Source: a virus. From it: 46,344 nt of DNA. A program made the position numbers and the translations under genes. The notes beneath the pieces were generated by a model. It had not been told where the DNA came from. It searched no databases and saw only the letters and a program-made list of their open reading frames with translations. This document shows, piece after piece, positions 1-46,344 of the stretch; within the stretch, counting starts at the first letter, position 1, and each line of letters opens with the position of its first letter. The stretch lies in IMG/VR virus record IMGVR_UViG_3300044940_000032, positions 1 to 46,344 of that record. One strand, 5' to 3'.

Positions 1-84
1 CACGACCACTGGCGCCGCCGGTGGGCGCAGTGGATCTGCGACCACATGCTCGATCCGTTCGACCCCAAGGGCGATCACTGCTGA
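1..84 (+). CDS. 3' end of an upstream gene, cut by the window edge
   Basis: The first reading frame is open from base 1 to a TGA at 82-84 and gives a 27-residue tail rich in Trp, His, Arg and Asp (it ends in DPFDPKGDHC). The endolysin ATG follows only 8 bases after the stop, and a GAGGTG that overlaps this stop can serve as its ribosome binding site, so the two are probably co-transcribed. The product cannot be identified from the tail. In many phages a holin or small virion gene sits here. Confidence 0.5.
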   Translation, partial: HDHWRRRWAQWICDHMLDPFDPKGDHC

Positions 85-92
85 GGTGCCGC

Positions 93-830
93 ATGAAACT
101 CCCTGACCCGTCGCTTCCGTGGCCGATCACTCGGGAGGCTGTCGCGCTCATCGCCGAGCGCGAGGGGTGCCGACTGACGGCCTACCGCTGCCCCGCCGGC
201 GTGTGGACGTGCGGATGGGGCGAGACCGACGGCGTTGGCCCCGAGACCGTATGGACGCAGGAGGAGGCCGATCGGCGATTCTGCGACTCGCTCACGCACT
301 ACACGACGCAGGTGCGCAACATGCTGACCCGCCCGGCAACGGCGAACGAGCTGGGCGCACTGGTGAGCCTGGCCTACAACATCGGGCTCGAAGGGCTGCG
401 CCGCTCGAGCGTGCTGCGCCTGCACAACGCAGGTGACACGCAGGCCGCCGCGCGGGCGTTCTCGTTGTGGAACAAGGCGCGCGTCAACGGCGCCCTCGTC
501 GAATTGCCTGGACTCACGAGCCGACGCGCGGCCGAGGCGGCGCTGTACCTGCGCGATGACGAAGCAGTGCGCATGCCGCAGGCAGTGGTGAGCGAGTCGT
601 CGCTCGTCCAGTCGCCGATCCAGCAGTCGGGCGTCGTCACGCTCGCCACCGGCGCGCTCGCGCTGGCCGGCTCGGCGTTCGACAGCGTGCGGCCGGTGCT
701 CAAGGATGCCGTCGAGATGGCATCGGCGCTCGGCGTGTCGCCCGGCGCGGTGCTGGGCGTCGTGCTGCTGGTGACGGGCGGCACGACGGTGTACTGGCGC
801 TGGAAGCAGCGCAGGAGCGGCTGGACGTGA
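93..830 (+). CDS. Endolysin, GH24 (T4-type) lysozyme with C-terminal membrane segment
   Basis: This 245-residue protein should cleave the glycan strands of host peptidoglycan at the end of infection. Near the N-terminus it has the lysozyme triad spacing E24-x8-C33-x5-T39, within a YRCPAGVWT core; in T4 lysozyme these are Glu, Asp and Thr, and Cys at the middle position is a known variant of the family consensus. The conserved helix around LAYNIG follows. After the catalytic domain, at about residues 180-245, there is a tail with a hydrophobic stretch (GAVLGVVLLVTGG) ending in basic residues, so the protein may be membrane-anchored. The ATG at 93 is chosen because GAGGTG precedes it and the lysozyme fold starts there; an in-frame GTG at 21 would add 24 unrelated residues. 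Its TGA overlaps the Rz start codon. No separate holin is visible next to it. Confidence 0.9.
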   Translation: MKLPDPSLPWPITREAVALIAEREGCRLTAYRCPAGVWTCGWGETDGVGPETVWTQEEADRRFCDSLTHYTTQVRNMLTRPATANELGALVSLAYNIGLEGLRRSSVLRLHNAGDTQAAARAFSLWNKARVNGALVELPGLTSRRAAEAALYLRDDEAVRMPQAVVSESSLVQSPIQQSGVVTLATGALALAGSAFDSVRPVLKDAVEMASALGVSPGAVLGVVLLVTGGTTVYWRWKQRRSGWT

Positions 831-1312
831 TGCACCTGTACCTGATCGGCGCGGCGATCGCGGCGGCAGTGGTGTTCGCCGCTGGCTACCGCACGGGCGC
901 CTCGCACGCCCAGGCCGAGCTGGACGCGCTGCGCGCCGCCTACACGCAGGCCGCGCTGCGCGCCGAGCAGGACGCACGAGAAACGGAGGCCCGGCATGCC
1001 CGAGCGATGGATGAACTGGCTCGAGCGGCACGCGATCAGGCTCGGGCTGTTGCTGCTGCTCGCCAGCGTGCTGATGCTGCTGCTGTCCGGCTGCGCGACG
1101 CGGCCACCCGTGCCGGTGCCGAGTGCGCAGCCACGCCTGCCGCCGCTGCCGATGGAGGCACGCCAGCCGTCGGCCCCGGACTGGTGCTCTCCGACCTGCT
1201 CGGCCGGTGTGGAGCGCGACTTGTCGAGCTGGGCGACTACGCTGACCGTGCCGCAGCCGCCGGCGCCGCCTGCGAGCGAGCCTACGACGCGGTGATGGGA
1301 GCGGGGAAGTGA
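830..1312 (+). CDS. Rz: Rz-like inner-membrane spanin subunit
   Basis: This 160-residue protein has one N-terminal transmembrane segment (residues 4-20, LIGAAIAAAVVFAAG). An Ala/Arg/Glu-rich helical coiled-coil region at about 25-95 follows, then a periplasmic tail with several Cys. This is the layout of class II inner-membrane spanins of the Rz/DUF2514 type, which fuse inner and outer membranes with Rz1 after the wall is cut. The ATG at 830 overlaps the endolysin TGA (TGATG); a GTG at 827 is also in frame. The complete Rz1 gene lies inside it in another frame, as in phage lambda, which strongly supports the call. Confidence 0.88.
   Translation: MHLYLIGAAIAAAVVFAAGYRTGASHAQAELDALRAAYTQAALRAEQDARETEARHARAMDELARAARDQARAVAAARQRADAAAVRLRDAATRAGAECAATPAAAADGGTPAVGPGLVLSDLLGRCGARLVELGDYADRAAAAGAACERAYDAVMGAGK
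996..1295 (+). CDS. Rz1: Rz1-like outer-membrane spanin lipoprotein, nested in Rz
   Basis: This 99-residue protein is encoded wholly inside Rz in the +1 frame. It starts with a basic region, then a hydrophobic signal segment ending in a lipobox (LLSGC, Cys33), so signal peptidase II should cleave it and attach a lipid. The mature part is Pro-rich (RPPVPVPSAQPRLPPLP), typical of Rz1 proteins, which sit in the outer membrane and pair with Rz. A clear GGAGG lies 7 bases before the ATG at 996. It is somewhat longer than lambda Rz1, but the lipobox, proline content and nesting together make the assignment secure. Confidence 0.9.
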   Translation: MPERWMNWLERHAIRLGLLLLLASVLMLLLSGCATRPPVPVPSAQPRLPPLPMEARQPSAPDWCSPTCSAGVERDLSSWATTLTVPQPPAPPASEPTTR

Positions 1313-1315
1313 TCC

Positions 1316-1573
1316 ATGTCCCGCAGCAACTGCATCGTGTTCGCCCTGCGCCTGTACGTGCGCCGGGTGCGCAAGGGCCGGGAGGGCTACCTCATGTGGC
1401 GCCGATCGCGCCTCAGGAACGTCCTCGGGCACGTTCTGTACGCCGAGCAGCGCCGGCACGGCGGCTGGCGCGTCGTCAGTTGGTGCCCCATCGAGTGTCG
1501 GCCGCGAATGATCGCCCCACCCTGGTTCCGTGGCCGGGTAAAGCACGGCGACGCACACACTGACAGGCGGTGA
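1316..1573 (+). CDS. Small basic phage protein of unknown function
   Basis: This 85-residue, strongly basic protein starts MSRSNCIVFALRLY and continues through a YLMWRRSR segment. The opening resembles small proteins often found beside lysis or tail genes of proteobacterial phages (SNC-x-FAL near the N-terminus), none with known function. The ATG at 1316 lies 3 bases after the Rz stop. The C-terminal third (WFRGRVKHGDAHTDRR) is less typical and may be extended. A second frame from 1309 is a shadow. Confidence 0.6.
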   Translation: MSRSNCIVFALRLYVRRVRKGREGYLMWRRSRLRNVLGHVLYAEQRRHGGWRVVSWCPIECRPRMIAPPWFRGRVKHGDAHTDRR

Positions 1574-1574
1574 C

Positions 1575-2006
1575 ATGCAGGAGTGGATCGTTTACGTCGA
1601 CGGGGTGCAGGTGCATCGGTATCGGCACTCCGAGCAGTTGTCGTTCGACCAGTGGCCCGACGCGGTGCAGGTCGAAGTGCCTGCGCCGCCGCAGCCTGAG
1701 CCAAGCCAGCAGCCGCCGCGTCTGGTGAGCAAGTTTGCGTTTCGCTCGCGGTTCACGCAGGCCGAGAAGGCAGCCATCGAGCTCGCCTCGCTGGACAACC
1801 CGGCGGCCGACATGCAACAGCGTGTTCTGGCCGCCTCCTTGCGGGCGTCACAGAACGACATGGCTGTCGCCACGTTCGTCGACCTTAACCACCCGGCCAC
1901 GCGGCAGGGCGTCCAGGCACTGGAGCAGTACGGTCTGCTGGCCCCAGGCCGCGCGGCCGAGATTCTGGATGCCGAGGTGACCGAATCGGAGCGGTGGAAT
2001 GGCTGA
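1575..2006 (+). CDS. Phage protein of unknown function, upstream of tail fibre genes
   Basis: This 143-residue protein has two parts. Residues 1-50 hold a short beta-rich start (MQEWIVYVDGVQVHRY) and a Pro/Gln linker; residues 55-140 are a compact helical region with KFAFRSRFTQAEKAAIELA and ending in GLLAPGRAAEILDA. This helical module recurs in small phage proteins encoded beside tail or fibre genes; its function is unknown. The gene follows the previous stop almost directly and overlaps the next start (ATGGCTGA). A role in tail assembly is inferred from position only. Confidence 0.7.
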   Translation: MQEWIVYVDGVQVHRYRHSEQLSFDQWPDAVQVEVPAPPQPEPSQQPPRLVSKFAFRSRFTQAEKAAIELASLDNPAADMQQRVLAASLRASQNDMAVATFVDLNHPATRQGVQALEQYGLLAPGRAAEILDAEVTESERWNG

Positions 2007-4191
2007 CAGGTACTTGGTGCATGGGCTGTACGGGTCGGCGTCGTTCACCGCGTCGACCACGAACAACAGCACTTCGCTGAACGTGACCGCGATCGCCAGT
2101 GGGCGTATTGCGCTGGGCAGCGTCATCACTGGGCCAAACGTCCCGGCAAACACCGTCATCACCGCATACGGCACGGGCCGCGGTGGAACCGGCACCTACA
2201 CGATGTCGGCCAACGCCACGGCGACGGCCAGCGGTCAGTCGATGACCTCGATCAACGGCCACGTCAGCCTGGATCCAGAGTGGGGCGTGGCGCAGGAAGG
2301 CGACGGGACTGGGACTGGCGCAGCCATACCTGCAACCGTCAGTATCGATCTGTCGGCGTATACCGCAGCCGCCGGCGCGACGATCGCCATTGGCGGCGCC
2401 ACACTGACGTGCGTGGCTTCTGGCGCGGGCAACAACCAGTTCAACGCGGGCAGCGGCACGACGCTGATCGACAACATCGTCACGGCGATCAACCGCACCA
2501 CGAACTCGGTCACGGTCAACGCCGCAGCGTCTGGTTGGGCGACGCCGCTGCTGCAAAACGCCGTGTTCGCGCGTCGCAGCGGCAACAACCTGGAGATCAT
2601 GACCCGCGCAGGGTCGTCCACCTACAACTCGAACTCGTCGTTCAAGGTCGTCACGACTGGCCTGACCGGCGGCTCTCAGATCGACCAGACGTTCAGTGGC
2701 GGCGCTGGAGGCGCGTGGGGCCTCTTGTGCAACCCGGTCTATGCCTCGCACCCCAGTGCATTGAGTGCAGGTTCGTATGGGGTACTTGGCGGCACAGTCG
2801 GGCCACAGGCGGGCACGCTGAGTTCCGGCGACCGTGTGTTCTGTCGGGCCGCCCGCACTTTCACGTCGTTCGGCACGGGGTTCGTCGTGAACCCGCGCGT
2901 GATCGGCGCGCTTGGAAACCCCGTTCGCATCGTCATCGACGACGGAACGGTGTGGACCGAGGATGGTTCAACGCCGGTTTTCGAGATGGTTTTTCGCGGG
3001 ACGCAGGCCCAAATCAACGGCGTCGTCTTTGGAAAAGACTGCCACGTCGCCTTCGAGGGCAAGACCTACAGCAACGGCACCAAAAACCTGCAAATCAAGG
3101 GGCGGATCGCCGACGCATCAGGAAGCATTCGAGTTGGCGTGGATGGTGGCGTTGCGACCATGATCATGAAGGGCTTCGAGTTGTCCGAGATTTCTGGAAA
3201 CTTGGGCGATGTCCAGATCGTGGCCTCCAACAACGCAACGAGATCGCGGTTCAGTGGCTTCAAAATCGCGTCAGCCAAGAACAACAACAGATTCTTTTCG
3301 TTCGCCAGCTACTCGCGGCAGGCATACGCGACGTTCGACGGGTTCGAGGTGAACGCAACCGGGTCAACTGCCGTCAACACGGGCGTGGCCTTCGTGTCCA
3401 ATTCCAGCCTGGGCATCGACGCCCGTTTCGCGTCGGGATCGTTCACCGGTTTCGTTGTCGGCTCGACCCTGATCACGGGTCAGGGCTCCAGCACGGTCGG
3501 CGGTATGTCGCTCGACGACGTGGAACTCGGCAACGTCACGCAGGTCGGGCCGTTCTTCGCATCCACATCGCGCGCTGCGCCATCCGTCTACGCCGACTTC
3601 TCGCTGTCTTACGTGCGCAGGCGCGGTGCGCGGGATTTTTTCTGTGACCGATTTCGTGGCCTCGTGGCATGGAACTCGTCGCGCTCTCAGCCTGTGTGCG
3701 GTGCCGTGCTGGACGATGGCGTGACCGGGTGGTCGATCATGGCTATCCCGAGCACGCTCAGCGCGAACATTGACGCGGTTAACCCGCTGACGCTGCCGCG
3801 TCTGGCCAAGATCAACAGCCTCGCCGATGGTGCGCGCACGTTCAAGCTGCGATTCGTGGCCGAGCAGGCGCTTACCGTCGACAAGTCGCGCGTGTCGATG
3901 GTTGTTACGTACACGGACGTGAACAACAACCTGGTTGTGCTGGACACCTACGACCCGGACGGCGCTGCAATCTCGACGGACACGACGACCTGGACGAACG
4001 AAAGCGGCGGGTTCGTCACGTATCAGAACGGCGGCACGGTGAACCACAACAAGTACGTGCTGACTGTCTCGACTCCGCCCGGGAAGAACCTCAAAAACGG
4101 CGTGGAGGTCGGTGTCGTTGTCTCCATCAATAGCCCAGGTTCCACGCTGGTGCAGAGTTACTTCTTCGACCCCGACTTCACCATCGAGTAA
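1999..4191 (+). CDS. Putative tail fibre/receptor-binding virion protein
   Basis: This 730-residue protein is rich in Ser, Thr, Gly and Asn and very poor in Lys and Glu over long stretches, typical of trimeric beta-structured fibres. Residues 10-75 contain a Gly-rich beta module (ITGPNVPANTVIT, then GGTGTYTMSA) that recurs in phage virion proteins. The central part (about 280-560) has short alternating hydrophobic strands compatible with a beta-helix. The C-terminus (about 590-730) looks like a separate beta-sandwich. No enzymatic motif is visible. It overlaps the previous gene by 8 bp, and the next gene starts 3 bases after its stop, so it is in one translation-coupled string. Host recognition is inferred. 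Confidence 0.6.
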   Translation: MADRYLVHGLYGSASFTASTTNNSTSLNVTAIASGRIALGSVITGPNVPANTVITAYGTGRGGTGTYTMSANATATASGQSMTSINGHVSLDPEWGVAQEGDGTGTGAAIPATVSIDLSAYTAAAGATIAIGGATLTCVASGAGNNQFNAGSGTTLIDNIVTAINRTTNSVTVNAAASGWATPLLQNAVFARRSGNNLEIMTRAGSSTYNSNSSFKVVTTGLTGGSQIDQTFSGGAGGAWGLLCNPVYASHPSALSAGSYGVLGGTVGPQAGTLSSGDRVFCRAARTFTSFGTGFVVNPRVIGALGNPVRIVIDDGTVWTEDGSTPVFEMVFRGTQAQINGVVFGKDCHVAFEGKTYSNGTKNLQIKGRIADASGSIRVGVDGGVATMIMKGFELSEISGNLGDVQIVASNNATRSRFSGFKIASAKNNNRFFSFASYSRQAYATFDGFEVNATGSTAVNTGVAFVSNSSLGIDARFASGSFTGFVVGSTLITGQGSSTVGGMSLDDVELGNVTQVGPFFASTSRAAPSVYADFSLSYVRRRGARDFFCDRFRGLVAWNSSRSQPVCGAVLDDGVTGWSIMAIPSTLSANIDAVNPLTLPRLAKINSLADGARTFKLRFVAEQALTVDKSRVSMVVTYTDVNNNLVVLDTYDPDGAAISTDTTTWTNESGGFVTYQNGGTVNHNKYVLTVSTPPGKNLKNGVEVGVVVSINSPGSTLVQSYFFDPDFTIE

Positions 4192-4194
4192 GCA

Positions 4195-4596
4195 ATGCCG
4201 TTCGTCTCGTTCGACTCTGACATTCCGGTGCATTGGGGCGTCGTCAACGTGCCGGCCACCCGCAGACCCATGCGTCCGCAGTGTTTGGGGGTCTACGCGA
4301 AGGGCACGTTGCCGACGGACAGCATCGGCACGTTCGTGATGACGTTGACCAACGTCGTGGTTGGCAGCGCCATTCGCGTGGAGGTGGTCTCCACTGGCGA
4401 GCTTATCGAATACCGGGTGGCAACCAGCAGCACCGAAGTGTTCAACGTCCCTGCCTATAGCTCTGGTAGTTCCGCCAACGAATTGCGCATCAAGGTGCGC
4501 AAGGCATCGGCCGCACCCATGTACAAGCCCTACGAAACACAGGCGACGGCCGTCGTCGGCGCGCAGTCCGTCTTCATCGCCCAGATTCCAGACTAG
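4195..4596 (+). CDS. Small beta-rich virion-type protein, unknown function
   Basis: This 133-residue protein starts MPFVSFDSDIPVHWG and is composed almost wholly of short beta-type segments (IGTFVMTLTNVVVGSAIRVE). It resembles a single-domain sandwich with no Cys-rich or catalytic motif. It lies between the 730-residue fibre-like gene and the 564-residue structural gene, with 3 and 11 bases between them. A tail decoration, adaptor or minor tail role is likely but inferred only from composition and context. Confidence 0.55.
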   Translation: MPFVSFDSDIPVHWGVVNVPATRRPMRPQCLGVYAKGTLPTDSIGTFVMTLTNVVVGSAIRVEVVSTGELIEYRVATSSTEVFNVPAYSSGSSANELRIKVRKASAAPMYKPYETQATAVVGAQSVFIAQIPD

Positions 4597-4607
4597 TGAG
4601 GTAAACG

Positions 4608-6302
4608 ATGCCGATATCCGCAGATTTCGAGATTCAGGCCAACAAAAACATCCGCTACATCGGCGCGGCGCACGGCGCGCCTGGTGCCGGGTACTACACG
4701 GTGCTGGAGTTCCACCGATGGCTGCAAGACCTGGCCGACGACGCGAACGCCACCGGCGACGACCTGCTGGACATCAGCAAGCCCACGCCGTCGGACAAGT
4801 CGTTCGACACGATTATCACGCTCGTCAACGGCTACAACATCGACGACACGGCGGCCGAGCACCTGTACGGCGGATCGATCATCCAGGCCAACGGCGACGT
4901 GATCTACGACGGCATCCAGGTGATCGCCGCCGCCGGCGCACACGTCGAGGTCGTGCAAAACGGCGCCATCATCGCCAACGACTTCTGGAACACGGTGCCT
5001 CACGGCGCGTCGCTCAAGGGTCTGAACCCTGACCCCGCGAACGGCATCAGCCATCGCTTCATGCTCAAGGTCCGCACAGGCGGTGCGGACATCGACGGGC
5101 GTCGCCTGCTGGTGCAGACACGCGAGTGGGGCAAGACCTACAGCGAGTTCAAGATCAACGGCACGTCGCGCGGCATCAACGTGGCGGCGCTGGTCTTCGG
5201 CGACGACCTGAACAACACGACGGCCGAGGCCACGGTGTCTGGCTGGTCCGACATAACGAACCTCACGGCGGGCTACAACACCATCGACGTCGACGCGAAC
5301 GGCACGCCTGAGCCGTACTACTCGCGGTGGGATCGAGGCAGCCGCTCAATCAACCAGTTCTACGAGCGCATGAAGTGGCTGACCCGGCGCGGGTCGTCGT
5401 CGACGCTCTACGGGCTGAATGGCGAGCTGTTCCGCGGCATCACCCACGAGGTCGCCGTCACGGCGCCGCGCAGCGGCACGGTGGGCGAAGGCGTGGCCTG
5501 CTCGTGGCCTGGCGGCACCGGCCAGGTGCTCGCGCGCGACAACGGCACGGCGGCGACCAAGCTGTGGATTCAACTGCTCACGGGCGTGGCTCCGACCGCA
5601 GGCCAGACCATCACGATCGGCGGCGCCACGGTGACCGCTGCCTCGGGTACGCCAAGCACCGAGCGGCCCCTGTCGTTCCCGTTCTGCGGCGTGTCCACCG
5701 GCTCGGCCCTGATCGGCGCCTACGGCTTCGCACTTGAGGCCACGGACCTGTCGGTCAACGACAAGTTGTTCGACCTCACGAACACGCAGCGCACTCCGCC
5801 GAACCTGGTCACCTTCACCGTCACGGGTCTGGTGAGCGGCGAGGACTACATCCTCGTCGGCCCCGGCAACAACGGCGCGCTGGTCGAAAACCAGTTCACG
5901 CTCAACGGCGCACTGACGGGCGCATCGGTCACGTCGGTGGTGGTCAACGAGTCCATCCCTGGCGACACGCCAGCCAGCGGCACTCTGCGCATCCAGCGGG
6001 CGAACGGCGCGTTTTCCCGCCACACGTACTCGGCCTACAACGCCGGCACCAAGACCTTCACCATCGCGTCGACCAACTTCAGCACGAACAACGCGCCCAA
6101 CGGCGCTTCGGTCTACATCAGCTACATCGACAAGCTGGCGGACGCCACGACGGCGTCGTTCCAGGCGACCTACGTGTCCGACCGCGAACTGTTCGTGCGG
6201 CGGCGCGATGGTGGCGCGACCCCGACCAAGACGTTCGAGACGGCTGCCACTCTCGGCGTGGCCGGTGGCAGCGTGGCGGTGCAGCGTCTGTCCGACGCCT
6301 GA
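4608..6302 (+). CDS. Large virion structural protein (tail region)
   Basis: This 564-residue protein opens with MPISADFEIQANKNIRYIG and then FHRWLQDLADDAN. That opening recurs in phage structural proteins of this gene neighbourhood, usually annotated only as hypothetical or structural. The first 300 residues are mixed alpha/beta (RSINQFYERMKWLTRR near 245). The rest is Gly/Ser/Thr-rich beta structure. GAGG precedes the ATG. No enzymatic motif is seen. The FHRWLQDL segment has a counterpart in the next gene (FRLWLKDIEDSEEG), so the two may be related or interacting virion proteins. Confidence 0.6.
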   Translation: MPISADFEIQANKNIRYIGAAHGAPGAGYYTVLEFHRWLQDLADDANATGDDLLDISKPTPSDKSFDTIITLVNGYNIDDTAAEHLYGGSIIQANGDVIYDGIQVIAAAGAHVEVVQNGAIIANDFWNTVPHGASLKGLNPDPANGISHRFMLKVRTGGADIDGRRLLVQTREWGKTYSEFKINGTSRGINVAALVFGDDLNNTTAEATVSGWSDITNLTAGYNTIDVDANGTPEPYYSRWDRGSRSINQFYERMKWLTRRGSSSTLYGLNGELFRGITHEVAVTAPRSGTVGEGVACSWPGGTGQVLARDNGTAATKLWIQLLTGVAPTAGQTITIGGATVTAASGTPSTERPLSFPFCGVSTGSALIGAYGFALEATDLSVNDKLFDLTNTQRTPPNLVTFTVTGLVSGEDYILVGPGNNGALVENQFTLNGALTGASVTSVVVNESIPGDTPASGTLRIQRANGAFSRHTYSAYNAGTKTFTIASTNFSTNNAPNGASVYISYIDKLADATTASFQATYVSDRELFVRRRDGGATPTKTFETAATLGVAGGSVAVQRLSDA

Positions 6303-6314
6303 TCGAGGTAACCG

Positions 6315-6842
6315 GTGGCGATCTCGATCAACTGGGGCACGAAGGTCATCAGCGTCCCGCTGGCCGACCTCACCTACGTCAGCCCTGGCCTGTACGAGCT
6401 GAACGTCGAGGACTTCCGCCTGTGGCTGAAGGACATCGAGGACAGCGAGGAAGGCATAGCGTTCCCCGACACGCATCGGCGCAACGCACCGGTGACGCTC
6501 TCCGGCACGACCTACGCGCAGACGTTCGAGATTCTGCCGCCCTACACCGTGACGTTCGAGAACGGCAGCTACCGGGTGCGCGTGACGGGCGGCAACCACA
6601 ACATCGCTGACCGGATGAACCCGAACTCGGTGTCCATCGAGATCGGCAACAGCGCGGGCCTGATCGCCGTCGACACGGGCGGCGGTGGCGGGGGTGGCCC
6701 GACGGCCGGCGAGATTGCCGCAGCGGTGTGGTCCTACGTGCAGCGCGGCCTGACCCAGCGGGTCGATGCCGACGTGCAGGCAATCAACGGGGTCGAGGTA
6801 GGCGGCGCAGGTGTGCCCGGCAACGAATGGGGGCCGGCGTGA
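6315..6842 (+). CDS. Virion-associated protein related in part to the preceding gene
   Basis: This 175-residue protein uses a GTG start at 6315 with GAGG eight bases before it. It contains an FRLWLKDIEDSEEG segment like the FHRWLQDLADD segment of the previous protein. A beta-rich middle with RVRVTGGNHNIAD and a Gly7 linker at about 118-124 follow. The C-terminal helical tail (GEIAAAVWSYVQR) is a motif often seen at the ends of phage tail proteins. Its stop overlaps the next start (GTGA). A tail-tip or fibre-connector role is inferred. Confidence 0.6.
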   Translation: MAISINWGTKVISVPLADLTYVSPGLYELNVEDFRLWLKDIEDSEEGIAFPDTHRRNAPVTLSGTTYAQTFEILPPYTVTFENGSYRVRVTGGNHNIADRMNPNSVSIEIGNSAGLIAVDTGGGGGGGPTAGEIAAAVWSYVQRGLTQRVDADVQAINGVEVGGAGVPGNEWGPA

Positions 6843-7246
6843 GTTTGCTATCGTGGGCCGTTGGTGCATGGAAGGCGGCAGCCTGGCGCATTGGTGCGTG
6901 GCTCGGCCAACAGGTCGGCCCGCCCCAGTATCCCAGCGAAGACGTCGTCATTGCCGCGCCCGAAGACCGCACGGTTGTCGCGCCGGTTGACCCCGCTGTT
7001 CGCGCGGCCGTAGAAGCGTTTATGGTGTCGGCGGTTGTGGAAGCTTTGGCGGCTGCGCGGGTAGAATCCAATGTGATCGCTGCCCAAGTGAGCGCGTACC
7101 AACTGGAAGCGCCGCTGGACGACGAGCAGGTCTTCGCGGGAGACACCACATTTGCAATCGAAGCGGCGAGTGAAACTGAATCTGCTTGCGCCGTAGCAGG
7201 CAAAGCCACCGTCGTCGCGCAGCTTGACGGGGAGTCCGTCGTCTGA
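6839..7246 (+). CDS. Small Ala/Val-rich phage protein, unknown
   Basis: This 135-residue protein starts at GTG 6839, overlapping the previous TGA. An upstream in-frame GTG at 6728 would add an Arg-rich shadow of the preceding gene and is not used here. The N-terminus has a repeated Trp pattern (WAVGAWKAAAWRIGAWLG), which could be an amphipathic or membrane-touching helix. The remainder is acidic and Ala/Val-rich with no recognised domain. It sits between two tail genes and probably belongs to the virion or its assembly. Confidence 0.55.
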   Translation: MSLLSWAVGAWKAAAWRIGAWLGQQVGPPQYPSEDVVIAAPEDRTVVAPVDPAVRAAVEAFMVSAVVEALAAARVESNVIAAQVSAYQLEAPLDDEQVFAGDTTFAIEAASETESACAVAGKATVVAQLDGESVV

Positions 7247-7258
7247 CAAGGCCCATCC

Positions 7259-7543
7259 ATGAGCGTCGAACGATTCACCAAACAGCCCGCCGAGACGCTG
7301 GACTACGACTTCTCGTTCACGGAATGGCTGGCCAGCAAACCGGGCCGATCGATCGTGAGTCACACCGTCACGGCGGACCCCGGCATCACGATCACGCACG
7401 AGCGCAACGCTGCGGTTGTCAAGGTGTATGTGGCGGGGGGAACCAGCGGGCAACGCTACAAGGTCACCGTTCGCGTGACTACTGACGGCACCACGCCGCT
7501 GGTCAAGGAACTTGAGGCTTTCATCGCCGTGCGGGAAGTCTGA
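7259..7543 (+). CDS. Putative phage fibre-tail adaptor protein
   Basis: This 94-residue single-domain beta protein begins MSVERFTKQPAETLDYDFSF. Proteins with this opening (FxKQPxExLDYDxxFxxWL) and a following Ig-like sandwich are annotated in phages as fibre-tail adaptor proteins. The strand pattern VTADPGITIT and YKVTVRVTTDG fits. It lies 12 bases after the previous stop and 16 bases before the next start. Attachment of a fibre to the tail is known for the family; its role here is inferred. Confidence 0.65.
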   Translation: MSVERFTKQPAETLDYDFSFTEWLASKPGRSIVSHTVTADPGITITHERNAAVVKVYVAGGTSGQRYKVTVRVTTDGTTPLVKELEAFIAVREV

Positions 7544-7559
7544 GGAACACGGTCGACTC

Positions 7560-9218
7560 ATGAAGATCCAGCTGCGCAAGTTCACGGGCATGCGGCCGGT
7601 GTCTGCGCCGGACCTGCTGCAGCCCGGCGAAGCCACAGTGGCGATCGACACGTCGTTCGATGGGGGCGCTCTGAAGCCCCAAAACGGGTTGTCTGGCGTC
7701 GTCAAGAGCCTGACCTCGGTCTCCGAGATCAAGACGATCTACAAGTTCGGCCAGAACAACACCAACGAAGCGCAGTTCTGGTTCCAGTCCTCGAACGTCG
7801 CGCACTTCGTCAAGGGGCCGGTGGAGAACGACACCGAAGAGACGACGTACTTCACCGGCGTGCTTTCGTACCCCGCCAAGACGCGCGCGTCCATCGCCAC
7901 GTCCGCAGAACCGTACCCTTCGGCCGCGTTCAAGATGGGTCTGCCCAAGCCCTCCGCGCCCACGGTGGTGCTCAGTGGTACGCCGACGGACCCGAACTCG
8001 ACGCCGGAGACGGTGGCCTACGTGGTGACGCTGGTGTCCACGTGGGGCGAGGAAAGCGAGCCCTCGGCGCCCTCGGCGCTCGTGACGTGGCGCGAAGGGC
8101 AGACCATCACGGTGACGACGCAGACCTCGGCGGCGGGCAACTACCCTCTGGGCGCGGGCGCCAAGAAACGCATCTACCGCTCGGCCACCGGTACGACGGG
8201 CTCGGCGCGCTACCTGCTGGTCAACACCGACGACGCGCTTGCCATCTCGACTCCTGACTACGCTGATACCAAGCCGACGGCACAACTCGGCGAGGCGCTG
8301 CGCTCGAAGAACTGGACCGAGCCGCCCGACACCATGCTCGGCCTCACGCAGATGGCCAACGGCATCCTGGCCGGGTACGACGGCAACACGGTGTGTTTCT
8401 CCGAACCGTTCACGGCCCATGCGTGGCCGGTGCGCTACCAGCAGGCACTGGATGCCCCCGTGGTGGGCATGGCCGCGTTCGACCAGTCGCTGCTGGTGGC
8501 TACCAAGCGCAGCCTGTACGTGTTCACCGGCGTCGATCCGTCGCAGATGACGTCGCAGCGTCTGCCCACGCCACAGACCTGCGTGTCCGGGCGCAGCATG
8601 GTGGAGATGAACGGCGGCGTCGTGTTCGCCACGCCGGACGGCTTGGGGTACGTGGGGCCGAGCGGGTTCAAGCTGCTCAGTGACGGCCTGTTCACCCGCC
8701 CCCAGTGGCAGGAGTACGCGCCCAGCTCGATCCACGCCTACGAGCACGAGGGCAGTTACATCGCGTTCTACGACACCGGCACGGTGCGCGGCGGTCTGGT
8801 GTTCCAGTTCGGCTCGGAGCCCACGTTCTACAAGACCAGCCTGTACGCCACGGCCGGGTTTCGCGATCGCTCGCGCGACACGTTGTTCGTGTGCGTCAAC
8901 GGTTCGGGCACTACCCGCGAGATTCGCAAGTGGGACGATGGCTCGGCCATGAGCCTGACGTGGGAGTCGAGCGAATTCCGGCTGCAGTCCGAAGCCAACA
9001 TGGCAGTGGCGCGGGTCGACGTGACGGGGACGATCAACTTCACGCTCATCGGGGACGGCGTCACGCGCCACGGGCCTGTGGCCGTGTCGAACCGGCTCGC
9101 GTTCAAGCTGCCGGCAAACTACCGGGCGATGCGCTACAAGGTCCGCCTGACTGGCACCGGCACAGTGCGCTCCGTCGAGCTGGCGGATTCGATGAGGTCG
9201 CTTGTCGATGAGCAGTAA
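7560..9218 (+). CDS. Large beta-rich virion protein, possible tail nozzle/hub
   Basis: This 552-residue protein starts at ATG 7560 (MKIQLRKFTGMRPVSAP). An earlier in-frame start at 7512 would overlap the previous gene and adds an unrelated leader. It contains repeated blade-like stretches (LAGYDGNTVCFSEPF; QSLLVATKRSLYVFTG; GVVFATPDGLGYVGPSG) and an Fn3/Ig-like part around 130-225. This resembles the beta-propeller architecture of podovirus tail-tube or nozzle proteins (T7 gp12, P22 gp10), but sequence alone does not prove homology. It overlaps the next gene by 11 bp. Confidence 0.55.
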   Translation: MKIQLRKFTGMRPVSAPDLLQPGEATVAIDTSFDGGALKPQNGLSGVVKSLTSVSEIKTIYKFGQNNTNEAQFWFQSSNVAHFVKGPVENDTEETTYFTGVLSYPAKTRASIATSAEPYPSAAFKMGLPKPSAPTVVLSGTPTDPNSTPETVAYVVTLVSTWGEESEPSAPSALVTWREGQTITVTTQTSAAGNYPLGAGAKKRIYRSATGTTGSARYLLVNTDDALAISTPDYADTKPTAQLGEALRSKNWTEPPDTMLGLTQMANGILAGYDGNTVCFSEPFTAHAWPVRYQQALDAPVVGMAAFDQSLLVATKRSLYVFTGVDPSQMTSQRLPTPQTCVSGRSMVEMNGGVVFATPDGLGYVGPSGFKLLSDGLFTRPQWQEYAPSSIHAYEHEGSYIAFYDTGTVRGGLVFQFGSEPTFYKTSLYATAGFRDRSRDTLFVCVNGSGTTREIRKWDDGSAMSLTWESSEFRLQSEANMAVARVDVTGTINFTLIGDGVTRHGPVAVSNRLAFKLPANYRAMRYKVRLTGTGTVRSVELADSMRSLVDEQ

Positions 9219-12200
9219 TCCGTCTCAGTCGCTGACCGAACGGCTGGCCATCGAGTTCGCCGAAGGCGCGGCTGACCTCGAGCGCCCGGCGCAGTTGCCG
9301 GGTGTGCCGGTCCCCACCGAGGACCTGGCTTCGATCGTGCGCTCCGTGCGCGCGCTCAAGACGATCGTCGACACGCTCACCGGCACTGGCGGCTCCGTGC
9401 TGGACAAGGCCGTCACGACGCGCGAGATCCTGCAGGAAGGCGTCGCGCTTTACAGTGGCCCCACCGGTATCACTGGCGGCGGAGGCACTTTGGGCGACTC
9501 CGTGTACGAAGACCCTCGCCCGGTGCTTCCTGTGCCGCCCGCGCCCACCAACCTGACCGCGCTCGGGGCGTTCGCCAACATCATCCTCGACTGGGATCTG
9601 CTGGACTACCGCAACCACGCATTCACCGAGGTGCTGCGGCACACGGCGGACAACGTGGCGGCAGCGACCGTCATCGGCACTGCGGTGGCCAACCAGTACG
9701 TCGATGCCACAGCGGCCGTCGGTACGACGTACTACTACTGGGTGCGCGCGGTCAACCTCGAAGCGGTGACGGGTCCGGTCAACGCCACTGCGGGCACGTC
9801 AGCCACGTTGGCAGTTCCTCCCGGTGTGTTGCTTGATGCCCTGACGGGCCAGATCACCGAGTCGCAGCTTTACTCGACGCTGGGCGCGCGCATCAACCTG
9901 ATCGACGCATCGGCTTCTGTCACAGGCTCGGTCAACAAGCGCATCGCTGACGCGCAGGCAGTCGTCGAGACTCAAATTCAAGGGGTGCAGGATCAGGTCA
10001 ACGATCTGACGACGGCGCAGGCTACGACCGACTCGGCCTTGGCGCAGCAGATCACGACCCTGTCTGCGCGCGTGGGGACAGCGACCTACCGCCAGTCGCA
10101 CTACCCGGTGCCAGATCGCGGCCAGAACATGGTCTTGTGGTCTGAGCAGTTCGACAGGACCGCCTATTACTCCAACCCTGGGCTGCTGGCTTGGGGCAGC
10201 GGCTCCACGGCCAACGCAACGACTGCGCCTGACGGTACGGCTACGGCAGATTTGCTCACTGAGAACACGTCTAATACTTCGCACGGCATCAGCCTCGCGA
10301 ACACCAACCTCGTGTCGTTTGTGGCGGGGCGCAGGTACACGCTGTCCGCGTACGCAAAGCTTGGGCCTGGTACGCGCGGCCTGTTCATCGGCTTCGGGAA
10401 CGTGGCGTTCGCTTCCCCTACGTGGCCTTCCGCTCGGTTTAATCTGGTGGCCGGGACCGTCGTTTTCCATAACGGTTCCGGAGGAGCGTCTGGCTATGTA
10501 TCCAATCCGGCCGCGACCATCGAACCGGTAGGAAACGGTTGGTACAGATGTGCAGTTACGGCGACTGCGGTGACGACCGCGTCCGATAACATCTTCGTGC
10601 AGCTTCACAACGGTACAACCAACATCTATACCGGCGACGGGGCTAGTGGCATTTACGTCTGGGGTTTGCAGCTCGAAGAATCCCCCGCCCCCGGCCAGTA
10701 CGTCAAGACCGAGGGTTTCTCTGTGGACCTGCGTCGGACGTTGCAGGTCGGCGATATTTGGGTCGACGCCGGTACAAGCACGAACCTGCTGCAGAACGTC
10801 CTGCTGTCATCGTCGGCGTGGGATAAATACAACGTAACTGTTACTGCGGCAACTGATCCGCTCGGCGGTTCCACGGCATGGAAGCTCAACGAAACTACGT
10901 TTACGAATTCTTACGCACAAGTTGATCAACGACCAGTTATCACCACGACTGCAGGCTCCTTCGTCACTTGGCAGGTGTACGCCAAGGCAGGCGAGCGCGA
11001 CAGGTTTATTCTGAAAGTATATAGTGATCCGACTACGGCTATATATGCAACGGCAGGATTCAATGTAGCCACGGGGCGTGTGTATGCCACACATGCTGCT
11101 GGAAACGCGGTCAGGCGCGACGTTGGCATGCGCGACGTCGGCGGCGGGTGGTATTTGTGCTGGATAACCTGTTCGCTGTCCACCTCGGACAACAAGGTTT
11201 ACGTTCGGATAGCCTTCCAAGACCCAACCAGTGAGGAAGAGTACAACATATTCAACGGTGTCGCCGGCTATGGCTTCACGGTCTGGCGCCCCATGCTCAC
11301 CAACTCGCTCGGCCCTGTGCTGGACTTCGAGACGGGTGGCAGCGCACCAGTAAGCACGGTTGGCAACAACTCGATTCGACGCTGGAACGGCACGCAGTGG
11401 GAACTGATCGACAACGCGCGCTTCGGTGAGCTTTCAGCCGCGCTTCAGACCGAGGCGACGACGCGCGCCAATGCCGATGGCGCCATCGAGGCCAAGTACA
11501 CGGTCAAGGTCGACGTCAATGGCTACGTCTCTGGCTATGGCCTGATCGCTTCGGCCAACAACTCGACGCCGGTCAGCGATTTCGCGGTACGCGCAGACCG
11601 CTTCTACATCGCCAGCCCGAGCGGCCCTGACGTGCAGCCCGCCATGCCGTTCATCGTGCAGACGACGTCTGGTGCGTGGGGTCCGGCCGGGGTTTACATC
11701 ACCAACGCGGCCATCCAGAACGCGGCGATCACCACGGCCAAGATCGCGGACCTGGCGGTCGACAACGCCAAGATCGCGGACCTGGCGGTCGACAACGCCA
11801 AGATCGCCGACCTGACGGTCACCGGCGCCAAGATCGCCAACGCCACCATCACGGACGGCAAGATCGTCTCGCTGACGGCCGGCAAGATCACCGCCGGTTC
11901 GCTGGGTGTCGGCCAGTACATCCAGTCGACCAGTTACACCCCGGGCTCCACGGGATGGTCGATTGATGCCGACGGAACGGCCGAGTTCGGCAGTGCCACC
12001 ATTCGGGGGCAGGTCAGTGGCGGCGCGCTGACGATCGACACGGGCGGGTCCATCCGCTCCGGCAAGACGGGCTACGGGTCGGGCACCGGCTGGTATCTCG
12101 ACTACAACGGCGGCACGCCGCGCCTGGACGTCGGTGGCGCGAACAGCCACATGCGTTGGGATGGCACCGATCTGACGCTCACGGGACTGCTGGTGCGCAA

Positions 12201-13350
12201 CTCGTCCGGCACGACGCTGCTCTCGGCCAAGGGCGATTCCGTTGCGCCTTGGGTCACCTACGTCACCGGCGCCGAAGGCGGCACCGTGCCTGTCGTGTAC
12301 GGCTCCAACCTGGCGACGAACACGGTAAAACTGAAGAACCTGGAAGCCGGCGATCGGATCACTCTGACCGAACCCACACCGGGCGTGATTCGTATTCAGG
12401 CCGAGACGGGGAAAATTGTCGTTGGCTTTAATACATCAGAGTTTGCCACGACTTCAGGAGGAGCCGTCAATATTCCAAACGTCGCATTCGATCTCGAGGC
12501 CAACCAGTGCTATCTGTTCGAAGCAATGGTTCGTGTGATACATACCAATGACAGTGCGGGCGGCGGCACGTTTTCGATGTCGCTGCCTTCTGGCGCCGTA
12601 GCTTATAGCGTTAACTACGGAAACCACGGTTCAGCTGGTTCTGTTGTCGCATCCCCAGGCGTAACCTCGACCCCTCAAACAACCGTGAATCCATCATCTG
12701 GCGCGCAATCGAGCGGTGCCGTCGCGCGACTGTCGTGGATCATCGTCATGGGCAGCACCGCTGGGCGCGTCAACGTCAGGGTGGCTAAATTCCAGAGTGG
12801 CGGCTCCGTCGTCATCAAACGCGGGTCGTGGTTTTCGATGGAACTGCTCAACCGCGAAATCCCCAACACCGGCGTACTGGCTACACCGCCTGCTGGAATC
12901 CCGGCAACGCCAACGACAGCCGAGCGTTTCGGCACCGCGCGCTACAAGATCACTATCATCACTTCCGGCGTCAACGCCGGCAAGCTGCGCCTGACGCGCA
13001 CGCGCATGACGCAGTCGGACGTCAACACCGACTACACGATTCTGTCGAGTGGCGTCATCGGCGCGTTCGACGTGATGTTCGAGGTCACGGGAACGAGCAG
13101 TTCGCTGCAGCCCGGGTCGACCGTGTCGTCGTCCAACGGGGCGCCGAATTATGTGCCGTGCAACATCGACCGCGTTTTTGAATATTCACTGACGATGCCG
13201 ACGGCTTACACCACGTCGACGGCGCAAGTCACGGTTGCCGTGCGTTTTCGCAACCAGGATACTGGCAGCATCACGACGATGCAGACGCTGACGCTGAACC
13301 TGGCGTCCACGAACTTCGAAGAAACAGCCCCGCCGCCCGATGGCTTCTAA
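9208..13350 (+). CDS. Mosaic tail protein: Fn3, sugar-binding-like modules and J-type C-terminus
   Basis: This 1380-residue protein is a mosaic. Residues 108-210 form an Fn3 domain (PAPTNLTALGAF, YYYWVRAVN). Two related jelly-roll-like modules follow, at about 310-490 and 530-705; each opens with an asparagine-leucine start and contains GNGWYRC or GGGWYLC, as in carbohydrate-binding domains. Residues 750-1010 resemble the C-terminal part of lambda J-type tail-tip proteins (DUF1983: FAVRADRFYIASP), followed by repeated AKIADL units. The rest is beta-rich. It likely sits at the tail tip and contacts host surface glycans. DNA of the jelly-roll part is visibly AT-richer than its flanks. Start ATG 9208 is preferred over TTG 9202. 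Confidence 0.65.
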   Translation: MSSNPSQSLTERLAIEFAEGAADLERPAQLPGVPVPTEDLASIVRSVRALKTIVDTLTGTGGSVLDKAVTTREILQEGVALYSGPTGITGGGGTLGDSVYEDPRPVLPVPPAPTNLTALGAFANIILDWDLLDYRNHAFTEVLRHTADNVAAATVIGTAVANQYVDATAAVGTTYYYWVRAVNLEAVTGPVNATAGTSATLAVPPGVLLDALTGQITESQLYSTLGARINLIDASASVTGSVNKRIADAQAVVETQIQGVQDQVNDLTTAQATTDSALAQQITTLSARVGTATYRQSHYPVPDRGQNMVLWSEQFDRTAYYSNPGLLAWGSGSTANATTAPDGTATADLLTENTSNTSHGISLANTNLVSFVAGRRYTLSAYAKLGPGTRGLFIGFGNVAFASPTWPSARFNLVAGTVVFHNGSGGASGYVSNPAATIEPVGNGWYRCAVTATAVTTASDNIFVQLHNGTTNIYTGDGASGIYVWGLQLEESPAPGQYVKTEGFSVDLRRTLQVGDIWVDAGTSTNLLQNVLLSSSAWDKYNVTVTAATDPLGGSTAWKLNETTFTNSYAQVDQRPVITTTAGSFVTWQVYAKAGERDRFILKVYSDPTTAIYATAGFNVATGRVYATHAAGNAVRRDVGMRDVGGGWYLCWITCSLSTSDNKVYVRIAFQDPTSEEEYNIFNGVAGYGFTVWRPMLTNSLGPVLDFETGGSAPVSTVGNNSIRRWNGTQWELIDNARFGELSAALQTEATTRANADGAIEAKYTVKVDVNGYVSGYGLIASANNSTPVSDFAVRADRFYIASPSGPDVQPAMPFIVQTTSGAWGPAGVYITNAAIQNAAITTAKIADLAVDNAKIADLAVDNAKIADLTVTGAKIANATITDGKIVSLTAGKITAGSLGVGQYIQSTSYTPGSTGWSIDADGTAEFGSATIRGQVSGGALTIDTGGSIRSGKTGYGSGTGWYLDYNGGTPRLDVGGANSHMRWDGTDLTLTGLLVRNSSGTTLLSAKGDSVAPWVTYVTGAEGGTVPVVYGSNLATNTVKLKNLEAGDRITLTEPTPGVIRIQAETGKIVVGFNTSEFATTSGGAVNIPNVAFDLEANQCYLFEAMVRVIHTNDSAGGGTFSMSLPSGAVAYSVNYGNHGSAGSVVASPGVTSTPQTTVNPSSGAQSSGAVARLSWIIVMGSTAGRVNVRVAKFQSGGSVVIKRGSWFSMELLNREIPNTGVLATPPAGIPATPTTAERFGTARYKITIITSGVNAGKLRLTRTRMTQSDVNTDYTILSSGVIGAFDVMFEVTGTSSSLQPGSTVSSSNGAPNYVPCNIDRVFEYSLTMPTAYTTSTAQVTVAVRFRNQDTGSITTMQTLTLNLASTNFEETAPPPDGF
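11740..11829 (+). repeat. Three tandem 30-bp in-frame repeats in the tail protein gene
   Basis: Two identical 30-bp units (11740-11769 and 11770-11799) are followed by a diverged third (11800-11829). They encode AKIADLAVDN, AKIADLAVDN and AKIADLTVTG, and weaker decapeptide copies (AKIANATITD, GKIVSLTAGK) follow. Such decapeptides form a repeated turn-strand element in J-like tail proteins and can expand or shrink by slippage. Confidence 0.9.
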
Positions 13351-13966
13351 GTACATCTCCAAGCCCGTGACGCTTGCCGGCGTGGCCGTCGAGTGCCACA
13401 CCGCGCGTTCGCAGCTGGGCTCCCGGCTGCGCATCGAGTCGTGGGCGAGCCTCGATGACATGCGTGCGGACCTGCCGGCGGCCGTCATCACCGAGGTGGA
13501 GGTGCCGCCCGACTTCGACCTCGAAGGCGCGCACGAAACACTGGTCGCCGACGCGCAGTCGTGGCTGTACCATGGCACGATCGGCACCACCTGGCCGCTG
13601 AACTACGACGCCGCAGCGCACAAGGCCCAGGCGTGGGAGCGCATCAAACGTGAGCGCAGTGCCCGCGAGTACGGCGGTTTTGAGTGGGACGGCAGCCGTT
13701 TCGACAGCGACCCCGAGTCGCAGCGCCGCATCCAGGGCGCCGCGCAGCTTGCCACGCTGGCCGCAGCCGCCAATCAGCCGTTCGAGATCGACTGGACGCT
13801 CGAAGACAACACCGTGCGCACGCTCACGGGCGCCGAGATGATCGCCGTCGGCATGGCGATGGGCGTCCACGTCTCCACCCAGTACGCCATCGCGCGCGGC
13901 CTGCGCGCGGCAATCGAGGCGGCAACGACGCCGGAAGGCATCGAAGCCGTGGTCTGGCCGGCTTGA
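13340..13966 (+). CDS. DUF4376-domain tail-fibre accessory protein
   Basis: This 208-residue protein has a variable N-terminal half and a C-terminal DUF4376-type module. The module is marked by FEWDGSRFDSDPESQRRIQGA (positions about 113-133, the Trp-Asp-Gly and Asp/Ser-rich core) and FEIDWTLEDNTVRTLTGAE. In other phages this domain is found in proteins encoded right after tail fibres and is thought to help fibre assembly. The gene overlaps the large tail gene by 11 bp, which supports that link. Confidence 0.8.
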   Translation: MASKYISKPVTLAGVAVECHTARSQLGSRLRIESWASLDDMRADLPAAVITEVEVPPDFDLEGAHETLVADAQSWLYHGTIGTTWPLNYDAAAHKAQAWERIKRERSAREYGGFEWDGSRFDSDPESQRRIQGAAQLATLAAAANQPFEIDWTLEDNTVRTLTGAEMIAVGMAMGVHVSTQYAIARGLRAAIEAATTPEGIEAVVWPA

Positions 13967-13991
13967 GGGTGCGCGTGCATCCCGCAGCCGC

Positions 13992-14020
13992 GATAGTGAG
14001 CACTAACCCTTGGTGCTATC
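13992..14020 (+). other. Bulged hairpin in the short gap before the 92-residue gene
   Basis: GATAG at 13992-13996 plus CAC at 14001-14003 can pair with GTGCTATC at 14013-14020, leaving a 4-base bulge. The gap 13967-14045 is one of the few untranslated stretches in the late block. It could be an RNA processing or regulatory site; no convincing promoter hexamers are seen with it. Confidence 0.3.
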
Positions 14021-14045
14021 ATTTACCCCCGCAAGGAGCGACATC

Positions 14046-14324
14046 ATGCTTGAGAAACTGCTGGCCGCTGGTGCGCAGTCTGTTGGTGGCTGCATCGACT
14101 ACAAGAACAAGAACCTGGGTCGCATCGTCGACGGCGTTTTCGTTCCGCTGCCCGGCGCCGAGGATGACATCAAGGCCCTGCTCGACAACATCGTCGACAT
14201 GGAGCCCGTCGCCGAAGCGCCCAGGCGCGGGCGCAAGCCCAAGGCGGTCGGGATGACCGACCACGTCGTTGTTGCCGAAGACCCCGCCGAAGCGCCGAGC
14301 CTGGCCGACATGGTCGACGAGTGA
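14046..14324 (+). CDS. Small phage protein with basic central patch, unknown
   Basis: This 92-residue protein starts at ATG 14046 because AAGGAG lies 9 bases before it. It reads MLEKLLAAGAQSVGG and has a basic patch (RRGRKPK) in the middle of an otherwise acidic C-terminal half ending SLADMVDE. No domain is recognised. It lies 4 bases before the next GTG start and is part of the late transcript. A linker or minor virion role is possible but not supported directly. Confidence 0.6.
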   Translation: MLEKLLAAGAQSVGGCIDYKNKNLGRIVDGVFVPLPGAEDDIKALLDNIVDMEPVAEAPRRGRKPKAVGMTDHVVVAEDPAEAPSLADMVDE

Positions 14325-14328
14325 ACCC

Positions 14329-14787
14329 GTGATCGTCTATGAGCCGGCGCAGGACATCGCCAACTGGGTGGCAGCCCAGCTGGGCAACGAAGCGCCGCTC
14401 GTGGACGCGGCGATCGGCTATCAGGTCGACGGAGTTCTGCGCGCGGGGGTGTACTTCGACACCATGACGCGCAACAATATCTTCGCCCACATCGCCAGTG
14501 AGGCGCCGATGCTGCCGCGCAGCCTGCTGACCGCTGTGGGCAAGTACGTCTACAAGCAGCTCGCCCTGGAACGCATGACCTTCGCCGTGCCTGAAGACAA
14601 TGCCCGAGCCCGCAGTCTCGTGCTCGCCTTGGGGTCTCATCTGGAAGCCCGGCTGCGGCGTGCGTGCGGCGACTGCGATCTGCTGCTGTATGCGCTGTGG
14701 CGCGACGCAACCCCGGCGGTTCTCCTGACGAATCGCGCGACAAGCCCCGTCCTTCAGGGTGGGGAAGCCAACGTGCCGCAGGTGTAA
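14329..14787 (+). CDS. GNAT-like acetyltransferase-fold protein, 3' end altered by TnpB element
   Basis: This 152-residue product starts at GTG 14329. The pattern AGVYFDTMTRNNIFAHIASEAPMLP, then AVGKYVYKQLALERMTFAVPEDNARAR (about 39-102), matches small phage GNAT-like proteins near tail genes, with the beta-strand and the helix leading to a diverged acyl-CoA site. The substrate is unknown and activity is not assured. The last roughly 14 residues (from SPVLQGGEA on) are encoded by the left hairpin of the inserted TnpB element, so the original C-terminus has been replaced. Confidence 0.6.
   Translation: MIVYEPAQDIANWVAAQLGNEAPLVDAAIGYQVDGVLRAGVYFDTMTRNNIFAHIASEAPMLPRSLLTAVGKYVYKQLALERMTFAVPEDNARARSLVLALGSHLEARLRRACGDCDLLLYALWRDATPAVLLTNRATSPVLQGGEANVPQV
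14745..14764 (+). repeat. Left-end hairpin of the TnpB element
   Basis: CCCC-GT-CCT is followed by a short loop and AGG-GT-GGGG, an imperfect palindrome with G:T pairs. This GCCCCGTCCTTCAGGGTGGGG-type structure (positions 14744-14764) is characteristic of IS200/IS605-family left ends, which are recognised as single-stranded hairpins. Confidence 0.75.
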
Positions 14788-14791
14788 AACC

Positions 14792-16132
14792 ATGCAACTG
14801 ACGCACAAGATCGCCCTTTGTCCGACGCCCGAGCAGGCCGACTACTTCAAGCGTGCCTGCGGGACGGCGCGGCGCGTCTGGAATTGGGCGCTGGATGAGT
14901 GGAACAGGCAGTACGCTCAAGGCAAGAAGCCGAACGCGATGGCGCTCAAGAAGCAGTTCAACGCCATCAAGTACCGCGATCCTGAGTGGCTGGATGCGAA
15001 CGGGCAGCCGTGGCTCAAGACCATCCATCGGGACGCCCACGCACAGCCCTTTGCCTACCTGGAAAAAGCCTGGAAGCGCTACTTCGCCGACATCAAGGCG
15101 GGCAAACCCGCCCATGCGCCGCAGTTCAAAAAGAAAGGCCGATGCCGCGACAGCTTCTATGTCGCCAACGACAAGTTCCGTGTCAGCGGCAAGGCGATTG
15201 GCCTGCCCAAGATCGGCACGGTCGCCATGACCGAGGCGTTGCGCTTTGAGGGCAAGATTCTCGGCGCCACCGTCTCGCGCACGACGGATCGCTGGTTCGT
15301 GGCAATTCAGGTCGAAGTGCCGGATCACATCTTTCATTGCCGTCGCGCAGGAAATGGCACCGTTGGCGTTGACCTCGGCGTGAAAGCAGCCGTGACGCTT
15401 TCCAGCGGTGAAGCGATCGAAGCGCCCAAACCGCTGAAAGCCGCGCTGCGCCGGTTGAAGATCCGTGCCAGACGGATCAGCCGCAAGATCGAAGCCGCCA
15501 AGGCTGTCGCCGGATTTGAGGCACACGCCCGGCTACCCAAAGGAACCCGCCTTCCTGTCTCTAACAACCGCCGGAAGTCTGCTGCGAGATTGGCGCGGCT
15601 GCATGCGCGCATCGCCAATGTCAGAGCGGATTTCACCCACAAGCTCACGATCCGGCTCTGCCGCGAAAACCAAGCGGTGGTGATTGAGGATTTGCACGTC
15701 AAAGGGATGCTCGCCAATGAGCGACTGGCCCGAGCGATCAGCGACGTGGGCTTTGGGATGTTTCGCTCGCAGATGGAATACAAGGCGAAACGCTACGGCA
15801 CCCGGCTCATCATCGCTGAGCGCTGGTATCCAAGCAGCCGCCTGTGTTCGGTCTGTGGCTGGAAGAATGATGCGCTCACGCTCAAAGACCGACAGTGGAC
15901 GTGTCTTGAATGCGGCACGCACCACGACCGTGACCTGAACGCGGCGCTGAATCTCAAACGGCTGGCAACCGTAACTGCCCTACCCGTGGCGAGTCCGTCC
16001 AGCAATGGCGGCGCTGCGGCAGGAAGGGTTCCTGTCGCAGCCGGGAAAGTCACGCCTGTCAGATACGAATGTGGTCAGCAAGACACGTCGGGGCAGGAAG
16101 AGAACGGTGCGCACGTTTGCGCACGTTTTTGA
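14792..16132 (+). CDS. tnpB: TnpB RNA-guided nuclease (IS605 OrfB)
   Basis: This 446-residue TnpB has an N-terminal helical part that includes the usual NWALDEWNR segment. The RuvC-like nuclease has its three acidic residues in place: D194 in GVDLG, E299 in VIEDL and D381 in HDRDLNAA. A four-Cys zinc finger (C352, C355, C371, C374) lies between the second and third. With all key residues present it is probably active as an omega-RNA-guided DNA endonuclease, which helps the element persist. ATG 14792 is chosen; an in-frame GTG at 14759 lies inside the left hairpin. The stop codon is at the element's right edge, as is common because the guide RNA overlaps the gene's 3' end. Confidence 0.93.
   Translation: MQLTHKIALCPTPEQADYFKRACGTARRVWNWALDEWNRQYAQGKKPNAMALKKQFNAIKYRDPEWLDANGQPWLKTIHRDAHAQPFAYLEKAWKRYFADIKAGKPAHAPQFKKKGRCRDSFYVANDKFRVSGKAIGLPKIGTVAMTEALRFEGKILGATVSRTTDRWFVAIQVEVPDHIFHCRRAGNGTVGVDLGVKAAVTLSSGEAIEAPKPLKAALRRLKIRARRISRKIEAAKAVAGFEAHARLPKGTRLPVSNNRRKSAARLARLHARIANVRADFTHKLTIRLCRENQAVVIEDLHVKGMLANERLARAISDVGFGMFRSQMEYKAKRYGTRLIIAERWYPSSRLCSVCGWKNDALTLKDRQWTCLECGTHHDRDLNAALNLKRLATVTALPVASPSSNGGAAAGRVPVAAGKVTPVRYECGQQDTSGQEENGAHVCARF
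16103..16130 (+). ncRNA. Right-end hairpin, likely 3' scaffold of the omega RNA
   Basis: GTGCGCA (16107-16113), loop CGTT and TGCGCAC (16118-16124) form a perfect 7-bp stem, with AAC/GTT able to extend it; T5 follows. In IS605-type elements the right end both marks the element boundary and forms the end of the omega-RNA scaffold, with the guide copied from the flank just beyond. It could equally act as a terminator. The RNA start cannot be placed from sequence. Confidence 0.5.
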
Positions 16133-16144
16133 TGGCAGTCCCTG

Positions 16145-16993
16145 ATGTCCAGCAGCAAACCCCCGAAGCCCAGCAAGGAACAGAATGACCTTGCGCTCGC
16201 GCAGGCACAGGCCATGCGCGACCAGACTGCGTTCGCCCGAGAGCAGTGGGGCGTCATGCGGCCCATCATCGAGCAGCAGAACGCTCTGGGGCTCCAAGAG
16301 GCTGAGTTCCAGCGTGCGCTGGCCGAGGAAGCCGCCGCACGTGCGCGCAAGTACGACCAGCGGTACTGGGACACCACGGCCAGGCAGGAAGACGAGTTCT
16401 ACAAGCTGGTCGACCAGTACGCCACCGACGCCGAAGCCCAGCGCATGGCGGGGCGTGGCATCGCGGACGTCGAGTCGCAGCTGGCGCTGGCGCGCGACGC
16501 TGGTTGGCGGGCCATGGCGGCTCGTGGTCTGACTCCGAACTCGAACATGATGGCGTCGACCATGGCGGACATGGACCTCGAAGGTGCCTTGGCCCGCGCC
16601 AGCGCGTCCACGATGGCCCTCGAAGCCGCGAAACGAGAGGGGCTGAACCTGCGGGCCATGGCGGCGGGACTGGGGGGCAACGTCACCGGCGCGGGCTTGG
16701 GGTATACCGGACAGGCTGGCAACCTCAGCGGCACGTCGCTTGGCGCGGCCGGCACGGGGCTGCAGAGCCGGATCTCCGGCATCGGGGCATACAACAACGC
16801 CCAGAACACCGCCATCGGCTGGGGCAACGGCGCCAACGCCACCTTCGACAGCATCGCGGAGCAAAACTACCGTCGCTCGCAGGCTGGTGGCGGGTTCGGC
16901 GACTTCCTGGGCAACGTGATCGGCACGGGGCTTGGCGCGTATGCTGGCGGCTGGGGTACTGCGGCTGGCAAGGCGTTTGGCAGTCGGTTCTAA
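16145..16993 (+). CDS. Internal virion/ejection-type protein 1
   Basis: This 282-residue protein has a charged helical N-terminal half (residues 1-150, long Ala/Glu/Gln/Arg runs) and a Gly/Ala-rich C-terminal half (GLGGNVTGAGLGYTG, GNVIGTGLGAYAGGWG). This composition is typical of the first podovirus internal core or ejection protein (T7 gp14-like position). It is the first of three such genes. The TnpB element ends about 13 bases before its ATG, and no good Shine-Dalgarno is visible in that gap, so the insertion may have weakened its translation. Confidence 0.65.
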   Translation: MSSSKPPKPSKEQNDLALAQAQAMRDQTAFAREQWGVMRPIIEQQNALGLQEAEFQRALAEEAAARARKYDQRYWDTTARQEDEFYKLVDQYATDAEAQRMAGRGIADVESQLALARDAGWRAMAARGLTPNSNMMASTMADMDLEGALARASASTMALEAAKREGLNLRAMAAGLGGNVTGAGLGYTGQAGNLSGTSLGAAGTGLQSRISGIGAYNNAQNTAIGWGNGANATFDSIAEQNYRRSQAGGGFGDFLGNVIGTGLGAYAGGWGTAAGKAFGSRF

Positions 16994-17022
16994 AACGTCG
17001 GCGTTGACTACGGAGCACTGTG

Positions 17023-18456
17023 ATGGCCGGGTTCTGGGGATCAGCTTCGCAGGGATTCACGCGCGGCGTCGGCCTGGGCGTCGAGAACGCGCGGTATCAG
17101 GAAGAGATGGACCTCAAGCGCGCGGAGCACGAAGCCCGCATGCGCGAACAGGCCCTGCGTGAGCGCCGGATCAGGGGCGAACTCGACGACGCCGACCGCG
17201 TGCGCGCCGCCGTGCGCAACCTCGAGGCCATGGACCGGGTCGGCGTGCCCACGGGGGTTGTCCGAGGTCTTTCCGGCCCCAGCCAGGAGATGGTATTCCG
17301 TGGCGACGCGGGGTATGGCGAAGGCGCTGCTGCCGTCAACGAGATGGCCACGGACTTCGGGCGCGAGATGCGCCGCTACGGTCAGGATGCGGGGCTGTAC
17401 GACGACCGTATCGGGCAGCGGCAGGCCACCGGCCTGGACCGCGCCAAGGGCATGCGTTCGCTGGCGTATGCCAAGGGCGACGTGCGCGAGATCGTTGCAG
17501 CCGACAAGATTGTTTCGGACAAGGAAGAAGATCAGATCATCGCCAACGCGAAGTTCGAGCCGGAAGATATCAAGTTCATCAACGACAACACCCACAGCTT
17601 CAGCGTCAGCAAGCCAGACAAATTCGGGTTCGTCGACATCTCGATCGTCAAGCCCGACGGGGACGCGGTATTCAAACGGCTGTCTGCGGCGCAGCAGAAA
17701 ACACTGGCCGGGGCGCGCGCTTTGCTGGACGTCAACCCGGTTCGCGCGTTGGAGATGTTCAAAAGCGTCGACAAGGATGTCGCTGAGGCGGTTGCCAAAG
17801 AAATGGGAATGACGCTGGATGTGGCGCGCTTTGGCAACGACGTGGCCGCCAAGCGTGTGAACGCGCAGCAGGAGATCGCTCGCACCGGCATCGCACAAGC
17901 TGGACTGGCGGAGGCGCGCTCGCGCCTTTCGAATTCGCAGTACGTGCTGATCCCCGGCCCCGACGGAATGCTGAAGCCGGCGATCCAAGGCACGGTGTTC
18001 AACCCGGTCGGCCAAAAGCTCGAAGTCGTTACCGTGCCGCTGGAGCAATCCGGCGTGGTGCCTCTCTCCGCGCTCGATCCCAAGCGTCTGAGCGAGATGG
18101 CGGAACCGCTTATTGGCAAACCTACTGGGCGCACGGTCAACGGCAAGCCAGAGGTGTACACGCCAGAAACCGCGATGGCAGCAGTACGCCAGCAAATCAT
18201 CGCCAACTACCTCCAGCAGCCGGGAACTGGGGGTCCAGATCCGAATGTCGTGAAGGCCATGAAGGAGGGCCGCTTGACGCCCGCTCCCAAGGAAGCGCCG
18301 CGCGAGGCACCCGCACAGGAAGTTCCGCAGCCGCCGCAGCCGCAACCGGAGCCGAGGTCGGGGCTGCGGTCGGGACTGGACTGGTACAGAGACTGGGTAG
18401 CGCGTGGTCGCCCCCCGCTGGAGCGTCCGCTGCTGGACATCCAACCTCCGCGTTGA
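17023..18456 (+). CDS. Internal virion/ejection-type protein 2
   Basis: This 477-residue, mostly helical protein begins MAGFWGSASQGFTRGVGLG, followed by a long charged helix (residues 20-60). A conserved-looking central part includes DIKFINDNTHSFSV. The C-terminus is Pro-rich (about 405-440). CGGAG precedes the ATG at 17023; GTG 17020 is adjacent. Size and order (between a ~280- and a ~2300-residue protein) match the T7 gp15 position in podovirus ejection cassettes. Homology to gp15 is not evident; the role is inferred. Confidence 0.65.
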   Translation: MAGFWGSASQGFTRGVGLGVENARYQEEMDLKRAEHEARMREQALRERRIRGELDDADRVRAAVRNLEAMDRVGVPTGVVRGLSGPSQEMVFRGDAGYGEGAAAVNEMATDFGREMRRYGQDAGLYDDRIGQRQATGLDRAKGMRSLAYAKGDVREIVAADKIVSDKEEDQIIANAKFEPEDIKFINDNTHSFSVSKPDKFGFVDISIVKPDGDAVFKRLSAAQQKTLAGARALLDVNPVRALEMFKSVDKDVAEAVAKEMGMTLDVARFGNDVAAKRVNAQQEIARTGIAQAGLAEARSRLSNSQYVLIPGPDGMLKPAIQGTVFNPVGQKLEVVTVPLEQSGVVPLSALDPKRLSEMAEPLIGKPTGRTVNGKPEVYTPETAMAAVRQQIIANYLQQPGTGGPDPNVVKAMKEGRLTPAPKEAPREAPAQEVPQPPQPQPEPRSGLRSGLDWYRDWVARGRPPLERPLLDIQPPR

Positions 18457-18481
18457 ACGGCATCGCGTAGGATATACGCCC

Positions 18482-21400
18482 ATGAGCTTTCTGTCCGAGC
18501 TGCGCGCCGCGCTGGGGCCTGAGTGGGACTCGCGCTCCGACGAGGAGATCCTCAGCGCCTACGCCGACGCAGCGGGGATGAGCCCCGGCCAGGTGGCGGA
18601 CCTCGCGGGATACCGCACGGGTGGCGGCACGATGAACCGCGAGCGGCTGTCGGGCTCGATCGATCGGTATCAGTCGGGTCTGTACGACGTCGGCCGTGCA
18701 GCAGCGAACTATCTGGGTGCGAAGGGACTGGCCGACACGTTCGACACGAGGCGTCGGCGCAACGAGTTCGCCGCAGACGTGGCAGCCGAGCGTGCATCGG
18801 CCCTTGGCTCCATCGACTCGTACAAGGACGTGGACTGGCTGTCGCCGTCCAGTGTCGGCAACTACGCGCTGGGGCTGGGCATCCAGGCCCTGCCGTACAG
18901 CCTGGAATTCATCCTGCCGGGTACTGCGGCGCGCATGGGCCTGCGCGGCACGCAGGCCGCTCGTGCCGCAGCGATCGCTGTCGGAGACACTGCGGCGGCT
19001 TCGCGGGCCGCCTGGAAGCTCAGGGGTGCGTCGCTGGGCACCGGCGTGGCAGCCAGTTACCCGAGTTCTGTGGGCGACATCATGTCGTCGCAGCGCGAGC
19101 AGGCAGGCACCACGGACGACGCCTCCGCTTTCGCACTGGGCGTGCCGTATGCCGCGCTGAACCTCCTCAGCCCCATCGACACGGCGCTGGCCCAGGGCAG
19201 GCTGTTTCGCAGCCCCTTGCGGGCGCTCGACAACGTCGGCGGCTGGCGTGGCGTGGCGGCGCGCACGGCCGCCACCGGCTTGCGCACGGGCGTGCAGGAG
19301 GGCCTGAACGAAGTCGGCCAAGAGGCCATGAACCAGCTCGGGCGCATGCAGGTCGACCCGACCGAGGCGTTCTTGAGCGACGCCGCGCGCAACAGGTTCG
19401 CCGAGTCGTTCGTCGGCGGTGCGGTTCTTGGCGGCACGCTGGGTGCCGGTGCCGGCGGCTGGCGGCGCAACCAGATCGACCTGCTCAAGGACACCCCGCA
19501 AGCGACGGACATGCCGAAGGGGGTGGGTGGACTGCCCGAGAGCACGTCGCCGTCGACGGGCGGGCTGCAGGAGAACAAGACGCCGCTTCTGCTGGGATGG
19601 GAGCCGCGCTACAACGTCTTCCCCGACGGCACGATTGCCGCGCTGGCAGACGACGAGCTGGCGCACCGCTACGGCTTGAAGCCGCAGCAGCTCTGGGACA
19701 TCCGCAACACGGGCACACCGCGTGCGCCCGAAACACCACGGATCGACCCCGAGATGGCGGGGGCCGACCTCTCGCCGGGCGCGCCGCGCAAACTCGACTT
19801 GTCCGGCGAAGCGGCTCCCGCCGCCGATGTTGGTGTGCGGCCCACCGAGCCGTCCAGCGCGCCGGCGGAAAACCCGGGCCTGCAGGAAATCCAGCGCCGG
19901 ATCCTGGAGTCCCGCGCAGTGGCCATGGAACAGGCCGCCGCCAAGCGGGCCGAAATCGCGCAGGCCATCGCCCGGAAGAAAGAAGAATTCGAAGCGGCCA
20001 AGGCCCGCGCCGTCGAGGTGCTGGGCAACATGAAGATGGGCAGCCGGCACGTCGAGCTGTTCATGGATCTGGAGCGCCAGCGCAACGCCGGGCTCATCGA
20101 CGAGGAAGAGTTCATCAACGACGCCGCGCTGCTGTCGCGCAGCGAACTGGGCCGGGTCAAGAAACTCATCGAGCAGCGCGACGCCGCGCAAGCCGAGGAC
20201 GTCAACAAGGTCGACACCGCCCCGGGAGGGGCCAACGATCAGCGCGACGCCGCGCAGGTCAAGGCTGCGCAGTCTCAGCCTGCACAGGCCGAGGACATCA
20301 ACAGGGTCATCACTACTCCGAGAGCGACCAATGAGCAGCCTGACGTACCTGGAACTGCCCGAGGACCTGCTGGAGCCCCTGTTGGCGGGGGTGCTGTCGC
20401 TGGCGGAAGCCTCGGAATTGTTCGACCTGCTGCTGCAGACGCCGCAAGGCCAGTGGGTGGTACTGCCGCCACGGCTGGAGTCAGCGGCCCTGCGACTGGA
20501 ACTGTGGCAGTGGAGCCCGCCGCAGGGGCGCCCGCTGCACTGACCACGACCACGCCTGCCGGGCCTCTCGACGCCGTGCAGCGTCGTCGCATGACGACCG
20601 ACCAGCTGCGCCCCATCGCCGAAGACCTCCTGCGGCGAGCAGGCGTCAAGCCCGACGCCACGCGCCTCGTCAAGCGCAAAGTCAACGGCAAGATGGTGGC
20701 TACGCCGCGCACGGCGCTGGACGTGACGATCGACATGCTGCGCGCCGACGACATGGACACGGCGCTGGTCGAAGGCGTCACCGGCATCGACTTCGTCGCC
20801 GGCACGATCGGCAAGCCCCTGACGCTCGATCAGGCCACGCTGCTGGCCGAGCAGCGCACCGGCAAGAAGATCAGCAAGCAGGCGGCGCAGGCGCGGCTGG
20901 CCAAGTACGGCATCGACCCGAAGATCATCGAGAAGATCAGCGCCGTGGACACGGCCGACACGGTCTCGGAGGCCGAGCTTGGGCTGGGGCAGGAGGGTGC
21001 CGAGGCACTGCCGGGGTTCCGCGTGGACGAGAGCCTGTCCGATGCCGCAGCATCGGGTGTGATCGATGTGGCCGACGGCAACCCGCGCATGACGCGCCGC
21101 GCCGCCGAAGCAGCGCAGCAATGGCTCAAGCAGGAGCCGCAGGCTGCTCAGGTAATGGAGAACGCCCAAGGCAAGCTGTCCAAGTCGGTGCAGGACAAGC
21201 AGGCGGTCGCCGAAGCCACGGCCGCCCCGACGGCCGGCGAGAACCCGCAATACGTGGAAAAGCGCCGCGTTCTCGCTGCTGTAAAAGCCGAACTCGAGCG
21301 CAGGCAGGAAATCGAGCGCCAGGCGCTGGCCGCGCCGAGCAAGTACAAGCCCGGCACCGTGCAGTGGGAGCTGCGCCGCGCACTGGACGAGGGCAATATC

Positions 21401-24400
21401 ACCGAGGGCGACATCGCGGAGGCTCGCGATGCGTTCAACGAAGACCTGCTCGACACCGATCCGACGTGGGACGACCTGACTCCCCAGGAACAGGCATACT
21501 GGACCGGCGTCTACATCGGCAACTTCGAGGGTCGCATCTCAGACCGGGAGTACGCACGTGAATGGCAAGACATCCTCGACTCCGCCCGCCAGCGAATCAC
21601 CGAACGACAAGCCCAGGCAAATCTCCCCGCAGCACCTGGTGGATCTGGCCGAGTTGTACGCGCGCCGGCTGCCGCCCAAGGAGTTCAAGAGGGAGATGAT
21701 CGCGCTGCACCGCAAGTACTTCGATCCGCAGGCACCGACGCCGTAGCCCTGGACGAATCGCTGACCCGCGCCGTCAGGCGCGAGGAGATGGCGCGCCACC
21801 CGGCCTTTGCCGCAGCGGTCACCCGCCTGCAGCGTGCGGGCCTGGGGCACATCCTCGACTGGGTCTCCGCGTGGCGCGTCGCGCCTTCGGTCGGTCCCAA
21901 CGGCGAAGTCGTGGCCGATGGCTGGGTCAGCGGCGACCGTGCGGGAAACTTCACGCTCACGCTGCGCGAAGACCTCGGTCAGGACCAGACCTGGGTGACG
22001 ACGCACGAACTCGGGCACATCGCGGACATGGCGCCGTATGGCGGGGCCTACTCCAGCGATGCGCGACTGCAGCCGGGCGGGGAGATCTACAACGAACTCG
22101 ACACGCTGTACCTGAGCGGCAGCAAGCTGTGGAGCGATGTGTGGGAGTGGCCGTTCAACGCCCCGCCTGCCGAGCAGGGTGGTGAGATCTTCGCCAACCT
22201 GTTCGCGGCGTACACTTCGCCGGGCCTGCGCCCGCGCCTTCAGGCGGACGCCCCGCTGGCGTTCGCGTTCATCCAAGGAGCCGTCCGTGCAATCCAAGCC
22301 CAAAACCGCCCCAGTGGCGACCCCTTCGTCGAAACCCAAATCCGCCGCCGCGCAGCCCAGCAGTTCGTCAAAGCAGGTGTTCTACAGCCGGCCGTACAAG
22401 GTGACGCCGGGGCTGGCCGAGCTGATCAAGGCCGGCAAGGTGTAAACCGATCCGTCGGTGCCAACCGCGCGGCCGAGGCAGACCGTGCGGTCAACCGAGG
22501 CGCGCGGCTGTCGCAGCTGCCCGCGCCAAGCGCGCGCACCGGCGGCATCAGGGGACTGGTCAGCAACCTGTTCAACGACGGGTTGTGGCGCACCTACCCC
22601 AGCCTGCTGGGCTGGATGAGCGGCGAGCAGCTGGCGGATCGGTTCAAGAACGCCAAGGGCATCGGGCCGGCGGTCAAGGCGTTCTCGGATTTGTCGGCAC
22701 GCATGGCGGGCCGCGCCATGCAGATCCAGGCCACCTCCGACGCGCTGCTGGCGCGCCTGAACAGCCTGCGCCGACGTGATCCTGCGGGCCACGAGACCCT
22801 GTCCAAGCTGCTGCTGCAGTCCAGCGAACTGCGCATGTGGCCCAACAAGGAGTTCCGCGACGAATCGAAGGCCAACGATCACATCGAGGACACCGTGGAG
22901 AACCGCGCCGCGCACGCCAGGCTGCGGGCGATGTGGAACAGCGCGAGCAGCGAAGTGCGCGCGCTCTACGAAGCCGTGATCGCGGACCACGACACCCGCT
23001 ACAAGGCCAAGGTGACGGCACTGCGCAAGGGCGTCGTGTCGTCCTTCTACCCGGACCTCAACGACGACGGGAAGGGCCTGAGCCGCGAGGAGATCGACCG
23101 CATCGCCGAAGCCAAGCGCAAGGACATGGGCAAGCTCATGGAAGAGCTTGGCACCACCAAGCGGCGCGCCCGCGAGCTGCGGCACCTGCGCGACGAGCTG
23201 GAGAAACTGGACGACCAGTTCACCCGGATGCCCGGCCCGTACTTCCCCTTGATGCGTTTCGGCGATCACGTGGTGTCCATCAAGTCCCAGGCGTTCCAGG
23301 CCGCCGAGCGGGCGCTGATCCGGGCCAGCGACGCGCTGCGCCACGCCGAAGCGACCAGTGATCCCGATGCCGACCTCGAGGAAGAACGCAAGGCCGTGAA
23401 GGACGCGCAGGCGGCCGTGGCCAGGCTCAAGGCCAGTGGCGACGACTACCGGGTGGTCTTCTTCGAGACAATCGGGGAAGCGCGCGAATACCGCGAGATG
23501 GCCGAAGCGCAGCTCGGCGAGGACTACGAGATCTCGCAGAGCATCAAGGACCAGTACCTGCGCCAGATCGACGCCGTGAGCCCCACGTTCATGCGCCGGC
23601 TGGAGCGGCGGCTGGCGGCGAACTTCGAGGGCGAGAAGGGCGACCAGATTCGCCAGTCGGTGCGCGAGATGTACATCGAGATGCTGCCCGAGAACAGCAT
23701 GATGAAGGCCACCCTCAAGCGGGCCACCGTGGCGGGCTACAGCGACGACGTGATTCGCGTGTTTTCCGCCTCGGCGATCCGCGACGCGCACGGCATCAGC
23801 CGGCTGGAGTTCCAGGCCCCGCTGCGCGACGCGCTGGACCAGCTGCGTTTCGACCGCGCGAACGTGGACGCCAAGATCGTCGGCGCCGAACTGGCCAGGC
23901 GGCTGGAGATGAACTTCCGCTTCGAGCGTCACCCGGTGCTGGCGGCGCTGACGAACGTGACCTACATGACCCGGCTGGGCCTGTCGCCGTCGTTCCTGCT
24001 GACCAACCTGTCGCAGCCGTGGTTCGTCTCCGCGCCCATCATCGCCGCGCGCCATCACTTCAAGACCATCGGCGAGCTGCGCCGCGCAACCGTGGCCGCT
24101 GTCCAGATGCTGCGCTTCGACTGGAAGGACCAGAAGACGGCGCAGTTCCAGTTCAACCCCGAGCGCGCGTTCAAGGCCGGGCAGATCACCGAGGACGAGA
24201 TGCTGATGCTCAAGTCGCTGCTGGACAGCGGGCGCATCGACATCACGATCACGCAGGACCTGGGCGTCGCGGCGCAGGGCGAGGCACACAACTGGCTGAA
24301 CAAGGCCACGCAGATGATGGGCCTGCCGGCGCAGCAGCTGGAGGTGCTCAACCGCGTGTCGACCGCGCTGGCGGCCTACCGGCTGGAGCGCCAGCTGCAA

Positions 24401-25498
24401 CTGAGCAAGAACGTGGGCAACAAGGAGGCCCTGCAGGCCGCGCGCGACTACGCCGACCGCATCGTCGGCGAGACGCACCTGAACTACGCCGCAGAGAACC
24501 GCGCTCGCCACATGCACCCCAACGGCTGGGGCGGCTGGGGCCGGGTGATGTGGCAGTTCCGCTCGTACCAGCAGGGCATGATCTACCTGGTTCTCAAGAA
24601 CCTGATCGATGCCGCCAAGGGCGACAAGGAGGCTCGCCGTGCTTCGTATTACCTGGCCGGCACCATGCTGGCGTCTGCCGGCGTGAGCGGGCTGCCCGGG
24701 GCCGCGACGGTGTTCTTCGTGGCGCAGGCGATCTACAACGCGTTCAAGGACGACGACGACGAAAAAGACCTGCGGCAGATGTTTTACGCGGGTCTGGAGG
24801 AGGTCCTCGGCACCACCGGGGCCGACATGGCCATGAAGGGCTCGCTGGCGGCCATCGGGCTGGACATCTCGCAGCGAGTCGGCATGGGCGACATATTCTC
24901 GCCGGTGCGCTTCGGCCCGGACCACCTCAACCCGAGGGATCAGGCAGTGGGGTACTTCGGCGCAATGGTAGGGGGTGCGGCGCTGGGCGTGCTGGCCGAC
25001 TACTGGAAGGCCGCGAACCTGGCCGCCGATGGCGAGTTCGCCCGCGCCGCGCAGACGGCGCTGCCGAAGGTGTTGTCGGACCAGATCCGCTGGGGTCGCG
25101 AGATGACGCAGGGCGTCACGGACTCGGCTGGACGGGTGCTCGTCACCCCCGAAGAACGCGACTTCGTGGACGCGCTGGCCCGCGCCGCAGGTATCCCGAC
25201 GGTGGAAGACGCCCGCCGCACCGAGCGCCGTCAGGCGCTGTTCGAGGCGCGCGAGAAACGCGACCGTGTGCGCAACCAGCTGCTCGCGAAATTCGCCCGG
25301 GCGCGCCTTGCCGGCGAGCCGGTCACGGACATCCTCGACGAGATCAACGAGTTCAACGCCCGCCACTACGACGCGCGCATCACGCCGGCCAGCCGCGAAG
25401 CGGCGGTGCGCAGTACCCGCATCCGCAGCATGGAGCTGCGAAACGGGGTGCCGGTGCGCAAGCGCGATCAGCAGCTGGCCGAGGAACTCGGCATCTGA
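18482..25498 (+). CDS. Giant polyvalent internal virion protein with HExxH motif and LPD38-like C-terminus
   Basis: This 2338-residue protein is probably the large ejection protein delivered into the host with the DNA (T7 gp16 position). Visible parts: a helical N-terminus, a Gly-rich hydrophobic stretch (FVGGAVLGGTLGAGAGG, about 310-330), a coiled coil near 475-530, and a zincin-like HELGH at 1175-1179. A long C-terminal region (about 1350-2338) includes SFLLTNLSQPW near 1837 and GWGRVMWQFRSYQQG near 2020, as in large polyvalent proteins of the PLxRFG/LPD38 type. Linkers at about 617-687, 1026-1088 and 1268-1321 are Ala/Gly/Pro/Arg-rich and coincide with three +1-frame genes. ATG 18482 is preferred; a GTG at 18404 overlaps the previous gene. 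Confidence 0.75.
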   Translation: MSFLSELRAALGPEWDSRSDEEILSAYADAAGMSPGQVADLAGYRTGGGTMNRERLSGSIDRYQSGLYDVGRAAANYLGAKGLADTFDTRRRRNEFAADVAAERASALGSIDSYKDVDWLSPSSVGNYALGLGIQALPYSLEFILPGTAARMGLRGTQAARAAAIAVGDTAAASRAAWKLRGASLGTGVAASYPSSVGDIMSSQREQAGTTDDASAFALGVPYAALNLLSPIDTALAQGRLFRSPLRALDNVGGWRGVAARTAATGLRTGVQEGLNEVGQEAMNQLGRMQVDPTEAFLSDAARNRFAESFVGGAVLGGTLGAGAGGWRRNQIDLLKDTPQATDMPKGVGGLPESTSPSTGGLQENKTPLLLGWEPRYNVFPDGTIAALADDELAHRYGLKPQQLWDIRNTGTPRAPETPRIDPEMAGADLSPGAPRKLDLSGEAAPAADVGVRPTEPSSAPAENPGLQEIQRRILESRAVAMEQAAAKRAEIAQAIARKKEEFEAAKARAVEVLGNMKMGSRHVELFMDLERQRNAGLIDEEEFINDAALLSRSELGRVKKLIEQRDAAQAEDVNKVDTAPGGANDQRDAAQVKAAQSQPAQAEDINRVITTPRATNEQPDVPGTARGPAGAPVGGGAVAGGSLGIVRPAAADAARPVGGTAATAGVSGPATGTVAVEPAAGAPAALTTTTPAGPLDAVQRRRMTTDQLRPIAEDLLRRAGVKPDATRLVKRKVNGKMVATPRTALDVTIDMLRADDMDTALVEGVTGIDFVAGTIGKPLTLDQATLLAEQRTGKKISKQAAQARLAKYGIDPKIIEKISAVDTADTVSEAELGLGQEGAEALPGFRVDESLSDAAASGVIDVADGNPRMTRRAAEAAQQWLKQEPQAAQVMENAQGKLSKSVQDKQAVAEATAAPTAGENPQYVEKRRVLAAVKAELERRQEIERQALAAPSKYKPGTVQWELRRALDEGNITEGDIAEARDAFNEDLLDTDPTWDDLTPQEQAYWTGVYIGNFEGRISDREYAREWQDILDSARQRITERQAQANLPAAPGGSGRVVRAPAAAQGVQEGDDRAAPQVLRSAGTDAVALDESLTRAVRREEMARHPAFAAAVTRLQRAGLGHILDWVSAWRVAPSVGPNGEVVADGWVSGDRAGNFTLTLREDLGQDQTWVTTHELGHIADMAPYGGAYSSDARLQPGGEIYNELDTLYLSGSKLWSDVWEWPFNAPPAEQGGEIFANLFAAYTSPGLRPRLQADAPLAFAFIQGAVRAIQAQNRPSGDPFVETQIRRRAAQQFVKAGVLQPAVQGDAGAGRADQGRQGVNRSVGANRAAEADRAVNRGARLSQLPAPSARTGGIRGLVSNLFNDGLWRTYPSLLGWMSGEQLADRFKNAKGIGPAVKAFSDLSARMAGRAMQIQATSDALLARLNSLRRRDPAGHETLSKLLLQSSELRMWPNKEFRDESKANDHIEDTVENRAAHARLRAMWNSASSEVRALYEAVIADHDTRYKAKVTALRKGVVSSFYPDLNDDGKGLSREEIDRIAEAKRKDMGKLMEELGTTKRRARELRHLRDELEKLDDQFTRMPGPYFPLMRFGDHVVSIKSQAFQAAERALIRASDALRHAEATSDPDADLEEERKAVKDAQAAVARLKASGDDYRVVFFETIGEAREYREMAEAQLGEDYEISQSIKDQYLRQIDAVSPTFMRRLERRLAANFEGEKGDQIRQSVREMYIEMLPENSMMKATLKRATVAGYSDDVIRVFSASAIRDAHGISRLEFQAPLRDALDQLRFDRANVDAKIVGAELARRLEMNFRFERHPVLAALTNVTYMTRLGLSPSFLLTNLSQPWFVSAPIIAARHHFKTIGELRRATVAAVQMLRFDWKDQKTAQFQFNPERAFKAGQITEDEMLMLKSLLDSGRIDITITQDLGVAAQGEAHNWLNKATQMMGLPAQQLEVLNRVSTALAAYRLERQLQLSKNVGNKEALQAARDYADRIVGETHLNYAAENRARHMHPNGWGGWGRVMWQFRSYQQGMIYLVLKNLIDAAKGDKEARRASYYLAGTMLASAGVSGLPGAATVFFVAQAIYNAFKDDDDEKDLRQMFYAGLEEVLGTTGADMAMKGSLAAIGLDISQRVGMGDIFSPVRFGPDHLNPRDQAVGYFGAMVGGAALGVLADYWKAANLAADGEFARAAQTALPKVLSDQIRWGREMTQGVTDSAGRVLVTPEERDFVDALARAAGIPTVEDARRTERRQALFEAREKRDRVRNQLLAKFARARLAGEPVTDILDEINEFNARHYDARITPASREAAVRSTRIRSMELRNGVPVRKRDQQLAEELGI
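20331..20543 (+). CDS. Nested small gene (+1 frame) inside the giant virion gene, 70 residues
   Basis: This 70-residue reading frame begins MSSLTYLELPEDLLEPLLAG and continues with EASELFDLLLQTP and PRLESAALRLELWQW. It looks like an ordered, acidic-amphipathic helical protein with balanced composition. The giant gene's frame over the same bases is low complexity (runs such as GGGAVAGG and VEPAAGAPA). That contrast suggests the small frame is the constrained one. ATG at 20331; the upstream ribosome site is weak, so coupling to translation of the host gene may be needed. Function unknown. Confidence 0.5.
   Translation: MSSLTYLELPEDLLEPLLAGVLSLAEASELFDLLLQTPQGQWVVLPPRLESAALRLELWQWSPPQGRPLH
21558..21746 (+). 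CDS. Nested small gene (+1 frame) inside the giant virion gene, 62 residues
   Basis: This frame starts at GTG 21558 with GGGAG seven bases before it. After a Ser/Pro-rich start it contains an apparently helical domain, HLVDLAELYARRLPPKEFKR followed by EMIALHRKYFD. The giant protein's own frame here is a Pro/Ala/Gly/Arg linker (NLPAAPGGSGRVVRAPAAA). Same relative frame as the 20331 and 22287 frames. No recognised family. Confidence 0.5.
   Translation: MNGKTSSTPPASESPNDKPRQISPQHLVDLAELYARRLPPKEFKREMIALHRKYFDPQAPTP
22287..22445 (+). CDS. Nested small gene (+1 frame) inside the giant virion gene, 52 residues
   Basis: A perfect AAGGAG at 22275-22280 stands six bases before a GTG at 22287. The 52-residue product is a Lys/Ser/Pro/Ala-rich basic stretch followed by VFYSRPYKVTPGLAELIKAG. 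The giant frame over it is a Gln/Ala/Arg/Gly-rich linker. The strong ribosome site makes this the best supported of the three by initiation signal. Function unknown; the basic tail could bind nucleic acid or another protein. Confidence 0.5.
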   Translation: MQSKPKTAPVATPSSKPKSAAAQPSSSSKQVFYSRPYKVTPGLAELIKAGKV

Positions 25499-28400
25499 GG
25501 GTCGGCGCGCGGCGCCACGAGCGCCACGACGTTGTCGGCGGCCGGATGGTCGAACGCCTCGACGTCGAGGTTGTCGACGAGGATCTTGAACACGTAGGGC
25601 CGCACGTTCTGCGCGTACTTCGTGCCCTTGAACAAGTCGATCTGCCGCGTCGCCTTGCGCAGACTGCCAGGCTGCTTTTCGAACAGGCCCATGTTGACGG
25701 CGTTGAGCACGGTCTGGCTGTACGACACCTTGCGCTTGGCACACCAGTCCCGCAGGGCGTCGGTCTTGACGTAGATGTAGCGGCCACTGAGGACCGCGCG
25801 GCCCAGCACGTTGGCCGGCACGTAGTCGTTGAGCGGGATGTCGATGACGTTGGGAGAGTCGACGTTGATGCGACCTCGATGGGTCTCGTTCTGCGTCAGC
25901 AGGATGTTGCCCGAGATGTCGCTCAGGAACATGGTCAGCAGCAGTCGGGTGTCCGTGGGCAGCAGCTGCTCTTCTGCGAACTCGTAGCCACGGTCGTGCC
26001 AGCGTTTGAACTCGGCCGTCAGGTCGTCCAGCTCGAAGACCTTGAGCCCGAAGACCTTGAGAATCCGGCGCATCAGCAGGACTGCGCCAAACGCGCGCCA
26101 CAGTATGCGGCCGTCCTGCGCCCCACCCAGCAGCTCGCGGGCCTTGCTGGCGCACTCGATGCCGGCCTTGTTGAGCGCATCGGCCCCCTGCATGCACATG
26201 CCGTAGTGGATCACGGCGCCAACGGCGCCCGCGCAGTCGTTGAGCGCGCTGCGCGCAATGGTCTCCTGCATGGCTCGTTCGGCGCTCACTGGGGTCACCC
26301 CGGAGCACTCGATCTCCAGCAGGCGCATCTGCACGGCGCTTGACTCCGTGCGGTCGGCCGCGATCAGCTCGCGGTGGCTCTTGTTGGTCGACATCAGGTT
26401 GATGAGGGCCATCTGCTCGCCACCTTGCAGGCTCAGGTCAGAGCGCATGCGGCTCTTGGAGATGCCGTTGCCCACTGCGCTGACGAGGGCGGCCAGGTCG
26501 CGCGGGTCCACGTCCTCCATCTCGTCCATGAACCCGGGCATGGTGCCGCTTTGCAGCAGCATCGCCTGGCGGGCGTTGCTCGTCGACGAGTTGCGATCCA
26601 GCTGCAGGCACACCCCCGTGGGGATGCCGTAGGCCAGCGCGGCGGCGTGCATGGCCGAGGTCTTGCCGATGCCGGACTTGGGGCTGTGCAGCGTGACCGT
26701 CAGGCCGATGTTGGGCAGTGGCGATCCGGGGTAGTAGTTGCCCTGCATGAATGCAAGCAGCGGGCTGGCCCACGCCAGCATGATGGCCAGCTGGTACGGC
26801 CGGAAGTTGGCGTCCGAGTAGAACTCGTTCAGGTACTCGATGTGACGCCGGGCGCGCGGCAGCACGTACTCGTTCCAGACCTCCGGCCCCCAGTGCGCCG
26901 TCGGATTGGCCGGCAGGGGCACGCGGTATACTTGACTGCGGGCGCGCAGCTTGTCGCTGACGACGGCCTCGTACACGTGCCCGGTCTTGGTGATCAGATG
27001 AACCCCCTGGGCGACCACCAGATCGCCCTCGGCGTTGAAGATGGTGCCGAAGCGTTCGGTGATCTTCGGGCGCTGGCCGACGGTGCGAATGCGCTCGACG
27101 GCAGCCTTGACGTAGTCTTCCATGGCGGTCTTCGCAAGATTGGTGGACGGGTAGACCTGCACGTTCTGACTGGCGAGAACGCCCAGGAAGTCGTTGCGCA
27201 GGGCCAGTGACTTGGTGGGCATCGTGTAGCGCGCGGTGCGCTTGCGGGCGGGGTCGTAGACGCAGTAGACGGCGTGTGCGGGGTCGCCGTCGCTCGTGCC
27301 GGGAGCCCACGATTCGAACCAGAACGGCACGCGACAAAACGGCTGAAAAAGCTGTTGGCTGACATCCTCGCCCTGCGGGTTCTTGCTCTTCACGGACATC
27401 TGGGCGAGCATCACGAACCCGTCGCCGTCGCGCTTGATCTTGAAGCCTGCGGGTATGCAGCCTTCCCAGCCGTATGCGCCACCTTCGCCTGAGTCCTCGT
27501 CGTCACCGTCGCCGGGCAGGTATTCCTGCGGCGCGGGCTCGGCTGGCTGCGGGGGTGTCCCGAGCTGCTCGATCTCCTCGGGTGTCAGACTGCCGAGCTG
27601 TATCGGGCTCTTGACCTTGCCACGGTACGCGCACGACGCGCACGCGTTCGGGTTCTCGACGGCAAACGATTCGCACGTGGCGGGGCCGGTGGCCCAGCGG
27701 TCGAACTTGGCCTGCGTGTCTGCCGGGTCGTACTGCGGGTGCCCGCTGCTGCACTCGTGCGCCAGCCGCTCGCCGTCGTGGACGAACTTGATGACGCCCA
27801 GCATGATGCGCCAGTAAGGCTCGGGGACGTTGCCCTTGAGGTCCACGGCATGCCGCATGGCCGGGCAGTCGCGCACGATCTTCGACAGGTGTCGTGGCGG
27901 GCCGATGTACTGGTCGATCCCCTCGATGAGGCTGGCCTTCGCGCCCCCGTTGGTCTTGGCTGGCCTGGCCTTGGGCATGAACGCCGACACGCGAGCGGCC
28001 AGCGTATCCGGGGTGTAGGTCTTGCCCGTGCCGAGAACCCTGACGACCTCGCCACTGGGGTGCACCGAGCCCGGTGGTCGCAGCACGCGCACCGCGTCGC
28101 CAGTCACGGTCGGGTCTATGCGCAGCCCGTGCGACAGCGCCATGGACTTGACGCCTTCGGCCAGCGGCTGCCACTCGGGCACCGACAGGTCGCGGTCGAG
28201 GCAGTAGTAGACGTGCAGGCCCGCGCCGCTGGAGACCACGTAGGTGGCCGGCATGGCGTTGTCCTTCATCCACGCCACGAGTGCCTTCAGCGCGTGGGCC
28301 TGCGTCTCGTAGACCGCGTCGCCGTGCTTGGCGAACTTGGCCTCGCCCGCGTCGATGTCCAGGCAGATGCTGCGACGCAGCATGGCGTTGGACCTGCGCC

Positions 28401-28581
28401 GCCCGCCACGCTCGTGGAACGATGCCGTGGCGAAGTACAACCCTTGGGTCTGCTGGCGCTCCTCGGTGGCCGCCACCAGCGCGTCGATCGAGTCGACCCA
28501 GACGTGTGTCTTGGTGCTGCCGAGGAAGAGGCAGTAATGCCCCGCGTGCGGCAGAACCGCATCGTAGAACGGCCTGAGCAT
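25468..28581 (-). CDS. Primase-helicase (AEP primase domain plus P-loop ATPase)
   Basis: This 1037-residue protein should prime and unwind phage DNA. The N-terminal archaeo-eukaryotic-type primase has the DxD metal site (LDIDAG, D75/D77), SSGAGLH (117-123) with the catalytic His, and DPTVTGDAVRVLRPPGS (156-172). A Cys cluster (CESFAVENPNACASC) follows at about 365-380. The C-terminal ATPase has Walker A SPKSGIGKTS (K640) and an acidic Walker B (FMDEMED, D686/E687). The ATG at 28581 overlaps the stop of the upstream HTH gene (ATGA). Its 3' end overlaps the giant virion gene's end by 31 bp on the other strand. Longer readings of this frame beyond 28581 lie over the HTH gene and are rejected. 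Confidence 0.85.
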   Translation of the reverse strand: MLRPFYDAVLPHAGHYCLFLGSTKTHVWVDSIDALVAATEERQQTQGLYFATASFHERGGRRRSNAMLRRSICLDIDAGEAKFAKHGDAVYETQAHALKALVAWMKDNAMPATYVVSSGAGLHVYYCLDRDLSVPEWQPLAEGVKSMALSHGLRIDPTVTGDAVRVLRPPGSVHPSGEVVRVLGTGKTYTPDTLAARVSAFMPKARPAKTNGGAKASLIEGIDQYIGPPRHLSKIVRDCPAMRHAVDLKGNVPEPYWRIMLGVIKFVHDGERLAHECSSGHPQYDPADTQAKFDRWATGPATCESFAVENPNACASCAYRGKVKSPIQLGSLTPEEIEQLGTPPQPAEPAPQEYLPGDGDDEDSGEGGAYGWEGCIPAGFKIKRDGDGFVMLAQMSVKSKNPQGEDVSQQLFQPFCRVPFWFESWAPGTSDGDPAHAVYCVYDPARKRTARYTMPTKSLALRNDFLGVLASQNVQVYPSTNLAKTAMEDYVKAAVERIRTVGQRPKITERFGTIFNAEGDLVVAQGVHLITKTGHVYEAVVSDKLRARSQVYRVPLPANPTAHWGPEVWNEYVLPRARRHIEYLNEFYSDANFRPYQLAIMLAWASPLLAFMQGNYYPGSPLPNIGLTVTLHSPKSGIGKTSAMHAAALAYGIPTGVCLQLDRNSSTSNARQAMLLQSGTMPGFMDEMEDVDPRDLAALVSAVGNGISKSRMRSDLSLQGGEQMALINLMSTNKSHRELIAADRTESSAVQMRLLEIECSGVTPVSAERAMQETIARSALNDCAGAVGAVIHYGMCMQGADALNKAGIECASKARELLGGAQDGRILWRAFGAVLLMRRILKVFGLKVFELDDLTAEFKRWHDRGYEFAEEQLLPTDTRLLLTMFLSDISGNILLTQNETHRGRINVDSPNVIDIPLNDYVPANVLGRAVLSGRYIYVKTDALRDWCAKRKVSYSQTVLNAVNMGLFEKQPGSLRKATRQIDLFKGTKYAQNVRPYVFKILVDNLDVEAFDHPAADNVVALVAPRADPQMPSSSASC

Positions 28582-28847
28582 CAGGCCTCCTTGCTGAGCG
28601 CCTTGCTGATCGTGTCGAGGCGAGCCTTCATCTGGGCTCGGTGGTCGACTTTCTGTACGGGCAGGGTGCCCTCGTCGATGGCCTTTTGCAGCAGGTCGAG
28701 CGCGCGCTTGACGCGGCGGTCCATGGGCTTGCGCGGAGAGTACTTGCCCCGCACCCACAGGTTCACCGTCACGCGCGCCGTGCCGACGAGTTCGGCGAAC
28801 TGCCCCTGCGATAGCCCCGCCCGCTGGATCAGGGAGAAGTCGAACAT
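28581..28847 (-). CDS. Small helix-turn-helix DNA-binding protein (Cro/CI-like)
   Basis: This 88-residue protein has a classic HTH: GLSQGQFAELVGTARVTVNL and WVRGKYSP at about residues 11-38. The first helix carries Q-x3-A, the recognition helix carries RVTVNLW. The rest is a charged helix that may dimerise. It is translationally coupled to the primase-helicase by ATGA, so it probably regulates early transcription or acts at the origin. A terminator-like hairpin separates it from the upstream gene. Confidence 0.75.
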   Translation of the reverse strand: MFDFSLIQRAGLSQGQFAELVGTARVTVNLWVRGKYSPRKPMDRRVKRALDLLQKAIDEGTLPVQKVDHRAQMKARLDTISKALSKEA

Positions 28848-28860
28848 GGATGCTCCACTG

Positions 28861-28889
28861 GGAGAAAGAGGGGGGGCCGCAGCCCCCCT
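28861..28889 (-). terminator. Terminator-like hairpin after the ssDNA-binding-type gene
   Basis: On the leftward strand AGGGGGG pairs with CCCCCCT around a short GC loop (28869-28889), then CTTTCTCC follows. The U-run is imperfect, so termination may be partial and let some transcripts continue into the HTH and primase genes. Confidence 0.55.
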
Positions 28890-28893
28890 TGGA

Positions 28894-29892
28894 TCAGTCG
28901 TCGGTCGAGTTGAGGACGCTCGCCAGCTCGGTCAGCAGTCCACCACCATCGTCCTCGCTTGCAGCGGGTTTCGGCGCGGGCGCCGGGGTGGACTTGGGCT
29001 TGGCCGCAGCACGGGGCTTGGTCGAGGCGGCGGGAGCCCCCAGAACCACGTCTTGCGCCTCTTGTGCCGCGACCTTCGGCGCGGGCGCCGGGGTGTCGGG
29101 CACAGCGAGCCTGGGCGCTGCAGCGGGGGCAAGAGCGGGACGCGGCACCTCATCAGCCATGCGCACCGACGGCGTGCCGACGATGTCCTTGATGATCTGC
29201 TCATCGTACATGGCCGCGAACTTCTCGGCAATCTCCGGGGCGACCAGACCCTTGGGCTCGAATTTGAGCTTCGGGCTCGGCGCTTCCTGATCGAACGAGA
29301 TCTTGAGCACGACCTCGTTCATCTCCTTGCCGTGCGAGTCCACGATGCGCGCGGCGTCGGACAGCGAGGCGCGGGAGCCGGCCGGCACGCTCAACAGGTA
29401 CGGCTGCAGCTTGGGGTCCTTGGGGTCGACAACGGCCAGGCGTGTGCGCACCGTGCAGGCCGTGCCCTTGCCTGCGGAGCCATCCGCGTTGAGCTTGGTG
29501 CCCCACTGTGCGTGCGGGCACAGCTGGCAGTTGCTCGCCTGCGGGTGCTCCACCGACGGGTCCGGGCGCTGACCGTCGTAACTGAAGCAGGTGGGCTTGG
29601 AGCTGTCGCCGTCATCGCCCTCGACGTAGCTCTTGGCGTAGAACACGCGCGCCCGGGCGTTGCCGCGCACGACGGTCAGCTGCAGGCTGGCCACCGGCAC
29701 TTCTTCGTCGTCGAGGGTGCGCATGAGGGGATGGCGCGAGCCGTCCTTGACGATGGTGAACATCTTGCCCTTGATGGACAGGACGGGGTAGCTCGAGCCG
29801 CCGATCATGAGGTCGGCATTCATGCTGCGCGGGCGATCGCGCTTGGTGGCGGTGGCGGGGGCGCTGAAGTCAAACGGGACAATTGCAGTCAT
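28894..29892 (-). CDS. Probable ssDNA-binding protein with acidic C-terminus
   Basis: This 332-residue protein has a beta-rich N-terminal domain (about 25-225) with a Cys pair CQLC near 122-125 and a further Cys (GTACTVR) at about 147. A long Ala/Pro/Lys linker (about 250-310) and an acidic tail ending LNSTDD follow. An OB-like body, flexible linker and acidic tip are the layout of single-stranded DNA-binding proteins that recruit partners through the tail (T7 gp2.5 is an analogue). Its position among replication genes agrees. The exact family is not recognised, so the function is inferred. ATG 29892. Confidence 0.55.
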   Translation of the reverse strand: MTAIVPFDFSAPATATKRDRPRSMNADLMIGGSSYPVLSIKGKMFTIVKDGSRHPLMRTLDDEEVPVASLQLTVVRGNARARVFYAKSYVEGDDGDSSKPTCFSYDGQRPDPSVEHPQASNCQLCPHAQWGTKLNADGSAGKGTACTVRTRLAVVDPKDPKLQPYLLSVPAGSRASLSDAARIVDSHGKEMNEVVLKISFDQEAPSPKLKFEPKGLVAPEIAEKFAAMYDEQIIKDIVGTPSVRMADEVPRPALAPAAAPRLAVPDTPAPAPKVAAQEAQDVVLGAPAASTKPRAAAKPKSTPAPAPKPAASEDDGGGLLTELASVLNSTDD

Positions 29893-29909
29893 GATGGATC
29901 TTCCTGTGG

Positions 29910-30290
29910 TTACGAACGACGAAAGCCAACCGTGCGCTCGACGCGCCAGTTGATACCGGGGGGCAGGTCTTGCTTGTCCTTGGTGTACTCCTCGATGGCA
30001 GTCTTGTTGACCCGCCGGTCAAGGAACACGAACGGGTCTTCCTGCTGGGCCAGGAATTCACGGAACAGGTCCCAGTCGGCGAGGCTCGCCGAAGTGCGGA
30101 TGGTGGCATACGCGGTGCCGGCATCGGTCTTGAACGACGTGACGCCGGTCTCCTCCATCTTCTGCAGGATGAACGCCTCGGCCTTGTCCATGGCCTCCTG
30201 CACGGGGGCGACCTTGGCCTCGTACTCGGCCTTGAGCTGGGCCTTGCGGTCGCGCAGCTCGATGTACTTCGCGATGACTTGGTCGATCAT
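29910..30290 (-). CDS. Gp157-like small phage protein
   Basis: This 126-residue protein has an N-terminal charged coiled coil (residues 5-50, ELRDRKAQLKAEYEAKV) and a compact domain containing GVTSFKTDAGTAYATIRTS and ending DLPPGINWRVERTVGFRRS. Such proteins (Gp157-like) are common in phages next to recombination, ssDNA-binding or helicase genes, but their role is not established. ATG 30290 is chosen because AAAGGA precedes it. A sigma70-type promoter with an overlapping inverted repeat sits just upstream. Confidence 0.7.
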   Translation of the reverse strand: MIDQVIAKYIELRDRKAQLKAEYEAKVAPVQEAMDKAEAFILQKMEETGVTSFKTDAGTAYATIRTSASLADWDLFREFLAQQEDPFVFLDRRVNKTAIEEYTKDKQDLPPGINWRVERTVGFRRS

Positions 30291-30312
30291 GTGGTGGTCC
30301 TTTCTGGTGGGG

Positions 30313-30346
30313 GATCGACTATACACCAGCGTGTTAAGTCGATCAA
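30313..30346 (-). promoter_or_regulatory. Leftward sigma70-type promoter overlapped by an 8-bp inverted repeat
   Basis: Reading leftward: TTGATC (30341-30346), 17 bases, TATAGT (30318-30323). GATCGACT at 30313-30320 and AGTCGATC at 30337-30344 form a perfect 8-bp inverted repeat with a 16-base gap that covers both hexamers, as expected for an operator of a dimeric repressor. It would drive the Gp157-like and ssDNA-binding-type genes. Confidence 0.65.
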
Positions 30347-30474
30347 GGGGGTCGCTTCAGCGGCACCTTGCGGGCTGACGCCTTGGCTCGGGCAATGGCG
30401 CGCTCCATGATGCGTCGCGCCTCGCTGGCATCGGGCTGCACGGGGCGCGGAGTGGGCTTGGGTCTTGGGGTCAA
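30343..30474 (-). CDS. Very small basic protein after the helicase
   Basis: A 43-residue frame starts at TTG 30474, overlapping the helicase TGA (TTGA), and ends at 30343 within the next promoter. The product is Pro/Arg/Lys-rich with a short helix (SEARRIMERAIARAKASARK). GGAGG lies about 10 bases before the start. Such tiny basic proteins are frequent in phage early operons; no function can be assigned, and it might be untranslated spacer. Confidence 0.4.
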   Translation of the reverse strand: MTPRPKPTPRPVQPDASEARRIMERAIARAKASARKVPLKRPP

Positions 30475-32033
30475 GTGAACGATACCTCCTTCAACATGTC
30501 GAGCAGCACGCCCTGCACGGCCGTGCGTTTCTCGAGGCGATCGTAGACCACGCGCTCGACAGGCGTGGACTCGATGCGAACGATCAGTGTGTTGCGGGTC
30601 TGGCCGGGGCGCACGATGCGCGCGTTGGCCTGGTTCCATGTCTCGTTGGACGTGGTGGGGCCGTACCAGACGATAGTGTTGCTGGCCGTCAAGGTCAACC
30701 CGTGGCTCATGGTGCGCGCGTCCGCCACGAGCACACGGGGGTCGGCACGCTTCTGGAAGTCGCTGAAGATGCGGTCGCGCTCGTTCTTGCTGACCTCGCC
30801 GTAGACGCACTCCACGCTGAAGGTCTTGCGCAGTTCCTGCGCCAGGTGCAGCAGCGCCTTGGTGAACGGCACGAAGACGATGACCTTGGCCTCGGCCTCC
30901 TCGATGATCTCGCGCACGACCTCGACGCGCGGGCCGCTGGGCAACACCACTTCGCCGCCGTCGATACCGTATGCAACGCCGGTAACAATCTGCAACAATT
31001 TACTCAACTTCACCGCCTCATTGACGGCCATGATCTGCCCGCCCTCGTACTCGGCCTTGAGCTGGCGCAGCATGTCGTTGTACGCCTTCTTCTGCTCGCG
31101 CGTGAGCTCGACTTCGCGGGTCTGGTAGGTGGTGGGCGGCAGGTCGATGCACTCCTCGCGGCTGAACCGGATGGCCGGCTGCATGGCCGCGCGCACCTTG
31201 TCCAGCGCATCGGGGCGCGGCACCCACTTGTAGGGGCTGATCTGCTTCATCACGCTGTCGCGGAAGGTGCCGAAGAACCGGGGCACTGTATGCGGCGTGA
31301 TGAGCCTGCACTGCGCCCACGCATCCGTCGGGGCGTTCGGGGTGGGAGTGCCGGTCATGCCCCACACGTAGGTGCGTTTCTCGGCCAGCTTGAGCACGGC
31401 CTTGTAGCGCAGCGTGCCCTGCGTGCGGCACACGGCCACCTCGTCGATCAGCAGCGCGTCGATGTCGCGACGCCTGACCAGCGCGTCGAGCAGCTCGGCG
31501 CTCTTGACGCCGTCGTGATTGACGATGTAGACGTCGTGCTCGACGGCCAGCAGCTTGGTCCTGCGCTCCATCGTGCCGTGGAGCACGGCCGCGCTCAGGT
31601 GCGGGAAGTGCGTGAAGATCTCGTCGCCCCACGTGCGCTCCAGCGTGGACAGCGGCGCCAGCACGAGCATGCGCTTGGCCAGGCCGCGACTGCGCAGGTA
31701 GTCGAAGGCCCACAGCGCGGCGAGAGTCTTGCCGCTGCCCATCCCGTTGAGGATGTAGCCCTTCGGGTTGATCGTCATGAACGCGGCCGTCAGGCGCTGG
31801 TGGATGAACGGGCCGCTGGGGTAGGCGCAGGGCCAGTCGTAGTAGTGCTCGATGGGAGCCGGAGCGTCGAAGCCCAGGTTGCGCAGCACGCGCACCTCGT
31901 CCTCGCGGTGCGGCACGACCACCAGCGTCGTGCCGCCGTGTGCCACGACCTTGGCCGTGGGGATCACGCCCGTGACCCGCGCCGGTTCTCGCAGGTTCAG
32001 GATGAGCTTCCTGGATGGTTTGTGGACAAGCAT
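30471..32033 (-). CDS. SNF2-type DNA helicase/translocase
   Basis: This 520-residue superfamily 2 ATPase has Walker A GMGSGKT (97-103) and motif II DEVA (197-200). The SNF2-like motif III region TGTPTPNAP follows. The second RecA domain has a final arginine motif in QANARIVRPGQTRN. It is expected to move on or remodel double-stranded DNA during phage replication, recombination or packaging of early functions. Motif II reads DEVA rather than DEAH, within the range for the family. The ATG at 32033 is the first possible start after the upstream terminator. Confidence 0.88.
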   Translation of the reverse strand: MLVHKPSRKLILNLREPARVTGVIPTAKVVAHGGTTLVVVPHREDEVRVLRNLGFDAPAPIEHYYDWPCAYPSGPFIHQRLTAAFMTINPKGYILNGMGSGKTLAALWAFDYLRSRGLAKRMLVLAPLSTLERTWGDEIFTHFPHLSAAVLHGTMERRTKLLAVEHDVYIVNHDGVKSAELLDALVRRRDIDALLIDEVAVCRTQGTLRYKAVLKLAEKRTYVWGMTGTPTPNAPTDAWAQCRLITPHTVPRFFGTFRDSVMKQISPYKWVPRPDALDKVRAAMQPAIRFSREECIDLPPTTYQTREVELTREQKKAYNDMLRQLKAEYEGGQIMAVNEAVKLSKLLQIVTGVAYGIDGGEVVLPSGPRVEVVREIIEEAEAKVIVFVPFTKALLHLAQELRKTFSVECVYGEVSKNERDRIFSDFQKRADPRVLVADARTMSHGLTLTASNTIVWYGPTTSNETWNQANARIVRPGQTRNTLIVRIESTPVERVVYDRLEKRTAVQGVLLDMLKEVSFT

Positions 32034-32049
32034 GGGGTCTTTCTGGGGG

Positions 32050-32076
32050 TAAAAAAGCGGCGGTGTGTCCGCCGCT
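32050..32076 (-). terminator. Rho-independent terminator after the anti-defence cluster
   Basis: Leftward strand: AGCGGCGG and CCGCCGCT form a perfect 8-bp stem with a 5-base loop (32056-32076), then TTTTTT (32051-32056). It lies between the Tad2-like gene and the helicase, so the three-gene cluster ends its own transcript here. Confidence 0.85.
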
Positions 32077-32103
32077 GTGGTTTGTTTGCTTGTCGACGAG
32101 AAT

Positions 32104-32337
32104 CTAAATTAAATCCTTCCAGTCAAAAGCCAACAAATCCTCGCTCCACGGTTGCCAATCCTCGTCGACTGTTTTGCCGGATGGCATGTTTCCGCGCATG
32201 CGGATAACGCCGCCGTCGAGTTCCAAATACAAGCCGCCGCGCCACTGCGCACGGGTAATGCGGTTATGCTGGCGCAGCGAGCGAAGCGCAAGCGAGAAAT
32301 CCATCTCGCCAGTTACGGGGTCGTAGTAGTCGGTCAT
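32104..32337 (-). CDS. tad2: Tad2-like (DUF2829) putative anti-Thoeris protein
   Basis: This 77-residue protein matches the DUF2829 pattern. After a short leader, MDFSLALRSLRQHNRITRAQW (about 13-33, conserved F-x-x-AL-x-x-L and R-x-x-W) is followed by short strands (GLYLELDGG), and the end is marked by EDLLAFDWKDL. Some members (Tad2) bind signalling nucleotides made by the Thoeris defence TIR protein and block NADase activation. Here that activity is inferred. The N-terminus is divergent in the middle part. Its ATG overlaps the zinc-ribbon stop. Confidence 0.68.
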   Translation of the reverse strand: MTDYYDPVTGEMDFSLALRSLRQHNRITRAQWRGGLYLELDGGVIRMRGNMPSGKTVDEDWQPWSEDLLAFDWKDLI

Positions 32338-32612
32338 CAGAACACCTGTAACGTGCCGCAGTGCAGGCACAGGGCATGCGTTTTCGTGATGGCGAAGTGG
32401 TAGCTCCCGCAGTTGCACATCCACACCAGGTCATCGCCGACCGGGCGATTCCAAACGCCTTTCTCGGTGTGACAGCTGGGGCACTCCATCTGAAACACGC
32501 CAACCGGGGCTACGGCGATCCACTGGTGGCGGCAGTTCAAACAAACAGCGGCACCAGACAGGTGTGGTGTGCGTTCCTCGCGTGCAGCGGCAAGATCGAT
32601 GACTTGGCTCAT
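32337..32612 (-). CDS. Small zinc-ribbon protein
   Basis: This 91-residue protein has four Cys groups: CLNC (24-27), CPSC (44-47), CNC near 66-68 and CLHC (82-85), enough for two zinc ribbons. Similar Cys-rich proteins of this size (with AVAPVG and WMCNCG) occur in many phages with no known function. It is coupled to the Tad2-like gene (ATGA) and lies 1 base after the Acb2-like stop, so it is a member of the putative anti-defence operon. Confidence 0.75.
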   Translation of the reverse strand: MSQVIDLAAAREERTPHLSGAAVCLNCRHQWIAVAPVGVFQMECPSCHTEKGVWNRPVGDDLVWMCNCGSYHFAITKTHALCLHCGTLQVF

Positions 32613-32613
32613 G

Positions 32614-32841
32614 TCAAAACGTGGTGGGTTGCGCCACGCTGCGCGTCAGAGCCATAAGCCCGGTCTGCAAGTCAGTCGCGTCGATGCTCACCCACCGCTG
32701 GTCCAGACCTGCGGTCGCGCGCAGTTTCTCCACCAGTTCGCCAAGCCCGACGCCTTCGGCTTTGATCTCGTTCATCAGCGCCGCTTCTGCTTCGCGGAGT
32801 TGACGGTAGCCGGTAATCTTTGGTTGAGTAAAGGTGTCCAT
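32614..32841 (-). CDS. acb2: Acb2/Tad1-family cyclic-nucleotide sponge (anti-CBASS/anti-Thoeris)
   Basis: This 75-residue protein matches the Acb2/Tad1 hairpin family (DUF7681). After ITGYRQL it has EAALMNEIKAEG, a helix, then DQRWVSIDATDLQTGLMALTR and a terminal VAQPTTF; the conserved features are LMN-x-IK, D-x-RW-x-x-I-x-x-T-x-LQ-x-G-x-M and the final Pro-x-x-Phe. Family members assemble into hexamers that bind cyclic di- and trinucleotides (CBASS) and, in some, gcADPR (Thoeris), so the host alarm signal is mopped up. It starts a three-gene set with a zinc ribbon and a Tad2-like gene. Confidence 0.85.
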   Translation of the reverse strand: MDTFTQPKITGYRQLREAEAALMNEIKAEGVGLGELVEKLRATAGLDQRWVSIDATDLQTGLMALTRSVAQPTTF

Positions 32842-32917
32842 GAATGCCCTTTAGGTTGAGTAGTGGCGGCCTGCTTTCGTTACCCTCTCGAAGTTTCCCC
32901 GACGCCGGGTTTACCCA

Positions 32918-32950
32918 TACCACCACGCTGAAGCCGGGGGACGTGGTAGT
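32918..32950 (-). other. Hairpin in the leader of the anti-defence cluster
   Basis: ACCACCACG (32919-32927) can pair with CGTGGTAGT (32942-32950), 8 of 9 positions. It lies in the 184-base gap between the HNH gene and the Acb2-like gene. No U-run follows on either strand, so it could be a partial terminator, a processing site or a regulatory leader. The rest of the gap shows nothing recognisable beyond the ribosome site AAAGGG before 32841. Confidence 0.3.
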
Positions 32951-33025
32951 TAGAGACGAAAGCTTTCCACGATGTGGCCGCCGAGACATCGCGCGGATGC
33001 GTCGGCCCCCATGGATTGCAGGCAA

Positions 33026-33286
33026 TCAATCGTACATATCGCCGTGCTTCTTGCGCCAGCCACGGTTGACGCTGCGGCTGACCACGCGCAGGTTGTCCCT
33101 GGCGTTGGTGCCGCCCTTGTCGAGGGGGCGCTTGTGGTCCACGTCCTTGCCGTCGCCCACGCGGACCCGGCCCTCGCGGATTGCCTCACGGCGCGCGGCG
33201 TTGTTCAGCACGCGCTTGGCCACGTTCTCGGGCCGCGCGTTGTAGGCCGCCTGGTACTCAAGCTTGGCCTTGGTCGACTTGGGCAT
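33026..33286 (-). CDS. Small HNH endonuclease-like protein
   Basis: This 86-residue protein has a basic helical front and an HNH-type core: VDHKRPLDKGG followed by N-x-x-x-NLRVVSRSVN and basic residues to the end (DH...N...N/H order at about 48-75). It should be a metal-dependent nicking or cutting enzyme, either a free-standing homing type or a packaging/recombination helper. The ATG at 33286 overlaps the VRR-NUC gene by 29 bp and follows GGAG. Such small HNH genes also occur as free mobile genes in phages. Confidence 0.75.
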   Translation of the reverse strand: MPKSTKAKLEYQAAYNARPENVAKRVLNNAARREAIREGRVRVGDGKDVDHKRPLDKGGTNARDNLRVVSRSVNRGWRKKHGDMYD

Positions 33287-33572
33287 GTTTTTTCTCCCAT
33301 TGATCGAGTTGGCTGACGTCATCCACGACAAGCGCGGCACCGCCCGCCTGGTGGATCTCCATGATGGTGCGCTCCTGCAGTGGCGTGGTACGCCTGCGCT
33401 GGCCGGGGGCCTTGCACTCGATGGCAAGGAACCGCCCACCCCAGCAGCAGATGAAGTCCGGGATCCCCATGCGCCCCAGGCCGTTGGACACCGGCATGAA
33501 GTACCAGATGCCGCGCGCCGCGAGCCACCGCTTGACGGCGGCCTTGACGCGCCCTTCAGGTGTCATTGCCAT
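33258..33572 (-). CDS. VRR-NUC domain nuclease
   Basis: This 104-residue protein is a stand-alone VRR-NUC (PD-(D/E)xK) nuclease. Sequence GRMGIPDFICCWGGRFLAIECK (about 31-52) supplies the Asp and the E-x-K of the active site, with the usual GxPD start. Phage relatives are Holliday-junction or flap nucleases of recombination. It overlaps the HNH gene and follows the Cas4/RecB-like nuclease, making three nuclease genes in a row. ATG 33572 is used; ATG 33566 is also possible. Confidence 0.88.
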   Translation of the reverse strand: MAMTPEGRVKAAVKRWLAARGIWYFMPVSNGLGRMGIPDFICCWGGRFLAIECKAPGQRRRTTPLQERTIMEIHQAGGAALVVDDVSQLDQWEKKHAQVDQGQA

Positions 33573-33586
33573 GGGTAGCCTCCAGA

Positions 33587-34249
33587 TCAGTCACGGCCGG
33601 AAAACTCGCACTGGTTCTTCTTGACGGGGCAATGTGCCCGGCAAAGTCCCGACGGCTTCGGGGGGAACTTCTCGTCGGCGATGGCGTTTTCGAGGCGATC
33701 GACGCGCGAGCGGAACCCTGCCCACAACCTGTCGTAGTCGTCGCGGGTGAACTCCTGCGGGTCGAGCTTGTCGTAGGCCAGCCACGCATACGCCGTGCGC
33801 ACCTTGTCCACGCGAGGGTACATCGCCATCGCTGCGGCGGCAAACAGCTGCAGCTGGTCGGGGTCCGACTTGGGCTTGCCGGTCTTCCAGTCGCACACCG
33901 TCACCGACTTGGGCTTGACCACCAGCAGGTCGAAGACGCCACGCACCCATACGTCCTTGGCGAAGAAGGTCGTCGGGGTGAGCTGTTTCGTCAGGCCGAA
34001 CTTCAACTCGGCGTGCTTGACGCCGGGAGCCTGCAGCACCGCCTGCACGATGGGCACGTAGCGCGAGTACTTCTCGGGCAGGTGCTGCTCGCCCTTGATG
34101 TGCAGTTCGATGGCCTTGTGAATCTGGTTGCCGCTGGTCGTCGCCTCGTTCTGGGGCTCGGTCACGGTCTTGTAGATGCGCGTGAGCGCGAAGCGCCGTG
34201 GGCACGTCTCGAACGCGGTGAGGTAGCTGTAGGACCAGGCGATGCTCAC
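33587..34249 (-). CDS. Cas4/RecB-like PD-(D/E)xK exonuclease with probable Fe-S cluster
   Basis: This 220-residue nuclease has TSGNQIHKAIELH (motif with His) near 40, GVFDLLVV and DWKTGK near 112-125 as the Asp and D-x-K core. Four Cys are placed as in Cas4/AddB (C16 in ETCPRRFA; C203, C207 and C214 in CRAHCPVKKNQC), suggesting a 4Fe-4S cluster tying the two ends together. Family members are 5' single-strand exonucleases used in phage recombination. GTG 34249 overlaps the DUF3310 stop (GTGA); longer readings of this frame are shadows of the polymerase region. Confidence 0.85.
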   Translation of the reverse strand: MSIAWSYSYLTAFETCPRRFALTRIYKTVTEPQNEATTSGNQIHKAIELHIKGEQHLPEKYSRYVPIVQAVLQAPGVKHAELKFGLTKQLTPTTFFAKDVWVRGVFDLLVVKPKSVTVCDWKTGKPKSDPDQLQLFAAAAMAMYPRVDKVRTAYAWLAYDKLDPQEFTRDDYDRLWAGFRSRVDRLENAIADEKFPPKPSGLCRAHCPVKKNQCEFSGRD

Positions 34250-34479
34250 AGCGGCTTCTCCAGCTCGATGAGCAGGTCGACGAAGTGCTTGATCTTCTCG
34301 AGGTCCTTGCGCCCGCCCTTGTCGCGCCAGCGCGTGGCGTACTTGATGATGCACCCCTCGATGAAGGGGATGCCGTTGGCGTGGATGTACTCCACCGGCT
34401 GGATCTTCAGCTTGCGGTAGTGGTCGCCAGCGACCTGCGTGTCCAGTGCCGAGGGCGTGTCGTTCGATGTGCTTGGCAT
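34246..34479 (-). CDS. DUF3310 family protein (SaV-like)
   Basis: This 77-residue protein is a clear DUF3310 member: DHYRKLKIQPVEYIHANGI (residues 19-37), then EGCIIKYATRWRDKGGRKDL and a final helix ELEKPL. Phage copies are often called SaV-like or nucleotide-kinase-related, yet enzymatic activity is not established for the short forms. It is coupled to the Cas4-like gene and sits between it and DNA polymerase, fitting a replication role. GTG/ATG choice is clear: ATG 34479. Confidence 0.88.
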   Translation of the reverse strand: MPSTSNDTPSALDTQVAGDHYRKLKIQPVEYIHANGIPFIEGCIIKYATRWRDKGGRKDLEKIKHFVDLLIELEKPL

Positions 34480-34500
34480 GTGCGTCCTTTGTGGTACAGT
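34473..34500 (+). promoter_or_regulatory. Candidate rightward promoter in the DUF3310-polymerase gap
   Basis: On the forward strand TTGGCA (34473-34478), 16 bases and TACAGT (34495-34500) form a fair sigma70-type promoter. It points away from the leftward genes and toward the terminator at 34533, giving a predicted transcript of about 50 bases. Confidence 0.4.
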
Positions 34501-34532
34501 TGGCGTCGGTCTTCTGGTGGTCTACAGTCTTC

Positions 34533-34558
34533 GCCCTGGCTTCGCGCCGGGGCTTTTT
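34533..34558 (+). terminator. Rightward rho-independent terminator next to the polymerase stop
   Basis: GCCCTGGC (34533-34540), loop TTCGC, GCCGGGGC (34546-34553; one T:G pair), then TTTTT (34554-34558). The stem is strong and the T-run is on the forward strand, while all neighbouring genes run leftward. Confidence 0.75.
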
Positions 34559-36530
34559 ACTTCTTGGCATCGCCGTAAGTCTCGGCGATACCGCCTTCGC
34601 TCCACACGACCAGCTCGGGCCACCACGACGGCGGCGTGCGCATGATGCGCTGCAGTTCGGCAAGCAGGTCCTGGGCTTCGGACTGCGGGAAGACGTAGAC
34701 CAGCTCGTCGTGCACCCGCAGCACCGGGCGCAGCCCGGACGACTTGTAGAACCGCAGTGCCGCCTCGAACACGCTGTCTCTGGCGAGCGCCTGCACGCAA
34801 TTTTCATCGGTTTTTGTCGGACCAAGGTACGTTTTATTGCGCCCGTCGGCGTACACCCAGGACTTCTTGGGTTTGCCATCGGGCCAGGTCTGGCCTTCGT
34901 CGACGTAGCGCAGCTGCGGGTAGCGGATGAGCCTGCCGCTGGGCAGGCGCAGCCCTTCGGCATGGGTGGTGACGAGGCCCCACGGATCGACAGCCACGCC
35001 GTGCAGTCCCTGCACGATGTAGTTCAGCGCCTCGCCACAGGCTGCCCAGCCCTGCACGATCTCGGGGTAGGCCGCGCGCCACGTCTGAACGATGGACTCG
35101 CACGTCAGGCCCTCGCCGGACTCGGGCAGGTCGATGCCGCCCATCATCTTGGCGATGCGGCGGAACGTCCTGTACCCCGCACCGTACCCGAGCCCGAGTT
35201 GCGCAACCTTGGCAACCTGACGCTGCTGCATGTCGATCTGGTCGGGTGGCACGTGGAACAGGTGCTCCGACGCGAATGCGCGATACAGGTCCGCCGTCGG
35301 GCTTTCGTTGAACAGCGCCATCGACGACGGCACCTTCCACAGGAAGTGGTTGATCCGCAGCTCGATGCCCGACTGGTCGGCCACGCCGATGACGTACCCC
35401 TTGGGCGCTCGCATGCTCCTGCGCAGCGCGTCGCTGGGCTTGGGCGTGCGGCCGATACGAGGGAGGTTCTGGCAATTCATGATGAACCCCGAGTCCCTCC
35501 CCGTCGTGTCGGCACCGCAGTACTGCAGCGGCACGGGCAGGCGCCCGTTCATGACGCCCGCCACGTCGAGGAACTTCTGGATGCGGGTCTCCGTCAGCGT
35601 GGACTTGACTTCGAGGCGGGCACGCGCGGCTGCGGCCACGACGGGGTCCGGGTGGTCCTGCAGCGCGACGAACGCCTCGTCGGTCCTGGCCAGCGCCGGC
35701 ACCTGCTTGTCGGGACTGGTGGGCGAGGGCTTCATGGGCACCTCGACCCCACGTGACTCCAGCAGGGCGCTGAACTTAGGCGCGCTGGCGAGCTGCTCGC
35801 GCACGAATCCGACCACGTCGGCCTCGCTGTCGCCACCCGAGTCCCGGTCCTCGATCCACGAGTACCCCAACAGCTGGGCCAGGTCGAGCAGCGACTTGTG
35901 CCTGTTCGCCCGCTCCACCGACAGCGCCGTGTGCAGCAGCCCGGTGTCCAGTTCGAACTGCGGCTCGACCAGCATGCGGATGTTGCAGTCCAGGTGCCAC
36001 AGCTCCTTGGGCGTGAAGTGGGCGGCAAGCTTGCCAAACAGCGCCGCGCATTGCTCGGTGTCCGCGCGGTTGTACTCCTGCATGGCCGCGCGCTCGTCGT
36101 CGGTGAAGTCCTCCAGCCGCTTGCCCTTGGTATTGACGAGGGCGGTGTTGTCCTTGCGCCCGAGCCCGTAGTGCTCGACAAGCTTGCCAAGCGACAGCCC
36201 GACGGTCTTGGCGTGGATGGGCCTGGCCATCGCCAGCGTGCAGCCCCACATGCGTGGGCGCACGCCGAAACGCCACGCGAGGATCATGGCGTCGAAGGCC
36301 GACATGTTGTGTCCGATGACGTACTTGTCCGACCAGTCCATCTGGTCGAACACCTGCCGGATGCTGTCCTCGCCGAAGTACACGTCGGTGGGAGCCTTGC
36401 CCACCTTGACCGCCGCGCAGATGATCTGCGTGTCGGGGTGCATCACGTAGTCGATGGGGTTGAGCTTCGTCAGACTGTGGCCCTGCGACCAGAAGGTCTC
36501 GAAGTCGATGAATGTCGGGATGAGTTTCAC
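34557..36530 (-). CDS. Family A DNA polymerase with 3'-5' exonuclease
   Basis: This 657-residue replicative polymerase has DFET (D9, E11) opening the DnaQ-like proofreading domain, with further exonuclease motifs in the next 200 residues. Pol motif A is DQSGIELR (D385; the usual YSQ is replaced by QSG). Motif B has the exact spacing R437-x3-K441-x7-Y449-G450. Motif C is HDE (607-609) in VHDELVY. All catalytic residues are present, so it should be active. It resembles short phage family A enzymes with no 5' nuclease domain. The start overlaps the upstream GNAT-like gene. A rightward terminator abuts its stop. Confidence 0.95.
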   Translation of the reverse strand: MKLIPTFIDFETFWSQGHSLTKLNPIDYVMHPDTQIICAAVKVGKAPTDVYFGEDSIRQVFDQMDWSDKYVIGHNMSAFDAMILAWRFGVRPRMWGCTLAMARPIHAKTVGLSLGKLVEHYGLGRKDNTALVNTKGKRLEDFTDDERAAMQEYNRADTEQCAALFGKLAAHFTPKELWHLDCNIRMLVEPQFELDTGLLHTALSVERANRHKSLLDLAQLLGYSWIEDRDSGGDSEADVVGFVREQLASAPKFSALLESRGVEVPMKPSPTSPDKQVPALARTDEAFVALQDHPDPVVAAAARARLEVKSTLTETRIQKFLDVAGVMNGRLPVPLQYCGADTTGRDSGFIMNCQNLPRIGRTPKPSDALRRSMRAPKGYVIGVADQSGIELRINHFLWKVPSSMALFNESPTADLYRAFASEHLFHVPPDQIDMQQRQVAKVAQLGLGYGAGYRTFRRIAKMMGGIDLPESGEGLTCESIVQTWRAAYPEIVQGWAACGEALNYIVQGLHGVAVDPWGLVTTHAEGLRLPSGRLIRYPQLRYVDEGQTWPDGKPKKSWVYADGRNKTYLGPTKTDENCVQALARDSVFEAALRFYKSSGLRPVLRVHDELVYVFPQSEAQDLLAELQRIMRTPPSWWPELVVWSEGGIAETYGDAKK

Positions 36531-37057
36531 TGGTGGGACTCGTTTGGGGGTTGTGGCGTCGTCGGTCCGCGCGGTATCTGCCTACGTTCGTCGTCCAGTG
36601 GTCGCGCCGGCTCCGGCATGTCTTCGGGCAGCAGTTGCAGCGCAATCAGTCCGCCCTTTGTCATGCCGCAGTACTTGAATCCTGCCCGCAGGTAGCAGCG
36701 TCCTGGATCGCGCTTCTTGCGTGTCTTCTTCGTGTCCACGAAGGTAACCATTCCCAGCGCGGGCGCTGGCCCGTACTCGTAAACCGTCGCGGCCACCGCC
36801 TCGCGGATGAGATCGCTGCTCAGGTGCTTGCTTTCGTTTCTGAAGGCGCTGCAAACCCATGCGCCAGCCCATGCGTGTCGCACGTACTCGGCAAACGGCC
36901 AACTAGTAATCCAGAACGCATCGAGTTCTGCCGTCTTCAACACCAGACACCGGCCGGGCGGCGCAAACTGTGGCGACCCGATTTTCTGCCTGTTGTAATG
37001 ACGATCAGCCAGCGGCACGACTTCAGGGTCAGCGCGGTGGCTCCGAATCCATCTCAT
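36527..37057 (-). CDS. Phage GNAT-like protein
   Basis: This 176-residue protein begins MRWIRSHRADPEVVPLADRHYNR and contains CSAFRNESKHLSSDLIREAV and GMVTFVDTKK followed by GRCYLRAGFKY. These segments recur in phage proteins thought to have the acetyltransferase (GNAT) fold, the last being the cofactor-side helix and strand. Substrate unknown. It is coupled to polymerase (4-base overlap) and overlaps the previous gene by 29 bases. The last 30 residues (Pro/Arg-rich) look disordered. Confidence 0.6.
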   Translation of the reverse strand: MRWIRSHRADPEVVPLADRHYNRQKIGSPQFAPPGRCLVLKTAELDAFWITSWPFAEYVRHAWAGAWVCSAFRNESKHLSSDLIREAVAATVYEYGPAPALGMVTFVDTKKTRKKRDPGRCYLRAGFKYCGMTKGGLIALQLLPEDMPEPARPLDDERRQIPRGPTTPQPPNESHQ

Positions 37058-37238
37058 GCTTGTATTCCTCTTTCATCGTTCTGCTCATGTGCTGGCTGTT
37101 GCGGCCAGGTTGACCTGTCGTTATGTGTCCTGCAACGCCCGCAGCGTCTTCCCATGCGGGCTGGCTTTGGTCACCCAGCGCCTGGCAGTAGGCGCGATTC
37201 ACTTCGTGTGCCACGCGGGCAATCTGTTCAAGTGTCAT
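37029..37238 (-). CDS. Short RyR-domain-like protein, probably truncated
   Basis: This 69-residue protein starts MTLEQIARVAHEVNRAYCQALGD, then QSQPAWEDA, matching the first helices of the phage RyR domain (a fold known from ryanodine receptor repeats, of unknown function in phages). After the Trp-Glu-Asp-Ala the rest of the usual ~90-residue domain is missing; the reading ends in an unrelated hydrophilic tail (SRTMKEEYKHEMDSEPPR). It may be a decayed or minimal form. It overlaps the GNAT-like gene and is coupled to the gene before it. Confidence 0.55.
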   Translation of the reverse strand: MTLEQIARVAHEVNRAYCQALGDQSQPAWEDAAGVAGHITTGQPGRNSQHMSRTMKEEYKHEMDSEPPR

Positions 37239-37546
37239 CCTTCGGCCTCTCTAATCTGGTCACGAATCTCGCGCAGGGCATCCATCGTCCACTGCGCAGC
37301 CAGCTCGCCAGCCGGGCTGTTGCCAACGGGCACCGGGTACGACTCCACGATGCGCGCGCACCGCTCGCGCTCTGCGGCCACCTGCTGGGCGGCGAAAGCC
37401 CTCACCTTGCTGGCGGTCCAGCCTTCGACAAATCCCTGTGCGCAGTCGGCGAGAAGGTCAGGCTTGGGCAGTGGCGCGATCCCATCAGCGCGATCGTCGT
37501 CGATCGGGTCGCCGCCACACCCGTAGACGGCACGTTCTTCGGTCAT
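37235..37546 (-). CDS. Small phage protein of unknown function
   Basis: This 103-residue protein starts at ATG 37546 behind GGAG. It has an acidic front (GGDPIDDDRADGI) and a helical back (AAQQVAAERERCARIVESY, then WTMDALREIRDQIREAEG). A final helix with ERERCA is common in small phage early proteins, with no known role. It is coupled to the RyR-like gene (ATGA). Confidence 0.6.
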   Translation of the reverse strand: MTEERAVYGCGGDPIDDDRADGIAPLPKPDLLADCAQGFVEGWTASKVRAFAAQQVAAERERCARIVESYPVPVGNSPAGELAAQWTMDALREIRDQIREAEG

Positions 37547-37571
37547 GGTGGGTTCTCCTATTCCATCTACG

Positions 37572-37763
37572 TTATGTGTCCAGATCGGTGTCGAACACAG
37601 AACCGCCCTTCCGCTTGCGGATAGGTCGCTTCTTGGCGGCTTCGCGTTCCTTGGCGACCTTCTTCGGCAGCCACTCTGCAACTTTGAACCGCACCAGCCT
37701 GGCCAGCGTCGAGGCATTGGCGTTCATGAGTCGCTTCTTGAGGGGCGCGTTGTTGCTCGGCAC
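37572..37763 (-). CDS. Small strongly basic protein
   Basis: This 63-residue, Lys/Arg-rich protein is read from GTG 37763, three bases after the preceding stop (ATG 37727 is an alternative start). It has a helical centre (LARLVRFKVAEWLP) and a basic tail (KKRPIRKRKGG). It may bind nucleic acid. No family is recognised. Confidence 0.5.
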   Translation of the reverse strand: MPSNNAPLKKRLMNANASTLARLVRFKVAEWLPKKVAKEREAAKKRPIRKRKGGSVFDTDLDT

Positions 37764-37766
37764 GTA

Positions 37767-37952
37767 TCACGACCCCTTGCGCTTCGGCTTGAACAGCGCG
37801 GCATCCGGGCCGCAGCGGCTGACATCGTCGCGCGCGTCGATGCAGTATGCGTCGATGGTCCGACCAGACTTCCCGGCAAGTCCGATGCGGTAGCGCGCTG
37901 CCGAGCACCGCTCGCCGCCGGCAGCATTTGTGGCTTCGTCAGGCTTGGTCAT
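37767..37952 (-). CDS. Cys-containing small protein, paralogue A
   Basis: This 61-residue protein contains GGERCSAARYRIGLAGKSG, YCIDARD and SRCGPDAALFKP. It shares most of this core with the longer protein encoded at 39303-39572 (GGERCAAVRYRVGLGGRSG, YCIDARD, SRCGPDAVLFKP), so the two are paralogues within 1.6 kb. The three Cys could hold zinc together with a His or Asp; paralogue B has two more Cys (CRAC). Function unknown; similar short Cys proteins occur in phages of Gram-negative hosts. Confidence 0.65.
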   Translation of the reverse strand: MTKPDEATNAAGGERCSAARYRIGLAGKSGRTIDAYCIDARDDVSRCGPDAALFKPKRKGS

Positions 37953-37991
37953 GTGGCGTCTCCCGCTTAGCTCGATCGTTGCGCCCCAGCC

Positions 37992-38843
37992 TCACGCCAT
38001 CGCCAGGGCGTGCCCGCGCGGCACTTTGAAGCCGGCCGCCTTGGCGTGCCCACCGCCGCCGTACAGCTTCGCCACGTCCGACACGTCCACGCCGTCGTCG
38101 GTGGCGCGCAGGCTGAACACGCGGCCATCGGCCGTGTCCCAGTAGCAGGCCGCGAACGGCTCTCCCTGGGCCATCAGGTGCGCGGCATCGCTCGCCATCG
38201 TGTACGGCAGGCTGGCCACCGGCACGTCATGGGTGCCGATCACCATGCGGCGCTTGCACACGGCCACCAGCTCTGCCACGTCCTTGTGGTGCTTGCGCTC
38301 GATGGCGGCGCCGGCCGCGGTCATCTTCAGCAGTTCAACCTGATCGGCGCTCATCAGCTTGTCCCACGTCTCGAAGCTGTACTCAAGGCTGAAGACCACC
38401 GCGTGAATCTCGCGGGTGCCGGGCAGCTTGAAACGCCACAGGTCGCGGTCTTCCACATGGCCAAGCAGCAGCGGTCGGTCTTCGCCGGGGAACAGGTAGT
38501 CCCACGCCAAGGTGGCGCCGCTGCGGTTCAAGTCGGTGAAGTGCGCCAGTTTCTTCGGCTCGCCGGCCCCGCTGTCCTGCATGAACAGCGGCTGCAAGTC
38601 TTCGATGGCGGTCTTGTGGTGGTCGATCAGGCACACGCTGTTCGCGACCTTCAGCATCTGCTCCACTACCGCGCGCTTGTAGCTGAAGTCCACGAGGTAC
38701 ACGTCGCGCCCGGTCACGTCGGGCGGGTCTTGCTGGTGCACGCCTGCCACGTAGTCGGCGCCAGTGCCGTACTTGCGCCAGAAGCACCACGCGGCACTGA
38801 AGCCGTCTGCACAGTTGCCGTGGTAGATCACGAGTGGTCGCAT
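37992..38843 (-). CDS. DHH/DHHA1 family phosphoesterase
   Basis: This 283-residue enzyme has the DHH set: HGNCADGFSAAW (9-20), VDFSY (near 51), DHHKTA (74-79, the DHH triad), and VEDRDLW (near 130). It ends in GGGGHAKAAGF (265-275), the DHHA1 substrate motif. Family members (NrnA, DhhP, GdpP) split short oligonucleotides, pAp or linear and cyclic dinucleotides using Mn2+. In this phage it could recycle nucleotides or remove host signalling nucleotides; the choice cannot be made from sequence. It is close in length to NrnA. Confidence 0.88.
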   Translation of the reverse strand: MRPLVIYHGNCADGFSAAWCFWRKYGTGADYVAGVHQQDPPDVTGRDVYLVDFSYKRAVVEQMLKVANSVCLIDHHKTAIEDLQPLFMQDSGAGEPKKLAHFTDLNRSGATLAWDYLFPGEDRPLLLGHVEDRDLWRFKLPGTREIHAVVFSLEYSFETWDKLMSADQVELLKMTAAGAAIERKHHKDVAELVAVCKRRMVIGTHDVPVASLPYTMASDAAHLMAQGEPFAACYWDTADGRVFSLRATDDGVDVSDVAKLYGGGGHAKAAGFKVPRGHALAMA

Positions 38844-38864
38844 TACATCTTCCTTTCGCTTCGG

Positions 38865-39041
38865 TTAGAGGGGGCGCAACGTCGGCGCGGGGCCGCCCGT
38901 TACCTCGAACGTCAGAGAGGCAACAAACGCCAGTGCCGCGACGATAGCCACAAGCGCAACGGCGTAAATCAGCAGATACACCAGTCCCTCGGCGCGCGAC
39001 TGCGCCTCGTCGTCGGTGTCAGAAAACAGGTCATCGTTCAT
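38865..39041 (-). CDS. Small single-pass membrane protein
   Basis: This 58-residue protein has an acidic N-terminus and one strong hydrophobic segment (LVYLLIYAVALVAIVAALAF). The ATG at 39041 lies behind GGAG; a start at 39131 would run through the neighbouring gene. It could be an inner-membrane early protein (superinfection exclusion or host takeover), but nothing specific is visible. Confidence 0.6.
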   Translation of the reverse strand: MNDDLFSDTDDEAQSRAEGLVYLLIYAVALVAIVAALAFVASLTFEVTGGPAPTLRPL

Positions 39042-39051
39042 CGTTCGACTC

Positions 39052-39306
39052 CTAGAGTCTGATCGCACCCAGGGCTTCGAGCGTTCGCACGGCTTTCGCC
39101 CACGCTTCTTTTTTCGTGTAACCAATGCCAAGCAACATGCGCCCGAAAGCGTGCCGGCTGTATTCAGTATTCAGTCGAGCCAACTCATCGCGGTTTATGT
39201 CCCACACACACCATTCGCCCGTAGTTTCCCGCTCTGCGCCGGCGTTCGGGTAGCGGCTGCGCACCTTCATCTCGTCGCTGTCACGCTCGGTAGGCTCGGG
39301 CTTCAC
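39052..39306 (-). CDS. Small phage protein of unknown function
   Basis: This 84-residue protein starts at GTG 39306, overlapping the stop of paralogue B (GTGA). It contains GEWCVWDINRDELARLN and AWAKAVRTLEALGAI, the latter an amphipathic helix. No family recognised. The longer reading from 39444 is a shadow of paralogue B. Confidence 0.55.
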   Translation of the reverse strand: MKPEPTERDSDEMKVRSRYPNAGAERETTGEWCVWDINRDELARLNTEYSRHAFGRMLLGIGYTKKEAWAKAVRTLEALGAIRL

Positions 39307-39572
39307 GGCAGTTCCCTCTTGGGTTTGAACAGCACGGCATCCGGGCCGCAGCGACTGCCTTCGTCGCGTGCGTCGATGCAGTACATGTTGAGGGTGCGCC
39401 CGGAGCGACCGCCAAGTCCGACGCGGTAGCGCACTGCCGCGCACCGCTCACCGCCGGCGCCGTGCCTGTCGACACCGACGACGTAGTGAACGCATGCGCG
39501 GCAGGTGACGCGTTCTTCCCACCACTTCTGAGTGCGCGGGTGAACGCGCAGGAAGGCGAGGTCGATCTCCAT
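39303..39572 (-). CDS. Cys-rich small protein, paralogue B
   Basis: This 89-residue protein is the longer relative of the protein at 37767-37952. It has an extra N-terminal part with CRACVHYV, then GAGGERCAAVRYRVGLGGRSG and YCIDARDEGSRCGPDAVLFKPKR. Five Cys suggest zinc binding. It is coupled to the next gene (ATGA) and its coding DNA is similar to that of paralogue A over about 130 bp. Function unknown. Confidence 0.7.
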   Translation of the reverse strand: MEIDLAFLRVHPRTQKWWEERVTCRACVHYVVGVDRHGAGGERCAAVRYRVGLGGRSGRTLNMYCIDARDEGSRCGPDAVLFKPKRELP

Positions 39573-40057
39573 CAGTCAACCTGCGTGAGGGCGGCCTCGA
39601 AGGCCGTGATGGTCTCGGGGCTTGCGCCCAGAGGCGGGAACTGGAGGTCCGACGCACCACTGCGCGCCTCGATCTTGTCGGCCAGCTGGCGCAGCTGCTT
39701 GACGATCTCGTCATTGCGCGTACACAGGCGATCAAGCGTTGCCTGAATATCAGCGGCGGACCTGATCAGCTTGGCGATGCCGGACTCCATGTGGTTGAGC
39801 GAGACGACCTGCACCTTGCCGCGCTTGCTGGCGGCGGCTTCCTTTTTCGCTTGGACCGCGCGCCACTTCTCGTCGATACGCTTGCGCTGCTGCGCGAGGT
39901 ACTCGCGCGCCCGCTCGTCGTACAGCTTCATGCGGCCGTTGACGCCGGTGGTCGAGACGGGCTCGATGCCAGCCTTCTTGAGCATCGTCTGCGCGTGGGC
40001 GTTCGCTAACCCGAACTCGTGGGAGAGGGTCGTGACAGTGTAGAGGGTCTGAGTCAT
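39572..40057 (-). CDS. HTH plus coiled-coil protein, putative DNA-binding
   Basis: This 161-residue protein has an N-terminal winged-helix/MerR-like HTH (TLSHEFGLANAHAQTMLKKAG, about 9-29, then NGRMKLYDERAREYL). A long charged coiled coil with a basic patch (RKRIDEKWRAVQAKKEAAASK) follows at about 55-80, then a second helix bundle. It may regulate phage genes or organise DNA. AAAGGA precedes the ATG, and a sigma70-type promoter lies about 40-70 bases upstream, so it can start its own transcript. Confidence 0.65.
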   Translation of the reverse strand: MTQTLYTVTTLSHEFGLANAHAQTMLKKAGIEPVSTTGVNGRMKLYDERAREYLAQQRKRIDEKWRAVQAKKEAAASKRGKVQVVSLNHMESGIAKLIRSAADIQATLDRLCTRNDEIVKQLRQLADKIEARSGASDLQFPPLGASPETITAFEAALTQVD

Positions 40058-40096
40058 GATGGTCCTTTCAGGTGGTTGGGAGTTGAAGGGGAGCAG

Positions 40097-40126
40097 AGTT
40101 TACAGACGGGCGTCAAGTTACGTCAA
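40097..40126 (-). promoter_or_regulatory. Leftward sigma70-type promoter for the HTH/coiled-coil gene
   Basis: TTGACG (40121-40126), 18 bases, TAAACT (40097-40102) on the leftward strand. A second TTGACG copy 10 bases downstream makes a short direct repeat (GTCAAG twice). The -35 overlaps the end of the upstream gene. Confidence 0.55.
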
Positions 40127-40345
40127 GCAGGCCACGCATTTCTGCAGGGCGAGCTGCAGGCGTTCGAGTGCCAGGCGCGCTCCCGGCCGACCATAGTCGG
40201 CCTGGGCATGGACGTAGGACATCGCGTACTCCATCGCATCGGCGGCTTCGCGCAGAATCGCGTCGAGTCTGGCCAGCTCGTCGGCCGCCGCACGCTGCAG
40301 CGCCAGCGACGGCCCCTGGTTGATGAGTGCTTCGCGCAGTTTCAC
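40118..40345 (-). CDS. Small helical phage protein, unknown
   Basis: This 75-residue protein starts at GTG 40345, coupled to the upstream stop (GTGA). It is nearly all helical (ALQRAAADELARLDAILREAA; ALERLQLALQKCVACL). It could be a small coiled-coil adaptor. Longer readings of the frame upstream are shadows. Confidence 0.55.
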   Translation of the reverse strand: MKLREALINQGPSLALQRAAADELARLDAILREAADAMEYAMSYVHAQADYGRPGARLALERLQLALQKCVACLT

Positions 40346-40809
40346 GGGTTCTCCTCGTCTTCGGACAGTACATCGGTCAGCGGGCGCAGCTCGCTGGGCG
40401 GTCGCGTCGCTGGCAGGCCGAACAGGGCCACGCCGCCTTCGGCGACGGACCACGTGCGGGCCTGCGAGTCAAACACGTACAGATACTCGCCGCCGCACTG
40501 TTGAGTCAATGCCTGCAGTGCCCGCAGGTCAGTCGAGCTGATTGCGTGAGTTTCGACCTCACCTCGGTCTCGGCCGTATGCCTCGCACCATTCGGGGTGC
40601 CCGGGCGAACCGAAATCATGCCTGTCACCCAGCGCCTCGCCGAGACTCGACAGATCGCCGAGAGCGATCAAAGCCTCGACCTTGTCGGGGTCGGTGTAGT
40701 GATCGAGCAGGACCCGCCCGACCCCGGACGGGTAGCCGTCCCAGTGGCAGTAGATGGACTCGAAGGCGCCGCCGGGGCGGGCGACAGCGATGCGGCAACG
40801 TGTGGCCAT
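40342..40809 (-). CDS. Phage protein with IYCHWDGYP motif, amidoligase-cassette companion
   Basis: This 155-residue protein begins MATRCRIAVARPGG and has SIYCHWDGYPSGVG (18-31), LLDHYTDPDKV and LIALGDLSSLG. This signature is frequent in phage genomes, commonly near amidoligase/amidotransferase-like genes; no function is established. The His-Trp-Asp-Gly-Tyr core might be a substrate-binding site or a modification target. AAAGGA precedes the ATG. Confidence 0.65.
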   Translation of the reverse strand: MATRCRIAVARPGGAFESIYCHWDGYPSGVGRVLLDHYTDPDKVEALIALGDLSSLGEALGDRHDFGSPGHPEWCEAYGRDRGEVETHAISSTDLRALQALTQQCGGEYLYVFDSQARTWSVAEGGVALFGLPATRPPSELRPLTDVLSEDEENP

Positions 40810-40821
40810 GGCGGGTTCCTT

Positions 40822-41196
40822 TCAGTATTCAGAGGGAAGGATGAGGGCGAATCGCTCGCCCTCGTCGGCGAGGAAGAACGTCAGCCTGCCCAGCGGCAGG
40901 TCGGTGTGGTCGATGAAGCGGGTCCACACCGGGGGGTCCTCGTCGTTGACGGACAGCTCGATGGTCGCAGCATCGTCGGCCACGGTCACGTGAACGACCC
41001 CCAGGTAGCTGCCGCTGTTGCGCAGCGGCTTGAGGCACTCGGTGGCGATGATGTCAAGCAGCCAGTGGCACCCGGCATCGGCCACCTCCTGCACCCCGTC
41101 GGAGTACTGGAACTGGCGCACCAGTGGGTGACGCACGAAGAAATTCGCCCCATTGCGAAACGCCGTGTAGGCGTTGGTGAGTTTGGCAGTGTCCAT
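40822..41196 (-). CDS. DUF6876-like protein, amidoligase-cassette companion
   Basis: This 124-residue protein has QFQYSDGVQEVADAGCHWLLDIIAT (residues 28-52) and ends in a series of strands including FIDHTDLPLGRLTFFLADEG. The pattern (Y-x-DG-V near the start, W-x-x-D-I, then HTDLPL) resembles the DUF6876 family seen in phages and bacteria. Function unknown. It is placed 2 bases after the amidotransferase stop, so it probably serves that pathway. Confidence 0.6.
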   Translation of the reverse strand: MDTAKLTNAYTAFRNGANFFVRHPLVRQFQYSDGVQEVADAGCHWLLDIIATECLKPLRNSGSYLGVVHVTVADDAATIELSVNDEDPPVWTRFIDHTDLPLGRLTFFLADEGERFALILPSEY

Positions 41197-41198
41197 GT

Positions 41199-42485
41199 TC
41201 AGGCTCCTTCAAAAGACGTGTGGGCCGAGACCCACGAAAACGCTGCGCTGCGCGCAGCCTCGAACGACTCGTGGTTGATGTCGGCGTGCACGACGCTACC
41301 GTCGGGATCCTCGACAACGAAACTCCAGCCGTCGTGGTCGAGATCGATGTCGATGCGGTGTCCCATGAAGTACAGGACCTGCGAGCGGTCATCGTCGTCC
41401 TCGCCAGCGTGCGGCGACTCCTCGTCCGTGTCAACCCAGTCGAAGTAGTAGCACATGCACTCGGCGACCATCTGGGGATCGGTACGCGCCGTGGCCTCGA
41501 GGACCGACGCATAGCCGTTCATGATGCCCGTGCAGATGGCCTTCTCGCGCTTGGTCATGATCTCCTCGCCGGCGAGCGCCTCGCGCACCGACCTGGTCGG
41601 GACCGGATCGAGGTACGTCAGCGCCGCACGAATGGCCTCCTTCGGAAACTGCTCGATGGTCTCGGCGCACGCATCGACGTCGGGGCGCGTCAGGTCGTGG
41701 AGGAACTGATCGCGATCGAAGCGATCCGCGCGCGGCCTGACCACGTCCGCCACGTCCACCGCCTGCCGGGTGGCACGGCCATACAGGTCCACCACCTTGG
41801 CGTCGGACCGGTCGTGCCGCCACGAATCGTAGTCGTCCAGGTCGTCCCAGCGTCCACGCCCCCAGCCCGAGTAGCCGCTCACACTGAACACCTTGCGGTA
41901 GCCGGGAATCAGCAGGCTCGGGTCCCACGCATACGTGTTGGCGAACCACATCCCGTCGTGCTCGATGCCCTGATCGCGGTTGACGATGGTCATCTCGCCG
42001 TCGTCGTCGATGAAGACGAAGCGGTTGTTTTCGATGAACTCGCCCACCATCGACGCGAAGCCCCGGCTGTGGACGATCTTGGGGTGCATCGCCACCGCAT
42101 CGGCCAGGTAGTCCTGGATGAAGTGCCACGTGTCGGAGCGGGTCCTGTCGGTGTCGTTGCCGGTGTGCAGGACTCCGTTGTGCGCCATCGCCACCTTGCC
42201 CGGCACGACGACATACGGGTGGCAGTTGTCGTGGTTCGTATGCCCGTGCGTGGTCCAGCGGAAATGCACGACGAGGTTGCGGTCGTCGCTCGGGTAGTCG
42301 CGAATCTGGGCGACGAGGTCTTCGATGGTCCTGGGCAGGGTCTTGACGATCTTGAGCCCGCGCCTGTTGGCCCATGCGGCCCCCAGGCCGTCGGGGTTTG
42401 ACTTGAAGAGGCTTTCGAGCACGTCACGCCGCTCGAGCAGCAGGGTGCGAATCTTGCCCGAGGGGCCTGCGATGATCTGGCACAT
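41199..42485 (-). CDS. Class II glutamine amidotransferase-like Ntn hydrolase
   Basis: This 428-residue protein begins MC, so after Met removal Cys2 is the N-terminal nucleophile of class II amidotransferases. The supporting set is in place: HFRWTTHGH (75-82, Arg-Gly type site), NHDNCHPY (84-91), AHNGVL (101-106, Asn-Gly oxyanion site) and RSDT (116-119). It should release ammonia from glutamine. The C-terminal 200 residues are an acidic added domain. It lies directly after the predicted amidoligase, which would be the ammonia or amide-using partner, though amidoligases of this type can also join amines directly. Confidence 0.8.
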   Translation of the reverse strand: MCQIIAGPSGKIRTLLLERRDVLESLFKSNPDGLGAAWANRRGLKIVKTLPRTIEDLVAQIRDYPSDDRNLVVHFRWTTHGHTNHDNCHPYVVVPGKVAMAHNGVLHTGNDTDRTRSDTWHFIQDYLADAVAMHPKIVHSRGFASMVGEFIENNRFVFIDDDGEMTIVNRDQGIEHDGMWFANTYAWDPSLLIPGYRKVFSVSGYSGWGRGRWDDLDDYDSWRHDRSDAKVVDLYGRATRQAVDVADVVRPRADRFDRDQFLHDLTRPDVDACAETIEQFPKEAIRAALTYLDPVPTRSVREALAGEEIMTKREKAICTGIMNGYASVLEATARTDPQMVAECMCYYFDWVDTDEESPHAGEDDDDRSQVLYFMGHRIDIDLDHDGWSFVVEDPDGSVVHADINHESFEAARSAAFSWVSAHTSFEGA

Positions 42486-42524
42486 GGTGAGGTCCTTTCA
42501 GTGGTGGTTAGTGGTGGTAGTGAA

Positions 42525-44273
42525 TCAGGCAGCAGCGAGCAATTCCTTCTGAGGCTCGCGCCACGCCCCGTGCTTGTTGGTCACGCCGAGCCACTTGCAC
42601 AGGTGGTGGTACTGGCGAGCGTGGGAACGCAGCCAGTCGGTGAACGCCTTGGCCGTGAGGTTCTTGTAGGACGCCGTGCGGCAGTACACGACGATGGCGT
42701 GGGTGAACTCCAGCTGCGCGAACATCCGGTCCTTGCGCAGGGACGCCCGAAACAGGCGCACCTCGACGGTGTTCTGGCTGCCGTAGTCGTTGTCATCCAG
42801 CCCGAGGCGACGCGACTCGCTGCGCGTCAGGTTGGTCAGGTTGACCATGACGTGGCGCCTGGGCGACTTGTTCTTGAGCGCCTTGAGCGGGTCGGTGATC
42901 TGGTCCGGCCTGCCGTAGTCCCACCCAGCGTAATCCTGAGCCCACTTGTCCTCCTGCGGGTGGCGACCTGCGATGCTGCGCAGGAAGCACGCGTTGTCCG
43001 GCGTGTTGAAGAACTGCAGGAACTTGCCGAGCGACAGGGCCGTGAACGCCCGGGAGTCGATGTGCACGTGCATGCCGCAGGTGCCGGCATCCCACGCCTT
43101 GAGCCGCCTGGGTTTCCACGCGCCGAACCGCGCGAGGTGGCGCGCCAGCGAAGTGGGCCGCGTGACGATCTCGATGCCGTTGCAGCCGATGGACGCATCG
43201 GCCTTGCAGATGACGTGGTCGTCGCCGAGCTGGTCGCGAATGTCGCGCACCGCACCGGACACGGTGCCGGACGTGACGACGGTTTCCAGCTCGATGCCCA
43301 TGTGGAAGTCGCCGCTGCTGGACGTGGTGAACGACGGGTCCACGCGCAGGAAGTCAAGCACGTCCGCGCCATACACCATGCGACGGTCGGGGTCGCGCGT
43401 GGAGTCCCCGTCCTCGTCCTCGTCCTCATCATAGTCGGGCTCGTCATAGTCGGGCTCGGGGTTCAGGTGATACTCGCCGTCGCGCTCCCAGTAGTAGACG
43501 TCCTCGCGCCAGCGGTACGTGCCGTCGTCGACCACCTGCACGACCTCGTCCGCGAAACACGAATCGCACACGGTGGAGCGGCTGAAACGCGGGCCGATCT
43601 GGTGGGACTCTTCCTCCACGCACACGTGCCCGCAGTCGGACAGGCGGGGCAGGTGTCCCTCGCAGACGTCGTGGTCGCGCAGCGCCTCGCGCAGCCGGTT
43701 GACGGTGCGTTCCAGGGACGTGTGCGAGACCACGTTCTGCAGGATGTCCAGCGTCTCGACAAGGTCAAAGGCGTAGTCCCGGCAGTCGTCGGCGATGAGG
43801 CGGCGCACCTGCAGGCACAGCTGCCAGTACAGGTCGCGGGCGCGGGGGATGCGATGCGGCGGCACGCCACTGAGGCGATGGATGGGCGCAACGGCGAACC
43901 GGCTGCCGGGATACAGCACGTACCGATACTCCTCGCACAGCGCCAGGCGTTCCCCGGCAGTGGGCGCGATCTGCACCGGCGGCCGGACGTCGACGGCGTT
44001 GCGGTCCCACAAGTTGTTGCCCCACAGAATGCGACCGGCGCACCGCATCGTGCCCCACGTCCGCCTGACTTCGTCGGTGCAATTCGCGCGCCGCACGATA
44101 TTCCACTTCGACAGATCGTCGTACCTCCATGCGAGGATATTCGGCGTGAACATCACGACATAGGGGTAGTTCAGGTGCACGCTGAAATACTTGTAAGGGG
44201 TCAGCACCGTGTCGAGGATTTCTTCACGGGTAGGTTCGCGGGCAGATTCGTTGGTCGTATTGGTAGCGGTCAT
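42525..44273 (-). CDS. Predicted amidoligase (COOH-NH2 ligase, glutamine synthetase-like fold)
   Basis: This 582-residue protein ends in an amidoligase_2-type domain: GDFHMGIELET (321-331, metal-binding Glu pair), KADASIGCNGIEIVTRP (357-373), CGMHVHID (399-406) and VEVRLFRASL (near 510), the Arg for phosphate. Such enzymes use ATP to join a carboxyl to an amine on peptides or proteins. The front has an added Cys cluster (C204, C214, C218, C236, C239), probably zinc-binding, and an acidic linker DEDEDED near 283-290. The substrate is unknown. Its neighbour is an amidotransferase, fitting a small modification pathway. Confidence 0.85.
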   Translation of the reverse strand: MTATNTTNESAREPTREEILDTVLTPYKYFSVHLNYPYVVMFTPNILAWRYDDLSKWNIVRRANCTDEVRRTWGTMRCAGRILWGNNLWDRNAVDVRPPVQIAPTAGERLALCEEYRYVLYPGSRFAVAPIHRLSGVPPHRIPRARDLYWQLCLQVRRLIADDCRDYAFDLVETLDILQNVVSHTSLERTVNRLREALRDHDVCEGHLPRLSDCGHVCVEEESHQIGPRFSRSTVCDSCFADEVVQVVDDGTYRWREDVYYWERDGEYHLNPEPDYDEPDYDEDEDEDGDSTRDPDRRMVYGADVLDFLRVDPSFTTSSSGDFHMGIELETVVTSGTVSGAVRDIRDQLGDDHVICKADASIGCNGIEIVTRPTSLARHLARFGAWKPRRLKAWDAGTCGMHVHIDSRAFTALSLGKFLQFFNTPDNACFLRSIAGRHPQEDKWAQDYAGWDYGRPDQITDPLKALKNKSPRRHVMVNLTNLTRSESRRLGLDDNDYGSQNTVEVRLFRASLRKDRMFAQLEFTHAIVVYCRTASYKNLTAKAFTDWLRSHARQYHHLCKWLGVTNKHGAWREPQKELLAAA

Positions 44274-44321
44274 TTCAGTTCTCTAGTCAGGTTGGTGGGT
44301 GGAAAGTAAACGGATGCCGGG

Positions 44322-44498
44322 TCACAGGCCGATCACCAGCAGTGCCGCGACAAGGCACGCGAGGAAAAACACCAGCCACGCCATCTCGTGGCGCGACGGG
44401 TTCTTGTAGGGACCCTCGATGGGGTCCATGGACGCGGGGCGCCACGGGCTGGAGTGGGTGCGCCCGTGCAGGATCTGGCGGTGTTCGGGAAGGGCCAT
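44322..44498 (-). CDS. Small membrane protein before the amidoligase
   Basis: This 58-residue protein has a hydrophilic front (MALPEHRQILHGRTHSSPW) and a C-terminal hydrophobic helix (MAWLVFFLACLVAALLVIGL) that ends the protein, a tail-anchor layout. GGAG precedes ATG 44498. It may be the membrane partner or substrate of the amidoligase pathway, but this is only positional. Confidence 0.55.
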   Translation of the reverse strand: MALPEHRQILHGRTHSSPWRPASMDPIEGPYKNPSRHEMAWLVFFLACLVAALLVIGL

Positions 44499-44527
44499 CG
44501 TGTGGTCTCCAGTGGTGGGGTGGCGTG

Positions 44528-44562
44528 AAAAAGCCCGCGCGGCTGATGAGTGCTGCGCGGGC
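44528..44562 (-). terminator. Rho-independent terminator after the first two early genes
   Basis: Leftward strand: GCCCGCGC (44562-44555) and GCGCGGGC (44540-44533) form a perfect 8-bp stem with a loop of 14 bases that can pair further, followed by TTTTT (44532-44528). Confidence 0.8.
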
Positions 44563-44623
44563 CAGGGGAGGTGGCGGGAAAAGATGGCCCGCGAAGGGGC
44601 CTGGAAGGGCCGTGGTGGCGCGA

Positions 44624-45043
44624 TCAGGTGGTGGGCGACACAAGGGTGCGTGCGTAAGCCTCCAGTTGCTCGTACACCCACTTTTCGCCACCGAGGGCGT
44701 ACAGCTTGTTGTACTCGTCGTCCGTCAACAGCACATTGACGCGGTGGCGCTTGCGCAAGTGGGGGGGAAGGCGTTGACGCCCCGGGTGGGCCTTCGCGCG
44801 TTGCGGCGGCGGGTGGGTCTTGTTGTTGGCCGCCAGGAAAACGTGCACGGTCGTCTGCAGCACGCCCTTGTCCCTGTAGTCAGTCTCGTGCAGGGGGAAC
44901 CACTGGCGGGCTTCGTCTGCACTGTCGGCGACGTGCAGCACCTCTTTCGTGAACTCGTCGACGACGATGTACTTCTTGCGGCCGTGGGCGTCGCGTGGCA
45001 CCAGGGCGTCGTATTCGTGATCGGGGAAAGGGTGGATGACCAT
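44624..45043 (-). CDS. First-operon early protein of unknown function
   Basis: This 139-residue protein has a beta-type front (MVIHPFPDHEYDALVPRD; KKYIVVDEFTKEVLHVADS), a basic Pro-rich middle (PPPQRAKAHPGRQRLPP) and a back that resembles a small DNA-binding helix pair (RHRVNVLLTDDEYNKLYAL). The last part is like ribbon-helix-helix proteins. Being among the first genes from the right-hand promoter, it could act in host takeover or gene control. Not recognised. Confidence 0.55.
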   Translation of the reverse strand: MVIHPFPDHEYDALVPRDAHGRKKYIVVDEFTKEVLHVADSADEARQWFPLHETDYRDKGVLQTTVHVFLAANNKTHPPPQRAKAHPGRQRLPPHLRKRHRVNVLLTDDEYNKLYALGGEKWVYEQLEAYARTLVSPTT

Positions 45044-45046
45044 GGG

Positions 45047-45286
45047 TTACTCCTCGGTGGGATAGGGGGTAGAAGCGAGAAGGGCGCGCAGCCAGTCGGC
45101 GCCGCGAATGGAGGTCCAGATGGCGCGCTCTGCATCGGTGAAGTACAGCGCCTTCGGGGTGCGCGGGGTGCTGCGGGTGCCGATGGGGGACATGGCCGGG
45201 GGCGTCCAGGTGGTGGGTGCGGGTGGTGCTGGTGGAGCCAACGGGGTGTAGTCATCGTCGTCGTGAACGAAGGGCAAGTCGTGCAT
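45047..45286 (-). CDS. First gene of the leftward transcript, unknown
   Basis: This 79-residue protein has an acidic start (MHDLPFVHDDDDY), a Pro/Thr/Ala-rich linker and a helical end (YFTDAERAIWTSIRGADWLRALL). GGAG precedes ATG 45286. It lies 3 bases before the next gene and about 40 bases after the predicted -10. First-transcribed phage genes often attack host functions; that is inference from position only. Confidence 0.5.
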   Translation of the reverse strand: MHDLPFVHDDDDYTPLAPPAPPAPTTWTPPAMSPIGTRSTPRTPKALYFTDAERAIWTSIRGADWLRALLASTPYPTEE

Positions 45287-45323
45287 GAGGGTCTCCTGAA
45301 GCGCCAGAAGCGGCGCGGGGGCG

Positions 45324-45358
45324 ATTGTAGACTAAGAACGAACGTAAGAACGTAAGTA
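45324..45358 (-). promoter_or_regulatory. Leftward early promoter with overlapping GTAAG/GAACG motifs
   Basis: On the leftward strand TACAAT (45324-45329) is a good -10. The region where -35 should lie is filled by GTTCTTAC/GTTCGTTCTTA words (45335-45358), the same words as in the downstream 55-bp repeats. An activator or repressor recognising this word could control the whole early block. The classical -35 is poor, which suggests an activator or a phage-specific factor. Confidence 0.5.
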
Positions 45359-45396
45359 CTGAAGAGGGGAAACCCCGATGGAGGGCGGGCCACCAC

Positions 45397-45431
45397 CTCT
45401 ACTTGCGATTTCTTGGGGCTCTACTTGCGAT
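45397..45431 (+). repeat. Pair of 13-bp direct repeats
   Basis: CTCTACTTGCGAT occurs at 45397-45409 and again at 45419-45431, start-to-start 22 bp, about two helical turns, so both would face the same side of DNA. They sit between the early promoter and the palindrome. Confidence 0.75.
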
Positions 45432-45452
45432 GCGGGCGGGAGAAGGCCCGCC

Positions 45453-45780
45453 ACGGGCCGAATTTCACAAGGAAACCGGGGGTCTGTGCTCGGATTCCTT
45501 GGATTCCTTATGTCTCTACGGGAGACGGGGGGGGCTAGAGTGTTTGTTAAAGACAGTAAGTAAGTAAGAAAGTAAGATGTTCTATCTTACTTTGATTTAG
45601 ACACACGTAGGTTATATTTTATAAGTAAGAAGGAAAGTAAGTAATACGAGTAGATGACACACGCAATACTTACTTACTGTCTTTAACAAACACTCTAGCC
45701 CCCCCCGTCTCCCGTAGAGACATAAGGAATCCGAGGAATCCGCGCACAGACCCCCGGTTTCCTTGTGAAATTCGGCCCGT
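45453..45780. repeat. 328-bp near-perfect palindrome (114-bp arms, AT-rich centre)
   Basis: Bases 45453-45566 and 45667-45780 are reverse complements over their full length with no gaps; only two of 114 positions differ (T/G and T/C in the middle of the arms). The 100-base centre is AT-rich. Each arm includes G8/C8, GTTTGTTAAAGACAGTAAGTA and TTTCACAAGG. It can form a large cruciform or a long RNA hairpin. Likely roles are replication origin, transcription barrier or recombination site. It holds no gene. Confidence 0.92.
45569..45593. repeat. Inner 10-bp hairpin in the palindrome centre
   Basis: AAAGTAAGAT (45569-45578), loop GTTCT, ATCTTACTTT (45584-45593) is a perfect 10-bp stem. It starts 2 bases inside the 114-bp left arm. 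The stem contains the GTAAG word again. Next to it TTATATTTTATAA (45611-45623) is an easily melted AT segment. Confidence 0.75.
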
Positions 45781-45848
45781 TCGTGCGCACTGACCTGGCG
45801 ATTTCGCGAGCAGTGACCCCCTGCAGTGCCCCCTCAGATGGCCAAAAC

Positions 45849-45894
45849 GGGAGTGTTTGGCGCGTGCAGGCCGGGGGGTGCGGGGGGTTTTGGG
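45849..45894 (+). other. G-rich tract with potential to form a G-quadruplex
   Basis: Two G6 runs (45873-45878 and 45882-45887) and a G3 run (45892-45894) are separated by 3-4 bases; each G6 can supply two G3 tracts. It stands between the palindrome and the tandem repeats. No coding is seen in 45781-45896. Confidence 0.4.
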
Positions 45895-45896
45895 CG

Positions 45897-46116
45897 TCTT
45901 TCGTTCTTACTTACAGTCTTACTGCCTTCGTTCGCGCGCGGTAGCGGGCAGTCTTTCGTTCTTACTTACAGTCTTACTGCCTTCGTTCGCGCGCGGTAGC
46001 GGGCAGTCTTTCGTTCTTACTTGCTGTCTTACTGCCTTCAAATCCCGTCCGGTTCGGGCAGTCTTTCGTTCTTACTTGCTGTCTTACTGCCTTCGTTCGC
46101 GCGCAGTCGCGGGTGC
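45897..46116 (+). repeat. Four tandem 55-bp repeats (iteron-like)
   Basis: Units start at 45897, 45952, 46007 and 46062. Each has a conserved core of about 39 bp (GGGCAGTCTTTCGTTCTTAC then TTACAGTCTTACTGCCTTC or TTGCTGTCTTACTGCCTTC) and a 16-bp segment that differs in unit 3 (AAATCCCGTCCGGTTC) from units 1 and 2. GGCAGT and ACTGCC frame the core as a 6-bp inverted repeat. The word TTCTTAC recurs in the palindrome and at the early promoter. Iterated binding sites for a replication initiator or regulator are likely. Confidence 0.88.
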
Positions 46117-46159
46117 CTTGTGCGCCCGCACTACTCCCTTACTTCCTTACTTTCTTACT

Positions 46160-46344
46160 TCACCCACACCTCAACAGCCTGGCCAGTCGCCGATACGACG
46201 CTGGCGTGATGTTGCGTGGCGGGTGCAGTGCTCGGCGCTCTTCGGCACCAGTGACGTAGTCGCCCTCGCCCTCGCCCTCGCGCTGCAGGTGCCGTTACCG
46301 CGGCAGCAAGGGTGCTGCAGTGTTCGGGTTGATGTAGACGGTCG
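46160..46344 (-). pseudogene. Leftward coding-like stretch broken by an in-frame stop, cut by window edge
   Basis: Reading leftward from 46342, one frame gives TVYINPNTAAPLLPR, then TAA (46297-46295). The same frame then continues RHLQREGEGEGDYVTGAEER and ITPASYRRLARLLRCG to a TGA at 46162-46160. Both halves have protein-like composition and GC-rich third positions, while the second half has no ATG, GTG or TTG start after the TAA. It is either the end of a gene followed by an unrelated open stretch, or one gene with a nonsense change or base-calling error. A GAGGGC microsatellite lies in the second half. Identity unknown. Confidence 0.3.

Follow-up and report, generated by a model that had tools for sequence, protein, structure and literature searches.

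A phage Amidoligase_2 protein and its class II amidotransferase partner form a conserved gene pair that may act as a glutamine-dependent amidoligase

We analysed a 46,344-nucleotide stretch of viral DNA (IMG/VR record IMGVR_UViG_3300044940_000032; hereafter the window), in which an earlier note had described a group of minus-strand genes as an amidoligase-amidotransferase modification cassette. The open reading frames lie where that note had placed them (Table 1), and a terminator-like hairpin is located at 44601-44586, upstream of the 58-aa ORF.

Table 1. Genes and residues at the amidoligase-amidotransferase locus of the window
Feature	Coordinates	Strand	Description and basis
58-aa ORF	44322..44498	-	One strongly hydrophobic C-terminal stretch; hydropathy and neighbour survey
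Amidoligase_2 protein	42525..44273	-	582 aa; Pfam Amidoligase_2 (PF12224), AlphaFold2, Foldseek
Amidoligase catalytic-domain residues			G326-x-E328-x-E330, D359, E368, G400-x-H402-x-H404, R437, N478, E504, R506
Intergenic gap amidoligase/amidotransferase	42486..42524	-	39 nt; AAAGGA-type ribosome-binding site before ATG-TGC
Class II glutamine amidotransferase	41199..42485	-	428 aa, Met-Cys start; Pfam GATase_4, AlphaFold2, Foldseek
Glutaminase-domain residues			C2, R76, T79, H80, H89, H102, N103, G104, D118
DUF6876 protein	40822..41196	-	124 aa; PF21781 66.5 bits, cut-off 27; downstream neighbour
HWDGYP-motif protein	40342..40809	-	phrog_1987 4e-32; MATRCRIAV...HWDGYP; downstream neighbour

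The upstream enzyme had been read as a glutamine synthetase-fold amidoligase, an assignment borne out by profile and structure searches. It scored 24.9 bits against Pfam Amidoligase_2 (PF12224; curated cut-off 22) and matched phrog_16683 (1.6e-13), while PF12224 was also matched by 79 of 84 of its relatives (E up to 0.1). Judged by sequence, it is a divergent Amidoligase_2 protein; other bacterial members belong to the same catalytic family but reach 100-300 bits, compared with 25 for the window protein. A disordered N-terminus (residues about 1-136) precedes a helical and zinc-finger-like middle containing C236xxC239 (about 140-275) and a GS/GCS-fold catalytic domain (about 322-562), which is confidently modelled by AlphaFold2 (323 residues of the whole protein with pLDDT 90 or more). 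Foldseek ranked YbdK and glutamine synthetase on top (probability 1.00), with TM-scores that are low over whole chains (0.25-0.38), and gave gamma-glutamylmethylamide synthetase, Dop and PafA as further fold matches. Conservation of the catalytic residues had been set beforehand as a test: E328 and E330 of the G-x-E-x-E motif were kept in 93 of 93 sequences, where D359 and E368 were likewise invariant and E504 was present in 92. Model and invariant residues together indicate a GS/GCS fold equipped with the acidic residues for metal and ATP binding, and the putative activity is ATP-dependent amide formation. The added Cys cluster pointed out in the earlier note is real and a trait of the family, with at least one CxxC ahead of the catalytic domain in 137 of 148 paired amidoligases and four or more in 82 of 148; the window protein retains one. 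This zinc-finger region would probably bind the acceptor or the partner protein.

The downstream enzyme, correctly recognized before as a class II amidotransferase with a Cys2 nucleophile, scored 32.7 bits against Pfam GATase_4 (cut-off 23). Its GlmS-type glutaminase domain (residues 1 to about 190) is followed by a linker and a C-terminal region (about 255-428), and its alignment with E. coli GlmS runs through RWxTHG, N-x-HP and HNG. C2, the other residue under test, was found in 99 of 99 sequences, as were R76, T79, H89, H102, N103 and G104, and D118 in 98 of 99, so that both the Cys nucleophile after Met1 and the glutamine-pocket residues of the class are in place. Searches with the AlphaFold2 model returned the GlmS glutaminase domain as best match and EgtC as second. 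At the sequence level, the GlmS model was matched by 59 of 62 family members and the EgtC model by 7 of 62, the window protein gave no EgtC hit (E up to 0.1), and the family profile retrieved GlmS and PurF, but not EgtC, from the PDB (E up to 0.01). The protein is accordingly predicted to hydrolyse glutamine and pass ammonia to its partner. Counting against ammonia transfer, the position of GlmS Trp74, a channel gate in that enzyme, is not conserved across the family. EgtC is a gamma-glutamyl amide hydrolase, and its rank as second structural match likewise counts against an ammonia supply.

Co-occurrence of the two genes in other genomes, the second test set by the earlier note, is extensive. 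In the window, the amidotransferase gene starts 39 nt downstream of the amidoligase gene. Amidoligase-seeded viral loci carried an amidotransferase directly downstream on the same strand in 78 of 80 cases, the remaining two ending at a contig edge (657 and 2 bases left), and amidotransferase-seeded loci had an amidoligase upstream in 74 of 80. Non-redundant viral loci (n=100) held the amidotransferase in 100 and the amidoligase in 97 cases, and 62 of 68 bacterial loci contained both. The order amidoligase then amidotransferase was preserved in 154 of 157 pairs, with a gap of 40 nt or less in 132 of 157 (54 zero or overlapping), across sequences as far apart as about 20% identity. Distances in the trees of the two proteins were correlated (r = 0.60; maximum 0.05 in 500 shuffles), and 45 of 68 well-supported amidoligase splits were found again in the amidotransferase tree. 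The pairing is thus nearly obligate and joins proteins whose families, folds and catalytic residues are likewise established by computation. Since it is kept together in almost every locus, the pair probably acts as one enzyme. Three phages with the amidotransferase and no amidoligase (L106, L110 and L123) count against a single unit, and a gene fusion, sought in the pair survey as stronger proof, was not found.

The proposed cassette spanning 40342-44498 contracted to these two genes, which alone are conserved together. In the nearest relatives, neither the 58-aa ORF nor the DUF6876 and HWDGYP genes are near the pair; the 58-aa ORF had no counterpart in the neighbour survey, and DUF6876 was near the pair in 2 of 167 loci, on the opposite strand. 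These genes not being conserved neighbours, we consider the cassette to consist of the two enzymes only. No third or small gene was conserved beside the pair in 100 viral and 47 bacterial non-redundant loci, so the two enzymes should suffice for a productive reaction, and the suggestion that small neighbours are substrates or partners was rejected. The 58-aa ORF is probably a gene on the same transcript rather than part of a conserved module. Some members of the near clade have a recurring 77-85-aa gene (HFFAAS...WLGFFEV) upstream of the two enzymes; neither the window nor the other clades possess this gene. Of the earlier interpretation as a whole, the enzyme pair, its residues and its co-occurrence stand, whereas the cassette extent and the substrate neighbours do not.

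Among known systems, OM43 phages MEP401 and MEP402 (Zobellviridae; PMC10580990) carry an adjacent pair in the same order, with a CxxC array in the amidoligase. Their proteins share 23-24% and 26-27% identity with those of the window over full alignments, but the amidotransferase is shorter (290 versus 428 aa), the small neighbours are unrelated and the phage backbone is a different one. In mycobacteriophage Marvin (gp105-gp106) and other cluster S phages, an amidoligase is likewise directly followed by an amidotransferase; both Marvin proteins match the family profiles (7.9e-68 and 1.1e-46), lie at the right end of the actinophage genome and carry no annotation beyond amidotransferase domain protein. 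PhiEco32 gp84-gp83 and LUZ24 gp18-gp19 are distant homologues of both window proteins in the same order (2.9e-11 and 6.4e-8; 9.6e-7 and 5.2e-10), and the window thereby shares the core of their five-gene cassette, for which a role in cell-wall modification has been proposed. Both phages additionally encode a COOH-NH2 ligase, a RimK-like ATP-grasp ligase and a gamma-glutamyl cyclotransferase, whereas none of the three families accompanies the window pair, and PF14395, PF08443 and PF06094 had no match anywhere in the record, which may be a fragment. In line with the earlier note, published work has suggested that phage pairs of this kind alter peptides or cell surfaces (PMC10580990, PMC5498523); our literature search found no report of the pair's reaction or of a biochemical test.

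Pairing with a class II glutamine amidotransferase (GAT) is characteristic of a single Amidoligase_2 branch, whose members usually bear N-terminal zinc fingers, and we rejected such pairing as a trait of the entire family after surveying other Amidoligase_2 genes in a sample of 798 genomes. There, the partner was Peptidase_C26, a class I GAT-like peptidase, in 19 of 27 Pseudomonadota loci and a gamma-glutamyl cyclotransferase in 23 of 30 Bacillota loci, and other-branch genes were without a class II GAT partner. The cyclotransferase profile, built from three Bacillota proteins, misses an annotated phage cyclotransferase (locus L006), and its zero count in phage loci is therefore not usable as evidence. 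It is conceivable, if on balance doubtful, that the zinc-finger, class-II-GAT-paired branch forms a two-protein enzyme of its own kind, which phages and mobile DNA have carried across bacterial phyla. On this view the ligase stayed while its partner changed between a class I GAT-like peptidase, a cyclotransferase and a class II GAT, and the enzyme would form an amide on an acceptor new to phage modification.

Our preferred reading, to which we assign a probability of roughly 45%, is that the products of the two genes work as a single glutamine-dependent amidoligase, which modifies a molecule of the infected cell with nitrogen taken from glutamine. In this unit, the GlmS-type Ntn domain would hydrolyse glutamine via Cys2 to release ammonia, the GS/GCS-fold amidoligase would use ATP to activate an acceptor carboxylate as acyl phosphate, and ammonia from the partner would then yield an amide on the acceptor; complex formation, ammonia transfer and the amide product are what we infer from the pairing of these activities. 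A functional analogy, with no homology claimed, is offered by MurT-GatD, in which MurT has a Mur-ligase fold and GatD is a class I GAT. In this system of peptidoglycan amidation (PMC3267633), a ligase and a glutaminase from one operon amidate a carboxylate with glutamine nitrogen. Phages that infect Gram-negative bacteria or mycobacteria carry the pair, as do genomes of Clostridia and Bacteroidota; the acceptor should therefore be common to bacteria, and peptidoglycan precursor carboxylates are a reasonable guess. An archaeal host as an argument against peptidoglycan was dropped: the 'Nitrosotalea' contig (L174), with its phage primase and helicase-like genes, was probably assigned to the wrong bin. 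DNA modification, considered for the zinc fingers, was set aside, as the window genes that were scanned included no recognisable base-modification enzyme family.

A close rival, which we regard as possible but rather unlikely, has the amidoligase link the gamma-carboxyl of glutamate to a small-molecule amine of host or phage, and the partner remove the gamma-glutamyl group again. The ligase step would resemble PuuA, EgtA and YbdK, the last being the best amidoligase fold match, and the removal EgtC and PuuD, EgtC being the second match of the partner. EgtA-EgtC and PuuA-PuuD, each a GS/GCS-fold ligase with an amidotransferase-fold gamma-glutamyl hydrolase, are functional analogies, yet they are accompanied by other pathway enzymes, none of which is conserved with the window pair. 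Because other branches adjoin Peptidase_C26 or gamma-glutamyl cyclotransferase, which remove gamma-glutamyl groups, the shared role of the partner could be hydrolysis, and gamma-glutamyl amides can be substrates for each of the three kinds of partner. However, a system of two conserved genes that attached a group only to take it off again would run a futile cycle, and the partner's sequence resembles GlmS far more often than EgtC, which was also not among the PDB matches of the family profile (E up to 0.01). The earlier note did not consider a gamma-glutamyl hydrolase role for the amidotransferase-fold protein.

The remaining alternatives concern the target or the pairing itself. That the pair is a reduced phiEco32/LUZ24 peptidoglycan-modification cassette, lacking the three additional enzymes while the same core acts on the wall and blocks superinfection, is again on the unlikely side, and is compatible with glutamine-dependent amidoligase chemistry. 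Gene order and distant homology of both proteins agree with it, as does the absence of the other three families from the window, and the proposal recurs in three papers (PMC5498523, PMC10580990, PMC11318856); in all of these, however, the peptidoglycan target is a conjecture, and no feature of the window indicates a wall target. We consider it improbable that the amidoligase makes isopeptide bonds on a protein, as PafA does, with the amidotransferase editing or deamidating: the fold matches include Dop and PafA, a protein could be held by the zinc fingers and published proposals for phage amidoligases extend to peptide modification of proteins (title of Iyer 2009, as cited in PMC10580990), but the neighbour survey offers no conserved small protein to conjugate, the 58-aa ORF included. 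Chance proximity of two metabolic genes has nothing in its favour beyond their being separate genes and is already refuted by the order and close spacing kept in 154 of 157 pairs across widely diverged sequences, and by sampled other-branch genes that do without a class II GAT.

That phages and mobile DNA have kept the two genes together over very large sequence distances suggests that the pair is useful during infection. With the partner relation fixed, one amidoligase branch with one class II amidotransferase, and the small neighbours removed as substrate candidates, the question becomes testable, and Marvin gp105-gp106, from a phage of a laboratory strain, provides a tractable copy. Should the pair amidate peptidoglycan precursors, phages would have a means to edit the host wall; activity on another molecule would represent a new kind of phage modification.

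Within the 46,344-base window (IMG/VR virus record), ORF-based gene calls upheld the coordinates and family assignments that an earlier note had proposed for the genes of a modification cassette. The amidoligase and amidotransferase genes are separated by a 39-nt gap, and AAAGGA precedes the amidotransferase start. Elsewhere in the window, no TnpA was recognised beside the TnpB-like gene, which may represent either an insertion of the IS605/IS607 type or a retained phage gene, and the LPD39 protein is probably an ejected virion protein.

Coordinates of the amidoligase locus and of other features of the window
Feature	Coordinates	Strand	Remarks
Amidoligase_2 protein, 582 aa	42525-44273	minus	family match
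Class II amidotransferase, 428 aa	41199-42485	minus	family match; N-terminus Met-Cys
DUF6876 gene	40822-41196		downstream of pair
HWDGYP gene	40342-40809		downstream of pair; phrog_1987
58-aa ORF			upstream of pair; hydrophobic C-terminus
DHH phosphoesterase	37992-38843	minus	phrog_4771, 4e-102; close to replication genes
TnpB-like protein	14759-16132	plus	between tail genes; HTH_OrfB, OrfB_IS605, Cas12f1-like TNB domain; acidic catalytic motifs apparently intact
2364-aa protein	18404-25498	plus	LPD39 polyvalent-protein domain
30-bp (10-residue) repeat, 3.4 copies	11737-11837		within 1382-aa tail-fibre-like gene
55-bp tandem repeat, four copies	45892-46113		apparently non-coding right end

We scanned 2.9 million viral contigs with either protein as seed and kept the best 80 loci from each. 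The amidotransferase lay immediately downstream on the same strand in 78 of the best 80 amidoligase-seeded loci, with the sequence ending 657 and 2 bases past the amidoligase in the remaining two; conversely, the amidoligase lay upstream in 74 of the best 80 amidotransferase-seeded loci. After near-duplicate removal, the viral loci held the amidotransferase in 100 of 100 cases and the amidoligase in 97, the next commonest gene around them being a replication-module gene (36/100), and both genes occurred in 62 of 68 bacterial or archaeal loci (one genome per species), although both sets are biased towards pairs by their paired-phage seeds. Four of the six exceptions stop at a contig edge. Gene order was kept in 154 of 157 pairs, with a gap of 40 nt or less in 132 and touching or overlapping genes in 54. 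Tree distances of the two proteins correlated (r = 0.60; shuffles at most 0.05). Shared phage descent could explain much of this correlation, but the varying surrounding genes argue that it is not the whole source. Of 68 well-supported splits in the amidoligase tree, the amidotransferase tree reproduces 45 and contradicts 10, so the two genes appear to travel together mostly, not always. Three compared loci (L106, L110 and L123) carry class II amidotransferases of the paired kind, with no amidoligase within the available sequence, among genes including an apparent thymidylate synthase and dihydrofolate reductase. Another, L174, filed as Candidatus Nitrosotalea, is phage-like: besides a primase, a helicase and an ATP-grasp gene, it carries the pair with its gene order reversed. 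Its contig is probably mis-binned.

Because of this seed bias, we sampled Amidoligase_2 family-wide, taking 399 genomes per phylum from Pseudomonadota and Bacillota; 33 genomes of one phylum and 24 of the other had matches. A class II amidotransferase of the paired kind stood at only 2 of the 57 loci read; both fall in the studied branch, one being the genome that gave bacterial locus L170. Across the L239-L295 set, the gene instead adjoins a Peptidase_C26 (class I GAT-like hydrolase) in Pseudomonadota (19 of 27 loci) and a gamma-glutamyl cyclotransferase in Bacillota (23 of 30 loci). Pairing with a class II amidotransferase is thus the mark of a single branch of Amidoligase_2.

Both enzymes look active from their sequences, since catalytic residues are conserved and GlmS motifs align. 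Across 93 amidoligases, G326, E328, E330, D359, E368, G400 and H402 never vary, and H404, R437, N478, E504 and R506 hardly do; all 99 amidotransferases share C2, R76, T79, H89, H102, N103 and G104, and 98 of them D118. The earlier note's catalytic Glu328, Glu330 and Cys2 are therefore universal here, and the co-occurrence of the pair, on which it had also staked its proposal, likewise held. The motif RWxTHG...N-x-HP...HNG is common to the amidotransferase and E. coli GlmS. In AlphaFold2 models built with alignments of relatives, the amidoligase reached a pLDDT of 90 or more at 323 residues, its first 136 being disordered. Foldseek placed YbdK first among PDB matches, followed by glutamine synthetases, gamma-glutamylmethylamide synthetase, Dop, plant glutamate-cysteine ligase and PafA; leading matches had probability 1.00, with whole-chain TM-scores low owing to the long extra N-terminus and to distance. 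For the amidotransferase model, the top match was the glutaminase domain of GlmS, and EgtC came next. At least one CxxC precedes the catalytic domain in 137 of 148 paired amidoligases and four or more in 82; individual members have hits to LIM or double-zinc-ribbon models, and the window protein retains one CxxC, C236-C239.

We favour, at a probability of roughly 45%, ammonia-dependent amidation by the pair, for which we infer complex formation, ammonia transfer and product: the amidotransferase would free ammonia from glutamine, and the amidoligase would activate an acceptor carboxylate with ATP and amidate it with that ammonia. Two conserved genes would then suffice for a complete, productive reaction. 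A serious, if less likely, rival is that the amidoligase attaches gamma-glutamyl tags that its partner removes, kept because all three partner types (Peptidase_C26, cyclotransferase and class II amidotransferase) are able to break gamma-glutamyl amides. A ligase whose partner hydrolysed what it makes would, however, run a futile cycle unless a further enzyme took part, and the profile of the partner is nearer GlmS (59 of 62 members) than EgtC (7 of 62), which favours an ammonia supplier.

The small neighbours, once suggested as substrates, are not kept beside related pairs: in a survey of related loci, the 58-aa ORF had no relatives, DUF6876 turned up at two loci, both times on the opposite strand, and the HWDGYP gene did not appear in any neighbourhood. 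A substrate role for them is therefore not supported. The cassette accordingly shrinks to its two enzymes. Clostridia copies (among L169-L236) often have a 97-aa protein and a serine recombinase on either side; as these recur at bacterial loci (upstream and downstream, respectively, each in 25 of 47), the neighbours there suggest mobile elements, not a substrate. An ATP-grasp-like ligase lies downstream of the pair in locus L154 (L154:3538-4308) and its relatives, with the same cluster present at 16 of the 100 non-redundant viral loci; by analogy with phiEco32, it may form a third component of the system in that clade.

The source proposal for phage amidoligase systems is reportedly that of Iyer et al. 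2009. In phiEco32 and LUZ24 the core genes are distantly homologous to the window pair and share its gene order, but they come with three extra enzymes, none of which was found in the window. The OM43 phages MEP401 and MEP402 carry the same pair, as their authors noted, pointing to modification of the wall, as suggested for phiEco32, or to secondary metabolites, as suggested for Marvin (PMC10580990). A 'peptidoglycan modification cassette' has been described in PSA-HP1 and relatives (PMC5498523), the annotated genes are listed for UFV-P2 (PMC3890496) and tf (PMC3517423), and the superinfection idea is repeated in a prophage study (PMC11318856). The window pair is a further case of a kind already proposed computationally; added here are a defined paired branch, its contrast in partner with the rest of Amidoligase_2, and a cassette from which the neighbours are struck.
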